Part shown: positions 1 to 64,000 of the stretch, one piece after another | Position numbering within the stretch: position 1 is the first letter of the stretch | Layout of the letters: every line of letters starts with the position of its first letter | NCBI GenBank assembly: GCA_963920665.1 | Contig: OY987266.1 | Coordinates: 13,955,001-14,019,000 of the forward strand | From: Straminergon stramineum | Taxonomy: Eukaryota; Streptophyta; Bryopsida; Hypnales; Calliergonaceae | Direction: 5' to 3' | Length of the DNA stretch: 64,000 nt | Notes under the pieces: generated by a model | Database searches by the model: none | What the model was told of the DNA's origin: nothing | Seen by the model: the letters and a program-made list of their open reading frames with translations, nothing else | Program-made: the position numbers and the translations under genes

Positions 1-28
1 AGAGCCACCTAATTTATACTCCATCCAT

Positions 29-1573
29 TTACCCTTGTTCTTCCCTTTTCTTCTTTTCTAGTTCTATTTGGGCTCTTGCCACTCTCTCTTCCCTCTTCAA
101 AAGAGTCAGGTCATGGTTCCACATCTTATTTTGGATCCACCACTTCTTGAACAATGACATCAACCTGATGTGTGCCTTCGGCCACGACATCTTTTCCTCC
201 AACTTCTGTTCTAATCTTTTCACGGAAGCTAACTTCATCTTCAACTTCTCTATTTCTGTAGTGGATGACAAATCTTCAACATCCACAGACAATGAATCCG
301 ACTGCAACGACCGGTCAATAGGATCTGCATCCTTCATCTCCTTCAAGCGGTTCAATGTCGATCTTGCCTTTTCTAGACCTCTTTTTTCAATGGCAAGGTT
401 GTTTACTTCCATCCTACATTTTCCCATTATTGTTTGAAGTCGTTCATCCATAACAGGATTGACATTTGAACTGGAACCTCCATCTTCTCCCTTATTGAAC
501 TTGAGGTAAAATTGTTCTAGTTGTTCCATTTCTGTTTGTTGGGCTGCCAAACGAGTTTGTCCAGCTTGAATTAGTTCTTTGAGGGTGCCCACATCCTCAA
601 CCTGAATCTCTTGTGCGCTTCACTTCTCGATGATCTCACACTCCCTTTCTTTTTCTTCAAGATCCTTTAAAAGCATCTCCAACTCCACTTTATAGGATTC
701 TTTCGTCCGCCGATTATTGTCTTCTCCAAGTACACCTTGATGTTCTTGTTCCATTTCACACAATCCTTCCATAGAAGGCAAATTCATCAAGGTCAGAGGA
801 ATCTCTTCTATGGCTTCACTCTCCCCATCCAACCTATCTTCATTAATTTCTTGCAAGCGAGCTTGCACGTAATGGAACACTTCGTCATCTTCAAGACAAC
901 GGACCCCTATCGGTTCCACAGCCATAAAAGGTTCTCCATCTGTTGGTGTGGTCCGTTGCATGTTGCCTTCTTCTGATACCACCAATGCTAAGTTTTCTTC
1001 CATTGATGTATCTTCCATCATGTCCCTAGGTTCAGGCAATGGCTCTTCATTGGAGTCCAATTCTCCAGTTGACGTTGACCAAACATAATCCTCATCTACC
1101 ACTCCTTCTATAATGTTCTTTTTGGGCCCTAGCCCATCCCGAGGATTATTTGAAGGACCCGCTCTTGGAATGTCTTTTGTAGTTGGAAGCGTGACATTCT
1201 TGGATGTCTTGAAGGTCATCCAATCTACCGTTTTCCCCAATTGTAACTCTACATATACCATTTGGCATATGCCCATTGAGACTTCGCTCCGTGGAATTTT
1301 TCGCTTTCCATACAATACTCGGTACACTTCAATACATCTCTAGACAAATGCATCATCCTTGCAGTAATGAAGATTCGCTTGGTTTTGCTTTACATAGTGA
1401 ATGTGTCGATGGTAAGGGAATAGCTTGTCGATATGGCACCAATCCACAAATAACTTGCAAGTTGTCAAGGTCCAATCAGAATTTACATGACGCCATCCCC
1501 GATATGCCTTAGCCGCTGGGTCAAGAAGGGCTCGTCATTGCTTGCTATGGTGATCTCCTTTCTTCTTCGTCAT
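29..1573 (-). pseudogene. GW-domain coiled-coil protein gene (copy D), three internal stops
   Basis: One continuous frame of 515 codons runs from an ATG at 1573 to a TAA at 29-31. It is broken by TGA at 1537-1535, TAG at 1342-1340 and TGA at 622-620, with no frameshift. The first ~150 codons carry the domain shared with the genes at 11956, 17156 and 54751: an A-Y-R-G-W motif, W-C-H-I-D-K-L-F-P, N-Q-A-N-L, R-C-I-E-V and V-D-W. The TAG sits where the copy at 17156 has Gln (F-L-Q-R-C-I-E-L), so it looks like CAG to TAG. The C-terminal half is rich in Glu, Lys and Leu with coiled-coil character and lacks the RING found in two relatives. Function unknown; probably part of a mobile element. The two segments 29-592 and 620-1327 are open enough to look like separate genes but are one frame. 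Confidence 0.7.
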
Positions 1574-1705
1574 CTTGTCGTGTCACTCTAGCGTAAAGAG
1601 AACTAGACTTTTATTGATAATATAACCGAAGAAATGAATTCGTAAACGTGGAAGCCACAACACGTGTAGATGCCCAAACTTCCAATTGACGAATCAGCAA
1701 TCAGA

Positions 1706-1781
1706 CACTTCAAGGTGGATGAAAGGCGTGGTGCGATGAAGGAAGTGACGACTTGGGAATCCAGTATCCCCTTAAATACCC
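1706..1781 (-). promoter_or_regulatory. TATA-like element plus conserved leader of gene D
   Basis: On the minus strand GGGTATTTAAG (1781-1771) is followed, after 45 bp, by CTTTCATCCACCTTGAAGTG (1725-1706). The same pair at the same spacing precedes the kinase-like gene at 9529 (45 bp) and the gene at 11956 (46 bp). This conservation over three unlinked loci supports a real core promoter and 5' leader. Confidence 0.6.
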
Positions 1782-1795
1782 GAAGTTGCCTAGGG

Positions 1796-2155
1796 CACGT
1801 GTAGGAAGAGGGCGCGTGCAGGTCTTAGGCGACCGCGGGTCTGGGTTCCACTGTCCAAAAACTGCCATTCAGGAAAAATTAGAGTTTCTAGAAGGAGACC
1901 TCGGATGCAAGGTGACCACGGGTATAGGGGGGTGGTTGCATATAGGGCGACCACAGGTCTTTTCCTGGGCGACCGCAGGTAATGGGGCGACCGTGGGTAT
2001 AGGGGGCGGTTGCATATAGGGCGACCATAGGTCATTTCTTGGGCGACCGCGGGTGATGGGGTGACCGCGGGTTTCAGATTCCAAAAGGTCTTCCAGTTCA
2101 TGACAATGGGAGCGACTACGTATGGGGCGATCGTGGGTCAGGGGCGCCAAAAAAC
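1796..2155. repeat. GC-rich GCGACCGCGGGT array upstream of gene D
   Basis: Degenerate repeats of gcgaccgcgggt and gcgaccacgggt separated by short G-rich spacers. Read on the coding strand of gene D the unit is ACCCGCGGTCGC, the same orientation as at the other three genes that have this array. Short overlapping reading frames here are by-products of the repeat. Confidence 0.75.
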
Positions 2156-2321
2156 ATGAGTTTGAGTTCCCCCCTAACAAATTGGAGGGAAGGTGTTCAA
2201 ACTTTTCAAGTACCGCTCCCCCCTTTTTTGAAGATTAACTCCAGAAAATCCTAAGACTGAGGCATTCAATACTAAGTGATCAAAAGTTAATTAAGTAATA
2301 AAGAAAGAAAATTGGTTTAGG

Positions 2322-3235
2322 AAGTGGAGATTTGGAAAAGCCCTTCTTCCTAACATTTTATTTCTTCTTCATCCATCCATGTGGTCATGTAAAATTCAAC
2401 ATAACCATTTCCTACTTTAATTTTTGGAGGGAGTACATTACAAGGAGACCTTTCCTTGTGGGGGGAAACGATGTACAAATAAAATACTGAAACCGTGGGA
2501 TGCATCAAGAGAAATCTTTTTATCTACATCAAAAGTGGTTTTAAAAAATGGAGACTTGGGAAAGCTCTTCTCCTTGACATTTTCTTTTTCCTCATGCTCA
2601 TGTAAAATTCAACATGACCATTTCCTATTTTAATTTTTAGAGGGAGTACATTTGGAGGAGACCTTCCCTTTGGAGGGAAACGATGTACAAAAAAAATACT
2701 AACAACGTGAGATGCATGAAGAAAAAATCTTTTGATCTCCATAAGAAGTGGTTTTTAAAAATGGAGACTTGGGGAAGCTTTTCTCCTTCACAATTTTTTT
2801 TTCTTCATGCTCATGTAAAATTCAACATGACCATTTCCTATTTAAATTTTTAGAGGGAGTACATTTGGAGGAGACCTTCCCTTTGGAGAGAAACGATGTA
2901 CAAAAGAAATACTAACACCGTGACATGCATGAAGAAAAAATCTTTTGATCTCCATAAGAAGTGGTTTTTAAAAATGGAGACTTGGGGAAGCTCTTCTCCT
3001 TCACAATTTTTTTTTCTTCATGCTCATGTAAAATTCAACATGACCATTTCCTATTTAAATTTTTGGAGGGAGTACATTTGGAGGAGACCTTCCCTTTGGG
3101 GAGAAATGATGTACAAAAAAAATACTAACACCGTGAGATGCATGAAGAAAAAATCTTTTGATCTCCATAAGAAGTGGTTTTTAAAAATGGAGACTTGGGG
3201 AAGCCCTTCTCCTCGTCATTTCATTTTCCATCCTC
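2322..3235. repeat. 213-bp tandem repeat, about 4.3 copies
   Basis: The landmark gagtacat recurs at 2431, 2644, 2857 and 3070, exactly 213 bp apart each time. The first copy is the most diverged and the inner copies are nearly identical. No coding signal; it behaves like a small satellite. Confidence 0.92.
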
Positions 3236-3515
3236 CAACATAGGAATTTCAATAGAGTCCTCCCCTTAATACATCAAGGGGATTTAAAACACATTTGAAG
3301 GGGTGAATGAATATTGACTTTATTGAAGATTAAAAAGTTCGGAAATGACACCTTCAATGGTTTATATCTTACAAGTGCAAGGTTTAGGAGTTCAAACTTT
3401 TTTATGACATATAATCAAAAGCAAATCACATGTGTTTATCATTTTATCCACCCTAAAAAATAGAAGTACATTACTTTTAGGGTGGCATACATGGAGAAGG
3501 TCCATGGTTTTTCTA

Positions 3516-3565
3516 TAGGGTTTAGGGTATAGGGATTAGGGTTAGGGTTAGGGTTTAGGGTTTGG
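3516..3565 (+). repeat. Interstitial telomere-type repeat
   Basis: About seven degenerate TTTAGGG/TTAGGG units in a row. TTTAGGG is the usual land-plant telomere unit, so this is a short interstitial telomeric tract. Confidence 0.85.
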
Positions 3566-3786
3566 AAAACCCTCTTCAATTTGTCTAATTAGTCTTACTA
3601 TAATTCTGTATTTATAGATTGATTTTGTAGTATTAACTAGCTACCAGCATTGAAGGACAGGTCAATTGTAGTCTATAGAAGACGCAATTAAGTTTGACTT
3701 CATTAGTGTTGGAGATGGCTCACATCTTCTGCTATGTTGGTTTCTCCGTTTTTGGATTGGCATGACTTTTAGATAGAGGCGATTGC

Positions 3787-3905
3787 TGGTGGGGGGTGAG
3801 TTCAGGTCTTGGGCGACTGCGGGTGGGGGGCGAGTTCAGGTCTTGGGCGACTGCGGGTGGGGGGCGAGTTTAGGTCCTTGGCGACCGTGGGTGGGGGTTG
3901 TCGCA
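3787..3905. repeat. 34-bp GC-rich tandem repeat left of gene B
   Basis: Three to four units of about 34 bp containing gcgagttcaggtc and gggcgactgcgggt. The same unit reappears at 7445-7670 on the other side of gene B, in the same direction. Their orientation is opposite to that expected for driving gene B, so gene B may sit inside an older array. Confidence 0.75.
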
Positions 3906-4319
3906 GGCCGTAATCTTAGAAGTCACCATGTTAGTATTTATAAGGGTATAACTACGTAGAAATTTTCAAACTTTCTAATAGGGAAAAAGTATAACAGCCC
4001 TCTTAATCTAAACCACTCATTTAGACTAAGAGGACACTCGAGCTAATCCGTAACGGGATCCAGGCCGGATCCGGAATCCGGAAAACCAGATAGCGATAGC
4101 CTACGGTCTAGACTTCTAGTCTAAAAATAGGGACCCATTACGGGTAAACGATCCGCTTTATGAACGATCGGTATTTTGACGGGTACTTAACCCCGCCACT
4201 GCCATTTGATCTTCCTCTTTTCCCACAACTATTTTGTGTGCACATAGCTGAGTGAAAGAGTGGTGAGTTAGTGCTCGGGTGAGAGGTGATAGTGTGTTCA
4301 GATTTTAGAGTGGTTTGAG

Positions 4320-6293
4320 ATGACAGAGGGAGATATCCGGAAGACTTTGGTCACTGGCCGGATGGTTTGTCCAACCATTTCGGAAAGGCTGAGAGACAGA
4401 TCCCAGCTAGAGGATGACCTTAGTGAGATAGGGTGTGTCGGGTTGTTCATGCGGCCATGGATCGTAAAGAACGACCGGATGATCCAGGAATTGATAGTAG
4501 GAGCGTCAAACTAGTATGAGTTGACGGTGAGAAGAAGGCCTCAAACCTGGACTAATGAAGTTTGGGCTAAGGTCTACGGATTTCCCAAGAAGGGATCCGG
4601 CTTAGCTTCGCAGACGGACAAGTTTACGGTCGGAAAGTTCAAAAATGGTGCCCATTCGAAGGAAGGGTATGCGATTAGTGACTGCCTAGATCCACGACAT
4701 AGGCATGTCCTAGAGTTCCTGATCCCTATCCTGTATTCGGAAAAGCCTACCCGAGTTACGGTTACGGTAGCAAACACCATATTTGGTGCTTTTGAGGGTA
4801 GACGAGTTAGTTGGGGCAAGGTGATTGGATCCATAGTCGCCAAGCTTGCCGCCAACGTGGGAAAGGGAAAGACCAACCCCATAGGGCCGTATCTTTTCCA
4901 TCTCTACCACCACGCAGAGCTTCTCAGCGATGCGGAAATGGCGGAGTACAACACCGAAGCGACCATCCTCCAATACGGCCTGACAGAAGAAGTGACAGCG
5001 GAGCAACCGCCGGTGGAAGAGGAGGAGGATCCGGAAGAGGACGAGCAACCCTTGGAGTAGAGGCAGTGGAAGTCGACGGATCCAACATCGCGGGGAAAGC
5101 TTCCGGCTCAAGAGAGGATCTCCGAAGAGGAGGAAGGAAGCATATCCGGGTTCTTCAAAACCAGATTCAACTGGGTTCTCCAAGCACAAGAATACCACGA
5201 GAGCTTGATGGATGTGCTCAGGAGGATAGGCTGGGAGTTGAAGACGGAATTGGAAGACATCCTCGACGCGTTGAAGAAACTTCCCAATCCGGAAGTCCTC
5301 GAGCGGAAGGACAAGCAAATCGTAGCCCTAGAGAAGGAGAAAGCGGATCTTCAGGCAAGACTCAGCTGGGTGCAAGGGGAGATGGTTGTAGCGAAGCAAA
5401 CGGAGAAGGAAGCCCTCCAGCTGCTGAAGAACCTATCCGGCTTAGTAGACAAGCCAACCGATATGGTGATGAAGGCGGCTCTAACCCAAAGCCGGTTGAC
5501 CGAGGAAGGGCACCTCACCGGATCCAAGGTCATCCGCATACTCGTGGACTTTTCCTCACGGATGGAGCTCACACTAAAGGAGATGAGGCAGCTTCTTGGA
5601 CAGATCGACCCTGACCGGGTAATGGACTTCTCCAACTTTCCGAAGATACATTTTGACACAAAGACACCCATCAAGCTCACTGCCTCAATGCCGCTACCTT
5701 CAGAACCGGAAGCCTCGCGGGAGACTCTCCGATACTCGACAGAACCTTTCTCCAAGCAGTTGGAGAAGACAATCTGGGGGAGCGTGAAGTCGGCACCCGA
5801 GCCAAGCACGCAGCCGGATACTAGACGGGAGTTGGCACCTCTAGAGATTACGGTGTCTCCACCCGTCCCAGTGTTCAACCTTCCAAAAAAGGAGCCGTTG
5901 CTGACACCACACACCCAAGCCCGTGGCCAACTAATAGAGCGGATTGGGGGGTTGTTGAATCCAGCCCGGTCTCATCCGAAGGAATTCGAGCATACGGTGG
6001 AGGAGCAGCAACCAAGGAAAGAGATTGAGTCCATCGTGTTGGATGAGATGTCTCCAAGCGAGGAGAACGAGAGGGAGATAACTCAGATTGAGAAATCTGA
6101 GGAGGAAGAGTACCAAACCGGATCGGAGGACGAGGACGAGGAAGAAGCAGAATACTCTCCTCCAGAAATGCAGAAGATACAGACTCGGACGGCGTTACGG
6201 ATGACCCCGATCAAGGCAACTCCAAGGTCATCCACGCGAGCACCATCAAGTCAAGGTAGGAGCAGCCAGAAGAAAGCGCGGAAGGGGAAGTAG
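4320..6293 (+). pseudogene. Unrecognised acidic coiled-coil protein (gene B), two internal TAG
   Basis: A single frame of 658 codons from ATG 4320 to TAG 6291-6293, interrupted only by TAG at 4512-4514 (codon 65) and 5058-5060 (codon 247). Codons ~68-240 form a compact region with motifs TWTNEVW, YGFPKKGSG, SDCLDPRHRHVLEFLIP and GPYLFHLYHHAELLS. An acidic stretch follows (VEEEEDPEEDEQPLE, codons ~232-246), then a Lys/Glu/Leu-rich coiled coil (~300-370) and a Pro/Ser/Glu-rich basic tail. I do not recognise the family. GGGTACTTAAC at 4181-4191 resembles the TATA-like element of the 9529 gene. ATCCGG-containing motifs occur through the promoter, coding region and 3' flank. It is probably an element-encoded protein rather than a host gene. 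Confidence 0.6.
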
Positions 6294-7440
6294 ATAGGAT
6301 CTTTCTTTAGGCAGATAGGACCTTAATTTTGAACCGGATCCGGATTTCCAGGGGTGGGACCGGGTTCCGGATTTGTAGGATCTCACTTTTCCGGATTTCT
6401 CAGGGAGTTTGTGAGTGGTCACCTGGATTTTCAAGTGCCCTTTTTGCCTTTTTGCCTTTGGTTGTTTTGAGTTTTAAAGTGAGGGGCAAGTTTGTTGCTT
6501 CTCATTCCATCCTAGCATTATAGTTTTTACTTTGTCATCCTTTCTTTTAATCTGAGCCACGAAGTGGACCCTCAAGGATTGATCTATCGTATATCTAGCT
6601 TCCTTGTGTTCTCGTGTGAGTGTGTGAAATGTAAGAGAGGAGGAGGAAAGGAGGAATCTGGATCTAAGGGGACTTGGGTCTAAGTATCGAGGAACGTCTA
6701 TTACGTAGTCTAGACTTGAGATTTTGGTCTTGAGCACGTGTCTTTAAACTCCCAGAACGGGAATCCGATTAGGAGTGGTGTGGGTGCAGATCCGGAATAC
6801 CAGAGAGGGTTCCGTGTGGAGATAAGCAACTACCAGTGGAAGAACCCCCATATCACTTACTGAAAGATCAGCCAAACCCTAGGATCACTTTAGCGAATGA
6901 CTTACAATCCCTACCTTAGATCGGGTCTCTGTTGGTCTGTTGTTGTAGTGGAAAAGTCTAGAGGCTGCTCTATGTGACCTGCTTTCCAGATTGGCCATCT
7001 GGATAGTTGTGAGAGTGTTTCCGAGCTGATCTAATACAACAGTTGGTCTGAATGTGGTTTGGGTAGTTTAGAGAGAGAAGAGAGTGTGAGGAATATGAGT
7101 GGTGAGTCCCTACCCCTCTATACAATCAAAGGTGGACCCTCTAAGGGTTAAACAGAGGTACCAAAAATTGGTGTTGTGGTGTGAGAAGACGGATCCGGAA
7201 TCCAGATTGCAAGTGGATCCAGATTGAATTCAGGAAGAGTAGTGCTCCGGAAGAGAGAAAGGAAGAGAAAGGAATGCTTAAGTCGGTAGAACGGATAATC
7301 GAGGCTTTCAACAACATACTAGAATCCCTTGGGACGATATTTTGAGTTAGTTTACACATTTGGGTATTGTAAATGGTATTTACCGCACGCTACGCGTACG
7401 ACAGGGGTTGGATTTCTTGCTTGGTGCTGTTGAACCCAAT
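6294..7440. other. 3' flank of gene B with scattered ATCCGG motifs
   Basis: No reading frame of note. ATCCGG/CCGGAT motifs continue at about 6332, 6389, 6786 and 7188, as in the gene B promoter, so this stretch probably belongs to the same element. The GC-rich array resumes at 7445. Confidence 0.4.
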
Positions 7441-7444
7441 TTGG

Positions 7445-7670
7445 TGGAATGGGGTGCGACTACGGGTGGGGGGCGAGTTCAGGTCCTAGGCGACCGTGGG
7501 TGGGGGCGACTTCAAGTCCTGGTGGTTGTTGAGCGCAGTTTGGTGGAATTGGGGGCAACCGCGGGCGGGGGCAACTTCAGATCCTGGTGGTTTCGAGCCC
7601 AATTTGGTGGAATGGGGGGCGACCGTGGGTGGGAGGCGACTTCAGGTCCTAGGCAACCGCGGTGGGGGCG
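7445..7670. repeat. GC-rich tandem repeat right of gene B
   Basis: Units containing gcgagttcaggtc, gcgaccgtgggtggggg and aatttggtggaatgggg. They match the array at 3787-3905 in direct orientation. Confidence 0.7.
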
Positions 7671-7937
7671 TGCCTTCCAATCCAAAGAAGTTTTAATAAG
7701 TATAACAAGTTCAACTTTTAACATCCACGAACAAGTCACTTCATTAGGACCTTGGGGTCTTCAAGGCATCTTCGGGTGATGCATGGAAGTTATTGGCTTC
7801 CTAGAAGTCATTGTTCTTGTAGAGGTCTCGGGTTCGATCCCCAATGAGATCAATTTGGTTTGGTTCTTGTAGCCAACCGACAAAAAAGAAAAAAAGACAT
7901 CAAGCTAATTCCCTGTGGTATGTGGTAGGGAAGGTGA

Positions 7938-8107
7938 TTTGATTCTCAAGGTCTAGGGGATGGTCCATGAGAGTTATAAGAAATCAATATTGAATTTAGG
8001 ACGGAGATGTGTGTGGTGCAACCTTGCACCTCATACATCTCAGTTCTAAACTCAATACTGATTTCTTATAACTCTCATGGACCATCCCCTAGACCTTGAG
8101 AATCAAA
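7938..8107. repeat. 170-bp near-perfect hairpin (foldback)
   Basis: Two ~84-nt arms, beginning TTTGATTCTCAAGGTCTAGG and ending with its reverse complement CCTAGACCTTGAGAATCAAA, pair through almost their whole length with only a few mismatches. The loop is 2-4 nt at ggtgcaa-cc-ttgcacc. It could be a foldback MITE or a young miRNA/siRNA-type precursor. No clear target-site duplication is seen. Confidence 0.85.
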
Positions 8108-9140
8108 TGATGTTTCCTGCTCACCTATCGGAGTGACCGAACTTGACGTTTTGTCTCTTTGGAGAGAGATTATTTTTTGTATACAAAAGTTGAAGTAAAC
8201 CTTGGATAGCTTTTACAAGAACATATTGAATGTCCTCTATAGAATACTTAGCCAAAGAAATCGTACATTGTATAAGGATTTACATGTGATGGTTCTTCAT
8301 CTTTAAACGATGGGGTGGCTAATTTTGGGTCCATAAATGATAGAAACTCTCTATATAGGATAGAAGAGCATCTCATCATCTTGTAAATTTTGTAATGTAA
8401 GAAGGGGTGGTCCTCCTTGGAAAGTTTACTTCCGAGGACCGCATCTATAATTTGTAACTTAACAATTTACAACGTCTAAGAAAGATGATTTCAAAGGTGT
8501 CCCACTTGTCCATTTAGAAATTTCTTGTATCTTGTGGGTGACCAATTTTGAAGGATTGGCATGCAAAAAAAAGAAATGATAGCATTCAAACACCCTTGAT
8601 GGTTTGAACAATGTCTTCATCAAGGATAACAATCTTTTGACTTGATGTGCATATGCTTCATTTGTTGTTCATTTCAATGTGCTCTACAATTTGTATGTTT
8701 GCATTTATGACCTCTTCCACCCCAAAAGGGTTTAGGGTTGTGTAAAAAAGCCGAATTCATGTTCAATGTAGAGCAAACTCGAAGAAATTAGAAAAAGACT
8801 TTGGACACTTCTAAAGTAACTTCTATAATATTATTATGCAATGGTAGAATGTACGTATTTCAAGTTCTCCCTTTTTGTTTCAATAGAAGTCAATCATGTC
8901 TTGTACTCTTATATTTCTGATTCCCTTTTTCTGTTTTGGCACATTCCTTTTTTATCTTTGTGAACATTGTAGACATATATTTGGAACCATAAAGAAACAA
9001 CTCAAAATCTAATTCCACATTCTAGACCATATCATAGTGGTCTTATGATTTTATTTGAAAGCAAGCGAAATAGAAGTGGGAAGTTGTAATGCCAATGTTT
9101 CTACCCCATATGAAGGTTTCTTTTAGCTATTATTTAGGAT
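8108..9140. other. Non-coding stretch, nothing recognised
   Basis: AT-rich sequence with no supported reading frame, RNA gene or repeat boundary that I can identify. Confidence 0.4.
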
Positions 9141-9159
9141 GGTCCATCCTTTTTGGATC

Positions 9160-9395
9160 CGCAGTCGCCCAGGACTAGTGGTCGCCCCCACACGAATGGT
9201 CGCCTCCATCTGCGAGGACCTCTGGAACCCACAGTCACCCCCTCCCGCGATCGCCCCAACCCGTAGTCGCCCCTCCCACGGTCGCCTGCATACTCGCGGT
9301 CGCCCGTTTCGCATGCGCCAGACCCGCACGCACCCCAAAGCGACCTTGGGTACTTAAGCAGTCGCCCAGACCCGCAGTCGCCATTCTTGGTCTTG
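9160..9395. repeat. GC-rich ACCCGCGGTCGC array upstream of kinase A
   Basis: Degenerate units such as cccgcagtcgccc and cgcggtcgcc, reading ACCCGCrGTCGC on the plus strand, which is the coding strand of the gene that follows. Confidence 0.75.
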
Positions 9396-9423
9396 CGCAT
9401 TGGCTTTCATCCACGTTGAAGTG
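9348..9423 (+). promoter_or_regulatory. TATA-like element plus conserved leader of kinase A
   Basis: GGGTACTTAAG at 9348-9358, then after 45 bp CTTTCATCCACGTTGAAGTG at 9404-9423, about 105 bp before the ATG at 9529. Arrangement and spacing match the promoters of genes D and E. Confidence 0.6.
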
Positions 9424-9528
9424 GCTGAATGCATGCTCGTGGGCCAAGGTGATTTCAGAAGGGGAAGTTTTTGCCCATTTTTCTCTCCAAGTTCAAGTCA
9501 AGGACGCCTCGTTTTTCAAAAGAGGACC

Positions 9529-11118
9529 ATGTCTACTTCAAAGGAAGGAAGTAGTACGGGTCGGATATCGGCTTGGGAGAAGGACCTTGATAATCCTGCA
9601 GCATTTGTTGTAGATATAACTACCAAGGAGGTAATTGGGGGTGCCGGACCATCCAAGACAAAGAAGTCCAAGACAGCACACGATAAGGACCCTACCTATC
9701 CTCCAACACGATATACGACCTATGCGCATGAGGCTTGTCTCCAATGGTATGAGGAAAAAAGTGTACAATATTTGGAGAGGAAATACTTGAGAAATAAAGA
9801 GGCAAGCATCCAATCCTTGAAGGATGAGTTGGAGGAATTTATTACAAGGAAATGCAAGGAATCTTCGGACTATGTAGATGTGGATGAAGTGTATTTCAAC
9901 CAATGGCAAATGTGGATTGGCAATTGCCTACAAACTGGTATATTCAACACCAAGAAGTTGATGCTTGAGTTGCGACCTATAGTGCCTGGATTTGGAGAAA
10001 CGGATAGGGCCCAAGAGTTCCGTGAGAAGATGGATTGGTGGCAAATTGCAGCAAAAAGATTGTCAAGGTCTGAAGCTAGGGGTATGGGGTGGCAGACGGA
10101 TGCATTGAAGGCTGCATTTACAAGAGATAGTGGTTCATGTATCATGTGGGTCTACTCAAAGGCCAAGGTGGTTCCACTTACTGGATTTGACCATCAAGGA
10201 GGATATGCAAAGGTGCGCAAGGTACGCATTGAAGGGATGTCCACGATCCCAGCACATGTACATTTTGTGGGGAAATTGTCAAAGCAAAGGAACAAACGCG
10301 ATGCGAGGGTAGAATGGTCAGTGGAGGCTTTGGTATGCCCGTTGAATCATCTGGCCATTATTAAATTCCTAGCTGTCCATGACCAAACAATGGAAGCATA
10401 CACTTTGTGGTGGAATGGTGGTAATTTCAAAGAGTTGCTTCATTTGAATGAGAAGGTGGTGTCGCATGCGGAATGGCATGAAATCAAGTTGGTCAAGCAA
10501 CTTATAGGCCAGCAACAAAAAGAAATTAGCCTCTTTTGAAGACACAAGGCGAAGTTGGCGTGGGCCCTGGTTTATGTGACAAGTCTCGTGCACAATGCAA
10601 GGGTGCTGCACAATGACTTGTCACCTGTGAATATATTGTTGCATTATCCCCCCTTCTTGGACGAAGAGATCAACATTGGGATTTGTGATTGGGGAATTGC
10701 AAGTCGTATTCAAGAAGGAGCTCCCTCGCATTTTGGATATGAAAAACAGGAAAAACTTGATGCTAAGAGGATGGGCCGTTGGTGGGCAGCTCCAGAGTTG
10801 TTCTATTTGTTTGGGCTAGAGGGTTCAGATATGAGTCTAGATGTGATGAAAGCGACCTACAAATATTCGATGAAGTCCAACTCTTATTCGATTGGAAAGT
10901 TGACCCAACGCATGAATATAGAACACATGGTTGAATACGACAAGGACTTATTTAGAAATCATGAGTCATCAAGGTACTTTGCCATGAAGTTACGTGAACT
11001 AATTGATCCTGATGTTAACAAAAGACCAACATGTGCGCACGTGGTGGACCTCCTCATGGATAAACCATGGTTCATGAAACCACCCGAATTCGTCTTTCGG
11101 GACTTTGTCCTCTCATAG
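9529..11118 (+). pseudogene. Protein-kinase-like protein (kinase A), one internal TGA
   Basis: Frame of 530 codons from ATG 9529 to TAG 11116-11118, broken once by TGA at 10537-10539 (codon 337). Residues 1-~200 are a novel N-terminal region. The rest has the order of a protein kinase fold: a glycine-rich loop at ~224 (GGYAKVRKV), a possible Lys in FVGK, a catalytic loop H361-N-D363 with N about 5 residues later (HNDLSPVNILL), D387-W-G in place of DFG, A-A-P-E at 420-423 (AAPELFYLF) and a subdomain XI Arg at ~499 (KRPTC). The N at the HRD arginine and W in DFG set it apart from ordinary plant kinases. Activity is plausible but unproven. The gene at 55220 is its homologue, with the same length and motif spacing and a TGA at the aligned codon. 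Confidence 0.75.
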
Positions 11119-11384
11119 GATTTGATGTAATAGTTTTCTAGCAGGAATAGTAACGTTGGACACCTTTTGTGCATCTCATTTTGGAAAAGCAATGCAAGTG
11201 TGTAAACTATTTTTAATGTGAAGTGCATATTTGGACCCAAAATATTGAGTATTGTACATACGCATCACCTACTTGCATGCATTTGGGTTTGAATATGAAT
11301 TCTTTGCATGGTTCATTTGGGGATAAGTCAATCTAATTGTTAAGGCAATCTAATTTCACTATTCAGTGAAGGTATGTGCTGTTG

Positions 11385-11660
11385 CGGTCAGGGGTTTGGG
11401 ACCCGTGGTCGCCCCAGACCCGCACGCCCCCCCAGTCGAAGTTGCCCCAGACCCACACGCGCCCCCAGTCGCGGTTGCACCAAACCCGCATGCGCCCCCA
11501 GTTGAGGTTCCCCAGACCCGCAGTCGCCATCACCCGCGGTCGCTGGCGATGGTCCTGGACCCGCGGTCACCTTCCCGACCCACACGTGCCCCACCCAGAG
11601 CCGTGCTCGCCCTAAGGCGACTACGGGTACAAAATCAAAGCCTAAACCCGCAGTCTCCCA
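11385..11660. repeat. GC-rich ACCCGCGGTCGC array upstream of gene E
   Basis: Repeats of agacccgca(c/t)gcgcccccag and cacccgcggtcgc, reading in the same direction as gene E. They resemble the arrays before genes D, kinase A and RING A. Confidence 0.75.
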
Positions 11661-11701
11661 TCTTTCCCTTTTGCGCCTTGTCTTTTATCCACCTAGAAGT
11701 G
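11625..11701 (+). promoter_or_regulatory. TATA-like element plus conserved leader of gene E
   Basis: GGGTACAAAAT at 11625-11635 and, 46 bp later, CTTTTATCCACCTAGAAGTG at 11682-11701. The leader also shares TTGCGCCTTG with kinase A (TTGCGCATTG). It lies about 255 bp before the chosen ATG at 11956, further than in the other genes. Confidence 0.55.
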
Positions 11702-11955
11702 GCTAATTGCAAGCTTGAGAGGGGAGGTGGGTGTTGTGAGGAGGATATTCTATGTCTCCTCATGTCACTTTCATCCAGTGATTGTAAATCACGCGGAATT
11801 GTTTGAAACTTGATTGTGATTGTAAATGTTCATGTTGATGTATTTGTAAATGTGAATTACCACAAGGTAATAGATTTAAGTTTGTACAACAAGGTTTTAG
11901 GCTTGGTATATTTGGCATAGTATTCGAGTAGAATTGATCGTATAGATTGAGCACT

Positions 11956-13323
11956 ATGGAGAATGAGCCCCCACCATTGACACCTGCCACAATCAAACGC
12001 CTTACACGACAAGAGATGAAGCTCATCCGTGACAAGGGTCGGAAATGGTCCGGTAAAATTCACAAGAAGCGTGTGGCCATTTTGATCCATCCAAAGATTA
12101 AGGCATTTAAAGGTTGGAGAAATGAACCTAAGCCTTGGAGTTACAAAACGGTTTGCAAATACGTGGATTGGTGCCACATCAGCAAATTATTTCCCTTGTG
12201 TCTGCACAAAGAACATCTGAAGCAAAACAAAGTAAATCTTGCATACTCGAAGGACGAGGGCTTCATACTTAGATGTTGTGAGGTGTAGAAGCACTTGTAT
12301 TTGGAGGACTCAACTTACCGAAACGACAATTTCTGTTTCTTTCTTGTGAGAATGGTGTATGCTGAATATGTGTTGAAGAAAGAGGTGGATTGGTCAGCAT
12401 TAAAGGAGGTCCCTATTGCAATCATTCGGGAGATTGCAAAAATTTTACCACCATATGAACCTGTAGATGTAAAGAAGATGTTATCCAAGGTGAAGCGTGG
12501 GAAGTCATTTGTTCGCGATGAAAGCATGGTTTGGTCAGAGACTTCTAGCTTTGATCAACACACCCATGAATACGATGGATATTCTTTCCACAGCGATGAC
12601 GAGGAGGTTGCTATACAAGAATCTAGGTCGGCTATGGATGTGGGAGTCGACCAAAGTGGACAATCAGCTCAAGAGCCCATCATAGTACAAGATACGGATG
12701 AAGAAGGCATGGATGATGGGGTGGCTAGGAAAGTGGACCCCGTTTTGCGAGAGGGTGACGGGAGTGGCGGAGGAAGCGATTCAAAAAATGAAGAGGCAAT
12801 GTTGCTTGCCAAAATAGAAAGTGCAAAATTAGCATTGCGTGCAAAGAACAAGCAATTGAAAACTTTGAAGGAGCAAGAAATGAATCCCACTTTCGTAGAG
12901 GTGTTGAAGCAATGGTTGAAGGCCATAACGAACGTCACCGAAGAGAATGACAAGGGCTTCCATTCCTTCAAAAGAAATCGCGATTTTTATTTGAAGGAAA
13001 TGAAGAGTGGAAAGGTGCATAAAATGGACCATTATTTGATATGGGAATCAAAACTCGAAACCCTTGTCCGCAAATGTCAGCAGGCACAAAATGAAAGGCG
13101 AAGCCTAGAACTTCAAATAATGGAGAAGAAAAAAGAATATTACGAGGCCGCCGTCCAGCACGTTCCAAAAGTAGAGCTTTTGGCTTCTTCCTCAACATAT
13201 GGTAGTGTTGCTAGAGAAGTAGCATCGCTTAAGAAGTTGGTGAAGTTCCATGAGCAAAGATTACCATTGATGGTATCGGAGTTGAAACCTCTGAGGGCAG
13301 AAAGTCAAGTTTTTTCGGATTAG
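11956..13323 (+). pseudogene. GW-domain coiled-coil protein gene (gene E), one internal TAG
   Basis: Frame of 456 codons from ATG 11956 to TAG 13321-13323, with one internal TAG at 12286-12288 (codon 111). The first ~150 codons carry the shared domain: AFKGWRNEPKPW, VDWCHISKLFPL, NKVNLAY, RCCEV, VYAEYVLKKEVDWSALK. The internal TAG falls at the position of W or F in the relatives. Residues ~270-450 are rich in Lys, Glu and Leu with predicted coiled coil; there is no RING. The frame stays open after 13323 to a TAA at 13417-13419, so the true end may be there and the TAG another decay stop. Lying between the kinase-like and RING-like genes, it may form part of the same element. Function unknown. 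Confidence 0.7.
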
Positions 13324-14663
13324 TATAAGTGGAATAGAGCTAGCATAGGGAAGTCTGATGCAAAATTACAACAAATGGGTCCGGAGCCCATTTTGAAGGA
13401 CTACCTCAACACAGAATAAAATACCTAGGAATACAATGAGTATAAATACTTTCACCACGATTATTTTGTATTTTGCCTATCATGGTGTTATAAAGAAATG
13501 CAATGTTTTGAGATAAAACAATGTATATGGTGTCTTGAAGCAATGTCTATACTAGAATAGTTAAATTGGTGTGGGCACACTAGTGGTGTACGTGGAAGGG
13601 AGAAAATGCCACACCACTTTTGGATCTTACAACTTTTCTATATGGATGAATATGTCTTTCTCATGTTTTGGGAGAAGGTGATGGTATGATGAATGGAATG
13701 GGATTCTCGCACATAATTACAATCGAATAGGAACATGGGATTGATGGAAAGTTCTTGATGCTTGACCATAAAAGTTGACATAGTATTTTGTGAGAATGTC
13801 CTCATGAAATCTATAGCACAACTTGTATTTATGATTTTCATATGAATAGTGGAGAACGAAAAACCGATTATGCCCAAAATACCATATTAATCGAGGAAAT
13901 TTATTGAGCTTATTTGTCTTGGGTGATTTGCTTCATTGTTCTTCCTTGTATATAGGATTTTTTAGAATTCTAGCTTTAGCGTAATTTGAAGAAAATTACA
14001 ATGGATATGGAGGAATTAGGTAGGTTTTATATTTAAGTTGGCCTACTCATGTTTTTTATGAATCAAAATTTTGACCTCCAAGGACAGGGTGAACCATTTG
14101 AAGGTATGGTAATGTGAAGTCAACAAATCAACATCCACGAAAAGGGGCATGTTGTATTTGAACCCCTTTTATTCCTTCTTTGGCCAAGTATCTTGAAAGC
14201 TTAGAGGGAAAGCTTCCTATAATTAGAACCTCACGATTTTAAAGAATATGAAAGGAAATATCCAATTGGACAATGATGCTCCACTCTAGTGAGTAGTGAC
14301 CTAGTTTTCTTCTCAATGCAAGTGAAATTAATTTGAAAAGTTAAACTTTAAGAGCTTTGTTGATTTGATTCATACAAACTATTTTTGGAAGAACTAGAAA
14401 AGATCATTCTCGATATGATTTCAGAAATTGGTACTTTGGTAGAGAGGAAAAAAAGGTAGTATTAAATCAAAATCAATGCCATATGGAATTGCCGTACATA
14501 GGTATGCTAGGAAGTCGTAGAAGTGGAATGAAAGAAGCAAACCCTAAACCACTCCATCGTACTTGCCAAAACAACTAGAAACATAGTGTAACTAAAACCT
14601 AACCCTTACTTGTCATCTATTATGATGGGAGGTAAGGCTAAATTGCATGATTCCTACGAATGT
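13324..14663. other. Non-coding stretch between convergent genes E and RING A
   Basis: AT-rich 3' flanks of two convergent genes. No supported gene, RNA or repeat structure seen. Confidence 0.4.
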
Positions 14664-17156
14664 CTAGTCAATTACATTTGGGTTGTTTTGAGAGCCACTT
14701 CCTTCACCTTCTTCGTAGGTCGATGCTTCCCCAACCCCTAGCTTTCGCTTTGCACGGGTTCGTGAAGCTCGTCCGTCTGCCTTCAAAATTGATTGCAACA
14801 CGTTGGAGTCCTGTAGAGCTTGGAGGGTCCTTGTTGTTTGCGGAGAATGTGCTTCCAACAAGTAGTCAAGTGCTTGACTTTGGTAATATGGTCCGTACGT
14901 AGAGTCTAGGTAAGCCATACTAGTCAAGTCTTCTAGGGAGGCACTATCATCTTGATTAGCCACCCTTTGTCCTTCTAAATTCCAACGATGTCGTTGTGGA
15001 TGAGGACCCCACTTGAAGGTTGAGGAGGTCTTGTCCCAATATCCACCAAGGCATTGGAAGAAGAATGCCCTCCTCCCTTCGTTTTGTGGCCCCTTTCCCA
15101 TGAGCCTCGGTGCAACTCTAGCAATTTTGTCTGGGTCTGTTTCCCAATTCAATTGTGAGCTAGCAGGTCCTTTTTCTTGATCATGTTGTCCTTCTTGCCA
15201 ACTCCAAACCAAATTTTGGCCCCACAAGGTTGTGTTAGCTGTAGTATCACGTGTGTGTTCCCAAGAAGGAGGCATGTAGGTCATCAAGTTGAACATGGTA
15301 TATAGGTGATCGTGGAATGGTGCTGAACAAATCACACAACATCGTCTAATCAAGCATTGCGTGATGAGACATTGGGGGTGGTATACATGTGCACAAGATC
15401 CTAGTGCCCAACCCCCTTCGGGGCCAAATTGTTCAAGACATATAGGGCATTTGGTATGGTCCAAAACAAAAGGTGCTGGCTTGGGCCACAGGAGCATTCG
15501 TTTCTTCTCTTCTATGTGGCTAGACATTTGGTTTTCGTGGTCCCAACCATTTTTGCTCCAATCTATGACCTCCTTTTGTGGCAATTCCACCATGCACATG
15601 TTATTGGGAAACATGTCCTCCAACAATGCCCATGACATCAATCCATTCTCACGTTTAGGAGCATTTGCAACAAAGTTTCTAGAAACTTTCTCTAGCTCCT
15701 TCGCAACTTGTTGGGATCTATCCATGGAGAGAATGCAAGCGACCTTCCAATGGTAGTATGTGGTAGTCAACTCAGCCAACTTTCTTCGAAGCATCTTATT
15801 TTCTTCTTGAAGTCCATGGTCTTTCTCCAATTGAATAATTGATGGAACCACAGGAAACAAAAGAGAGTCTTGGGTCCCATTGAGTTCAATTGTGTCATTG
15901 GTAGTATATCTTGTGACAATAGTAGGAAGTGTATTCAGAATGATGGGGGAGCGTCTAGTGCGCTTGGCTAGAGGAGAACGCTGAAGGATATGGTTGGTAA
16001 GGTCCCCCACAACCTTGTCCACATTTTGGAGGTTCTACTCAACAAAGGCGTCATCCATATCCGACAAAGTGAAAGTGTCATGGTCTTTCTCTCGAAGGCG
16101 TTGCAGTTCTGTAGTTTGTTGAGAGATGAGTGTACTTTTTTGTTCACACTCACATCGCAATTTCCTCATTTCATTCTATAGTGAAGAAATTTCAACATCT
16201 TTGGTCTTGAGAAGGTCCAGAGCTTTTGCCAAAGTCATAATGTCGTGGCTTGAGCCCATTGTTGATGGAGAAATGGGAACACGATTAGTTTCTTCCATAG
16301 CTGTGTCCTCATCGGGCCCGAAGTCGAAGACGTCATTTGTGCGCTGTGTTGGCAGTGATGGGTTAGGAACTATAGTTGGAATCGATGCGGGTCCCACTTG
16401 TGTTGTTGAACACCGTACTCTAGATGGTTGCCTTGGTCGTTGTCCCGTGGATGTCGTGGGTCCTTCTACAATTTCATTTTGAACCTCACTGGGGCAAACA
16501 GATTGCTCTACGATTTGTATGATCCTATGGACACGCGTACCATCAGAGTCATCATCTTCTTCAGACTCCTTAGTGTCAACCTCAATGGCAGGGGTTTGCA
16601 TTTTGTATGCACTTTGAATAGGACCAAGTCCCCCCTCAAGAAAGGCTAGAACTCCTTTTGGGATGAAACTACCCTCTAGACGAGTGACATACGTACTTCC
16701 CTTGATTGTGCTCCAATCAACTTCTTTGTTTAGAGCAACCTCAGCATATACTCCTCTAGCAAGGAAGAAGGGGACCTCATTCCTATCTACAAAGGCGGTT
16801 TTGTAGAGGACTTGCCACAATTCAATGCATCTTTGAAGGAATGCTGGATTCTCATAGTACTTCAAGTTGGCCTTATTGGTGTGCCGATTATAATGATGAC
16901 ACCATAAAGGAAAAAACTTGCCAATGTGGCACCACTCGATGTAGTCTTCGCAGGTTTGTATTGTCCAAGGCTCTGGTTCTTCATTCCAACCCTTAAAAGC
17001 GAGGTGGGCTTCACTATTGAGCAGGTGCAATTGCTTCCGATGAATAGTGCCCCTACGCTTGCGATGTTTGTCTTTGGCAGCCTTCCATAATGCCTTGGCG
17101 GTCTATGCAGCAGCGGAGATAGGCAATGCCCTGGCATTGTTAACTCCAGTGGCCAT
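14664..17156 (-). pseudogene. RING-H2 protein with GW domain (RING A), three internal TAG
   Basis: Frame of 831 codons from ATG 17156 to TAG 14666-14664, interrupted by TAG at 17105-17103 (codon 18), 16178-16176 (327) and 16025-16023 (378), with no frameshift. The N-terminal domain has AFKGWNEEPEPW, YIEWCHIGKFFPL, NKANLKY, RCIELWQVLY and ARGVYAEVALNKEVDWS. A central coiled coil follows. A RING-H2 finger has Cys570, Cys573, Cys588, His590, His593, Cys596, Cys607 and Cys610. After it come conserved Trp-rich blocks (WGQNLVWSW, RRAFFFQCLGGYWD, FKWGPHPQ) and a tail ending NPNVID. RING-H2 proteins are usually E3 ubiquitin ligases; that role is inferred from the family. RING C at 54751 has the same order and spacing. 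Confidence 0.75.
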
Positions 17157-17339
17157 CAATGATTGTCATGTCTAAGGCTCAAAAAACTCATTTGGGAGTT
17201 TAGGTGGTCCACAACTAGTAAGGTAAGAAGGGTGGATGAATGTAATAAATAGTAAATAGTCAAGGTTCACGCATGTAGCCACTAAAGGATACAAGACAAG
17301 AAGCCTCAATGAAAGGTGCCCAAAAGGTCTTGGGCGAGT

Positions 17340-17785
17340 GGATAAATAGGTGGGGCGAGCGCAGGTGAGAGTTGGTCATGGGGTGCGTGCGGGTGGGCGA
17401 CCACCGATTGAACCCGCGATCTCCAGGGGGCGCGCACAGATCTCGGAGAGAGACTATGGGTCTGGTAGGGCACATTCGGGTCCGAGGAGGCGACTGCGGG
17501 TCCAAGGGTGCATGCGGGTCTTTTGGGGGGCGACTGTGGTTTCAGGGGCGCATGCAAGTCCTCTGGGGGGTGACTGCAGGTCTTTGGGGGCGCGTGCAGG
17601 TCCTTTGTCAAGCGACTGCGGGTGTTTTGGGGCAACCGCGGGTAATTGTAGGGCGTTACTTCTCTTTGGATTCTCACTTCGTGTCTTTGCTTCACAACTT
17701 GCCACGTACTCGACACCCGCGGTCGCCCACCAGCCTAAACCCGAAGTCACCCTACCTATGGTCGCCCACACCCGCATGCACCCCT
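17340..17785. repeat. GC-rich array upstream of RING A, divergent at its right end
   Basis: From 17340 to ~17650 the units read gcgactgcgggt on the plus strand, that is ACCCGCAGTCGC on the RING A strand. From ~17715 to 17785 the direction flips (cacccgcggtcgccca), facing right. A TATA-like CACCTATTTATC (minus, 17352-17341) lies between the array and RING A. The flip makes this look like a divergent promoter, as at 54752-55219, but no gene follows on the right. Long reading frames here are repeat artefacts. Confidence 0.7.
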
Positions 17786-17799
17786 TTAGGATGCTACGT

Positions 17800-19010
17800 G
17801 GAAGACACGTGTCTGCCACATGGCATACAGGTGGCCTCACGGGCAGGATGAAATTTTTTTTAAAGTCAAAGGTAAGTTTGACTCTATTAGACGAACAAGA
17901 GGGTCTACTTGACATGTTGGATGTCGTGTTCGTCAAGTTGTCGAACTGTCCGCCGAAACAACCCTGGTTTTCACTGAAAGAGCTTTGGAGCAATTGTTTT
18001 TAGTTGAAGCATTATGGAGGATATTGGAAGGGCTTCTAACAATGCTCAAACTAATATGGAGAATATACTTAGGACATTGATTATGTTTATGAAGCATTAT
18101 AGAGCATTATAGTTTGATGATCTACAATATTGTGAAAGAGGAAGGATTTGGAGGGTTACGGTGTGCACAATCAGATGTTAATACACCTCAATGGACATCA
18201 ACTAATGAGTCACTGGCTAATCCATTGAATTTTGGTGTGCCACAATGTGACAATCAATTGGTGAATATCATGACTGTCAATTGTTTGCACAGGTTCGTGG
18301 TTCCCTAAATTGAAACCTTAAAAGTCTATAATCTAGGATGGGAATAAGTTCAAAATTCCAGATATTCATGAAACATTTCAAACCACACTAGGTTCAGAGG
18401 CACACATCACAAATGACTTATTTGGCATCAAAGAATAGTTCAAAAAATATGTAGATCTCAATCTACTTTAATTAAACAAAATCCTTACTTCAAGACTGCC
18501 AAGATTATTCCCAATTGTTCTACAAAGCAAGGAGAAATGTAGACCTTCTTCACCATATCCACCAACATGAATTTATATTTTTAAATCTTCATCAGTAGTT
18601 GAAATAAGTGTTTGGAATCGTATACAGATAGTATTCACAAGAGTTTCTCTTGAAATTCACAATTTTGGTATGAATTGCAACTTAGAGTCAGGAGAAGTAA
18701 AAAAAAGCAAAACCATGTTGTACTGAAGAGATTTGAAAGAGACAAGTAGACTCCATTTGACACTAACCAAAAAATGTCAAGTTCGTTTTATTGGAGGTAT
18801 TTTAATACTTTGGCACCTTTTCAGAACTTGAGCTTAGAAGCATAAATCCAAATAAATCCTAGATTTAAGGCCCTTACATACATGAAAGTCACAAGTTTTA
18901 GTGACAAAATTGAGCCAATATAACAAAATTGACTATAAAAATAACGGATTTAAAACTTTGAATCAAGTGTTTTGTTTGGAATTTCTTGCATTCAGTCCCA
19001 TGAAATGTTT
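17800..19010. other. Non-coding stretch, nothing recognised
   Basis: AT-rich with no supported reading frame. A small inverted repeat GACGAACA...TGTTCGTC lies near 17900-17935. Confidence 0.35.
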
Positions 19011-19021
19011 GATAGCTCATA

Positions 19022-19219
19022 GTGCCCATTACTCTGAACTCTGTTTGTTCAAAAGAAGGATGTCCAAAACAAAAATTGAACTTTCATCAAGAGCTAGGCC
19101 ATGCTCAAAGGTACTGCATCCTACTCAATCACACTCTAAAAGACCTCAAAAATGAATCCCTCTTGAAACTTCTCTCTGTGCATTCCCAGCCACCAACGAC
19201 AACAAAATGGCCGAGATGA
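19022..19219 (+). pseudogene. Possible retrotransposon gag remnant
   Basis: A 65-codon frame contains FHQELGHAQRYC followed by LLNHTLKDLKNESLL. The layout resembles the degenerate zinc-knuckle plus 'LK..I.DL' segment of plant Ty3/gypsy gag proteins (His, Gly-His, Cys, then a basic helix). It is short, isolated and lacks neighbouring pol domains, so this is a weak call. Confidence 0.25.
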
Positions 19220-20028
19220 ACCTGCGCACCAATCCTGCACCAAAGCTTTCCCAAATCTCATCTCCATTTAGGAAAGCAATGGAAAATTTTATCCGAAATC
19301 AAGTTAAAGTGAAACCGATTAAACCTAGAAGGGCCTGAAAGCCCTTCGCAGCCGTATAGTATATTATGTATTTGGTGGTATATGATTAGGAAAACATTGA
19401 CCAAATACTTTTCAGTTCAAAGTAAATTAATGATCATGATAGTATGAGAATAACAATGTATTACAACTCATCTATTAAACCACAATGGAAGAGTTATAAA
19501 GCAAAATATGGGTCGTATAGAGAGACCCTGAGGGCCTTTCAAGGGTTAAAAGGCTCTGTTCACGCAGCTACCCAAAACTCCCAATCAAAGGCAATGAAAT
19601 CATCAAAACAAATCTGTGATCAACTCTAATACCAAAAACCTTAACAGATTTCATCTCATGTGGCCCCCCTTCAAAGATCCCAAATTTGAGGCAAAATTAA
19701 TTTTTGGCTTGGGAGGAATCTAAACAGAAAATCTCCATTTTCACAGTCAAATTTTTTTCTCCTTCCCATCTCCACATGAGCTGATTCAAAATCTTGCACA
19801 AAAAATCGTGATGCATGAAGTGATGATACTTATCACATTATTGAAGAATAAACAACAATCACTTCTGTATCATACTTGAATGTATTCCATATGTTTCATA
19901 TAGTTCTCTAGCTTTAACTCCTCACTGCTGAAGGCCCAAACGGCTCCAAAAATAGCATTCCTTTTGAAGTGTTATAAATAAAAATTTTAATAAGTTATAG
20001 AGATCTCAACCATATGATCATATAGTGC

Positions 20029-20882
20029 ACTTGTTGTAGATGGCTTGCAACAACTTTGGTGTCATTTGACCGCATAAATTGCAAGATTATAATGTTTTAG
20101 TGTTGAAAAAGGATGCTGAAATTTTCCCAAAAACACATTTGGAGGCGAAATTCGGTTTCTAAATCTACTCAAAGGAAGAAACTTTAAACTAATAAGTGAT
20201 TCAAAATCAGCATACAAACACATTGATGAAAAAAAATATCATTTAAATGACACATTGTGTTTGCAAAATGGCTTTAAAATGTCAAAAAACATCAAGAAAA
20301 GTTGCAAAAAACACATCAAAAACTGAACCTCCTCCTACTAAAATGCTTCTCAGTCACTCATAACTTCTTAGATGGATATGAAATTTTGTATACACAAACT
20401 AGACAAGTATGCGAAACTTTTCCAAAAAACATTATTGGAAACAAACATTGTATGAAGAAAAAACAAGTCGCCGAAGTTCACTCTAATTCAAAAATGTCGG
20501 GATTTTGAACTTCGAATTGCTCCCAAACATTCAAAACAACTTGGATTGGCATAAAAATTCTACCACAATAACTAGACTTCAAGGGGAACACAACAAAACA
20601 AATTTGATTGAAAACGAACATTGGATGAAGGAGATAAAAGCCCCCAAAGTTGCAGCCATCAAATGCAGTTTGGTGAACTTGAATTGAACTTGTGAACTTT
20701 GATTGGCTTCCAAAAATTCAGTACATCTTGGATTGATCTGAAAAATTTACCACACAAATTAGAAGAGAGAGCGCAATTTTTCCAACAAGTTTTGTTGGAT
20801 TCAAACATGTGATACAAAAGTTACAAGACTTTGAATTTGAGTTGAGGACACTTTTTGTCCCCTTTGGCGGTAAGGGGTTAAC
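20029..20882 (+). repeat. Dispersed repeat, copy 1
   Basis: About 854 bp colinear with 29505-30376. Shared blocks include gcaagattataatgtttt, gaaaaaggatgctgaaattt, the phrase gattcaaaatca and a shared ...gaggacactttt... end. It terminates near ggtaaggggttaac. Non-coding and unclassified. Confidence 0.85.
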
Positions 20883-20944
20883 TCCTAGAGGACAGTGACA
20901 ATTTTTTTGCTCCAAAACTGCCATTTCTAGGACAAGCACCAAAT

Positions 20945-23110
20945 TTTAGAAAAAATAATTTTGGAATGCATATAACCTTAGAATCTTGTATTATGCTAGT
21001 TTGAGAAGATGTGGAAAAAATTTCAGAAATTTCCACTATGTAGATTGCTAAATATTAGTATTTAAAGTGACAGAAACCCTTTCTTTGGTCTTGCAAAAAA
21101 TTGGGCAGTTGCACTTTACAAGGTCACATTTGTATGAAAAAATGTCCATATTGGTGGGGCTTCTTTGAATTCATTCTTCAAGGCAAGTTGGCTACATGTT
21201 TGAAAATTTTGAGATCATTTGGAATTGTACAACATATAGGAAAAAAATAGTAAGTAGAAAGAAGTAGAGAATGATTCAAAATACAAAATTGTTAGGAATG
21301 TTATTATGGATTTGAAAAAGTCCAATCCCAATGGTTGAAATGTTGTAATAATCAATCTACATCTTATGATTTTTTTTTTTTAAATGTTGAAAATTGAGTA
21401 AAATAAAGGACTTCAAAGTTTATTTTAGAGTAGAGAATCTATAACTGCCTGCAAACTGAAACTCCTCATAACTTCCATCTCATTGATTAAAATGGAATGA
21501 TTCAAACATTAGATGAAATCCACTTACTATACGGGGCCATGAGTTCCCATGAGTTCCCCCAAGTTCTAGGGCTGTGGGAATTTAGCCACAAAAGTTAGTT
21601 GACGTAGCTGAACTTCGGCCACGTCAAATTATAATAAAAAATGATATTTTTAATATTTTTTGGAATATATTTTATTTAATAAAAAATTATTATTCTCATA
21701 TTTTTTAATGATTTAATTATTTTTTAATATTTTTTAATTTTGGCTTGAATTGGCTGGTTCTCAATATGGGAAACCAATGCAAATCGATCCTTTAGTGCTA
21801 CTGCAAAACATCTAATGGCTTTCTAGCTATACATAACTCTAGAAAAAAAATTAAAAATTTTGTTTTTGAAAAAAGTGATTTTTTCTTCTTTGCTTGGATT
21901 GTCCATTTACGAAAAAAGTAACATATAAGGTCATAAATTTTGACTCATAGTTCCAAATGTCATGAAATTTTATGCATATGAAAGATATTCCTCTTCCCCA
22001 CCTTCTATTAAAATTTCAGCCTAAAATATCCAAATCGATAGTCACACACACCTATCCAAAATTTCTATGTTGCCAAAAAATGCATATTCGTCCTTTAGGA
22101 GTTAACAATAAAATTTTGAAAACATCGTCCATCATCCAACCAATGAATGTTAAATTAATCCATTTTGATACACATTGTTGAAATTGGCCTAGGAGAATGG
22201 TAATGGTCTAATTGAGATGGTAAACTCCATTTCATTTCCTCTATAGTAAACTCTTATAATTCTCTCGTATTTTAGAATCTTTTTTTGTTGACCCTAATCA
22301 TTGTATAAAGGATTTGAATTTTGAAAGCATGCTTATGAAAAGAATTTTGACTTTTTAAAATAGTTGGACCTTCACAATTTCCATTTTTGAACTAGTTGAA
22401 AGACCATTGGTTTAGAAGAAATCTTTTGTAGGCTTTTCTGAAGCCATTAGAGCAATGGAGAAGAAATTACCTATCTAGGATAGACTAGAGAACTTATAGG
22501 CACTAAAAGGTCTCATTTTATGCAAAATATTGCCCCATTAGATTGTTTAAAATCCTAAAAATCCTATATACATTTTATTCAAATACCTCTCAAAGTATTG
22601 GAATTTTTCCTAATTTTTGGTATAACCAAATGCAAAAGACTAAACAAAATAAAGCATAAAACTCCATATGAGTTTTAAGAGATTTCATTTTAAGTTTCAT
22701 AGTATATTCATTCAATTTTCCTTGTTTAAAATCTTGGTCATTAAGGGTTAAAACAAGAATAAAAACAAGAAAAATTGAATATAGATCAGTCTTCGAAGGG
22801 TTTTTTTTCCTCAAGGATCTTAACCCTTTAAGGATGACGACAATTTTGAATTTTGGATATCGTGGTCCTCGTTTTGGAGACACACACTCATACATTACAT
22901 GCTAATCTTTGCTTTTGTAGGTTTGCAAATAGTGATTAGAGAAGGTCTTTCAATGGCCATCTTCAACAAGAACATGTGGGTTGCACTGTCCTATTTTCAT
23001 AATTTGAAATCTAGGTAAGATGGTTTCAAATACATGGAGAAATGTGTTGGAGTCTTTGCGAATTTATTTATTTATTGGAGCTCTTCATTCTATGTCTTTT
23101 CCTAGACACG
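20945..23110. other. AT-rich non-coding stretch
   Basis: No supported gene. It includes a very AT-rich tract near 21630-21740 and a CCTTTAGGAGTTAAC motif at 22092-22106, related to motifs ending other repeats in the window. Confidence 0.4.
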
Positions 23111-23121
23111 TCCTCTATCTT

Positions 23122-23371
23122 GCAGGATGTTAAATCGTGCATACCAACTAGGCCCCGCAAGGGTATTTTGTGTTTTATTTGGGGGTAAAAGTAAAAACTG
23201 CCCCCTATTTTGAGCCGTGTCTAGGGTATGTTCTAGACCTCTGCAAGCTAATTTTGGGTCTGTGATTGCAAATATGAATTCAGAATTTGCAAAAAATAAA
23301 AAGTTCCTGCGTTTTCTCCATGGTAATCTGCCCCTGCGGAGCCCAGTTGGTATGCACAATTTAACATCCTC
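23122..23371. mobile_element. 250-bp MITE, Mutator-like, with 10-bp target-site duplication
   Basis: About 40-bp terminal inverted repeats: the left arm has AGGATGTTAAATCGTGCATA and the right arm, reverse complemented, AGGATGTTAAATTGTGCATA, with ACCAACT and CCCGCA/TCCGCA continuing inward. It is flanked by a perfect direct repeat CCTCTATCTT at 23112-23121 and 23372-23381. A 9-11 bp duplication with long inverted repeats and no coding capacity fits a Mutator-like MITE. Confidence 0.85.
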
Positions 23372-23713
23372 CCTCTATCTTTTCAATTGTGAGCTGCATT
23401 GGCAATATTGTGCAAGCATTCCCACATTCAACTCACCATGATTGCATTGGGCAGGATGCTACAGGATGGTAAGCCCCTTTGGCCATTTGCCAAAAGTGTG
23501 GCCCATATCTATTCTACATCTTTCTATCCATATATTGGAAAAAGAGCCATCTCATCCACTTGAGGCTTTCATGTAAATAATCCCATTCATTCATGCCTCA
23601 GGAATGATGCCTGCAAATGATGCAGCCACAGAGTGACTGAAGTTCAATTCTCAGGCAGACCCAAGTAAGTCGATCACATCTCAGGATGCAGGCCAGGGCT
23701 TGGAGATTAAGTG

Positions 23714-23835
23714 TAGGGCAATCACCAAGGTGGAGGGAATTCTGGAGAAAAAAACAAGTGAACAAGGAAAGCAAAGCTCGACAAGGAATACCTATTTTTT
23801 TTTCCAGAATTCCCAACAGCAAGGAGATTGCCCAA
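23714..23835. other. Imperfect hairpin, candidate small-RNA precursor
   Basis: Left arm (gggcaatcaccaaggtgg then agggaattctggagaaaa) pairs with the right arm (ttttccagaattccc then aacagcaaggagattgccc) over ~43 nt with a ~35-nt loop. Size and mismatches fit a plant miRNA fold. The right arm loosely resembles miR399 (AAGGAGA then TTGCCC), but with a one-base gap that weakens it. Confidence 0.4.
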
Positions 23836-23839
23836 TGTA

Positions 23840-26800
23840 CTGAAATGCCTGTCTAGAAGTGGATGAAATATGAGATCGATGATTAAAAAATCTGTAATTG
23901 ATGATTACGTGAATTTCATGCACTAGCAGGAGATTACGGGAAATAATCCTCCTACATAATGAATGGGACATTTCTGGGGACAGGTGTACATTTGCAGTTT
24001 GTTTGCATTCTGCAGTGGACTGTCTGCGTTGCTAATTGCAATTCAGTGAATGTCTGGACTTCCTGTTGTTCACAATGAAAGGAGAACTGAAGGAGCTACT
24101 GAAGGTGGATTGGAGTGTAGTTGGTTACATCAGTGCATACTCACAGAGGCCAGAATGAGAGTTATGGGTTGGTTCCAAATTTTTGGCAGCACAGGGAACA
24201 ATGTAGGGAATAACCCTAAAACAGGCTCTTGAAGCCCTCAACTGTCCTCTAATGTTCCATCAACATCAACCAGGACATTGATTTTGGCCACTAACAAGCC
24301 TAATGAAGTCTTAATCCCATTTATTAGCAAAAATCTGCCATAGATTGATGTAAGCTTGAAATGGGTGGTTTTCTAGGTTTTTGCATTGGGTAGTTTACCT
24401 TAATGAGTCATTCTACTATAAGTAGAAATAGGTACAAGATAGAAAGAAAATCTAAATTATTAATATTTTTAAGATGGAATTAAAATGCATTAATCTTAAT
24501 GGTGAGATTGTTCTAGCAAGAAAATTAAACCATGTGGAACTTCTGGTTTTTTTAATTATAAAAATTGCATTTAGAAATGAATCCTACAAGTTATTTTTTC
24601 AAAGAGATTCTTAGATTGCCTAGAAAACAAGATTGTCCATAATGTTCATGCCACTTATCCAAATTAAATGAATCAAATCTTTCCTTGGTGACAAAAATAT
24701 AATCTATGAGAAAAATATTTTTGAAAAAAATTCAAATTTTTTGAATTTTATTGTGTTGCCTAGTTTCCCCTATTTAGAGCTTATTAGGACATAACTTTTG
24801 TTCCTGAGCAACAATTGAAAAGAAGTTATAGTTTGATGAAGCTAATCCATTTTTTTATCTTAAAAAAAAGAATTAAAAAATCATGACCTAAATTGAGACC
24901 GTAGGTACTGGCCTAAAATCCAATTTGTCCCCCAAAGGGACAATGGTCCTTTAGGGGTTAAATTATTCTCTTTTTTAATTGCAATTGGTTGATTGTTGAT
25001 TTTTTGGATTTTGGTAGTAGGACCACACTATGTGATAGTTTTTGTGACCTAGGGAGGTCCACTTTCAAAATAAATAGTAATTACATATCTTATCCAAAAA
25101 TTCTAATTTTTTTTCAATTCATTATTTTTGCCAATACTATAGTAACGCTTTTTCTAGAAAAAGTGCCTCTAATTATGTTGAATTGCTTATTTTGAAGATT
25201 TTGGGTGTTTTCACTTTAAAATATTTTTTTTTGACACATTAATAACACATGAGTGGCATTGTCAAGGTTAAGGGATGTGTATAGAGTTCAATAAATAAGT
25301 TGAAGGCCACTTCTCACTACTTCTATCCAAGTCCAAAGGCTATAGGAGTGAGTGGCTAAACTTTGATGAGAGTCCAAAGAAATGGGCTGAAAATAGGCAA
25401 TAAAATAAAATAAAAATTTGATAGCCTGTGGCCTATAGTTTAGATTTCTATTCTTGTCCTATAGAAACTGCCTTTGAGAGTTTGTTGCCTTGGTAAAAAA
25501 AATAATGCCACGTAGGTACTAATTTGGAGGATAATGGCCTTTGAACTTTGCCTTCTAGTATGAAGGGTTTAGAGGTTGAATTTTTGGTTTATTACAAAAT
25601 AATTGGTCGATATTGACGGCCTCTCAAACTTTGATCCTAGTGATAAGTGTTCATTAGGAAATAAGAAAAATAAACTATGTTGTGGATACTTCTCTTGATG
25701 TTTGAGAGCATGGCATTTTTTTTTAATCATTTTTTATCAAGTGCCAAAGTGGCAATATAAAATGTTGTAGTGGTGCTCCAAATTTCAACATTCATCTACA
25801 TATTGGATAGAAAATATCACATTAGCACATATCAAATATCCATAATTATGTTTTCATCCACAATCTAGCGATTTCATCCAAGATTGTTTTGTTTAATTTG
25901 AATTTTTTTTGTGCTGCAATCTGGCACTATTTTGTTAAAATAAAATAAAAATAAAAATAAAAATTGCTTGCGAGGCACTCTGCTTCTGCCTCCTGCCATG
26001 TGGAGTCTTCTGTGAGTTGGGGAACTGTTGGCAACAAGTGGAAGCCTCCAATTTTTTTTTCTGAATTCTCAGAATGCTCACTTCCGAAATGCTTTGGAAT
26101 GTTGTGTGTTGTGGAGGAAGGCCACTTTCATGCCAAGTGGAGGATAGGCTAACTTATCAGCAAAAATTTCTTCCACGGCTTGCCATTGGTGTTCTCCAAA
26201 TAGATTGAAGTTTACTGTTGACGCTCAGAGATGTGAAGATGGGACCCCGTTATGCTGGAGTGCAAGTGATGGGTTTGAAAGTGGAAGCATTTCCTACTCT
26301 CAAAGGTAAATATTTCAGGGAGAGTTTTTTGGTTCAAAATCATGGCACGCCTTTGGGATAGATGCAATGATATTTGATAGCATGAATTGAGTGCTCGAAT
26401 CCCTCCTTTCAATCGCAAATAGTGAACTTGATTGATTAAAATAATAAACATGTCTGAGCTCCTTAAGTGTGTCTAATTTTCTCTTCACAACAACCTGTAA
26501 ATTATGAGCGTTACAGCGATTTTCAACCATAAACGCAGTTTGACGAAAGTAGCTCAATCTACCTTGATAAGAAACTCAGAATTTTGTCAGGGTGAGAACA
26601 CAAGATAATTCATCATCAGAGTTTTCAACCACTACACAAATCGTTTACAGAAAGCATTTGATAGAGCACGCGTCACCTCTACTCCACAAACCAATGCTGT
26701 ATAAAACCAGTAACATGGAAATCCTCTAAAGACCCGACATCCTAACCTAAACTAACATCAAACAGAAAAACCGAGGAAATTTATCAAGGATAGACAAATG

Positions 26801-27140
26801 TTTAGAGCGTTGGTGAAATTTACACCTTGACGCAATCTGCATGACAGCGAAAAACACGAAGCTCCATTTCAATGCCGGATACAACATTAGCACAACCAGG
26901 AGTTGCAGCAAACATCAGCCACAACCACCAAAGTCCTGAGCAAAGCTACCTAGGAAGACATTTGAATGCTGATGAATTATTTAATCAGAAAAGCACAACA
27001 CTACTCCCACGAAAGCGATCTATATAACACCAACACTGAGCCAAGAGATCACGACATTCCATTTCAATCAGAGACATAATGTCTGCACATGAGCACAATC
27101 ATAAGCTCTAACAGAATTTCTCGGCCATAGTCAAAGAAAA
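23840..27140. other. Non-coding stretch left of ferredoxin
   Basis: Mostly AT-rich. A CCTTTAGGGGTTAA motif lies at 24948-24962. Nothing I can recognise as coding. The last few hundred bases are probably 3' flank or 3' UTR of the ferredoxin gene. Confidence 0.4.
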
Positions 27141-27404
27141 ACGCCGTCAAGCTCGTGAAACGTGCAGCCAAGAACACTGCCGAAAATGAACATCAAAGAG
27201 ATACTACACAACTCCATCGAAACCCTGATGGATATATCGCTACAAAAATCCATGTGCTAGAAGGGCAGACTCCAGTACATATGATACAAAAAGGTCTTGA
27301 ATTCAAGAACTGCTTATTCTCCTGTACTTTGCAAGCGCCTGCCCAAGGCGGAGGTCGCCACTGACCAAGGCATTTGTGCAACTGCAAAAATTGTCACGGT
27401 TGCT

Positions 27405-27848
27405 CTATAAGAGATCCTCCTCCTTGTGGGTGTAGATCGTGACGTCGCTTTTGGGATAGGCGACGCACGTCAACACGAAGCCTGCATCCTGCTGTTCGTC
27501 GTCCAAGTACGTTTGCTCACTTTGGTCGACCGTGCCCGATTCAATCTTCCCAGCGCAAGAAGAGCAGGACCCCGCACGGCACGAGTACGGCAAGTCGAGG
27601 CCACCTTCTTCAGCCGCGTCCAAGATGTACACATCGTCCTCCACTGCCAGTGTCTTCTTCGTCCCTTCCTCATCAATCAAAGTGACTTGGTAAGTGGCCA
27701 TGCAAGTGACGCGCCCCATATTCCTCGTCCTCAAGCCGAAGGCCTTGGTCATAGACACCGAGGAGGGACGCACCTTGGCACTGCTGCTACTGCCCGCCAG
27801 GGAGGCGACGGGCACAATGGCGCTCACAGCGGTGGTTGAAGCTGCCAT
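27405..27848 (-). CDS. Plastid [2Fe-2S] ferredoxin precursor
   Basis: An intronless 147-residue precursor from ATG 27848 to TAG 27407-27405. Residues 1-50 form a Ser/Ala/Val/Arg-rich chloroplast transit peptide; cleavage is expected near Cys49-Met50 before ATYQV. The mature ~97 residues are a plant-type ferredoxin with cluster ligands Cys90, Cys95, Cys98 (CRAGSCSSC) and Cys128 (LTCVA), the acidic surface typical of partners of photosystem I and ferredoxin-NADP reductase, and the usual HKEEDL C-terminus. It carries electrons in the stroma. The frame can be extended six codons upstream, but no ATG is there, so the ATG at 27848 is chosen. GC content is well above the surroundings. No internal stops, unlike the element genes nearby. 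Leaf versus root isoform cannot be settled from sequence alone. Confidence 0.97.
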
Positions 27849-27958
27849 CTTGATCGACAAACCCAAAGACTCTCACTGCAAAGCTGAGTTGGTGGATTCT
27901 GCAAGGTGGTGGAGTAACTTACTTGTGGGGAGATGGAGACGAGGATAGGAGGGGAGTG

Positions 27959-27968
27959 CTTTATGTAA
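27959..27968 (-). promoter_or_regulatory. TATA-like box of ferredoxin
   Basis: TTACATAAAG on the minus strand, 111 bp upstream of the ATG, a reasonable position for a TATA box with a ~80-bp 5' UTR. Confidence 0.45.
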
Positions 27969-27984
27969 GGAAGAAGGGCGCAAT

Positions 27985-29504
27985 CATCAATGGCCGTGGT
28001 TCATTGACATCGGACAGCCACCTGTTGTGAGGGAGGGATGACCCCACCCTAGGAAACCTCATCTGCTTTTGAATGAATGGCCTCTGGGCTCTGGCGGAGC
28101 GCATGGGGTATTGTAGGATAGACGGGGCAGGCCAAATTCGGTTTTAGGGATCTTACAGTAGTCAACAAACATCCATGCTTCTTCAAACAGCCCTATAGGG
28201 GCCTCTGAAATGGACAGAAAGTGGTTCAGAAATGGACTGCCAACAATGTGAGAGCATAATTAACCCTTAAAACAATGTGCGAGCCAAAATTGGCCTACAA
28301 TTTGCAATGTATGCTAAGGTAACATGCTCTGAAATTGAGCAGGCATTTAGAATCGCCCCTAGAGAAGGGATTGAAATAGTGTAGATAATTCTGAAAATGG
28401 ACAAGTTTTTTGTGAAGTGAGGAAGTCTTATTCAAAGTGAGTAGCTTCAAGACAGTGAGTAGTCCATTGAGAGTAGCATGATGTGTAATTCATGACTCAT
28501 TAATGAACTTCAATTGACAAGACAGAAATTTCAGATTATAATAAGCAACAACAGTAAAATATAATTAAAAGTAGGGAAGGCAATAAAAGAAAATGAAGAC
28601 AGAATATTTTTTTGCTTACTACATGCCTTGCTCCACTTCTGACACTCTCTATGTCCATTCACATGCTTTCATGAACACCCACAACTCCTTTCTAATAAGC
28701 TTTATAGTAGAACCGCCCATGACCAACCACCTAAGGAATCTGTGCATGGTCCGGAGTTGTAGAAGGCAATTTTAATTTACAATCCTATCGACAGATAGAA
28801 ATCATGGGCATTGCCAAAGTTTCATAATTTTATTCCTTAAATTCAAATTGTTATGAATTTTAGAAGCCAAAAATTGGCCTGCTCCTATCCCCAATATATA
28901 GAGTCTTCCATCACTACTCATCTAGAGACTAATTGGGCTCTCAAATCGAAGCATATCTGTCATTACAGTAATGGCTACAAGATGGTTGGAAACTGAAAAT
29001 TTAATGATTATCTGTTAGTCCTCTCTCTATTGAATTTCCCATTGCTTATGTATTGACCATGGGTTATGGCTAGTAATGGGCGGTTCTACCATAGTACTGT
29101 CTTGTTTTGTTCTAAGATACTTTTCAATTGATGATTATTATAGTCTATGCGCATTACTAGAGACCTACATCAATTTGCCTCCAAAAAATTCGTATTTTTT
29201 TTTCTATCAGAGTCAAAAAATTATGAAAAAAATTGCCTTACATCTATCTTTCTTTTCTCTACCTACCCAAAATTAATTTCAAATGTTTCAGCATGTACCC
29301 TAAGCCATAGATTTGTTTTTCTCCTTAGATGGTTGATTTTTGAACTTGTTATTATATTGTGAGTGGGAATACTTGTTAGGGCCAGAGAGGGTGCATGGAG
29401 GGTGACAGAGGCAACTAGTATGTGAAAGTTTGAACAACTCTATTGCAAGCGCACCAAGTTGTCAAGAGCACAATTTGTAATTTCAGCCCAAGCTTATTGT
29501 TGGG
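27985..29504. other. Ferredoxin upstream region and AT-rich spacer
   Basis: The first few hundred bases are the likely ferredoxin promoter. The rest has no supported feature. Confidence 0.35.
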
Positions 29505-30376
29505 TTACATGTTGTAGATGATGTGCATCAAATTTGGAGTCATTTGATTGCATAGATTGCAAGATTATAATGTTTGAGTGTTGAAAAAGGATGCTGAAAT
29601 TTTCCTAGACACACAATTGGAGGCGAAATCCGGTTTCTAAATCTACTTGAATGAAAAAACTTCAAATTGTCAAGTGATTCAAAATCACCATTCAAACACA
29701 TTTGATGAAAAAAATATCATTCTATAGACTCATTGTGTCTACAAAATGACTTTGAAATGTCAAAAAATAGTAAGAAAAGTTGCAAAAAAGACATCAAAAT
29801 TTGATCGTCCTTCTAGTAAAATGCTTTATAATCACTTGTGACTTCTTGGATTGATATGAAATTGTAGCCAAACAAACTAGACTAGTATATATAGCTTTTA
29901 TTCAAAAAAAAATATTGGAAATGAACACTATATGAAGAAGAAACAAGCCATTGAGATTCACTATATAATCCAAAAATGTTCTTGATTTTGAACTTTGAAT
30001 TGCTCCCAAACATTCAAAACAACTTCAATTGAAATGAAAATTTTACTACAATAACTAGACTTCAAGGGGAAGATAATCCAATAAATGTTTTAGAAAACAA
30101 ACTTAAGATGAAGGAAATACAAGCCTCCGAAGTTACAGCCATCAAATGCAATTTGGTGAACTCAAATTGAACTTGTGAACTTTGATTGGTTTCCAAAAGC
30201 TCAGTAAATCTTGGATTGATTTGAAAATTTTACTACACAAACTAAAAGAGAGAATGCAAATTCTCCAATATGTTTTATTGAATTTGGGCATCGGATACCA
30301 AAAGTCATAATACTTTGAATTGGACTTGAAACTATGTGAGGACACTTTTGGTTGCCTTTGGCAATGAGGGATTAAT
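29505..30376 (+). repeat. Dispersed repeat, copy 2
   Basis: Colinear with 20029-20882, same orientation, about 9.5 kb away. It ends near ggcaatgagggattaatg, the counterpart of ggcggtaaggggttaac in copy 1. Confidence 0.85.
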
Positions 30377-30379
30377 GCT

Positions 30380-31615
30380 TCAGTTTGTGAATAGATGATC
30401 GGGGTCAGGTTGGAGGGTTGTCACATCAGCCAGAGCAACTAGTGCATTTGACTATATTATGATTGACTAGAAATTCGGTGACAAAGATAGTGATTGTAAC
30501 TAGAAAAGCACATTGTTTAAGGGTTAAGATTTGTCAAGTATTGGTTCATACTTTGCCAATGGATGGAATAAGAGCCTAGAAGTGTCCATTTCAAAGCCAA
30601 GGTGTGTCCACCTAATTTTTTGAAATGAAAATTGATTGCCCAATTGCCTTCTTACAAATGTTAAAAAGAATTTAGGGTCAATTTAAGTTTAGTAATGGTC
30701 GCATTTAGGAACCTTGTGTATTACTTTTTTAATGTTGTGGTGTTTGTTTTTGGTCAAGCCATATCTTTTTCACATTGTGTGGGGGGTTTGCAAAGCCCAT
30801 GATAAAAAATAGGTGCCTATTACATAATTCTTTGGAAATTCATAAGCAATTCATAAATGCTCCAAAAAATATGAACCACTTGTGTTAGATTTTGCATCAA
30901 TTTTTCTTCAAGTGAAAAAATAAGGGAAAATATTTTTGGGCATCTAAAAACCATCAAAAAGGCCCAACAACCCTTCAAGGGACGATTAATGAGCTCACTA
31001 AGGTAGAAGGCTCATAAATTGTTCATCTAAGGGTTGGTTCACCTTTTTCATACATTTCCTTTTATGAAAATATTTTTATATAATTTTTCGAACAAAGAGA
31101 AATAGATGTAGAATGTAACACAAGTGGTTTCATATTTTTTGAAGCATTATTGAATTATTTATGAATTTTCAAACAAGTTGTGTCATAGGTCCCAATTTAT
31201 GTCACTAAGTCTTCCATAAAGATTGAAGTTATGAAGAGATATGAAGAAAGCTAGGATAATGATTGGCTTTGGCAATAAATTACACTTTTTTCCTCAATCC
31301 ATTCAAATGACTAGAGGTTGATTTAAAGACCATTTCATGTCTACTTCAGAGCTACAATAGGGACAATTCTAAATGCCTTAACGGAGCCTCTTACCTTACC
31401 TTATTGGTTAGGAAGTCTCTTCCAGTTTTGGCATTGCCTAGTGCAAATTCAATCCAGGGTCGCTAAGTATCAGATCTTTGGAGAGGCACTCAGAGGGACG
31501 GACAATGTCATGCTGACACTCCACAAAACAGGAATAAAATGATTTCTCTCCCTGCAACGAAAGGACTCTTCATTCTCTTTTTCAGAGAACCCACATGGTA
31601 AAAATCCTTGCAGTT
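30380..31615. other. AT-rich non-coding stretch
   Basis: No supported gene or repeat boundary. Confidence 0.35.
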
Positions 31616-31689
31616 TGAATTAGTGTGAAAGGGGACCATCCGAAAATGACGAAAAGCTTTCCTTAAACATGCAGCAGTAACTTAAACTG

Positions 31690-32320
31690 TCTAACCTCAA
31701 AGGAAGCCTGTTCTTGGGAAAAGTGCTCAGTGGCCCTCCAAACAGTGCGATGCGAGTTCCATGTGTTCGGCACGAGAAGAAGCCAAAGCTCTGCCGCGTA
31801 GCCTGGCGTGAGGTCGGCACACTCTGCATCGCGTCTGTCTTGGATTTGATGCTTGAAAGAGCCCAGCCAAGCGACCACATCTGTTGGGGCCTTCCAATCG
31901 CGAACTCCGGTCTCCGGCGTGCGCTCGGCTCACGTGGCTGGGCTCTGCTGGAGGGTTTAAGCTGATCAATTTAGTGCAGTTTGTCAAATGTTGGAGTTCA
32001 CACAAGCACGTTGGGACTTTGCATCGCGTTGGGCCAAGTGGGTGATGGAAAAGAGCATTCGGAGGAATCACACTCTCCGATATCATACTCGGAATGGAGA
32101 AACGCACGACCATTGGCCTCACACACATCTGGGACAGCGCGCTCTTCCCCACCTGAGTCAGAAAATCGGCAAAGCCAACATCTGCGTCGACCAGTTCCGT
32201 TCATCGGAAAGAGTTTTTGAAGGGATTATCGACAACTCCCTCCCCTCCCTCGAGGTACAGCTGCGGACTCCCCCCGTTGCTGGGAAATTTTCACAATCTA
32301 CCCGAAATTTTGGATGAAAA
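31690..32320. other. Isolated GC- and CpG-rich island of unknown role
   Basis: About 630 bp of clearly higher GC and CpG than the surrounding sequence. Several 60-140 codon frames are open on both strands, but none matches a family I know and no single one is convincing. A 12-bp inverted repeat (agagcccagcca ... tggctgggctct) lies at 31857-31868 and 31935-31946. It could be a promoter/first-exon region or a decayed gene. Confidence 0.4.
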
Positions 32321-32399
32321 TTCGAGAATCTTTATCTCAGGTTGTCTTGATGTCCGATGAAGACTATCAGTTCCTCAAAAAATTTCCTTGGTGCCATGT

Positions 32400-34685
32400 G
32401 CCTCCGGATTATTCCCTCAAAAACATTTATCATCCTAGATATCGAAATTGAACAATGTTGCGACTATCTCCAAGAGTGCCCAAAACAAAACCTTGCAAGT
32501 AGGGCTTGATGCATTAGGGGAGATTTGGGGGCAAGGGATGTCCGTTTCAAGGTTGTTCCCCCCGTATCAGGGTTGTTCCTTTGCATGTTTCCTATGTTGT
32601 CTGGGAACAGCTAGTTGCTAGTAAAATAAATATAATAAATAATAATAATAAATTATATATATAAGTTTTGAAATGCAAAAAAAATTGGAAAAAAAATCAA
32701 TTTTTTTTTTGACATGGCACAATCTCTTCCACATCAAATTGCAACAATGGTGCAGTTCCTATGTTCCCCACAACCTAGGAACTCATAGGCTTGTAAAGCC
32801 CTCAAATCTCCTCTAATGAAATTCTTGCAATGCTGAAGAAGAGAATGTGAGGATTGGATGGTATATAGGGCAATCCTGACTTGAACACAACCAAATCAAC
32901 TTACCACAATTTCAAATCTATGGACACCTAATTGCAATCCCCACTCAAGACACCCTTTATTTATTTCAGAATCTAAATCTAAGATAGTCATTCTTGTCTT
33001 GTGAGATTTGTGTCATATGAAGAAGAAACCATTGCCTACTTTGGATTTAGGTTCTCAAGTGAAGATGGAATGTTTAGTGTGATGTGATGAAGTTAGTGTT
33101 GCAATTAGGTGTACTTGGCTTATTTGGCATGCCTTTCAACTTCTTGTCTTCTCTTATGTGTCCAAGCAAGGTTAAAATCTTCATAAGTATTGTTTTTTAA
33201 ACAAATCTAATTGTAGGATCCTTTGGTTAACTTGTTCAAGAATGTTGTCTTGAAGTTTTAGAGTGAATATCTGGCCACCAATTGCATGTTCAATGTGCCT
33301 AAACTTTAAAGGTAGGCTTTTCTAGTCCTTCTAAAAGGTGAAGTTTTATCTTTCAACATTTTTAGAAAAAAATGAGTATGTCCTATACCTTGAATATTTT
33401 GTCAATATTTTTGAAAATGGGTTGAAAACATATGCTAAAAGATTTAAGAAAAAAAGCTTTCCTATTCATTTAAAAAAAATTATCAAGTGAAAGGTGTTAC
33501 TGAATGAAAGATAAAACGTATATGCTAATAACTTTTGGAAGTATTGTAGAATTGTTAATACCAATGGTGAGAATGTTATAGTAAACAATTAATATTATTT
33601 ATTTATTTATTTTCAATTAAAAAATTTCAAAGTTGGGAGCAAAAGACGACTTTATATATTTTTTCTAGCTTCATTACCCACAAAATAAAACTCTTCGTAA
33701 CTTTTACCTTGTTATTTGGAATTGAATGGTTCAAATGATTTTGAGTAGGTATCAATTTACATAATCTCCAAAAACTAATTAATATTTTTTTAGAATGTAG
33801 TTTTGTTGCCCAATTTGACATTGGAATAAAAAAAACTTCTAAATTCTATAATATTTATTAGAAAGACATGAAACCAAGATTTGCATGTAGAATATGATGA
33901 ATAGTATCCATCCTAAAATAGTCATGAAAAAAATTCCAAATTATGAAGTCAATAGAGTTTGCCCGGGTTCTCAAAGAGTCTACAATGGGCTCCTTGGTCC
34001 ACTTTATGGAATAACAATTTTTTTTAAAAAGTTACATACAATTTATTGTGCTTTTTAGAATAATCTGACTATTACAACTAGTGTGTTTCAATTCCTTATT
34101 AGAAATATTAACAATTTAGTTTGTCCTTCTATCTTATATTTGGTTCACTTCAACAATTTTTTAAAGAAAGAAAATCCTAGGATAGGGGGTGAATTTCTTT
34201 CAAAACTCTCAACTCAATTCTTCAATACAAAAAAAAAGAATTTGCAATTTATAGAACAAAAAAATTATGTCGAAAGGATTAAAATCCTTGTAACCTAGTC
34301 ATACTACGAGCCAGAAAAACACAATAAGAAAAAACAATGTCCAAACCAACATGATAATCAACTCATACATGTTGGTTAGGACATTCTAGTTTAGACAATA
34401 ATCAACACTTCTTTGTTGATTTTATTTCTTGAATTGATCAAATTATTATTGTTCAAAAATCTACTACATAGGCTAAAGCTACCAAGTCAATATCACAATG
34501 GTCTAGGATTGCTACATTGGCACATACGTACCTATAGGGCATAGTCAACACATTGATGCCAAATTAATTAAAATTTCCAAATTAGAATCTCTACTTTACA
34601 TTTAATTTTTAAAAATTCAACACTATATTTAAAATAAGTCAAATATTTATCAATTGATCTTTGAATACCACTTACCTTAGTATTG
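32400..34685. other. AT-rich non-coding stretch
   Basis: Long A and T runs and short (taa)n tracts near 32640. No coding signal. Confidence 0.35.
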
Positions 34686-34689
34686 GAAG

Positions 34690-34940
34690 AGATGAGAAGA
34701 CAAGCTCTTTATATAATTGGAGTGGTAGGAGGTAAGATAACCCATGTGGGATATGTAAATTAAGATTAGTAGGAGCTCAACCGCTCATAGATAGGTTTAA
34801 AGTAGAAATTGTGGTTAAAGTATAATTTTAGATGTCATTTAGGTAGTATGAAATAATTTGTTTTTAGAAAACTTGGAATTAATTTAATGTGTAAAATCAA
34901 GCTAAATTTTCATCTCCAAAAATCCATTTGAGATTTCAAG
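34690..34940 (+). repeat. Dispersed repeat fragment, partner of 36715-36910
   Basis: Shares ggtggtagga-g-aagat/c-aaccatgtgggat, a -tcatttaggtag- block and ttcatctccaaaaat with 36715-36910 in the same order. Unclassified. Confidence 0.6.
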
Positions 34941-35337
34941 CCTCCAATCTCTAGTTATGAATAAATTTCCAAGAGGGATTGGAAGGGACATTTTCATTTG
35001 ACAATTTCAAACATTCTCTTTGAAATTTTTCTATAACTTTTGATCAAGGGCCTGAAATTTCAAAAGAATTTTTGAAGATGAAATTTGACTTCATTTGAAA
35101 AAAAAATTTCAATTCAAAGATTTTTGAAATTTTTTATTTTACTTTGCCAAAATGAGGTTTGAAATTCTAGTTTGAGGATGTTTAGAGGATTCATTTGCTA
35201 AAACAACTAAGCAAATTTTTTTGGTCAAATCACTACAATTATATTCACTATTGTTTAGAAGATTGCCAAATCAATAGAGCCCAAGACAAAATTTTCATAA
35301 TCAACGTAAATGCATTGATCTTTTGTTGATTAGGGCC

Positions 35338-35353
35338 CCATTTTCTTATAGTG
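35338..35353. mobile_element. Possible CACTA-type right terminus
   Basis: CCATTTTCTTATAGTG closely matches the 3' end of plant CACTA elements (...TTTTCTTGTAGTG). No matching left end was found in the window. Confidence 0.35.
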
Positions 35354-35977
35354 TCTAAGCATTAGGACCCTAGTAGATGTTGATATCCAGACCTTGAGTT
35401 CCTAGTTAAAATAAGAGTGTTGAGTTCAAAGATGAGACTTGTGTATTGCCTACAAAGAGGCAAAGGAAGGACCATGTTGGTGTTAAGTCAAAGCTTACCA
35501 AAAAGAAGAATTATATTGTATACAATTTGGCTCTTGCAAAGCCACTATCAAGAAATTCTTCTACATCCCAAAGCAAATGGCAAGGCCCCATCATTACTAA
35601 ATGCCAAAACATGGGAGGATTGGGAGCTTGCAACATTGCCACCACCTCCACCATCCTCAACAAAGTTGGATGAAGTGTCAACAAAATTCATTTGGAGCAT
35701 TTGGGATTAGCTTCACTAAGGTAGACAACCCATTTCCGATCACTTAAGCAATTCGTTATATTTGTTGTATAGGTATGGTGAAGGAAATTTTTTTTCTTGT
35801 TTAGATAATAGATTTTAGAAGGATTTCCTATTTTTGTACATTTTTTTCTTTCAAAAATAAAATTACCATGAATTTTTTTGTGAAGATCAAGTTCAATTTG
35901 TACTTGTTATATAGGTTATACTATTTCCAACCATAGGCTGGTTACAAAATCAATGATGTTTCAGTGTAAGTGATAAT

Positions 35978-36530
35978 CACTACAAGAAAATGGAAAAAAT
36001 AACAACTGGCAAAAATGACTATAATGTAGTCATTTTTAAGTCATGTGACTGCTAAATGACACCAAGGCTGTGGAGTCATTGTTGTTCAGTCATTTAAGTA
36101 AATGACTATGGGTGTATTATCACCATCCATTCTTGCCTTGGATGATAGAAATACATGTGGAGGTTGAGGTGGAGAGGGCATGTGTTCGGCACACACACAA
36201 ATTGGATGATGTGGTAGTCGCTGATTGGTTGTGGTCGGCCAAATGTCCAATCATTTACTAGTCATTCTTCAATGACGTGGCTTCGTTAGCAGTCTTTAAG
36301 AAGCCATTTTCTAGTTGCAACAGACCCATTACAAATCTGACGTGAATAGCCACGTCAGACGTCATCATGTAGTCATTTAGAAGTTGCAATGAAGTGCTTG
36401 TGTCATTTAGATGCACTAGTACATGGGAAATTATACCATATTCATTATTAAGTGACATGAGTTTAGGATTTAGTATACTCCCTTAGATGTGGGAAGTCAT
36501 TTTCTTGTCGTTTAGGAGTTACAATGTATG
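35978..36530. mobile_element. Possible CACTA-type left terminus with subterminal repeats
   Basis: CACTACAAGAAAATGG at 35978-35993 is a canonical CACTA start. It is followed by many short direct and inverted copies of AGTCATTTA (for example tgtagtcattt, aagtcatgtgac, gtcatttaagtaaatgac) up to ~36530, as in CACTA subterminal regions. No intact right end was found, so the right coordinate marks only the end of the motif cluster. Confidence 0.45.
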
Positions 36531-36714
36531 TAAGAAACAACATGTGGACAATTGGACAAGGAGTAGCTAGTGATTCAACAACCACATATTAATACATTCA
36601 AAATTCCAAAGTGATATACCATACAATACACCAAATACAAAATATCATACACCATACTTGGCACATGTGTCACTAGGCTTGTCAAGCCACATCGTGGGTT
36701 GGCACAAAGAGGTC

Positions 36715-36910
36715 AAGTGACAAGCACTTTATACATGTGGGGTGGTAGGAAGCAAGACAAACCATGTGGGATTTGTAAAATGCATAAATTGTGTTACAAG
36801 TAATATTTCAAACCTCATTTAGGCATAGAAGATTTTTTTTTTCAAAAAACTCTGAACAAATAAAAGTTGGAAAATCAATGTCACTTTCATCTCCAAAAAT
36901 TTGTTTTAGA
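36715..36910 (+). repeat. Dispersed repeat fragment, partner of 34690-34940
   Basis: See the partner copy; same orientation and block order, about 2 kb away. Confidence 0.6.
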
Positions 36911-36914
36911 CTTA

Positions 36915-39500
36915 GGAAGCTTAGCAAAGATCCATTGCTTGGAAGGCACAATGGATCAATGTTAGGCACCCGGTAGAATAGAATTCACCCCCCAACCACA
37001 AGAACTTGGTTGTGCTCGTATATTTACCAAGGGTAGGTAATTATCCGCTCACACTCATAACTTACATTATGTGTATGTGACTTTGTGTGCACTTGTACTC
37101 TTTGCTTTAAGCAAATCAATTCACTATTGGAAGTATGTGTGCTCTTATGTGACCAATATGCCTTGCTCTTTTATTATCAATTAATTAAGTTATATGAATT
37201 CCAAACCTTCAAATTGCAATTAGTTACACCAGTAGACAGTCAAGTTCTGAGTGCAAAGAAACTCTGAACTTCAGTTACAAGCCCATGCGAAGGAGGGTTG
37301 CTATGATGTGTGAGCCCATGAGCCTAAAATACTACACACTTAGGTTATAATTGTCTATATTATAGAAACCTTCTTTGATAATAGTGTAACTATATTATAG
37401 GTATCTATATTACATGTGCTTATATTATAAACACCTTCAATGGTTGTAGGATATCTATTTATACACACATGCTCACATTTTCATGCTCATATACGAGCAT
37501 CGTTGTTTAGTCATTCAAGATGCATGAATAGGATTAATTAAATGAAGGCCTAAAGGTTGATAAGTTTCTAGATTTGTGACTTCATTGGTTTTTGACTTTT
37601 TAACTTGTCCAATGAGAGACAACTTTTTTAATGAATTTTTTTTTAATTTACCTAAGAAAAACAAAACTTGTGAGATTAATATCCAATTTTTGTTGATTTT
37701 ATTCTCTTTTTAATACTTAATCCTTAAAGAAAAAAAAGGAGGGTGTTGTTCAAGTGAAATTGTCTAAAACTATGAAACACACACACACATACAAATATAT
37801 ATATATATATATATAATGTGTGAGTTTGCAATTTTGGAAGTGCTAGTATTCCGAATTAAGCTACAACCACCAACTAAGGAGTTTTTCACTAGATAGCAAT
37901 AAAAACTTTGTTAGGTTAGAGCAAGAATTTAGAAAATGCAATTAGGAGAAAACAAAGTAAAAATTCTAGGAAAAAATAGGGATTTTAAACTAAAAAGACA
38001 TTAAGCGAGACTTGGTAGAATAACCAAATTAGGCTTATGGTAAGATGATGATAAAATGAAAACCAAAATGCTACTAAGCAAGAAAATAGAAGTAAATTTA
38101 AATGGAAAAATAAAATAATAATATAACATAAAAAAATAAAACCAAAATGAAAACAAAACACTTTGGGTAAGAAATAGGATTAGAAATAAATGACAAACCA
38201 AAAAAAGAAAAAAGAAAAAGTGAATTAAAAAGAAAAAGACTAGAAGTAGAAATGAAACTTGATATAAATTTAAAACTTGACATAAGAAACAAGAAGAAAC
38301 TCAAAAGAGGTTAGACAAACTAAAACTTCTATGAGAATATGAGAGTAGCAAGGGAAACATTGAAATGGTGGGAGAAACACTAAAATAGGGGCTTGACAAT
38401 AATGTAGGGGGGATTGCACTAAATTAGCACACTTATAATAATATAGCTTGTTTTGCATTGATGTAGTGGATTAATAATAAACTAGTGTAGGATGAAAGTA
38501 GTTAAGAGAATTTTATCATTTGGGAGTTGCATTGTATGAGAATTTAGGATTTGGAGCTCTCTCTCTCTTAGAATTCTATATGCATGATGTGTTTTTAGAG
38601 CTTGGTCAAGAATTAAGTAAAAAAATGAAATAAAAATGCTAAAAAAGTGATTGCAATGAATTAGGATCAGAGGTAGACAATTTGTCAAATAGGTTCACGT
38701 GTTTTTTAGAGCAATTGGGTAAAAATTATAGGTTTTTGAGGTCAAATGAAAAATTGCTTTGAAAGTGATGGGAAAATTTTGAGTGACACTTGGACAACGA
38801 ACTTTGACAAGCAATTACGAGAGAATAGCAATGCATCATGAGCTGAAAATTAGTGGAAAGTTGTCTTTTGAATCTGACTTTCCATAAAGCATAGTCTCAA
38901 TCCATTTAGAGCATAGATGTGGCAATGGTTGTTGTTTGTGTGGCAAAAAGTCTATTGCCACAAGAAATTCAAAGCTACAATTTGGAGAGCAATTGCAAGA
39001 AAATAGAAAAGCAAATGGAGTTGAAATTTAAAGAGTATGTAGCTTGGAAAGTTAGCTTTCCAACATGATCTGGCTCACCCAATTTAGAGAAATGACAAAG
39101 TTGGGGCAACTGATTATGTGCAAGAAGGATTGTTGCTTCTAAAAGGAAATACTAGAATCTAAGTTTTTGTTTAGTTTTTTACAATTGTATTTGAATATTT
39201 GCAAACTTCATTGCACATTTGTAGATACTAGAATATTAAATCTATTTTTTTTATATTTTTTGAGGTGTGAACAAAGATCATTTTATTTTTGGTTTTAGGA
39301 TTACATGGTGATATGTAATAAATTGTCAAGTGATTTGAGGAATTGCCATGGGATTTCAAGTGATTAATAGGATGAGTTTTAACGATTAGACTAGAGAGGA
39401 TCTGGAGAGTCGCTTAAGCTGAGTTGATAAGTGATTTTTATTCTCATTTTCTCTCTTCTCTCTTCTCCTAATGTGTATGAGTTTTGGAACACTTTTGTAT
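36915..39500. other. AT-rich non-coding stretch
   Basis: No gene. Contains an (AC)n(AT)n microsatellite at 37779-37815 and A-rich tracts at 38040-38260. Confidence 0.4.
37779..37815. repeat. (AC)n/(AT)n microsatellite
   Basis: Alternating acacacaca followed by an uninterrupted atatat tract. Confidence 0.9.
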
Positions 39501-39756
39501 TTTTGTTGTTGATAATCTTTGCATATTAAGAAGCTTTAAGCATATATTTTAATTGTGTGTACCTCCCAATGATTGGGCATCATTGTATATGTGTGGAATT
39601 TTCCTAGGAGAGGAATTCTTATTTGTTATGTTGTGTTTAAAGCAATTGTTTGTGTATGAGTCTTTGATTAAATCATTCTATTTGTTTGTATAAGCTTGTA
39701 ATAGTGTATGTTCTGGTTAAGGCTTGAAGCAGTTGTTTCTGTGTAAGGATTTAAGC

Positions 39757-42355
39757 TCTAACCCCTAACTGCCTAGTCGACCATGTATGGTCGATCTGAA
39801 ATTCTAAGCCCATTTCTGTGTGGGCAATTAAATTCCTGTAACTGGTTTAAAAAAAATTTCGGGAAGTTTTGAGGGTTAACTATGGAAAATTTTCATTTTT
39901 CATTGGAAAAAGTACATATTCAATTATTGAGAGGTCTTCAAAGGCATATGTATTCTAAAAGTGTAGTGTAATGCTTGCTAATTTTACTTCATTTTTTGGC
40001 TTTATGCAAAGCTTGGCAATTTCATTTGATTTGAGATCTAAGAAATTGTACTTATCCATTTGCTTTGAGAATGGTCCCAATGAAAAGTTTAAAGTATTTT
40101 CATGGTTTTCACCATTGAAAATTTCAATATGCAAGTGTTTAATTGAAGCTATTTTTAATTTCTACTTATAAACAAAAATTACATTTCAACAATTGCAAGG
40201 TGGATTGTGCAATGAGTTTGATGTCTTTTCATGTGAAGTTAAGTTTTTTGGAAGTGCATTTTAGTGTGCTAATACTCTTTAAAGTTGGTCATGTTACCTC
40301 CAATCCCCCAAAACATATATATTCAAATTTTTGAAACATTGTGGACAAAGACAATGTACTAAAAATAGAAAATGTATATTTCCCTTGGTATAATCTCACA
40401 ACTCCTAGGAAATTTCGCACTCAAAATTGGTGTGCATTCTAATAAACAAGCTCTACGAACATCTATATGGTTAGATTTGGAAAAAAACACAATTTGCTTC
40501 ATTGAGGATAACTACAAGCCAATGCTCTTTTTTCATAGTCAAAACACACTTGAAAAGGCTTGGGCATTTAGGGGTTAATTAAAGGCTAGTGAGAATTTTA
40601 ATTGAATGGTTGTACCATTTTATGAAAACGTTGAATGTTGTGTGTAATAATAATGTTTAAAGCAAATTTGTAATTAGTGTATGTAATTCAAGTTGATGTC
40701 ATGTGTGTGTAATATGAGTGACCTTGGAAGTTATATTGATAGAGATTGTTTAGTGCCTTAAAGCATGTTGTGATTGAAGGAGAGAATTATTTATTGAGTG
40801 CATAGTGTTGTGGTTGAATGTGAAAATCCCTAAGATTGGGTGATGAAAGAAATTGTGAGTGTTTTTAGAGATTGGATAAGTGAATTCTAAGTTAATAGCT
40901 TGAAGCTCTATTAATGTTCTTGTGTTTGAATTTGAATTGATGATTGTGGAATATGTAAGGGAATCTCAAAATTTGCTAGCCTTGTGACTATGAGCTTAAA
41001 GCAATTATTTAGTTCTACATTGAATGGGTGAGAGGTTATAGTTACAGTGTTTAGATAGAATCATAGAATGGCTTTAAGCAAATTAGTATAGTAATGCTAC
41101 AAGCAAATGTGTAGATTGAAGGTGAACTATAAAGATGATTACTAAAGGAGTTTATCGTGTAGTTGTTTGAAGCAAGTTAGAACAAAGTATGCTATAAGCA
41201 TTATTAAGATTGTCATAGTTTGAATGAAGTTGGAAATACTAACAATGGTTTGTTGAATGATTTGAGTGCCACTTAAGTGAATTATGTGAGCCTATGCTTA
41301 AAGCAAATGCAAAAGGAAATGGAAAGGATTGTGCTTAAAGCTATATGTCATATTTATCCTCACTTAAAGTATATTATTTATTTATCCCCATACTAGGATA
41401 AGAGACGAATCGCATGCTTGTTTTCATTGCATCCATATGTGTCGAACAAAAATTAATGTTTGGAGAAAAGAAAGATATCCTTTCTCTAAAACCAATGGAT
41501 TATTTTTTTAATATTTTCCATTGGAATCTAGTTTATAAGGCACTTCTATTTTAAAAAGTGACTTTAGTCATAATGCAATAGACTATTTGATCATTCCTCA
41601 GATTTTGAACCCCTATACTATAATCTTGGGTTTTGTTGAGAAAAGCAAAATTCTATATTACAACATTGTTTTCGAAAATGTTGTATGAATAATGTATGGG
41701 AGAAATTGGGTGTTTTAGAGGATGACATAGTTTGGAACTTTAGGCTAAGTCTCATTTAGGGCCCATTTAGGTGCCCTAATTGAGATTTTTGAGGATCAAT
41801 ATTATATTGGATGTGGTAGATGTTAGATGAAGGTGAAGTGATGAAATTAGCATTTTAGGGATTTTTTGTGTAATACCCCCAATTTATCTTAGAGCTTTTG
41901 AGACAATTACAAGTGTTTTGAGTGTGTAACCATTGCTTAGAAGGCAAGATATTTTAACATTTGAGGACCATGGTCAATTTTTGGGGTGGGCAACCCACTT
42001 TTATTGCATAACTGAAAATTAAAATTACAACACATTAGTGGTTTAAAACAAAGATCTAACTATACATATGCATTGGGTGCATAGTGCATTTTACAAACAT
42101 GTGTATCTTTCTCATTTATGTCCATCTTTCACTAGTAATTGCCATATTTACAACCACTTTTGTGTTAGTATTTTGAACCCCATATCCACATGCAAGCACG
42201 GATTGGGGTGATTCTTGGCCTAGTAGATGTGGTTCACAAATCTCTATATCCATTCCCTTTGGTCCTTCCTTAGAATTTTCACCAAACTCTGCCCACCAAG
42301 CAAAAAGTGTCCAAATCGACCACACTATGGTCGACCAATCCTTGAAGGGTTAAGG
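39757..42355. mobile_element. Candidate 2.6-kb non-coding inverted-repeat element
   Basis: The left end has TAACCCCTAACTG, then GTCGACCATGTATGGTCGA. The right end, reverse complemented, has TTAACCCTTCAAGG, then GTCGACCATAGTGTGGTCGA. The two ends are therefore inverted copies of ~43 bp with several mismatches. The interior has no coding capacity but many copies of a motif like TTAAAGCAA. Boundaries and class are uncertain; the ends could be part of a larger family with TTAA-CCC termini. Confidence 0.4.
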
Positions 42356-42595
42356 GGCCCATATACTCCTTGATGGCCAACTCTAAAGTTTTTTTGCCTA
42401 GTAGTAAAAATACCTCATAAAAATAGTCATTTTTTACTACATTGAAAATCAAAATTTTTTATTTGAACTCCTACTTTGGGGTGATTACACTAAACACATG
42501 TACTACTAGTTGCGTTTTATAGTACTCATGCTTTTTTTTTTCTAGAGTACTTTAAAATTAGGAAAATAATTTTTAAACAATTTTAAAAATATGGT

Positions 42596-42597
<2 letters not shown>

Positions 42598-42636
<39 letters not shown>
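42598..42636. repeat. (TA)n microsatellite
   Basis: Uninterrupted tatata tract followed by a short (gat)n run. Confidence 0.95.
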
Positions 42637-42638
<2 letters not shown>

Positions 42639-42659
42639 TGATGATGATGAATGTAACCA

Positions 42660-45372
42660 CCAAAGGAAAACCATAGAAAATTTCTCTAAGTAAGAGAACT
42701 AGAAAAGTTCCAAATCTTTAGAAAATAGATACTCCAATGTTTTAATTAGGAAAGAATAGGAAGAAAATTAAATTAAAAAAAATTGGCCATTTGTAGCAAT
42801 TCTATGGAGTTGGTTATTCACCAAAAGAATACCAAAAGAAGATTTTACATATTTCAAAATGCAAGTGGAAAGAGGTTCACTTTGTGAACTTTTACACAAC
42901 ATATGATTAATTATTTTTAGAAATCCTATAAACAATAGCTAAAAGTCTACTACAAGACCACATGTTGCAAATTTTAGCTCCAAATTTGTTTCTTTGGGCA
43001 TTACTTTATTAAAAAAGATTGGTAAGTGTGACAAATTTGGGGGCTAATTTTGGATACTAAATTTTGGAAATTCAAAATATTAGACAAGGCGTATAATAGT
43101 CATGAGTTCTTTACCTATGAATTTTGAGTCATTTGAAGCAAAAACACAAAAGTTATGGCCAAAAAACAGATCAGCTAGAGATGTGTGACAAAAAGTAGTA
43201 TATCTATTTCTTGCAATCACCTTTTCAAGTTTAAAAAATGTTCATTTCAACCCTATCTAATAGTGTCGGCATGTCAACACACCTAGAGCCTTTTCAAAGT
43301 GAGATTTTTGCTCTTCTCAAAAAATAAGCCTCTCTATACCATTGAATAATACATCTTCATAGGTGTGCATATATGAAATTTCAAAAGCAAATGAAAGAGA
43401 CTACCTTGCTCTAAATCACTTTGTAATATGAGGAGATTAAATAAACATCAATACACTAGCCATTTTTTGATGATTTCTTGTGCAATGATTTTCTTAAAAT
43501 CCTAACGGTGAAATCATAGAGACAAACCTATAAAGTTTATGGAAGAAAATTCAAAATCTTTGATTATACAAATTGCAAGACTATAAAGTTGTTTTTCAAA
43601 GTTGCCTAACATAGTTGACAAAGTTTAATTCTTCTTGGAGTGTGAATTGCAAGCTAAAAATATTGTTTTTGTTGAAAATTGCATACTTCTTCATATTAAT
43701 TACATACATAACAAAATTCAAAAGTATATGATGAATTTAGCAAAAAATGCCCACATTGCACAAATTTTCCAAGCAACAATCCTTTCACGTGGGCTTCCAA
43801 TAAGACTCTTTTTCTTTCTTGCAAAGTTAAAAATTTTAGAAACATCTATTCAAAATTGACTTTGAATGAACATACCAAAACATTAAATTGATAATTGTTC
43901 CTTAGGGGGTAATGACTAGGATTTCAAACAAGAAAAATGGAACAAAGAATACTACGAAACTCAAAGCTCAAATCAACCAAAAGTCATGCTCAATTTTAAG
44001 CTTTGTTTCATTCAATCTTTTTCATTTGGTCACACAAAAAACTAGAAAAATTATAATACTTTGGGAGGATTATAAAATTTAATGTACATTAAATTTTTAG
44101 CATGCAAACTATGTAATGGGGCATGTTTGATTTAAGTACTTGGTTCTTCTATTTTGAAAAAACTTTGGTAATTGAAAGAACACACATAAATACCAAAGTT
44201 TTGGTAACCTTTAACACCTAAACGCGTTGACGTCCATTTTTTGGATGATGAATAGATTGAAACTCTAGTTTCATCCTCCTAACTATTTGGATGAAAGTTA
44301 TTTTAATTTGTGAAGATACGTTTTCAAATTTTTGCACTATCTAAGGGTTGGATTTGGTGTTACTAGAGTTCATATTTTTCTAAAATTACAAATGTGCAAG
44401 TATGCCAAGTGGTCAAACTACATTGACTTTAGTTCAAAACTGAATTAGCCCAAATGAGGTCATAGATAGGAAGAACACAAAAATTTCAAAAAATCACCAT
44501 GTGAAGAGAATCTCATTTCAAATCCATTCCAACAAATTTTACTCAAAAAATGATAATATTTCACTTGCAATCGAATTTAGAAGGAATTTTGAAATTCCTC
44601 TTTCAAAATTTATAAAAAAAGATTGATGATAGCATTGGTGAATCTAACCGTACAAAAGGAATCTAAAAATCAAAATCTACAACTTTTATTTCTATACCAA
44701 TTCCAAAATATGCTTCCAAATAGCACTTTATAATGATTTTTCTCAAATCGTCATTTCTACAGATGAATCTAGATGTTTAGGGGTTATAATCTATACTATT
44801 AAAGGATTAAATTTTTTTTGGTGATGGTCATTGAGATTTCTATGAGCAAGGAAGGAAGAAGGCTACAATATTGGAGATTTTTCACATGCTAAAATAATAG
44901 GGATTTTGCACTGACTATAAAGAAATTCATGGACTATAGAAATTGCACATGGTTCAAATATCTTGAGAATCAACATCATTTTCACATTTTTCAAATTGTG
45001 GATATTTTATATTCTATAAATGTCAACTTCCTCCATTTTTTGTGTACAACAATTTGAAATGATGTATACCAACATGCCAAGGCATAAAAAGTTTTCTTGA
45101 AGTTCTAAGAAAAAATTGACAAAATAGAAAATAATTCCAAATTATGGCTCACAAAATTGAGTTTTCAATATGGCTAACATTGAAATTAATTTTCTTTCAA
45201 TTCACAACTCATTTTTTCTTCAAACTTCCTTAGTAATGTGTTATATGTCACATACTACAACTTTTATATATCAACTTTTGGACTTTGCCCATTGATACTT
45301 TTGGTATGATTGTTTGAATGAAAAAGTTTCAAGTCTATATTGAGTTTTGTTTGTCACTACTAACCACCTCCT
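42660..45372. other. AT-rich spacer left of the hAT element
   Basis: No gene. TTAGGGGGTAAT and TTTAGGGGTTATAA motifs at 43901-43914 and 44776-44789 mark possible ends of old repeats. Confidence 0.4.
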
Positions 45373-45558
45373 AAGTGACTCAGGGTTGTCATATCGGACG
45401 GGTCAGGGTCACCGGACGTCCCGGACGGACGGGCGAACTGGACCGGACGGCTGGACGGTCCGGACCGATCGGACGGCTTCAATTTTTCAAAGTTGTGGAA
45501 TTTTTTTGAATGACACGTCACCTCGGACACCTAGATCCAGGGCTTGAACGTCATGTGA

Positions 45559-45712
45559 GGGCGCGGACTTCAGCGTCAGCGTCAGGGCACGGACTCCTTC
45601 AGGCAGGGCGCGGACTTCAGCGTCAGCGTCAGGGCGCGGACTCCTTTAGGCAGGGCATGGACTTCAACGTTAGCGTTAGGGCGCGGACTCCTTCAGGCAG
45701 GGCGCGGACGGG
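45559..45712. repeat. 47-bp subterminal tandem repeat of the hAT element
   Basis: The landmark gggcgcgg/gggcatgg recurs at 45559, 45606, 45653 and 45700, exactly 47 bp apart. The unit contains gcgcggacttcagcgtcag and gcgcggactccttcaggca. The related gcgcgg motif is inverted near the right end (57295-57330), as expected for transposase-binding subterminal repeats. Confidence 0.9.
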
Positions 45713-46113
45713 AAATGGTGGATTTTACTTATGTGTTCTCCAATATATATATATATATATAAATTTATTTTTTGAACAAATGGGAGACCCCACTGCATTA
45801 AAAAGAACTAGTAACTGCAATATATTTTACATGATTGCACTCACCAATGTTTCCAACATGCTTGTCAAATACAAAAATACAGAAAAGAAATATTAGTAGG
45901 CTGCAATGTTTGTGATAACCAAAACTATTTATAAAATTCATGCATTGCAAAGTACAATAACAATACAATGAATCTATACTTCCAAAATACGCTCACTTTC
46001 TCATAGGTTATCTAAGACATTCCTTTGGCTTCTCGTCCATCTTTCTTCCAATTGCTACAATTCTCTTCAACTCTTAAAGACCCGAGATCTACCATCGATG
46101 CAACTCAATAACC

Positions 46114-49100
46114 TCAATTATTCAAACGACTCGACCTACGAACTTCTTGGGCACTTGGATCCGCTACATTAGCATCTCGAACAACAACATCATCATCCTC
46201 TGGTGCCTCATCATTCGCATCTTCATTGCTGTCATATTCATCTTCTGCTTCACCACTGTCTGTGGTCCAATGTCCCTCAACTTCCAAGTTTTCATTTCGA
46301 AGTTCTATTGTAGTTTGACCTTGACTACGTTTGCACTTGAACCTCTTATGTCGTTGTGCGTTGAGGTCTTCTGCATCAGAATTTATAGTGGGTCGACCTG
46401 GAATTGTTGGAACAACAAATGCCGGGGTTGACCCACTAGGTCTTGGTACGTATGTACTTAGGAACGGTTCTATCACCCTATTTGGATCTCTTGCCCCAAT
46501 TCCAAGGAGTAGATGATTAGTAGGCCTTGATGATGATGCTTCTCCAATATGTTGACCTTCTCTTTGTCCATGGCCTCTACTTCCTCCACGGCCTCCAGCC
46601 CTTCCACGGCCTTTCGTCTGTCCATGGCCTTGTTGATATTGACCTAGTTCATGACGAACGGGGGGCCGAGGGGCCATAGGTGGTCTACCACCAATAGTAC
46701 CACGTGAAACGCTTTGCAGAGTCAAATCAACATTCCCCAGAGAGCCTAACCCTGCTGGAGAAGGTCTTCGAATGGCATTGGAATTTGTTACTGAAGATGG
46801 GTCTATGGAATGTGGTGTTTGTTTACCTTGATCAGAAATAGTAGGATGGCCCTCAACTGCAACAGGTACACGGGCAAGGTCTTCTGGTGGTTCTACAAAT
46901 GCAAAAACATCATTAGGGTCCACATGCTCTGGATCAAAAGGCCTTCTCACATTACCAGTTGGTTGGTTTCTTGCAATAGGGCGTGCCACTCTTGCATTTC
47001 TAACGTTTCTATCATGATGTCCTTGAATAGCTCTAATGTTTCAAGTTGATGGCCCCACTCCTATAGGCCTTGTATTGCCATCTCGATTGTGAGAAGATCC
47101 TCCACGGTTTGGATTTGCATTCTTCCCCCTCTTTACGTCGCCATCTTCATTTCCACCGCTATTTCCTGGAGGGAGGTTGTCATCATCGTCGTTGTTGTTA
47201 TGGGAAATACCATCATCGACGTTATCGTCATTTGGATTGTCGGTCTCTAAAGAAGACGACAAAGCGGGGACTTCAACGATCCCTTCATTTTGAGGAAGTG
47301 GAGGTGAAGGGCTGCAACGTGGATTGGGTGGAATGGGTGGCCCCCAAGGACCCCAACGACCATCAAGGAGTTCCTCCTCTCCATTGTCAGCATCTCCGTA
47401 GTAGTTCCTTGCTTCCTCGAGGTGATCAGCTCCTCACCTCCAAAGATCTGGGTTTGCCGAATACTCTTGAGGTGCTACGTAGGCTTCTCCATCAACCTCT
47501 TCTTCTTCCTTTGCTTGCATTGCGTCGAATTTCCGATTGCGTTCATTCGTCGGGAGCGGACCAAGGGTATCTGGATCGGAATCCTCCGAGTACATATTTG
47601 CATCATACCAACGAACTGGATTGGCTCCTGGTCACTGTTGAAGTACACGGCTATTGGTATAAATATATACCAATGACTTTGCCTTTTCGAGGGCTAATCG
47701 ATTTCGGACCTTATTGTGAACAAAGGAATACATACTCCAATTCCTTTCACAAGAGCTAGCAGAACACGTGAGGGATAAAAGACGCACAACAATTTTTGAA
47801 AGAGCCCGATCTCCAACCCTGTGCCACCATTGGTGGGGAAGCATTTGTGTCACACAGATGTTGGGTGTCATAGCTGGATTGTACGGTCCACTACCCTCCT
47901 CAAATTCTGTTAATTCCGCCAACACATCATCGAAATTCACACCCACTGAATCTGCCATCTTGCGGATGACTCTATACAATGCACGTAGGGCAGTTCCATC
48001 CACCATGAGCGCCACATTATCCAAGAGATATGGATTCAAAAGGGCCGCAGCGTAGTGTGTATCTTCAAAAACCATGTTCCATCTTTCATTGAAAGATGCT
48101 TCCAAAATGACTGCTATGTCATCACGTAAGTTGAAAGGTGGTTCTCTTAAATAATACACGTGCCCTCGCAAATTGTGCATTACGAGCCACGCCCAACCCA
48201 TGGCTGGTTCTCGTCCATCAAACACACACAAAGCCTTCAATACGTCTTCAGTCATGTACACGTAATTCACACATCGTTGCCAGAAAGCCACATCTTGAAT
48301 GGTTCTTTTGACATTACGTGAAGCGGTAGCTGCCTGCACTCCATTTTGTTTGTTCCGTAGGGTATCAAAGTAATTTAGAACACGCGGGTGGTTATTTAAC
48401 CGCTCCAAGACTCCTCTGAGTTTCACCAGTCGCTGCAACATGAGGAAATTACAAGCGAAGCGGGTTTCGCTAGGCACTACGAGTTGCAGATTCGGACTCA
48501 ACTCACGGAAAACCGACATGGTTGCATGATGGTTTCAAATGTATTGGCACAATCTTTTTGCCCTGGCAATTAAATCCGAAAATTCCTGGATTTTGGCCCA
48601 ATCTTCCAACATGAGATCCAGTGCATGTGCCATGCAGCCTTGCGCAAAAATGTGCGGATATGTTTGAGTGATGTCTTGCAATGCCCCAAGCATGTTTGCT
48701 GCATTATCTGTGCACACTTGTGTCACATATTTGGGATCCACCTTCTCAATGTACACTTTCATTTGGTCCGCTATGTAGTGCATTGTTTTCTTTTGCGAGG
48801 TAGTATCAATTGACCCCAAAAATACATCACCTGCAAGGCATGACATCATCACATTCATGAGGGGCCTCCGATTGACATCATCCCAACCATCGGTGCATAT
48901 CGCCCCCCCATAGTGCTTGACAGCAAATCCAACCTTCTCTTGAATTTGCTTCTCAATTTGCAACCTCCTCAGTTCAATTAAATTAGTCCTGAACTGATGG
49001 TAAGAAGGTGGACTATATTCAAACCTTGCCTGTGAGGTTGCCTTTACAACCTCAATGAAGGCTAGATGCCTTGCCACATTAAATGGCACATTCGCTTCAT

Positions 49101-49620
49101 AGAAAAAACTTGCCCACTTCTCATCCAACTCCTTCTTCTTTGCAATGTTGAATGCGTCTGCCATGCGCTGCTGACGTAGTGATCCAAATCTCGTAGAATT
49201 CGATCCAGCAAGACTATATGACGTTTGTAGAATATCATTTCCTTCTGAAACGTTTGCCCCTTCTTCCGCTCTCCCACCATTGATCCCACCCGTCACCTCA
49301 TTTTCAGTAGCTTCACTTGAACTTGCACGTGCAGTTGCTCTAGATGGCGCACTTTGAATTGGTTCTCCCTCATACATGTCCTCGACATCCATTCGTAGCG
49401 GGACAAAACCTGTACAATTGGCAAATCTATGTCGCACATGACGAGGCATACTTCGACAAATTGACCTCTCCGATTTTGAGCCATATCCGAAATGTGCAAA
49501 AGCACGCTCACGTTTGTAATTGAAGGTCCCAGCATAGAAAACACAAGTCACCTTAATCCCATTCTCTGTAAAGTTCAGCCATGGTTCCCATTCCTTGGTC
49601 TGCTTCCTTTGACTTGCCAT
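46114..49620 (-). pseudogene. hAT transposase with ~500-residue C-terminal extension, four internal TGA
   Basis: Frame of 1169 codons from ATG 49620 to TGA 46116-46114, interrupted by TGA at codons 362 (48537), 663 (47634), 729 (47436) and 860 (47043). There is no frameshift. It begins with a BED-like zinc finger (KVTCVFYAGTF, second Cys replaced by Tyr). A DUF659/RNase-H region follows with D244 (CTDGWDD) and D305 (VCTDNAANML), then the hAT C-terminal dimerisation domain with E625 (SASSCERNWS) ending at ~662. The first TGA lies in a Y-I-*-N-H-H motif where the family often has Arg, suggesting CGA. Residues 663-1168 are an unusual low-complexity tail: Glu- and Asp-rich, an Asn/Asp stretch, an RGG-like box (GRGRAGGRGGSRG) and an acidic C-terminus. 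It would cut and reinsert the surrounding element if expressed. Confidence 0.9.
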
Positions 49621-49879
49621 TGCGTTCAACCGTTCACAAATAATTTCAAATGTCTTCCTCCTCCTTCGTATTGAAGTTAAAAAGATTGTAGATATACCGA
49701 ACAAAGTATCAGTAACAACAGTTAGCGCTAATCCACTGCTTGAACTGATTTTGACATCACCTCAGCAGCAAACTAGGGCCATCTGCCACCCAAGTAGACT
49801 CACAAGGAGCTCAAAATGAATTGAAGTCCAAGAGATAGAGGCCAGGTGACAAATGTAGGGAATGCTGGGTCTTCCTTTT

Positions 49880-49888
49880 CTTTATATA
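49880..49888 (-). promoter_or_regulatory. TATA box of hAT transposase
   Basis: TATATAAAG on the minus strand, 260 bp upstream of the ATG and immediately downstream of a GC-rich repeat array, the same layout as at 54880 and 55016. Confidence 0.6.
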
Positions 49889-49904
49889 CTTAGGGAATGC
49901 AGGG

Positions 49905-50225
49905 GCGTAGACTTCACCGATGTGCATGGCAACAGGGCGCGGACGTCTTCATTCCCAAAGTGTAGGGCGGGGACGCACACTTCAATCCCTGGCATCAGAG
50001 CGCGAATAGGAAGGTAGGGCGGGGACTTGAAGTTAAGGCGCGGACTCCAAGGCGCGGACTTGAAGTCAGGGCGCGGACTCCAGGGCGGACAATTCACAGA
50101 GGCGGAAGAACTTGAGAGAGCGCAACTAAATCACAGACTCCATAGTGTGGACTTGAAGTTAGGGCGCGGACTCCAGGGCGCAGACTTGAAGTCAAGGCGC
50201 GGACTCCAGGGCGTGGACGTGCTCG
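49905..50225. repeat. GC-rich GCGCGGACT array upstream of hAT transposase
   Basis: Repeats of about 32 bp containing ggcgcggacttgaagtcag and ggcgcggactccagg, with degenerate members at both sides. They match the subterminal and cargo-promoter repeats of the same element. Confidence 0.85.
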
Positions 50226-50689
50226 TCCAGCACAGGAGGCAGGACTTTGAAATGCGCTTGGGCTTTGACATTCTTCAGTCCCTCCCTTTTTTGGAGCGGG
50301 GGAACCATTAATTATAGCCTCAACAACTTGTTTTGGATTCCGACAAGGCAATGAAAGCAAGATGCCAAATAAAGAGCTCCATTGACTAAGATTTGGAAGA
50401 AACTTCATGGAAGAGTATGTCCCCTTCATTGTGGTGGGAAATGTTTTTCCTTACTTCTTGCAACACTTCAAACTACTTTGAACCAACAAATAGTTTAGGG
50501 TGTAAAAAAAAGACTCTAAATTCTAAAGTGTTTAGGACACTTTGAGGAAATATTTAGGAAATGTTTTGGAAATGTAGTGTACTAGATAAAAGGGTAAAAC
50601 CTCATTTTGTTTAAAATGAAAGAAATAGTAGGGGGTTAAAAAAAATTCTAGGCCTTCAATACGTCACTTGAATTTTTAATTCCATCATT

Positions 50690-52240
50690 CCCTTTCCTAT
50701 CTTGGGGGGCTTCATTCCTAAAACTCTTCCATCCCACCTCAATGCCATTAATTTTTTTGTAAATCATTCAATTTTCTTTTTGGCTTCATGAACTCTTTAA
50801 ACACTTCCATTTCAACTATTTGCCCTCTGTTTTTTGTTCCACCATTTCTTTCTTCATTAATTCCTAAAACTCTTTTATTCCAACTCCATGCCAATATTTA
50901 TTTGTTGCGTCATTTCCTTTCCTATTTTTTTTGCTTTCCATTTTTTTTCCTTCATTTATTCCTGAAACTCTTTTATTCCAACTTTAAGCAAGCTTTTTTT
51001 TATTCCATCATTCCCTTTCCTATTTTTTTTACTCATTAGCAAAATTCTTCCATCCCAACTCAATAATAAATGTTTTTTATGGTACCAAATTGGAGTCTTT
51101 CCATTCACTTCCCATTTCTCATATGAAGAAATAGGTAATCAATAATAAGATTTGTTTCATATCTCTTTCACATTTGTTTGCTTTTATTAACATTTAAAAT
51201 GCACTTACATTCCAATGGATTGACATTTCTTTCCCTTCCCTAGTTTTCGTCATTGATTGGAAATGAATCCTACTCCAATTCAATGACATTTAATTTCATT
51301 CCCTAAATGTTTTTATCATTAAATCCTATTCCAATTCAATGACATTACATTTCTTCACCTAATTTTTTTTATCATTGAATATTTGAATCCTATTTCAACT
51401 CAATGACATTTCATTTCCTTACCTAAATTTTATCCCCATTGAATCCTAATCCAATTCAATGACATTTCATTTTTCTCACTAACTTTTTTATTTATTAAAT
51501 CCTATTCTAACTCAAAGACATTTTACTTCCTTCCCTAATTTAAAGTTTTCAATTTTATTTTATGGTCATTTTTTGGTAACCATTTTATTGGATATGTACC
51601 TATTTCCATCCCAATTTAATGATTCCCATTTACCTTTCCCAATTTTGGGTGCTTCGGATAACAATACACTTCCATGCCATTTTTTTGGTAGGATTCATTC
51701 CCTTTCTGATTTTTTTGCTTGATTAGCAAAATTGTTTCATCCCAAGTCATACAAAAACTAAATGGCATTATTATTCTCTTCCTAAATTATTTCCAACTCA
51801 ATGCCATTTTTTTTTCATTGATCATTCCCTTCCTAATTTTTTTGTGCTTGATTAGCAAATTGCTCCATTTCAACCCAAGTGCATTTAATTTTTGTATTCC
51901 CTAAACCCATTCTATTTTTTAGGGGCTTGATTTGCAAGATCATTTTATCCCAACTCAATGCCATTTATTTTTTGGTATATCATTCTTTCCCTATTTTTTT
52001 GCTTTTCTCCATCATTCCTTTGCCTATTTTAGTATTTTGCAATTAAATATGTACCTATTACCATCCCATTTTTTCAGGGGTTCCATCATTCCTTATTTCC
52101 TTTGCATTAATGACATTTCAAAAGTGTTTTTTTCCTATTAAATGACATTTGTGGTCCTTCCCTAATTTTATTCATTGATTGGAAATTGGGAATGAATTTT
52201 ACTCCATTTCAATGACATTTCATTTCATGGTATAAATAAT
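50690..52240. repeat. Degenerate AT-rich tandem region inside the hAT element
   Basis: Repeated phrases such as caactcaatgccattt, tcattccctttcctattttt and cctaaaactcttccatccc recur with an irregular ~70-100 bp period on one strand. No coding signal. A reverse-oriented copy lies at 57085-57180. Confidence 0.7.
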
Positions 52241-52453
52241 TTTAATATGTATGAAGTCGACAAGTCGTTACAAATGGGTATGTGCAAAAAATAAACAAAG
52301 TCAATTTGGGCAAAACCATTCAAAACAAAATCATATATATTTCATATGCATAGTGTAATATAAAGTAGGAAAGTATATAAGCCTATATAATGCTAGGAAA
52401 GTAAGTCTTCTAAGAAAACCTAAGCTCACTAGCTAGAACACTCTAAACTATAC

Positions 52454-54751
52454 TTAGTCAATGTTCATTGGACTACTTGCACTACCACTTGGTCCAGCTT
52501 CATTGTCATGTGTCTCGGCGTGGACTGGAAGGTCTTCATTTGAGCCCAAACGAAGTCTACGAACTACGGATCGAGTTCTCCTTGCTGGTCCGTCTTCCTC
52601 TAATATAGCCCTCAATATTTGTGATTGTTTGAGGCTCTGAAGACATTGGAGAGTTCCCGGGCTATGTTGTTCTAACAAATAGTCCATCCCTTCATTTCGA
52701 AAGGTTTCTCGCCACTCTGACTCCGATAGTTGTGCAAGTTCAGCAGGGTCTGGCATGCCAATGTCTTCCCCCATCCGCATCCCATTGTCGTCAGTAATGC
52801 GAACTCCATCAACGCCCCATAACCATCCACGAGGATGAGGTCCAAATTGGAAGTGTTGTCCAGCTTCGTTCCAATGCCCATTGAAGCATTGGAAGAAGAA
52901 ATTCCGTCTTCCTTCGCTGAAGTTGTCCTTTAGTGGAACCAAGTGGTGGCACACCTCCACAATTTGAGCCGGATCTCTTTCCCAACCCCATTCGGTACAA
53001 AGGTTTTGTTTGTCCAACAAATGGATGTTCAATTTCCAGCTCCACACCAAGTCTGTTCCCCACTTTTGAGAATGATCAGGGGCATTTTCAGCATTGAATT
53101 CCCAATGCGGTGGCATGTAGGGAACTAATCCAAACAACTCATACAAGCACTCATGGAAAGGAACCTTGCACAATGAACAGCGTCGGCGAATAATCATCAA
53201 GCTAATTAGGCAAAATGGGTGGTACAAATGTTCACACGTGCCTAGGTGCATTGCACCTTCTGGGCCAAATGGATTAAGACAAATGGGACATGTAGTTCCA
53301 TCATGCACGAAGGTTGAAGGATTTGGCCACAGTAGTAATGGATTGCCTTGATGGTCGACGGTAGAGCCAACTGCATTCTTGAAATCCCAAGCATGTTTGG
53401 ACCAATCGATGGATGTTGGTCCACCACCAATGTTGATGGTTGTCATTTCATCCATATTGAAAAGATCATCCACCAGGGCCCACGATGTCAAACCAAAAAC
53501 CCTCTCTTGATTGTTCGCGCCGTAATTGTTGTCTATTTTTTTGAATTCTTCCATCATTTGCCTAGTTCTGTCAACACTAAAGATGCATGCCATCTTCCAT
53601 TGGTAATATTGCTCCATCAACGCATGCAATTGATTTTTCAATCTCAAATTGTTTGCAAGCGCGTCCGTCAGTTGGGTGCTTCGGTCAACTGGTATTATTG
53701 CAACTACATTCGTGGGTAATTCTCCGAAGGACAATGAATCTTCTTGAGTACCCATTGTTGCACCAACTTCTGTATGTTCCAATGGAATTTGAGAAGTATT
53801 TGAAGGCCCTTGCGCTTCCCCTTGTGGATCCTGACTAGCATTGGTTAATGTTGCTGCTTCAAGAGTGTGTCGAAGTACCTCCATCTCAAGTTGTTGTTGA
53901 TTGATGATGTTGTCCTTCTCTTTGATTTCTTCCCTCAATTTGTTGACATCATCATATAAAGAATGCAATTCCGCATTCTTGTCATTCACTTCGGTCAACA
54001 AACTCTGAATTCGGTTTGCAGCAGCTGTAACATCAACAATTCCTATTGTTGGTTCGTCGGTAGGTGGCACCTGTTCCTCCACAACATTTTCTGGTAAAAC
54101 CTCATTAGTTGCACGCGCAGCCCTCCTCTTTTTAGCACGTTGTTGTTGTGTTCTAGGGTTGACTACAATTGGTACATGAGATCCATCAGAGTCGCTGTCC
54201 GTAGATGAGTCCGAAGTGTCATAGTTTCGTGGTGCGCGAACCTGTGTAGTTTTTTTCAATAGACCACCTTCCGGGTATCTTTTTACCCCCCTTGGAATGA
54301 ATCCATTCTCTGGGGGAGGAATTTTGACATTTTCCCCCATTGTCTTCAAAGTTGACCAATCCACTCTCTTGTTCAACTTCACCTCTGCATGGACCCCTCA
54401 TGCAATGAAAAGATGCACTTCATTGCATGTGACGTTCGGGACATCATACAACACCTGGAACACCTCAATGCATTGGTTCGTGAACTCATTGTCAAGGCAA
54501 TGTTTCAAATTTGCCTTGTGGAAGCGTCTATGAAAGTTATGTCGCTCTTTCGGGAAGACCTTGTCAATGTGGCACCACTCGATGTAATTGGTGTAGTCAT
54601 CATAAGTCCATGGATCAGGCACGTCCTCCCACCCCTTGAATGCAAGCTTGGCAGGGTTACGTAGAACATGCAGTCGCTTACGATGTTTGGTTCCTGCTCG
54701 CAGTCGGGTCTTGTCTCGTTCCTCCTTGGTCCTTCTTGGTGGTATAGCCAT
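52454..54751 (-). pseudogene. RING-H2 protein with GW domain (RING C), hAT cargo, one internal TGA
   Basis: Frame of 766 codons from ATG 54751 to TAA 52456-52454, broken only by TGA at 54400-54398 (codon 118). RING A reads ARGVYAEV there, so the stop is most likely CGA to TGA. The N-terminal domain has AFKGWEDVPDPW, YIEWCHIDKVFP, HKANLKH, QCIEVFQVLY and VHAEVKLNKRVDWS. A coiled coil follows (~230-280). The RING-H2 ligands are Cys488, Cys491, Cys506, His508, His511, Cys514, Cys525, Cys528, with the same spacing as RING A. Downstream are the same Trp-rich blocks (WGTDLVWSW, RRNFFFQCFNGHWNE, FQFGPHPRG) and an -MNID tail. A ubiquitin-ligase role is inferred from the RING. It lies 468 bp from, and divergent to, the kinase-like gene. 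Confidence 0.85.
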
Positions 54752-55219
54752 TTTTGCAGAAAAATTCGAAAACCTCCAACGTGGCAATCAAGTAGACCCC
54801 GCACAACGCTCACAACCAGCTCAACAAAGAGGTGGAAGGTTGAGAGTATGCAGGGCGGGCACAAATGGGGCGGAAACGGCTTTATATAGTTGGAGGTGGG
54901 GGACGCCAAGGCGCGGACTCCATCGCGGGGGGCGCGGACGCCATCGCAGGGGGCATGGACCTCTGGGAGAGGGGCGGGAATACTAAAAGTCAGGGCGTGG
55001 ACGTGAGCAGGGGGACTATATAAAGCGAGTCCCCACCCTCATTTCTTTGCCAAGTCCGCGCCCTATGCCTCACACGCTAGTTCGTCCCCGCGGCCTATGT
55101 GAGTGAGTTTGGTGGGTGGTGGGCTTGGCCCGCATATGTGACCTGGTTTTTTTGAATTTTTTTTAACTTTCGTGCTTTCGGATAGATACGGAGGTCCATT
55201 GTACCAAATTTTTTTCATT
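54752..55219. promoter_or_regulatory. Bidirectional promoter of RING C and kinase C
   Basis: CTATATAAAG on the minus strand (54889-54880) faces RING C; CTATATAAAG on the plus strand (55016-55025) faces kinase C. Between them is ~125 bp of GC-rich repeats (ggcgcggactccatcgcgg and relatives). TATA-to-ATG distances are ~130 and ~195 bp. The two outward-facing TATA boxes around one array suggest the genes are expressed together. Confidence 0.7.
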
Positions 55220-56800
55220 ATGACAGGGGAAAGGAGTGGATCTGCGGAAAAACATCCTATGTTTAAAGATTTGGATGATGTCGGTGAGATGGTAATTCCA
55301 TCCACGAACACATTGATGTCCTCAGGTTCATCAAATCCTTCCTCATCAGGCCAAAAGAAGCGCAAAAAAACCCAAAATCCCCATATGCCTCCACATGAAT
55401 TCATAGTTGAAGGGAGAGCAATAGCTGTGGTGTTCTACACTCGTCGAGGTACAACTATGTTGACCAGGGAGTATGTGGCACACAACGAAGAAGGATACCA
55501 CAAACTGACAAGGGACTTGCGAAGGGAGCTGGAGTCAAAGTTTGAAGCATCTGAGAAATTCAACAATTTCTCTGATTATTGGTTGCACCAAGATTGGCTG
55601 GATAAACAGGTAGTTGCCCTCACAACCAATATAGTGTCAAATTGGTGTTACCACACGAGTAAGAAAGAGGATGGTAGCGATTGGGACATGTAGAACAAAG
55701 AGTTGGTTGCAAAATTGAAAATCATTCAAAATTTTGCTCAACAATTTTCTTCATAGCGTAAAAAAAAGCAAGCACCATGGAAAGCGACAATTGAAGATGC
55801 AATAAGGGCTCATTGTGTGAGTGGAACATTCAAGTGGCTTGAAAGTTCAGTAAAAGTCATCCCCATGCCGGAACAGAGTGCAGTTGGTTCATATGGGACC
55901 GTGAGGAAGGTGATGCTTACAAAACTTGAGAGCATTCCTAGTTGGATATTTTTTGTTGGGAAGAGCTTGAAAACCACAAATGAAAAGGAGAAACGCCAAG
56001 GAATCATCAATGAGGCGGGAGGGTGTCCAATGATACATCCTGGCATCATTTGAATTGCGTACCTCCACCCTAAAACGATGGAAGGCTATACGCTGTGGTG
56101 GAATGGAGGATCTCTAATTTCTTTCTTATCCAAATACAATTCGAAAGTGAGCGAATTAGTGGATGCAGATGACATTGAGCGTGAACAAGGTACGGGGTTG
56201 ACAAAAGAGGAGCTTGCATGGGTTGCAACTTACTGAAAAAACCGAGTGAACTTGGCACTCTCCTTGCTTGTCATTGTGGGGAAATGCCACGATGCACAGT
56301 ACATGCACAACGACATAACTCCATCCAATGTTTTGCTCCATTTTGATGATTGGAAAGAACAGAGGGTGTACATAGGGATATGTGATTGGGGACTTTCTAG
56401 CCGAGTTGTAGAGAAAGAGCCATCAAGGTATGGCTTTCCCAGCATGGAGATTCTGGCAAAAGAGAAGAAGAAGCGAAGGTTTGCAGCCCCTAAATTGTTT
56501 TATGTATATGGAGAGCAGGGTTTAGCAAATTCAATTGAGGCCATGTAGAAAACACATTTGTACTCCATAGCTGCTGATGCACATGCGGCGGGATGGATAG
56601 CAGCTGCAATTTGGAAAGAAGACTGGAACCCCAAATACTTTACAACAAAGAATCCAGAGCAATATTAGAACCTCAGGATCAAATTGGAAAGCCTCGTAAA
56701 AGAGGATGTGAGTGAAAGGGTGTCAGTGCCAGATGTTCTAGACACATTGAGAAATGCACCCCACTGTTGGACTATACCAGATTGTTGTTATCGTACATAG
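55220..56800 (+). pseudogene. Protein-kinase-like protein (kinase C), hAT cargo, six internal stops
   Basis: Frame of 527 codons from ATG 55220 to TAG 56798-56800, interrupted by TAG at codons 158, 179, 443 and 483 and TGA at 278 and 339, with no frameshift. A novel N-terminal region is followed by kinase-like motifs: a glycine-rich loop at ~223 (GSYGTVRKV), FVGK, a catalytic loop at H363-N-D365 (HNDITPSNVLL), D389-W-G, an AAPKLFYV segment and RVSVPDVLDTL near the end. Length and motif spacing match kinase A (529 residues; 24 codons from the TGA to HND in both). The Glu of the usual APE motif is Lys here, which may be damage. The most decayed gene of the element. Confidence 0.75.
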
Positions 56801-57084
56801 TATTTAGTTGTTTCACTTTTTGTAGTTTAGCATATAGTTTAGGCATAGAAGGTAAATCATCCTCATAGAGGACCATGTGTACCTACTTGGAAATTGCCAA
56901 ACACCTCAAAATATATATAAAATCGGATGTATTCTATACTCAAAATCTCATAATATATTAATATTTCATTTGATTGTTCTTTCTCATTGCATTTTTATGA
57001 GTTCTATGAATTGATGATAAAACTTAAATAAAAACAATGAATGCAATAGTTTGGTATAAAAATACATACACTTTATGTTTTCAC

Positions 57085-57180
57085 TATGCCTATGTTTTAG
57101 GAGTTCATGAAGCCCCCTAAAAAAAAAGAAATGATCCACCAAAAAAAAAATGACATTGAAGTAGATTGGAAGAATTTTAG
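57085..57180 (-). repeat. Inverted copy of the AT-rich hAT repeat
   Basis: Read on the minus strand, cttcattcctaaaattcttcc and caatgtcattttttttt match the repeat at 50690-52240. It places an inverted copy near the right end of the element. Confidence 0.55.
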
Positions 57181-57481
57181 GAATGAAGAAAAAAATATGG
57201 AGTGTTGGAGTGACTTGGAATATGGCATATGAAATATGAAATATGAAATGGAAATATGTAAAAGCATATTAATTTAGCATATGTAAATCCAGTCCGCGCC
57301 CTGACGATTTCGTTCGCGCCCTACATGTTGCAGAATCCATGTGGCATCCACGTGGCCTATTTTTCTGTTTTCATGAAGTCAACTTTGTGTTGACTGTATC
57401 GGACGGGCGAGACCTCTAACGGACGTCCCGGACGGACGGGCGAACCGGACGTCTGTCTACTATGACAACCATGAAGTGACT

Positions 57482-58535
57482 AATGGTACATTCTCACCTA
57501 GTGCTAAGGAGGGTATTAGCAGGCATTGTTTGAGTGTACAATATACAGGTATTCACACCTGCGGTGAGACTTAGAAGCCAAGCCTATGTGGTTGCTTTGG
57601 TAATAGTTGGAAAGAGCGGTGATGACTTGCATTATTGAGGAGTCATATGTTTGAGGGAAGCCTTAAGCGGCGCAAATTAATTAGCAACGATATCAAGTAG
57701 AAACGTAGATTCTAGGCGTTTAGCAACGATTTAAGTTAAAGCCGCCTTAAGAGGGCGATTAAGTTATAACGGTGTTTTAGTCTTTAATTACACATCATAA
57801 TGAATCGTATCGACGGGCACCCATGCCATGCAAAGTACGAGAGCAGGTGGACATTGCTAGTGAAATGAAAGTCAATAGTTGTTGATATTTGATCAGGAAG
57901 TTGAAATTGCAATGCTAATCAACCAAGCGACTTGGCTGCACACCTATACAAGTAGTTCGATCACAATTAGTCCATCGATATCTACGCATCGATGTTGGTA
58001 TTTTTTTTTGAACTTTCGTAGAAATCCTTAAAAGCGTCTTCAGATTTCCTAAATCTGAGAATTTCTGTCATCAAGGATTGCACATCATAGAGAACTGACT
58101 GAATTCCTGAAATTTCGATGCGTCAAGTGCAGCAATTGCTGTAGCTACTGCAGGTGAGTTCTACATTGTGTACACATTTGCTTGTGGTGCCTTCATCAAT
58201 CAGAAACTGTACATGACATGCTCGTAGTTTGAAGTCTACGTGAGTGAGGATATAGAAGGAATTCGTCTCCGTTGACTTTCAGTGTCTTTCCCCAGTGAAC
58301 CTGAGTGTGCCATCGACGACTACTCGTCTTCCACTCAAAGCAATTGGAATAGATGGTGAGTTCCACCTCTACGCTCAATTTTTAGCAACTTCATGAATGT
58401 TGATTGCATGCTTAGGCTTCTATAGGTGGTTTTAGTGTATGTTGCCTCCCTTACATCGATAGAGCTCTTTCTCTTGGAACCATTCTGCTCATCAACGTTG
58501 TTCTCATGCATGACAACTGTGTTACTTTGCTATAG
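57482..58535. other. Spacer between hAT element and PIF/Harbinger genes
   Basis: Contains an inverted repeat, gccttaagcggcg at 57660-57672 and gccgccttaag at 57741-57751. No reading frame is supported, but 5' exons of the Myb-like gene may lie near 58100-58350, where gtgagt donor-like sites occur. Confidence 0.35.
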
Positions 58536-59815
58536 GTATAGTGAGTAACATCCAAAACACAAGTGCAAAAAGTCCTACGCTGTTCCACGGAAGTGCTGAC
58601 CCTACTTGCCTTGCTAAACGTGCCCGCAAGGAGCGACAACCCAATTGGCAACCTCGAGAAATCGATGCATTCATTGAAGCATAGAAGAACATGTACTTGA
58701 GGGAGCTTCGCACTGTAGATAATCGCGACCTAATGCTACCAGATGCTAGAAAGTGGATGCTTATTAGTGATGCAATTATGAGAGTTGGCTGCTCTCCATG
58801 TCACCGTGATGGACCAACTTGCAAGAGTAAGTGGAATCTACTTATTCTCGAATACAAACGCATCATTGATTTTATGGCGCGCTCAGGAAATAACGAATTG
58901 AGCTATTGGTCTCTAACGTCGGTTGAGAAGAAGGTCAAGGGCTTGCCTCGTTCATTCCCTGAAGATGTTTTCTTGCATATTCACGGTTGGTATGACAAAA
59001 GGCTGTCTGTGCAACCTCCGCACAACCGGGATCTCATGTATGTAGATGACAACAACTACCGCATACTAGGGAGAGAAAGTGATAATGTAGACGAAGAAGG
59101 CGGCATAGACGAAGACCCTGAGGACCCTTTCACTGTTGCTGCATCTACGGAGGATAGTGTTGAGCAGACAGCGTCCACAAAGTCACCTTTAGCAACAGTA
59201 GGGAATGCCAAAGCGACTGCCTTTTTCGGATTGTCACACTGCAATCCAGCCACCTTGCTAGCTCTTTTGTAGAAAGGATCTCTACCAATGGGCGTCATGG
59301 CACAAGTGATCGGCTCCTCTGATACTATTGAAGCTATAGTGCACAAGTGTTCGGGAAATACTGGTGTTCACACGAAAAGTGTATCAGGACATTCCTTAAT
59401 CGCTGAGGCTACCCGAGCTACAAAAGACGCCATGGTTGGGCAAATGAAGGATATGGTTGAGGCAAGCCGTGAATTAGAAAGATCTAAAATAGACATGCAG
59501 ATGTGTTTATTTACCCAACAGATGGAATATCAACGCAATCGAGATTGCCGTCTCTATGACAGTGCTTGTAAAGCAAACGAAAATGCAAAACTAGCCATCC
59601 TCAAGCAAGGGCAGGTTGTACAATGCCTTTCAAGTTTATCAAGCGTCCTCAACACTGGACTTCAACAAAGACAGAGTTTTCAGGGACCACCTTTAGATAG
59701 GCCAAGTGCACAACCTGAACCACCTATGACAATAGCTATGGCAGTAGGGCCCTCCCAACCTTCTACTTCTACAATTGAACCTGCTGATCACATTCTACAA
59801 CACAAATCTACTTGA
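58536..59815 (+). pseudogene. Myb/SANT-like protein of a PIF/Harbinger element, two internal TAG
   Basis: An open frame follows an acceptor-like tatag at ~58535 and runs to TGA 59813-59815, with TAG at 58682-58684 and 59270-59272. The N-terminal part has a trihelix/Myb-like layout: RQPNWQPREIDAFIEA, then MLISDAIMRVGCSP, CKSKWNLLILEYKRIIDF and SYWSL, the spacing of three helices with Trp anchors. PIF/Harbinger elements encode such a DNA-binding partner that is needed with the transposase for transposition. The first TAG lies where a Trp or Gln would be expected. Upstream exons are probable. A second short frame, 59812-60120, may be a shifted continuation. Confidence 0.65.
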
Positions 59816-60214
59816 CGAAAGCAGCTCATCTCCAAGACATGTTGTTGAATTCCATGTCGTCATCTTCACAACAGCCCTCGCCATCAACCTCGACGAGTAT
59901 ACCTATAGAACAACAAACGACACATTACTTTTGTTATAATTGCAAGGTTTCATTGTACAACACTAGTATAGACGGTTATGTCCTTCTTGCACCACGTTGT
60001 GAGAAAACAGAAGTTCAAACTAGCAGCACTACTCATCCCAATTCATCAGCAATTTTTGGTACCTACGACATACTAGACAGCCTTTCCTTGTATTCGGCAA
60101 CTAATGTGTGGCATCAATAGTACAATCGTCCTTTGTACAGAAAACAATAATGAATAAAACAAGGCTCATTGAAGCTAAAGTTTGAACTTGTTTGCTGTAC
60201 CCTACTTGCTTCAG

Positions 60215-61564
60215 TCAGACAGGAAAGATTCTTTGCAAGAATAGGAAGCTCCCGAGCTCTTCTCTCTTTAGCAACCCTTCTCTTTCGCCAATGTCCTCTG
60301 GGATTGGCTTCATAGCTTCATCAATAGCGGGTGCGGGATGCTCTATGTCAATTTGCAGGCCCTCTGTCCTCAACACTTCTAGCAATATTTCAACCTCTTC
60401 GTGGGATTGTTTCAACAGCACACTATGCAATAAGGCACAGCAAGTGACAACATTGGATAGGAAGTTAAGTTTTAAGTCCGACTTGTTATGCAACTTTCTA
60501 AAAGATGATTTTAGTAAAGCAAAAGCATTTTCAACAACAACTCGACCTTTGCTTAGTCTATGGTTGAAGAGGACCTCTGAAACAGCAAGGTGACCATGTC
60601 AGCGATGAGGCACCATCACCCATGGCAAGATAGAATAGTCTCCATCACTAAGCAAGTAAGGTGAAAACCCATAGAACGAGTGTTGGGCTTCCTACAATAA
60701 TTTCCGTTGTCCTCGTTGATACAATGTAGACCTTTTGAGCATCCATGAGTCGTTTGTTGAGCCGGGCATGCCTACATAAAGATCTAAAAAACGCTTTAAG
60801 CTGTCCACTACCGCTTGACAATTTATGCTATATGCACCCGACTTGAAGTAGTAATAATCTGCAGCCCCTACCTTTGGTTTTGATATGGCAAAATGTGCCC
60901 CATCTATAGCACCAAGTACACCAGGTAATCCGTAGAGGTATTGAGAACTAGCGGCAGTAGTTTTCACAGCCTCTCCACTGGGCCAACTAATCTCTGACCG
61001 CAATACCACATTCACGGCATGAACGACCTGTCGAAGCATCATAGACACCGTGCTCTGACTGACAGTGAACATTTCACTACAAATTAGGAGGCTCGCTCCA
61101 TGACTGAGTTTGAACAAAGTGCACGCCACTCGCACTACCACAGGAATTACGAGACGATAATTTGTATCTTTCTTGTAAATTGTTGGAGTCAGCAGGTACG
61201 CGAGTGAGAAAACAGACCTCTTCGTCATTCGAAACATCTGCACCCACCTAGCATCATCGTATTCTTGCAAAAGGAAATGAGAAAACCATGTAGTAGACTG
61301 TGGTCTTACCCAATAACCCAGGTCCTCTTCCACTAACGTTATGGTGCTCCAAAGTCGAAAATGTTGCAAAGCTGCATGAGAGATGGTGTGTACATTGACA
61401 TAGGGCATGTCTGGGAAGTTCATGACCATGTCAATGTCCGTGAGGCATTCATCATCGATCATATTGGTAGAGGATACATCTAGCGCCCGATGAGTATTCA
61501 ACAACAACAATAGTATCATTGAGGCGAATGAAATCACCTCCACTCGATTGTCGAACATATCCAT
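60215..61564 (-). pseudogene. PIF/Harbinger DDE transposase, two internal stops
   Basis: Frame of 450 codons from ATG 61564 to TAG/TGA at 60215, interrupted by TAG at 60694-60692 (codon 291) and TGA at 60601-60599 (codon 322). The catalytic triad of the DDE_Tnp_4 family is present: D221 in GVLGAIDGAHF, D272 in GSTNDSWML and E345 in VVVENAFALLK. A helix-turn-helix-like segment (SQSTVSMMLRQVVHAVN) precedes it. Length is normal for the family. It is convergent with the Myb-like gene, the usual two-gene layout of plant PIF elements. Termini of the element could not be found. Confidence 0.9.
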
Positions 61565-61599
61565 GTCCACTTCTGGGAGATTGGACAAACAAAGCAAGT

Positions 61600-63412
61600 G
61601 GTCGACTCGAAAACCCTGACAGGAGTTGTTGTTGCTATGTTCACAAAAATGTTAGTCAAAAAAGAAAATTTTGCAGCTCCGTTCACTGGTTCTCCTAAAT
61701 GCCAACAAGTTAGCCCCTACAAAAGACATGGCCATGAATACAGAGAGGGCGTGTCAAAGATGCACAATGTGACTGATATTGAGCTCGGCATCAACAATCG
61801 ATAACAAGTGACAATCAACAACAAGTGACAATTGGCAACAAAAATCGATAACAATCAGCTCTGCTAATCAAACTACTAAGAGGCTCTACAATCTTGGTGG
61901 TAGTCTAGTCTACCCTGTGCAAATTGCTTAATGATCAAGCTAGAGAAACCCTAGAATTGGTAGCCAGAACGTTGTTAATGTCCTCTATAACACAATCCCG
62001 AGAAATAAGAGATGGCTCAATGAAACTCATAGTGCTAACAACATCGTACCTCATAAAACCACTCTACAGATGGATGTACAGGATTCTATCTAAATCAAGG
62101 AAGCCACCTCAAAACTCTCTAAAGCCGCCTTCTCCGCGATCAGCACTTCCACTTCCCAACCGCCTCAGCAAAGCATTCTCCTCACACGTGCCTCAATAAT
62201 GTATGTGGGGACTGCTCAAGCACCCACGCCGCAATTGCCTTGTCTGTTGTAGCAGAGATTGAAGGACAACAAAAACATCACTCTCATGATCATGCGCTAA
62301 CTAGTTATGCCAAAGAGAATTCACACTTGAAGCATGTCATGGGAACAAGACATTTCTAGTCTCGATAATTGTCCACAACAGCTACCTGTAACCGCCAAAG
62401 GGCCCCACAACCACTGTAAGAACTCCAGTTCTGTGTGTACATGCAAAACAACATCACCTATTCACTCACTACAATCACCTAATCATCGTCAAAGAACATG
62501 GCATATGTGAACACAAGAGTCTTCTGCAGCCATAGCACTCACTTCGTCTTTAATGCGAGTGGGACCACGTACTAAACACACTCACCACAGAATTAGTCCT
62601 CATTCTTTGATTGCATTACCTATTTACTACCAATGCTTGCTAAGACCAGGTGAGAACGTACCCTAACCCTATTTCATTATGATGATGGTAAATTCTTAAA
62701 ACTCCTTTGTGAAAATAGATGGTAGAAATTTAAGAATTTATTTGTATGGAAAAAATTATGGTATCTTGAATGTAGACTTTTGACCACTGGCTATGGGTAC
62801 CATATCCTCCCATTTTTTTGTCTTTTATTGTACAACAACAATAAAAGAATTAGAAAAATTAGAATAAGATAGTTATATATGATAATACCTTCGAATCGTA
62901 GAGATTGCAAGACGAGATTATAACAGGCACATAGTCTTCTCCATGTAATACTGAACTTACAGAATACGGTAGTTCCTATTTGCCAAAAGAAGCTAGTCCT
63001 CCAATTGGCTTGAAAATGAATTACTGTTGCGAACCTCCAAACAAGCACCCTTGTCGACTACTATACTGGTTCTTCGGTGCTCCCCCACAAATGCCCAGGG
63101 AATGAGGAGGACCCGTGTGTCTAACTCTATCAAAGTTCATTCAAAGTGAAGCCTAGTTGTCAGCCCAACATTCTAACCTATTAAATACATTGAAGGTATC
63201 TCTCTACAGATCAACGTTGTATAAGTGACAGCTGACTTCGTCAGATATATGTACATTCTGTGTATAAGTAAAACCTTCAACAGTTTTGAGAAATTCTGCT
63301 GAAAGATTGTTCTACTGTACATGTCAAGTTAGAGATGCCTCCAGGATCTACTGTAATTGTGTGCGTACATCATTTTCAGGCTCAAAGGAGTTTGCCTTGT
63401 CGTCAGGTGTTG
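61600..63412. other. Spacer right of the PIF/Harbinger genes
   Basis: No supported gene. The last ~200 bp are probably 3' UTR and polyadenylation region of the minus-strand peptidase gene. Confidence 0.4.
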
Positions 63413-63952
63413 TTACTTGAACCTCTTCAGCCAGAGTCCAATATTTAGGTATCCTTCAAACTGGGTTTGAGGTCTGCATTTGCATGAGGTCAAACTGTAA
63501 AGAGTCCAGCAACACCAAATAGATATACTAATAATGGTCACGCTCTCATAAATCAGCCAAACATGTTAGGGGACAAACTGCATAGATATTTATGTACATG
63601 AACCAAATGGCAAGTGATTGAGATGGAAAAATGTGGGAAAGGGTACCTTTCTAAAGAATGTTGATCTGGAACAACGATTATCTTAGCCTCCAGTCCTCTC
63701 GCTCGCAGGGCTTGTGCATACTGCAATCAATGGACAATCTAATAGGGTGAGACAGAAAAAAAATTAGCTCTCTAGGCCTATCAATGTGTGAATAGTCTAA
63801 CATTTGAAAAGTGCTGAATTGACCCTGGTCTTGAATCAGATCAATTGTAGACAACGATTACTGGAGTTCTGGAGCCCCACCTGTATCCCATTAGGAATCG
63901 CAGGTACCCTTCGATCGTGGGCTCCCAGTATAAACAAAGTTGGCACTCTCAC
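63413..63952 (-). CDS. AARE: Acylamino-acid-releasing enzyme (S9 peptidase), last three exons, partial
   Basis: Three exons on the minus strand splice in frame. Exon 63952-63881 (acceptor ctgcag, donor gtgggg) encodes VRVPTLFILGAHDRRVPAIP then NGIQ. Exon 63720-63647 (acceptor attgcag, donor gtaccc) encodes YAQALRARGLEAKIIVVPD then QHSLE. Exon 63473-63413 (acceptor atgcag) encodes RPQTQFEGYLNIGLWLKRFK and stops at TAA. The split codon AG|A gives Arg. The pieces match the end of plant acylaminoacyl peptidase: catalytic Asp in GAHDRRVP and catalytic His in DQHSLERP. The enzyme removes N-acetylated residues from peptides. The rest of the gene lies beyond the window. The acceptor of the first exon listed is inferred and could be shifted. 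No internal stops. Confidence 0.88.
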
Positions 63953-64000
63953 CTGCAGCGCTTTAAGAGATTGGGGAGGCAATTACAAAGCTGAACTCGA

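What the first reader, a model, noticed from the sequence alone, without database searches (positions are those of the whole stretch)
45381..57473. A 12-kb hAT transposon carries a RING-H2 gene and a kinase-like gene as cargo
Seen: 12 of 13 matching terminal bases, a perfect 8-bp duplication AAGTGACT outside both ends, a hAT transposase inside, and between the transposase and the right end a divergent RING-H2/kinase-like pair. Known: hAT elements usually encode only a transposase. Inference: the pair is mobile cargo, perhaps acting on host silencing or on element regulation by phosphorylation and ubiquitination. This is my best candidate for an undescribed system.
Basis: partly seen in the sequence, partly recalled or inferred. 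Interest (0 to 1): 0.92.

Follow-up and report, generated by a model that had tools for sequence, protein, structure and literature searches.

The report
Multi-gene hAT transposon with RING, kinase
This is a damaged copy of a large jumping gene that carries, besides its own moving enzyme, a ubiquitin-ligase-like gene and a kinase-like gene; related jumping genes in the same genome keep the same set, so the two extra genes look like long-standing working parts rather than accidental passengers.

Summary
Window 45381-57473 (12,093 bp) is a hAT element with 12 of 13 matching terminal bases, a perfect 8-bp target duplication, a DUF659/hAT transposase and a divergent RING-H2/kinase-like pair. Ten other full-length copies were fetched: 10 of 10 carry all three genes, with their own 8-bp duplications (8 perfect, 2 at 7 of 8). 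Joined flanks of two of them match uninterrupted empty sites, so the block moves as a unit. Of 75 family-A transposase matches, 62 have both genes nearby on the expected strands.

'Cargo' needs correcting. The pair is old: transposase, RING and kinase also occur together in a diverged family B (48-60% identity) and an abundant, rearranged family C (34-42%), one copy of which lies in this window; codon positions show constraint between families. The window copy is a short form and dead: 4, 1 and 6 premature stops in transposase, RING and kinase. A GGCGCGGAC array marks both ends and both promoter regions and is absent from 33.9 kb of flank.

Best reading: an element-encoded regulatory or anti-silencing module. 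Function is inferred, not shown.

The parts
45373..45380 (.). left target-site duplication AAGTGACT
45381..45393 (+). left terminal inverted repeat CAGGGTTGTCATA
45381..45730 (.). left subterminal region: CCGGACGG-type repeats and 6 GGCGCGGAC motifs
46114..49620 (-). hAT transposase gene (DUF659, Dimer_Tnp_hAT), 4 premature TGA stops
49762..50260 (.). repeat array upstream of the transposase, 10 GGCGCGGAC motifs
50016..50436 (.). single copy of a direct repeat that the 10 fetched relatives hold twice, with about 3 kb between; likely deletion point
50450..52450 (.). AT-rich spacer with imperfect tandem repeats, no motif of the array
52454..54751 (-). RING-H2 gene: N-terminal helical domain, coiled coils, RING; 1 premature stop
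54752..55219 (.). shared divergent promoter region of RING and kinase genes, 4 GGCGCGGAC motifs
55220..56800 (+). protein-kinase-like gene, 6 premature stops in this copy
57201..57473 (.). right subterminal region, CCGGACGG-type repeats and 2 GGCGCGGAC motifs
57461..57473 (-). right terminal inverted repeat TATGACAACCATG
57474..57481 (.). right target-site duplication AAGTGACT
1..17966 (.). comparison element: most of a family-C relative (kinase +, N-terminal-domain gene +, RING -, right end); its transposase is not within the window

Best explanation
A dead, shortened copy of a multi-gene hAT transposon family whose RING and kinase genes are inherited parts of the element. SHOWN: transposase, RING gene and kinase gene lie between hAT ends, insert as one block, and recur together in at least three diverged families of this genome with coding constraint. 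INFERRED, most likely mechanism (about 45%): the pair is the element's own accessory module. Whatever binds the family-specific GC-rich arrays at the ends and promoters (transposase and/or the N-terminal domain of the RING protein) brings the RING ligase to the element, where it removes or remodels host silencing or repair proteins, or sets the amount of transposase; the kinase, made from the same promoter region, licenses the substrates or the module by phosphorylation.
For: Ends, target duplications and empty sites. All three genes in 10 of 10 fetched copies. Of 75 family-A transposase matches, 65 have RING and 70 have kinase within 30 kb on the expected strand, 62 both; random RING placement gave a mean of 0.6 and a maximum of 5 in 500 trials. 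Diverged families with the genes together: B on C8, a RING/kinase pair on C7, family C. Third codon positions differ most in 14 of 14 between-family comparisons. Of 8 RING ligands 7 are invariant in 30 aligned proteins; kinase Lys, Glu, HxD-loop Asn invariant in 18, both Asp nearly so; RING resembles RNF24/RNF38/Arkadia ligases and the kinase model has a protein-kinase fold. GGCGCGGAC: 22 of 26 window motifs lie in the two ends and two promoter regions, 0 in 33,893 bp of flank; family C has another motif in comparable places.
Against: No expression, binding, ubiquitination, phosphorylation or methylation data. Within family A changes look close to neutral, so most copies are decaying and say nothing for function. 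Of 13 transposase rows at 52-73% identity, 0 had a listed RING and 2 a listed kinase nearby; caps explain part of this (family B's RING exists but was not listed), yet some relatives may lack the pair. The N-terminal domain has no recognised fold, so DNA binding by it is a guess.
Confidence: 0.72

Rival explanations
1. Captured passengers: RING and kinase were picked up from host genes by an ancestor and are copied along without a job for the element.
For: hAT and other plant DNA transposons can carry captured genes (recalled; review PMC13317346, passages seen). Within family A changes are close to the neutral expectation.
Against: The genes stay together and constrained between families at 34-67% identity and through a change of gene order; passengers should be lost or decay. 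Intact frames of all three genes exist among the copies.
Confidence: 0.1
2. The pair serves not silencing escape but dosage control of transposition alone: the RING ligase and the kinase tune transposase stability or activity in cis to the host cell cycle.
For: The same repeat array sits at the ends, before the transposase and before the pair, as for an autoregulated system; kinase and ligase are a common pair for timed degradation (recalled).
Against: No interaction data; it does not explain why two extra genes of this kind are needed where other hAT elements do without (recalled).
Confidence: 0.25
3. Composite by nesting: RING and kinase belong to a separate mobile element that inserted into a hAT.
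For: Gene order differs between family A and family C, as nesting could produce.
Against: No own ends or target duplication around the pair were noticed in the repeat survey, though this was not searched exhaustively; the pair is with hAT ends in 19 of 19 paired copies and with hAT transposase in other families.
Confidence: 0.04
4. Host-directed module: the ligase and kinase act on host signalling or defence, or against rival transposons, and so favour spread of carriers, rather than acting at the element.
For: RING and kinase proteins often act in signalling (recalled); copies are numerous.
Against: Nothing in the calls points to a host target; most copies are broken.
Confidence: 0.08

Closest known systems
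hAT superfamily with DUF659-type transposase
   Same: 8-bp target duplication, short terminal repeats, DUF659 plus Dimer_Tnp_hAT, subterminal repeats; Glycine and Quercus DUF659 proteins match the transposase at 23-29%
   Different: 15.3-16.5 kb in the ten fetched copies, with conserved RING and kinase genes (and further N-terminal-domain genes in family C); the usual hAT has one transposase gene (recalled)
VANDAL transposons with the VANC anti-silencing gene (PMC5735166: abstract and section list seen; PMC13317346: passages seen)
   Same: DNA transposon with an accessory gene and with family-specific motifs that form tandem repeats and vary between related families
   Different: Mutator superfamily; no RING or kinase is mentioned in what I saw; loss of methylation is demonstrated there, only inferred here
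KIU/Ulp1-carrying MULEs (PMC13317346: passages seen)
   Same: A transposon lineage that keeps a ubiquitin-like-pathway domain among its coding genes
   Different: Ulp1 protease domain in a Mutator-type element; here a RING-type domain plus a kinase in hAT
RNF24, RNF38, Arkadia/RNF165-type RING-H2 ligases
   Same: RING sequence and fold
   Different: Only the RING and weak coiled-coil matches are shared; the N-terminal and C-terminal parts match nothing listed, and were not tested alone

Membership tests
hAT superfamily | 8-bp target-site duplication | tested here: met
   window copy perfect; 8 of 10 fetched copies perfect, 2 of 10 at 7 of 8
hAT superfamily | short terminal inverted repeats | tested here: met
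   12 of 13 bases; same ends in the 10 fetched copies, with a changed base in the left end of E4 and changed first bases in E10
hAT superfamily | transposase with RNase-H-like core (DUF659) and hAT dimerisation domain | tested here: met
   DUF659 E 5e-34, Dimer_Tnp_hAT E 8e-7
hAT superfamily | N-terminal BED zinc finger (recalled as common) | tested here: inconclusive
   no BED match in the two transposase pieces at E up to 1; may be divergent or absent
RING-H2 E3 ubiquitin ligase | C3H2C3 zinc ligands | tested here: met
   present in window and E3 copies; 7 of 8 ligands invariant in 30 aligned proteins, the first His varies in some
RING-H2 E3 ubiquitin ligase | E2 binding and ubiquitin transfer | not testable with these tools
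   needs biochemistry
eukaryotic-type protein kinase | kinase fold and catalytic residues | tested here: met
   model mean pLDDT 80.9, best Foldseek E 4e-8; K235, E252, H350, N357, W377-G378 invariant and D352, D376 nearly so in 18 homologues; the window copy is broken by 6 stops
eukaryotic-type protein kinase | phosphotransfer activity | not testable with these tools
   needs biochemistry
VANDAL/VANC-type anti-silencing system | family-specific tandem motifs in non-coding DNA of the element | tested here: met
   arrays at ends and promoter regions, another motif in family C
VANDAL/VANC-type anti-silencing system | Mutator-type transposon | tested here: not met
   hAT transposase and 8-bp duplication
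VANDAL/VANC-type anti-silencing system | homology of the accessory protein to VANC | not tested
   no direct comparison was made
VANDAL/VANC-type anti-silencing system | loss of DNA methylation caused by the accessory protein | not testable with these tools
   no methylation data
gene-capturing (Pack-type) transposon | close host parent gene of the captured part | tested here: inconclusive
   own-genome lists were filled by element copies (68 of 1067 and 84 of 761 candidates scored), so a host parent cannot be excluded

The most novel reading that the evidence does not exclude
A hAT lineage has evolved its own ubiquitin-and-phosphorylation system: a RING ligase directed to family-specific GC-rich arrays at the ends and promoters of the element, with a partner kinase, that lifts host silencing from the element in a sequence-specific way. 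It would be a hAT counterpart, built from unrelated proteins, of the VANDAL/VANC system, diversifying motif by motif between families.
Probability: 0.3. Interest if true: 0.88.

Novelty: new variant of a known kind. Interest (0 to 1): 0.65.

Why it matters
hAT elements are usually described as one-gene transposons (recalled). A lineage that keeps a RING gene and a kinase gene through deep divergence, a change of gene order and amplification implies that post-translational control is part of its life cycle. That makes a question testable: do transposon-encoded ligases and kinases act on the transposase or on host silencing? It also warns that RING and kinase gene models in such genomes may be transposon genes.

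Tried and rejected
Rejected: chance ends (other copies begin and stop at the same bases). Rejected: an NB-ARC-LRR-like gene beside a family-C RING gene as further cargo: of 41 rows, 11 element-side rows stop at query base 829 (10) or 832 (1) and 28 rows of the other repeat start at 828-871, so it is flank. Rejected: changes within family A as proof of function. Ratios of amino-acid-changing to silent singletons are 218:82, 121:50 and 91:45 against 2.7, 2.2 and 2.0 expected for C-to-T/G-to-A mutations; shared variants 63:27, 28:15 and 20:15 are somewhat lower; mean pairwise dN/dS 0.80, 0.67 and 0.49 without allowing for that mutation bias.

Not settled: whether the 12-kb form arose by deletion between direct repeats or the 15-kb form by a gain. 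I favour deletion; polarity was not tested. Of 19 other end-paired copies 3 are also about 12 kb. The ten that I fetched are all from the 13 of 15.3-16.5 kb, so they are not a random sample of lengths.

Led nowhere: two viral-contig scans with RING and kinase alignments found no relative. The window copy's joined flanks gave no empty site, because its right flank is a repeat whose other copies begin at the junction. The N-terminal domain has no listed structural match, but it was not folded alone, so a known fold is not excluded. Nine literature searches listed no hAT with RING and kinase; the library lacks most subscription papers and preprints. No call was made to name the organism; a land plant is my inference from DUF659 matches in Glycine and Quercus and from the look of the NB-ARC-LRR-like frame.

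Counts: one search used 40 of the 48 left-end rows (8 second pieces dropped). One search sorted one search's 104 rows into 75 + 13 + 12 and dropped 4 second pieces, and one search's 85 rows into 75 + 9 and dropped 1; it used 52 of 58 rows and 13 of 85. All own-genome lists are capped, so counts are lower bounds and absences prove little.

Full report
WHAT WAS CHECKED. The element spans 45381-57473. Left end CAGGGTTGTCATA and right end TATGACAACCATG agree at 12 of 13 positions, and AAGTGACT flanks both sides. The genome that holds the window (326 Mb, 59 contigs) was searched with the left 628 bases: of 48 rows, 39 begin at query base 4-11 (element base 1 is 9), 1 is the window, 8 are inner pieces (40 of 142 candidates scored). 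With the right 681 bases: of 40 rows, 38 stop at 674-677 (the element ends at 674), 1 is the window, 1 is partial (40 of 252 candidates scored).

FULL-LENGTH COPIES. Left and right rows pair into 19 other copies: 13 of 15.3-16.5 kb, 3 of about 12 kb, 3 of 17-22 kb (from the coordinates). I fetched 10, all from the 15.3-16.5-kb group. All 10 have the ends; target duplications are perfect in 8, and 7 of 8 in E1 and E10. All 10 contain transposase, RING and kinase in the same order and strands; E2's RING and E5's transposase are split by an insertion. In the lists, 18 of the 19 have both RING and kinase matches; E2 has the kinase there and its RING. The ten share about 3 kb that the window copy lacks, lying between two copies of a direct repeat of some 290-420 bp that the window copy holds once (window 50016-50436). 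I read this as a deletion; the direction was not tested. In the three copies inspected the extra stretch has no frame above about 135 aa.

EMPTY SITES. Joined flanks of E5 match uninterrupted at 39 places (96-98%, about 200 bases across the junction) and those of E3 at one place (96%) (40 of 961 candidates scored). So the block with all three genes inserted as a unit. The window copy's flanks gave no such site.

STATE OF THIS COPY. Premature in-frame stops: transposase 4, RING 1, kinase 6. Variants among the 11 copies are mostly C-to-T or G-to-A (singletons 255 of 321, 146 of 181, 119 of 144; shared 87 of 94, 44 of 46, 30 of 37, for transposase, RING, kinase), and singletons are close to the neutral expectation. 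This fits silenced, methylated copies decaying after insertion (inference). Frames without stops of each gene occur among the copies.

LINKAGE GENOME-WIDE. Of 68 listed RING matches, 64 have an opposite-strand kinase match within 8 kb; 40 of 40 right ends have a kinase and 36 of 40 a RING match within 9 kb; 34 of 40 left ends have a RING match within 35 kb. Of 75 family-A transposase matches, 65 have RING and 70 have kinase within 30 kb on the expected strand, 62 have both; random placement of RING gave a mean of 0.6 and a maximum of 5 in 500 trials.

OTHER FAMILIES. Family B (C8:23056001-23073500): transposase (48-60% of aligned codons give the same residue), an inverted RING copy (53%), a second RING N-terminal piece head-to-head with the kinase (48%), and the kinase (54.5%). 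On C7 a decayed RING/kinase pair is head-to-head (RING 51-62%, kinase 67%); no transposase match was found in the 9.5 kb fetched. Family C is abundant (52 RING rows listed; 55 of 1664 candidates scored): RING 42%, kinase 34% over the 273 codons compared, transposase 41%. Of 12 listed family-C transposases 5 have a listed RING 12-15 kb away on the same strand; of 13 listed kinases 7 have a listed RING about 5 kb away, convergent instead of divergent. Two places show all three genes: on C3 near 27.90 Mb and on C8 near 3.05 Mb. Further genes with the RING protein's N-terminal domain but no RING found occur in family C. The right end of family C, ACAACCATG, resembles that of family A. A family-C element fills the window to about 17966. 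In 14 of 14 between-family comparisons (11 of the genes themselves, 3 of N-terminal-domain relatives) third codon positions differ most; fourfold sites differ in 35-81%. So coding constraint acted on all three genes over the long term. Against this: of 13 transposase rows at 52-73% identity 0 had a listed RING and 2 a listed kinase nearby; family B is one of them although its RING exists, so caps explain part of it.

REPEAT ARRAYS. GGCGCGGAC (one mismatch allowed, both strands) occurs 6 times in the 350-bp left end, 10 in 499 bp upstream of the transposase, 4 in the 471-bp RING/kinase promoter region, 2 in the 273-bp right end; 3 in 7,381 bp of gene bodies; 0 in the 2,001-bp spacer, 0 in 402 bp after the kinase, 0 in 33,893 bp of flank, and once in the family-C element. 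The fetched part of a family-C copy holds 18 copies of ACCCGCGGT, 3 of them in its last 700 bp and others between genes, 0 in 4,672 bp of flank.

MECHANISM. Shown: one mobile block with three genes, common arrays at ends and promoters, long-term joint inheritance. Inferred: the arrays are bound by the transposase and perhaps by the RING protein's N-terminal domain; RING and kinase are expressed together; they act on the transposase or on host silencing proteins at the element. [quoted passage not shown]

VERDICT. Observation confirmed; interpretation partly supported; a new variant of a known kind (hAT), with the accessory pair as a conserved component.

Noticed in passing
window 1-17966: Most of a second, family-C element: kinase (about 9523-11112), N-terminal-domain gene (about 11938-13420), RING (17108-14664, - strand), right end GAAACAACCCTG; an N-terminal-domain match at 1594-839 on the - strand.
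   Followed up: partly
window 32548 and 32568: Two hAT-left-end-like motifs (CAAGGTTGTTCC, CAGGGTTGTTCC) 20 bp apart, possibly ends of further elements.
   Followed up: no
window 57482-57600 and 60692-61651: The right flank is a repeat whose other listed copies begin at the hAT junction; a DDE_Tnp_4 gene lies about 3 kb further on.
   Followed up: partly
L034 from about 4329 (C8:3057829 onward): An NB-ARC-LRR-like gene borders a family-C insertion; 28 related places were listed, many on C8 and C6.
   Followed up: partly
L016, left flank of E4 (C2 near 11.82 Mb): A family-C-like right end (GAACAACCATG) sits about 60 bp from the left end of a family-A element.
   Followed up: no
C10:1923708 and C10:7565154: Two 12-kb family-A copies with the same length and the same identities and stop counts in RING, transposase and kinase rows: probably one insertion duplicated with its chromosome segment.
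   Followed up: no
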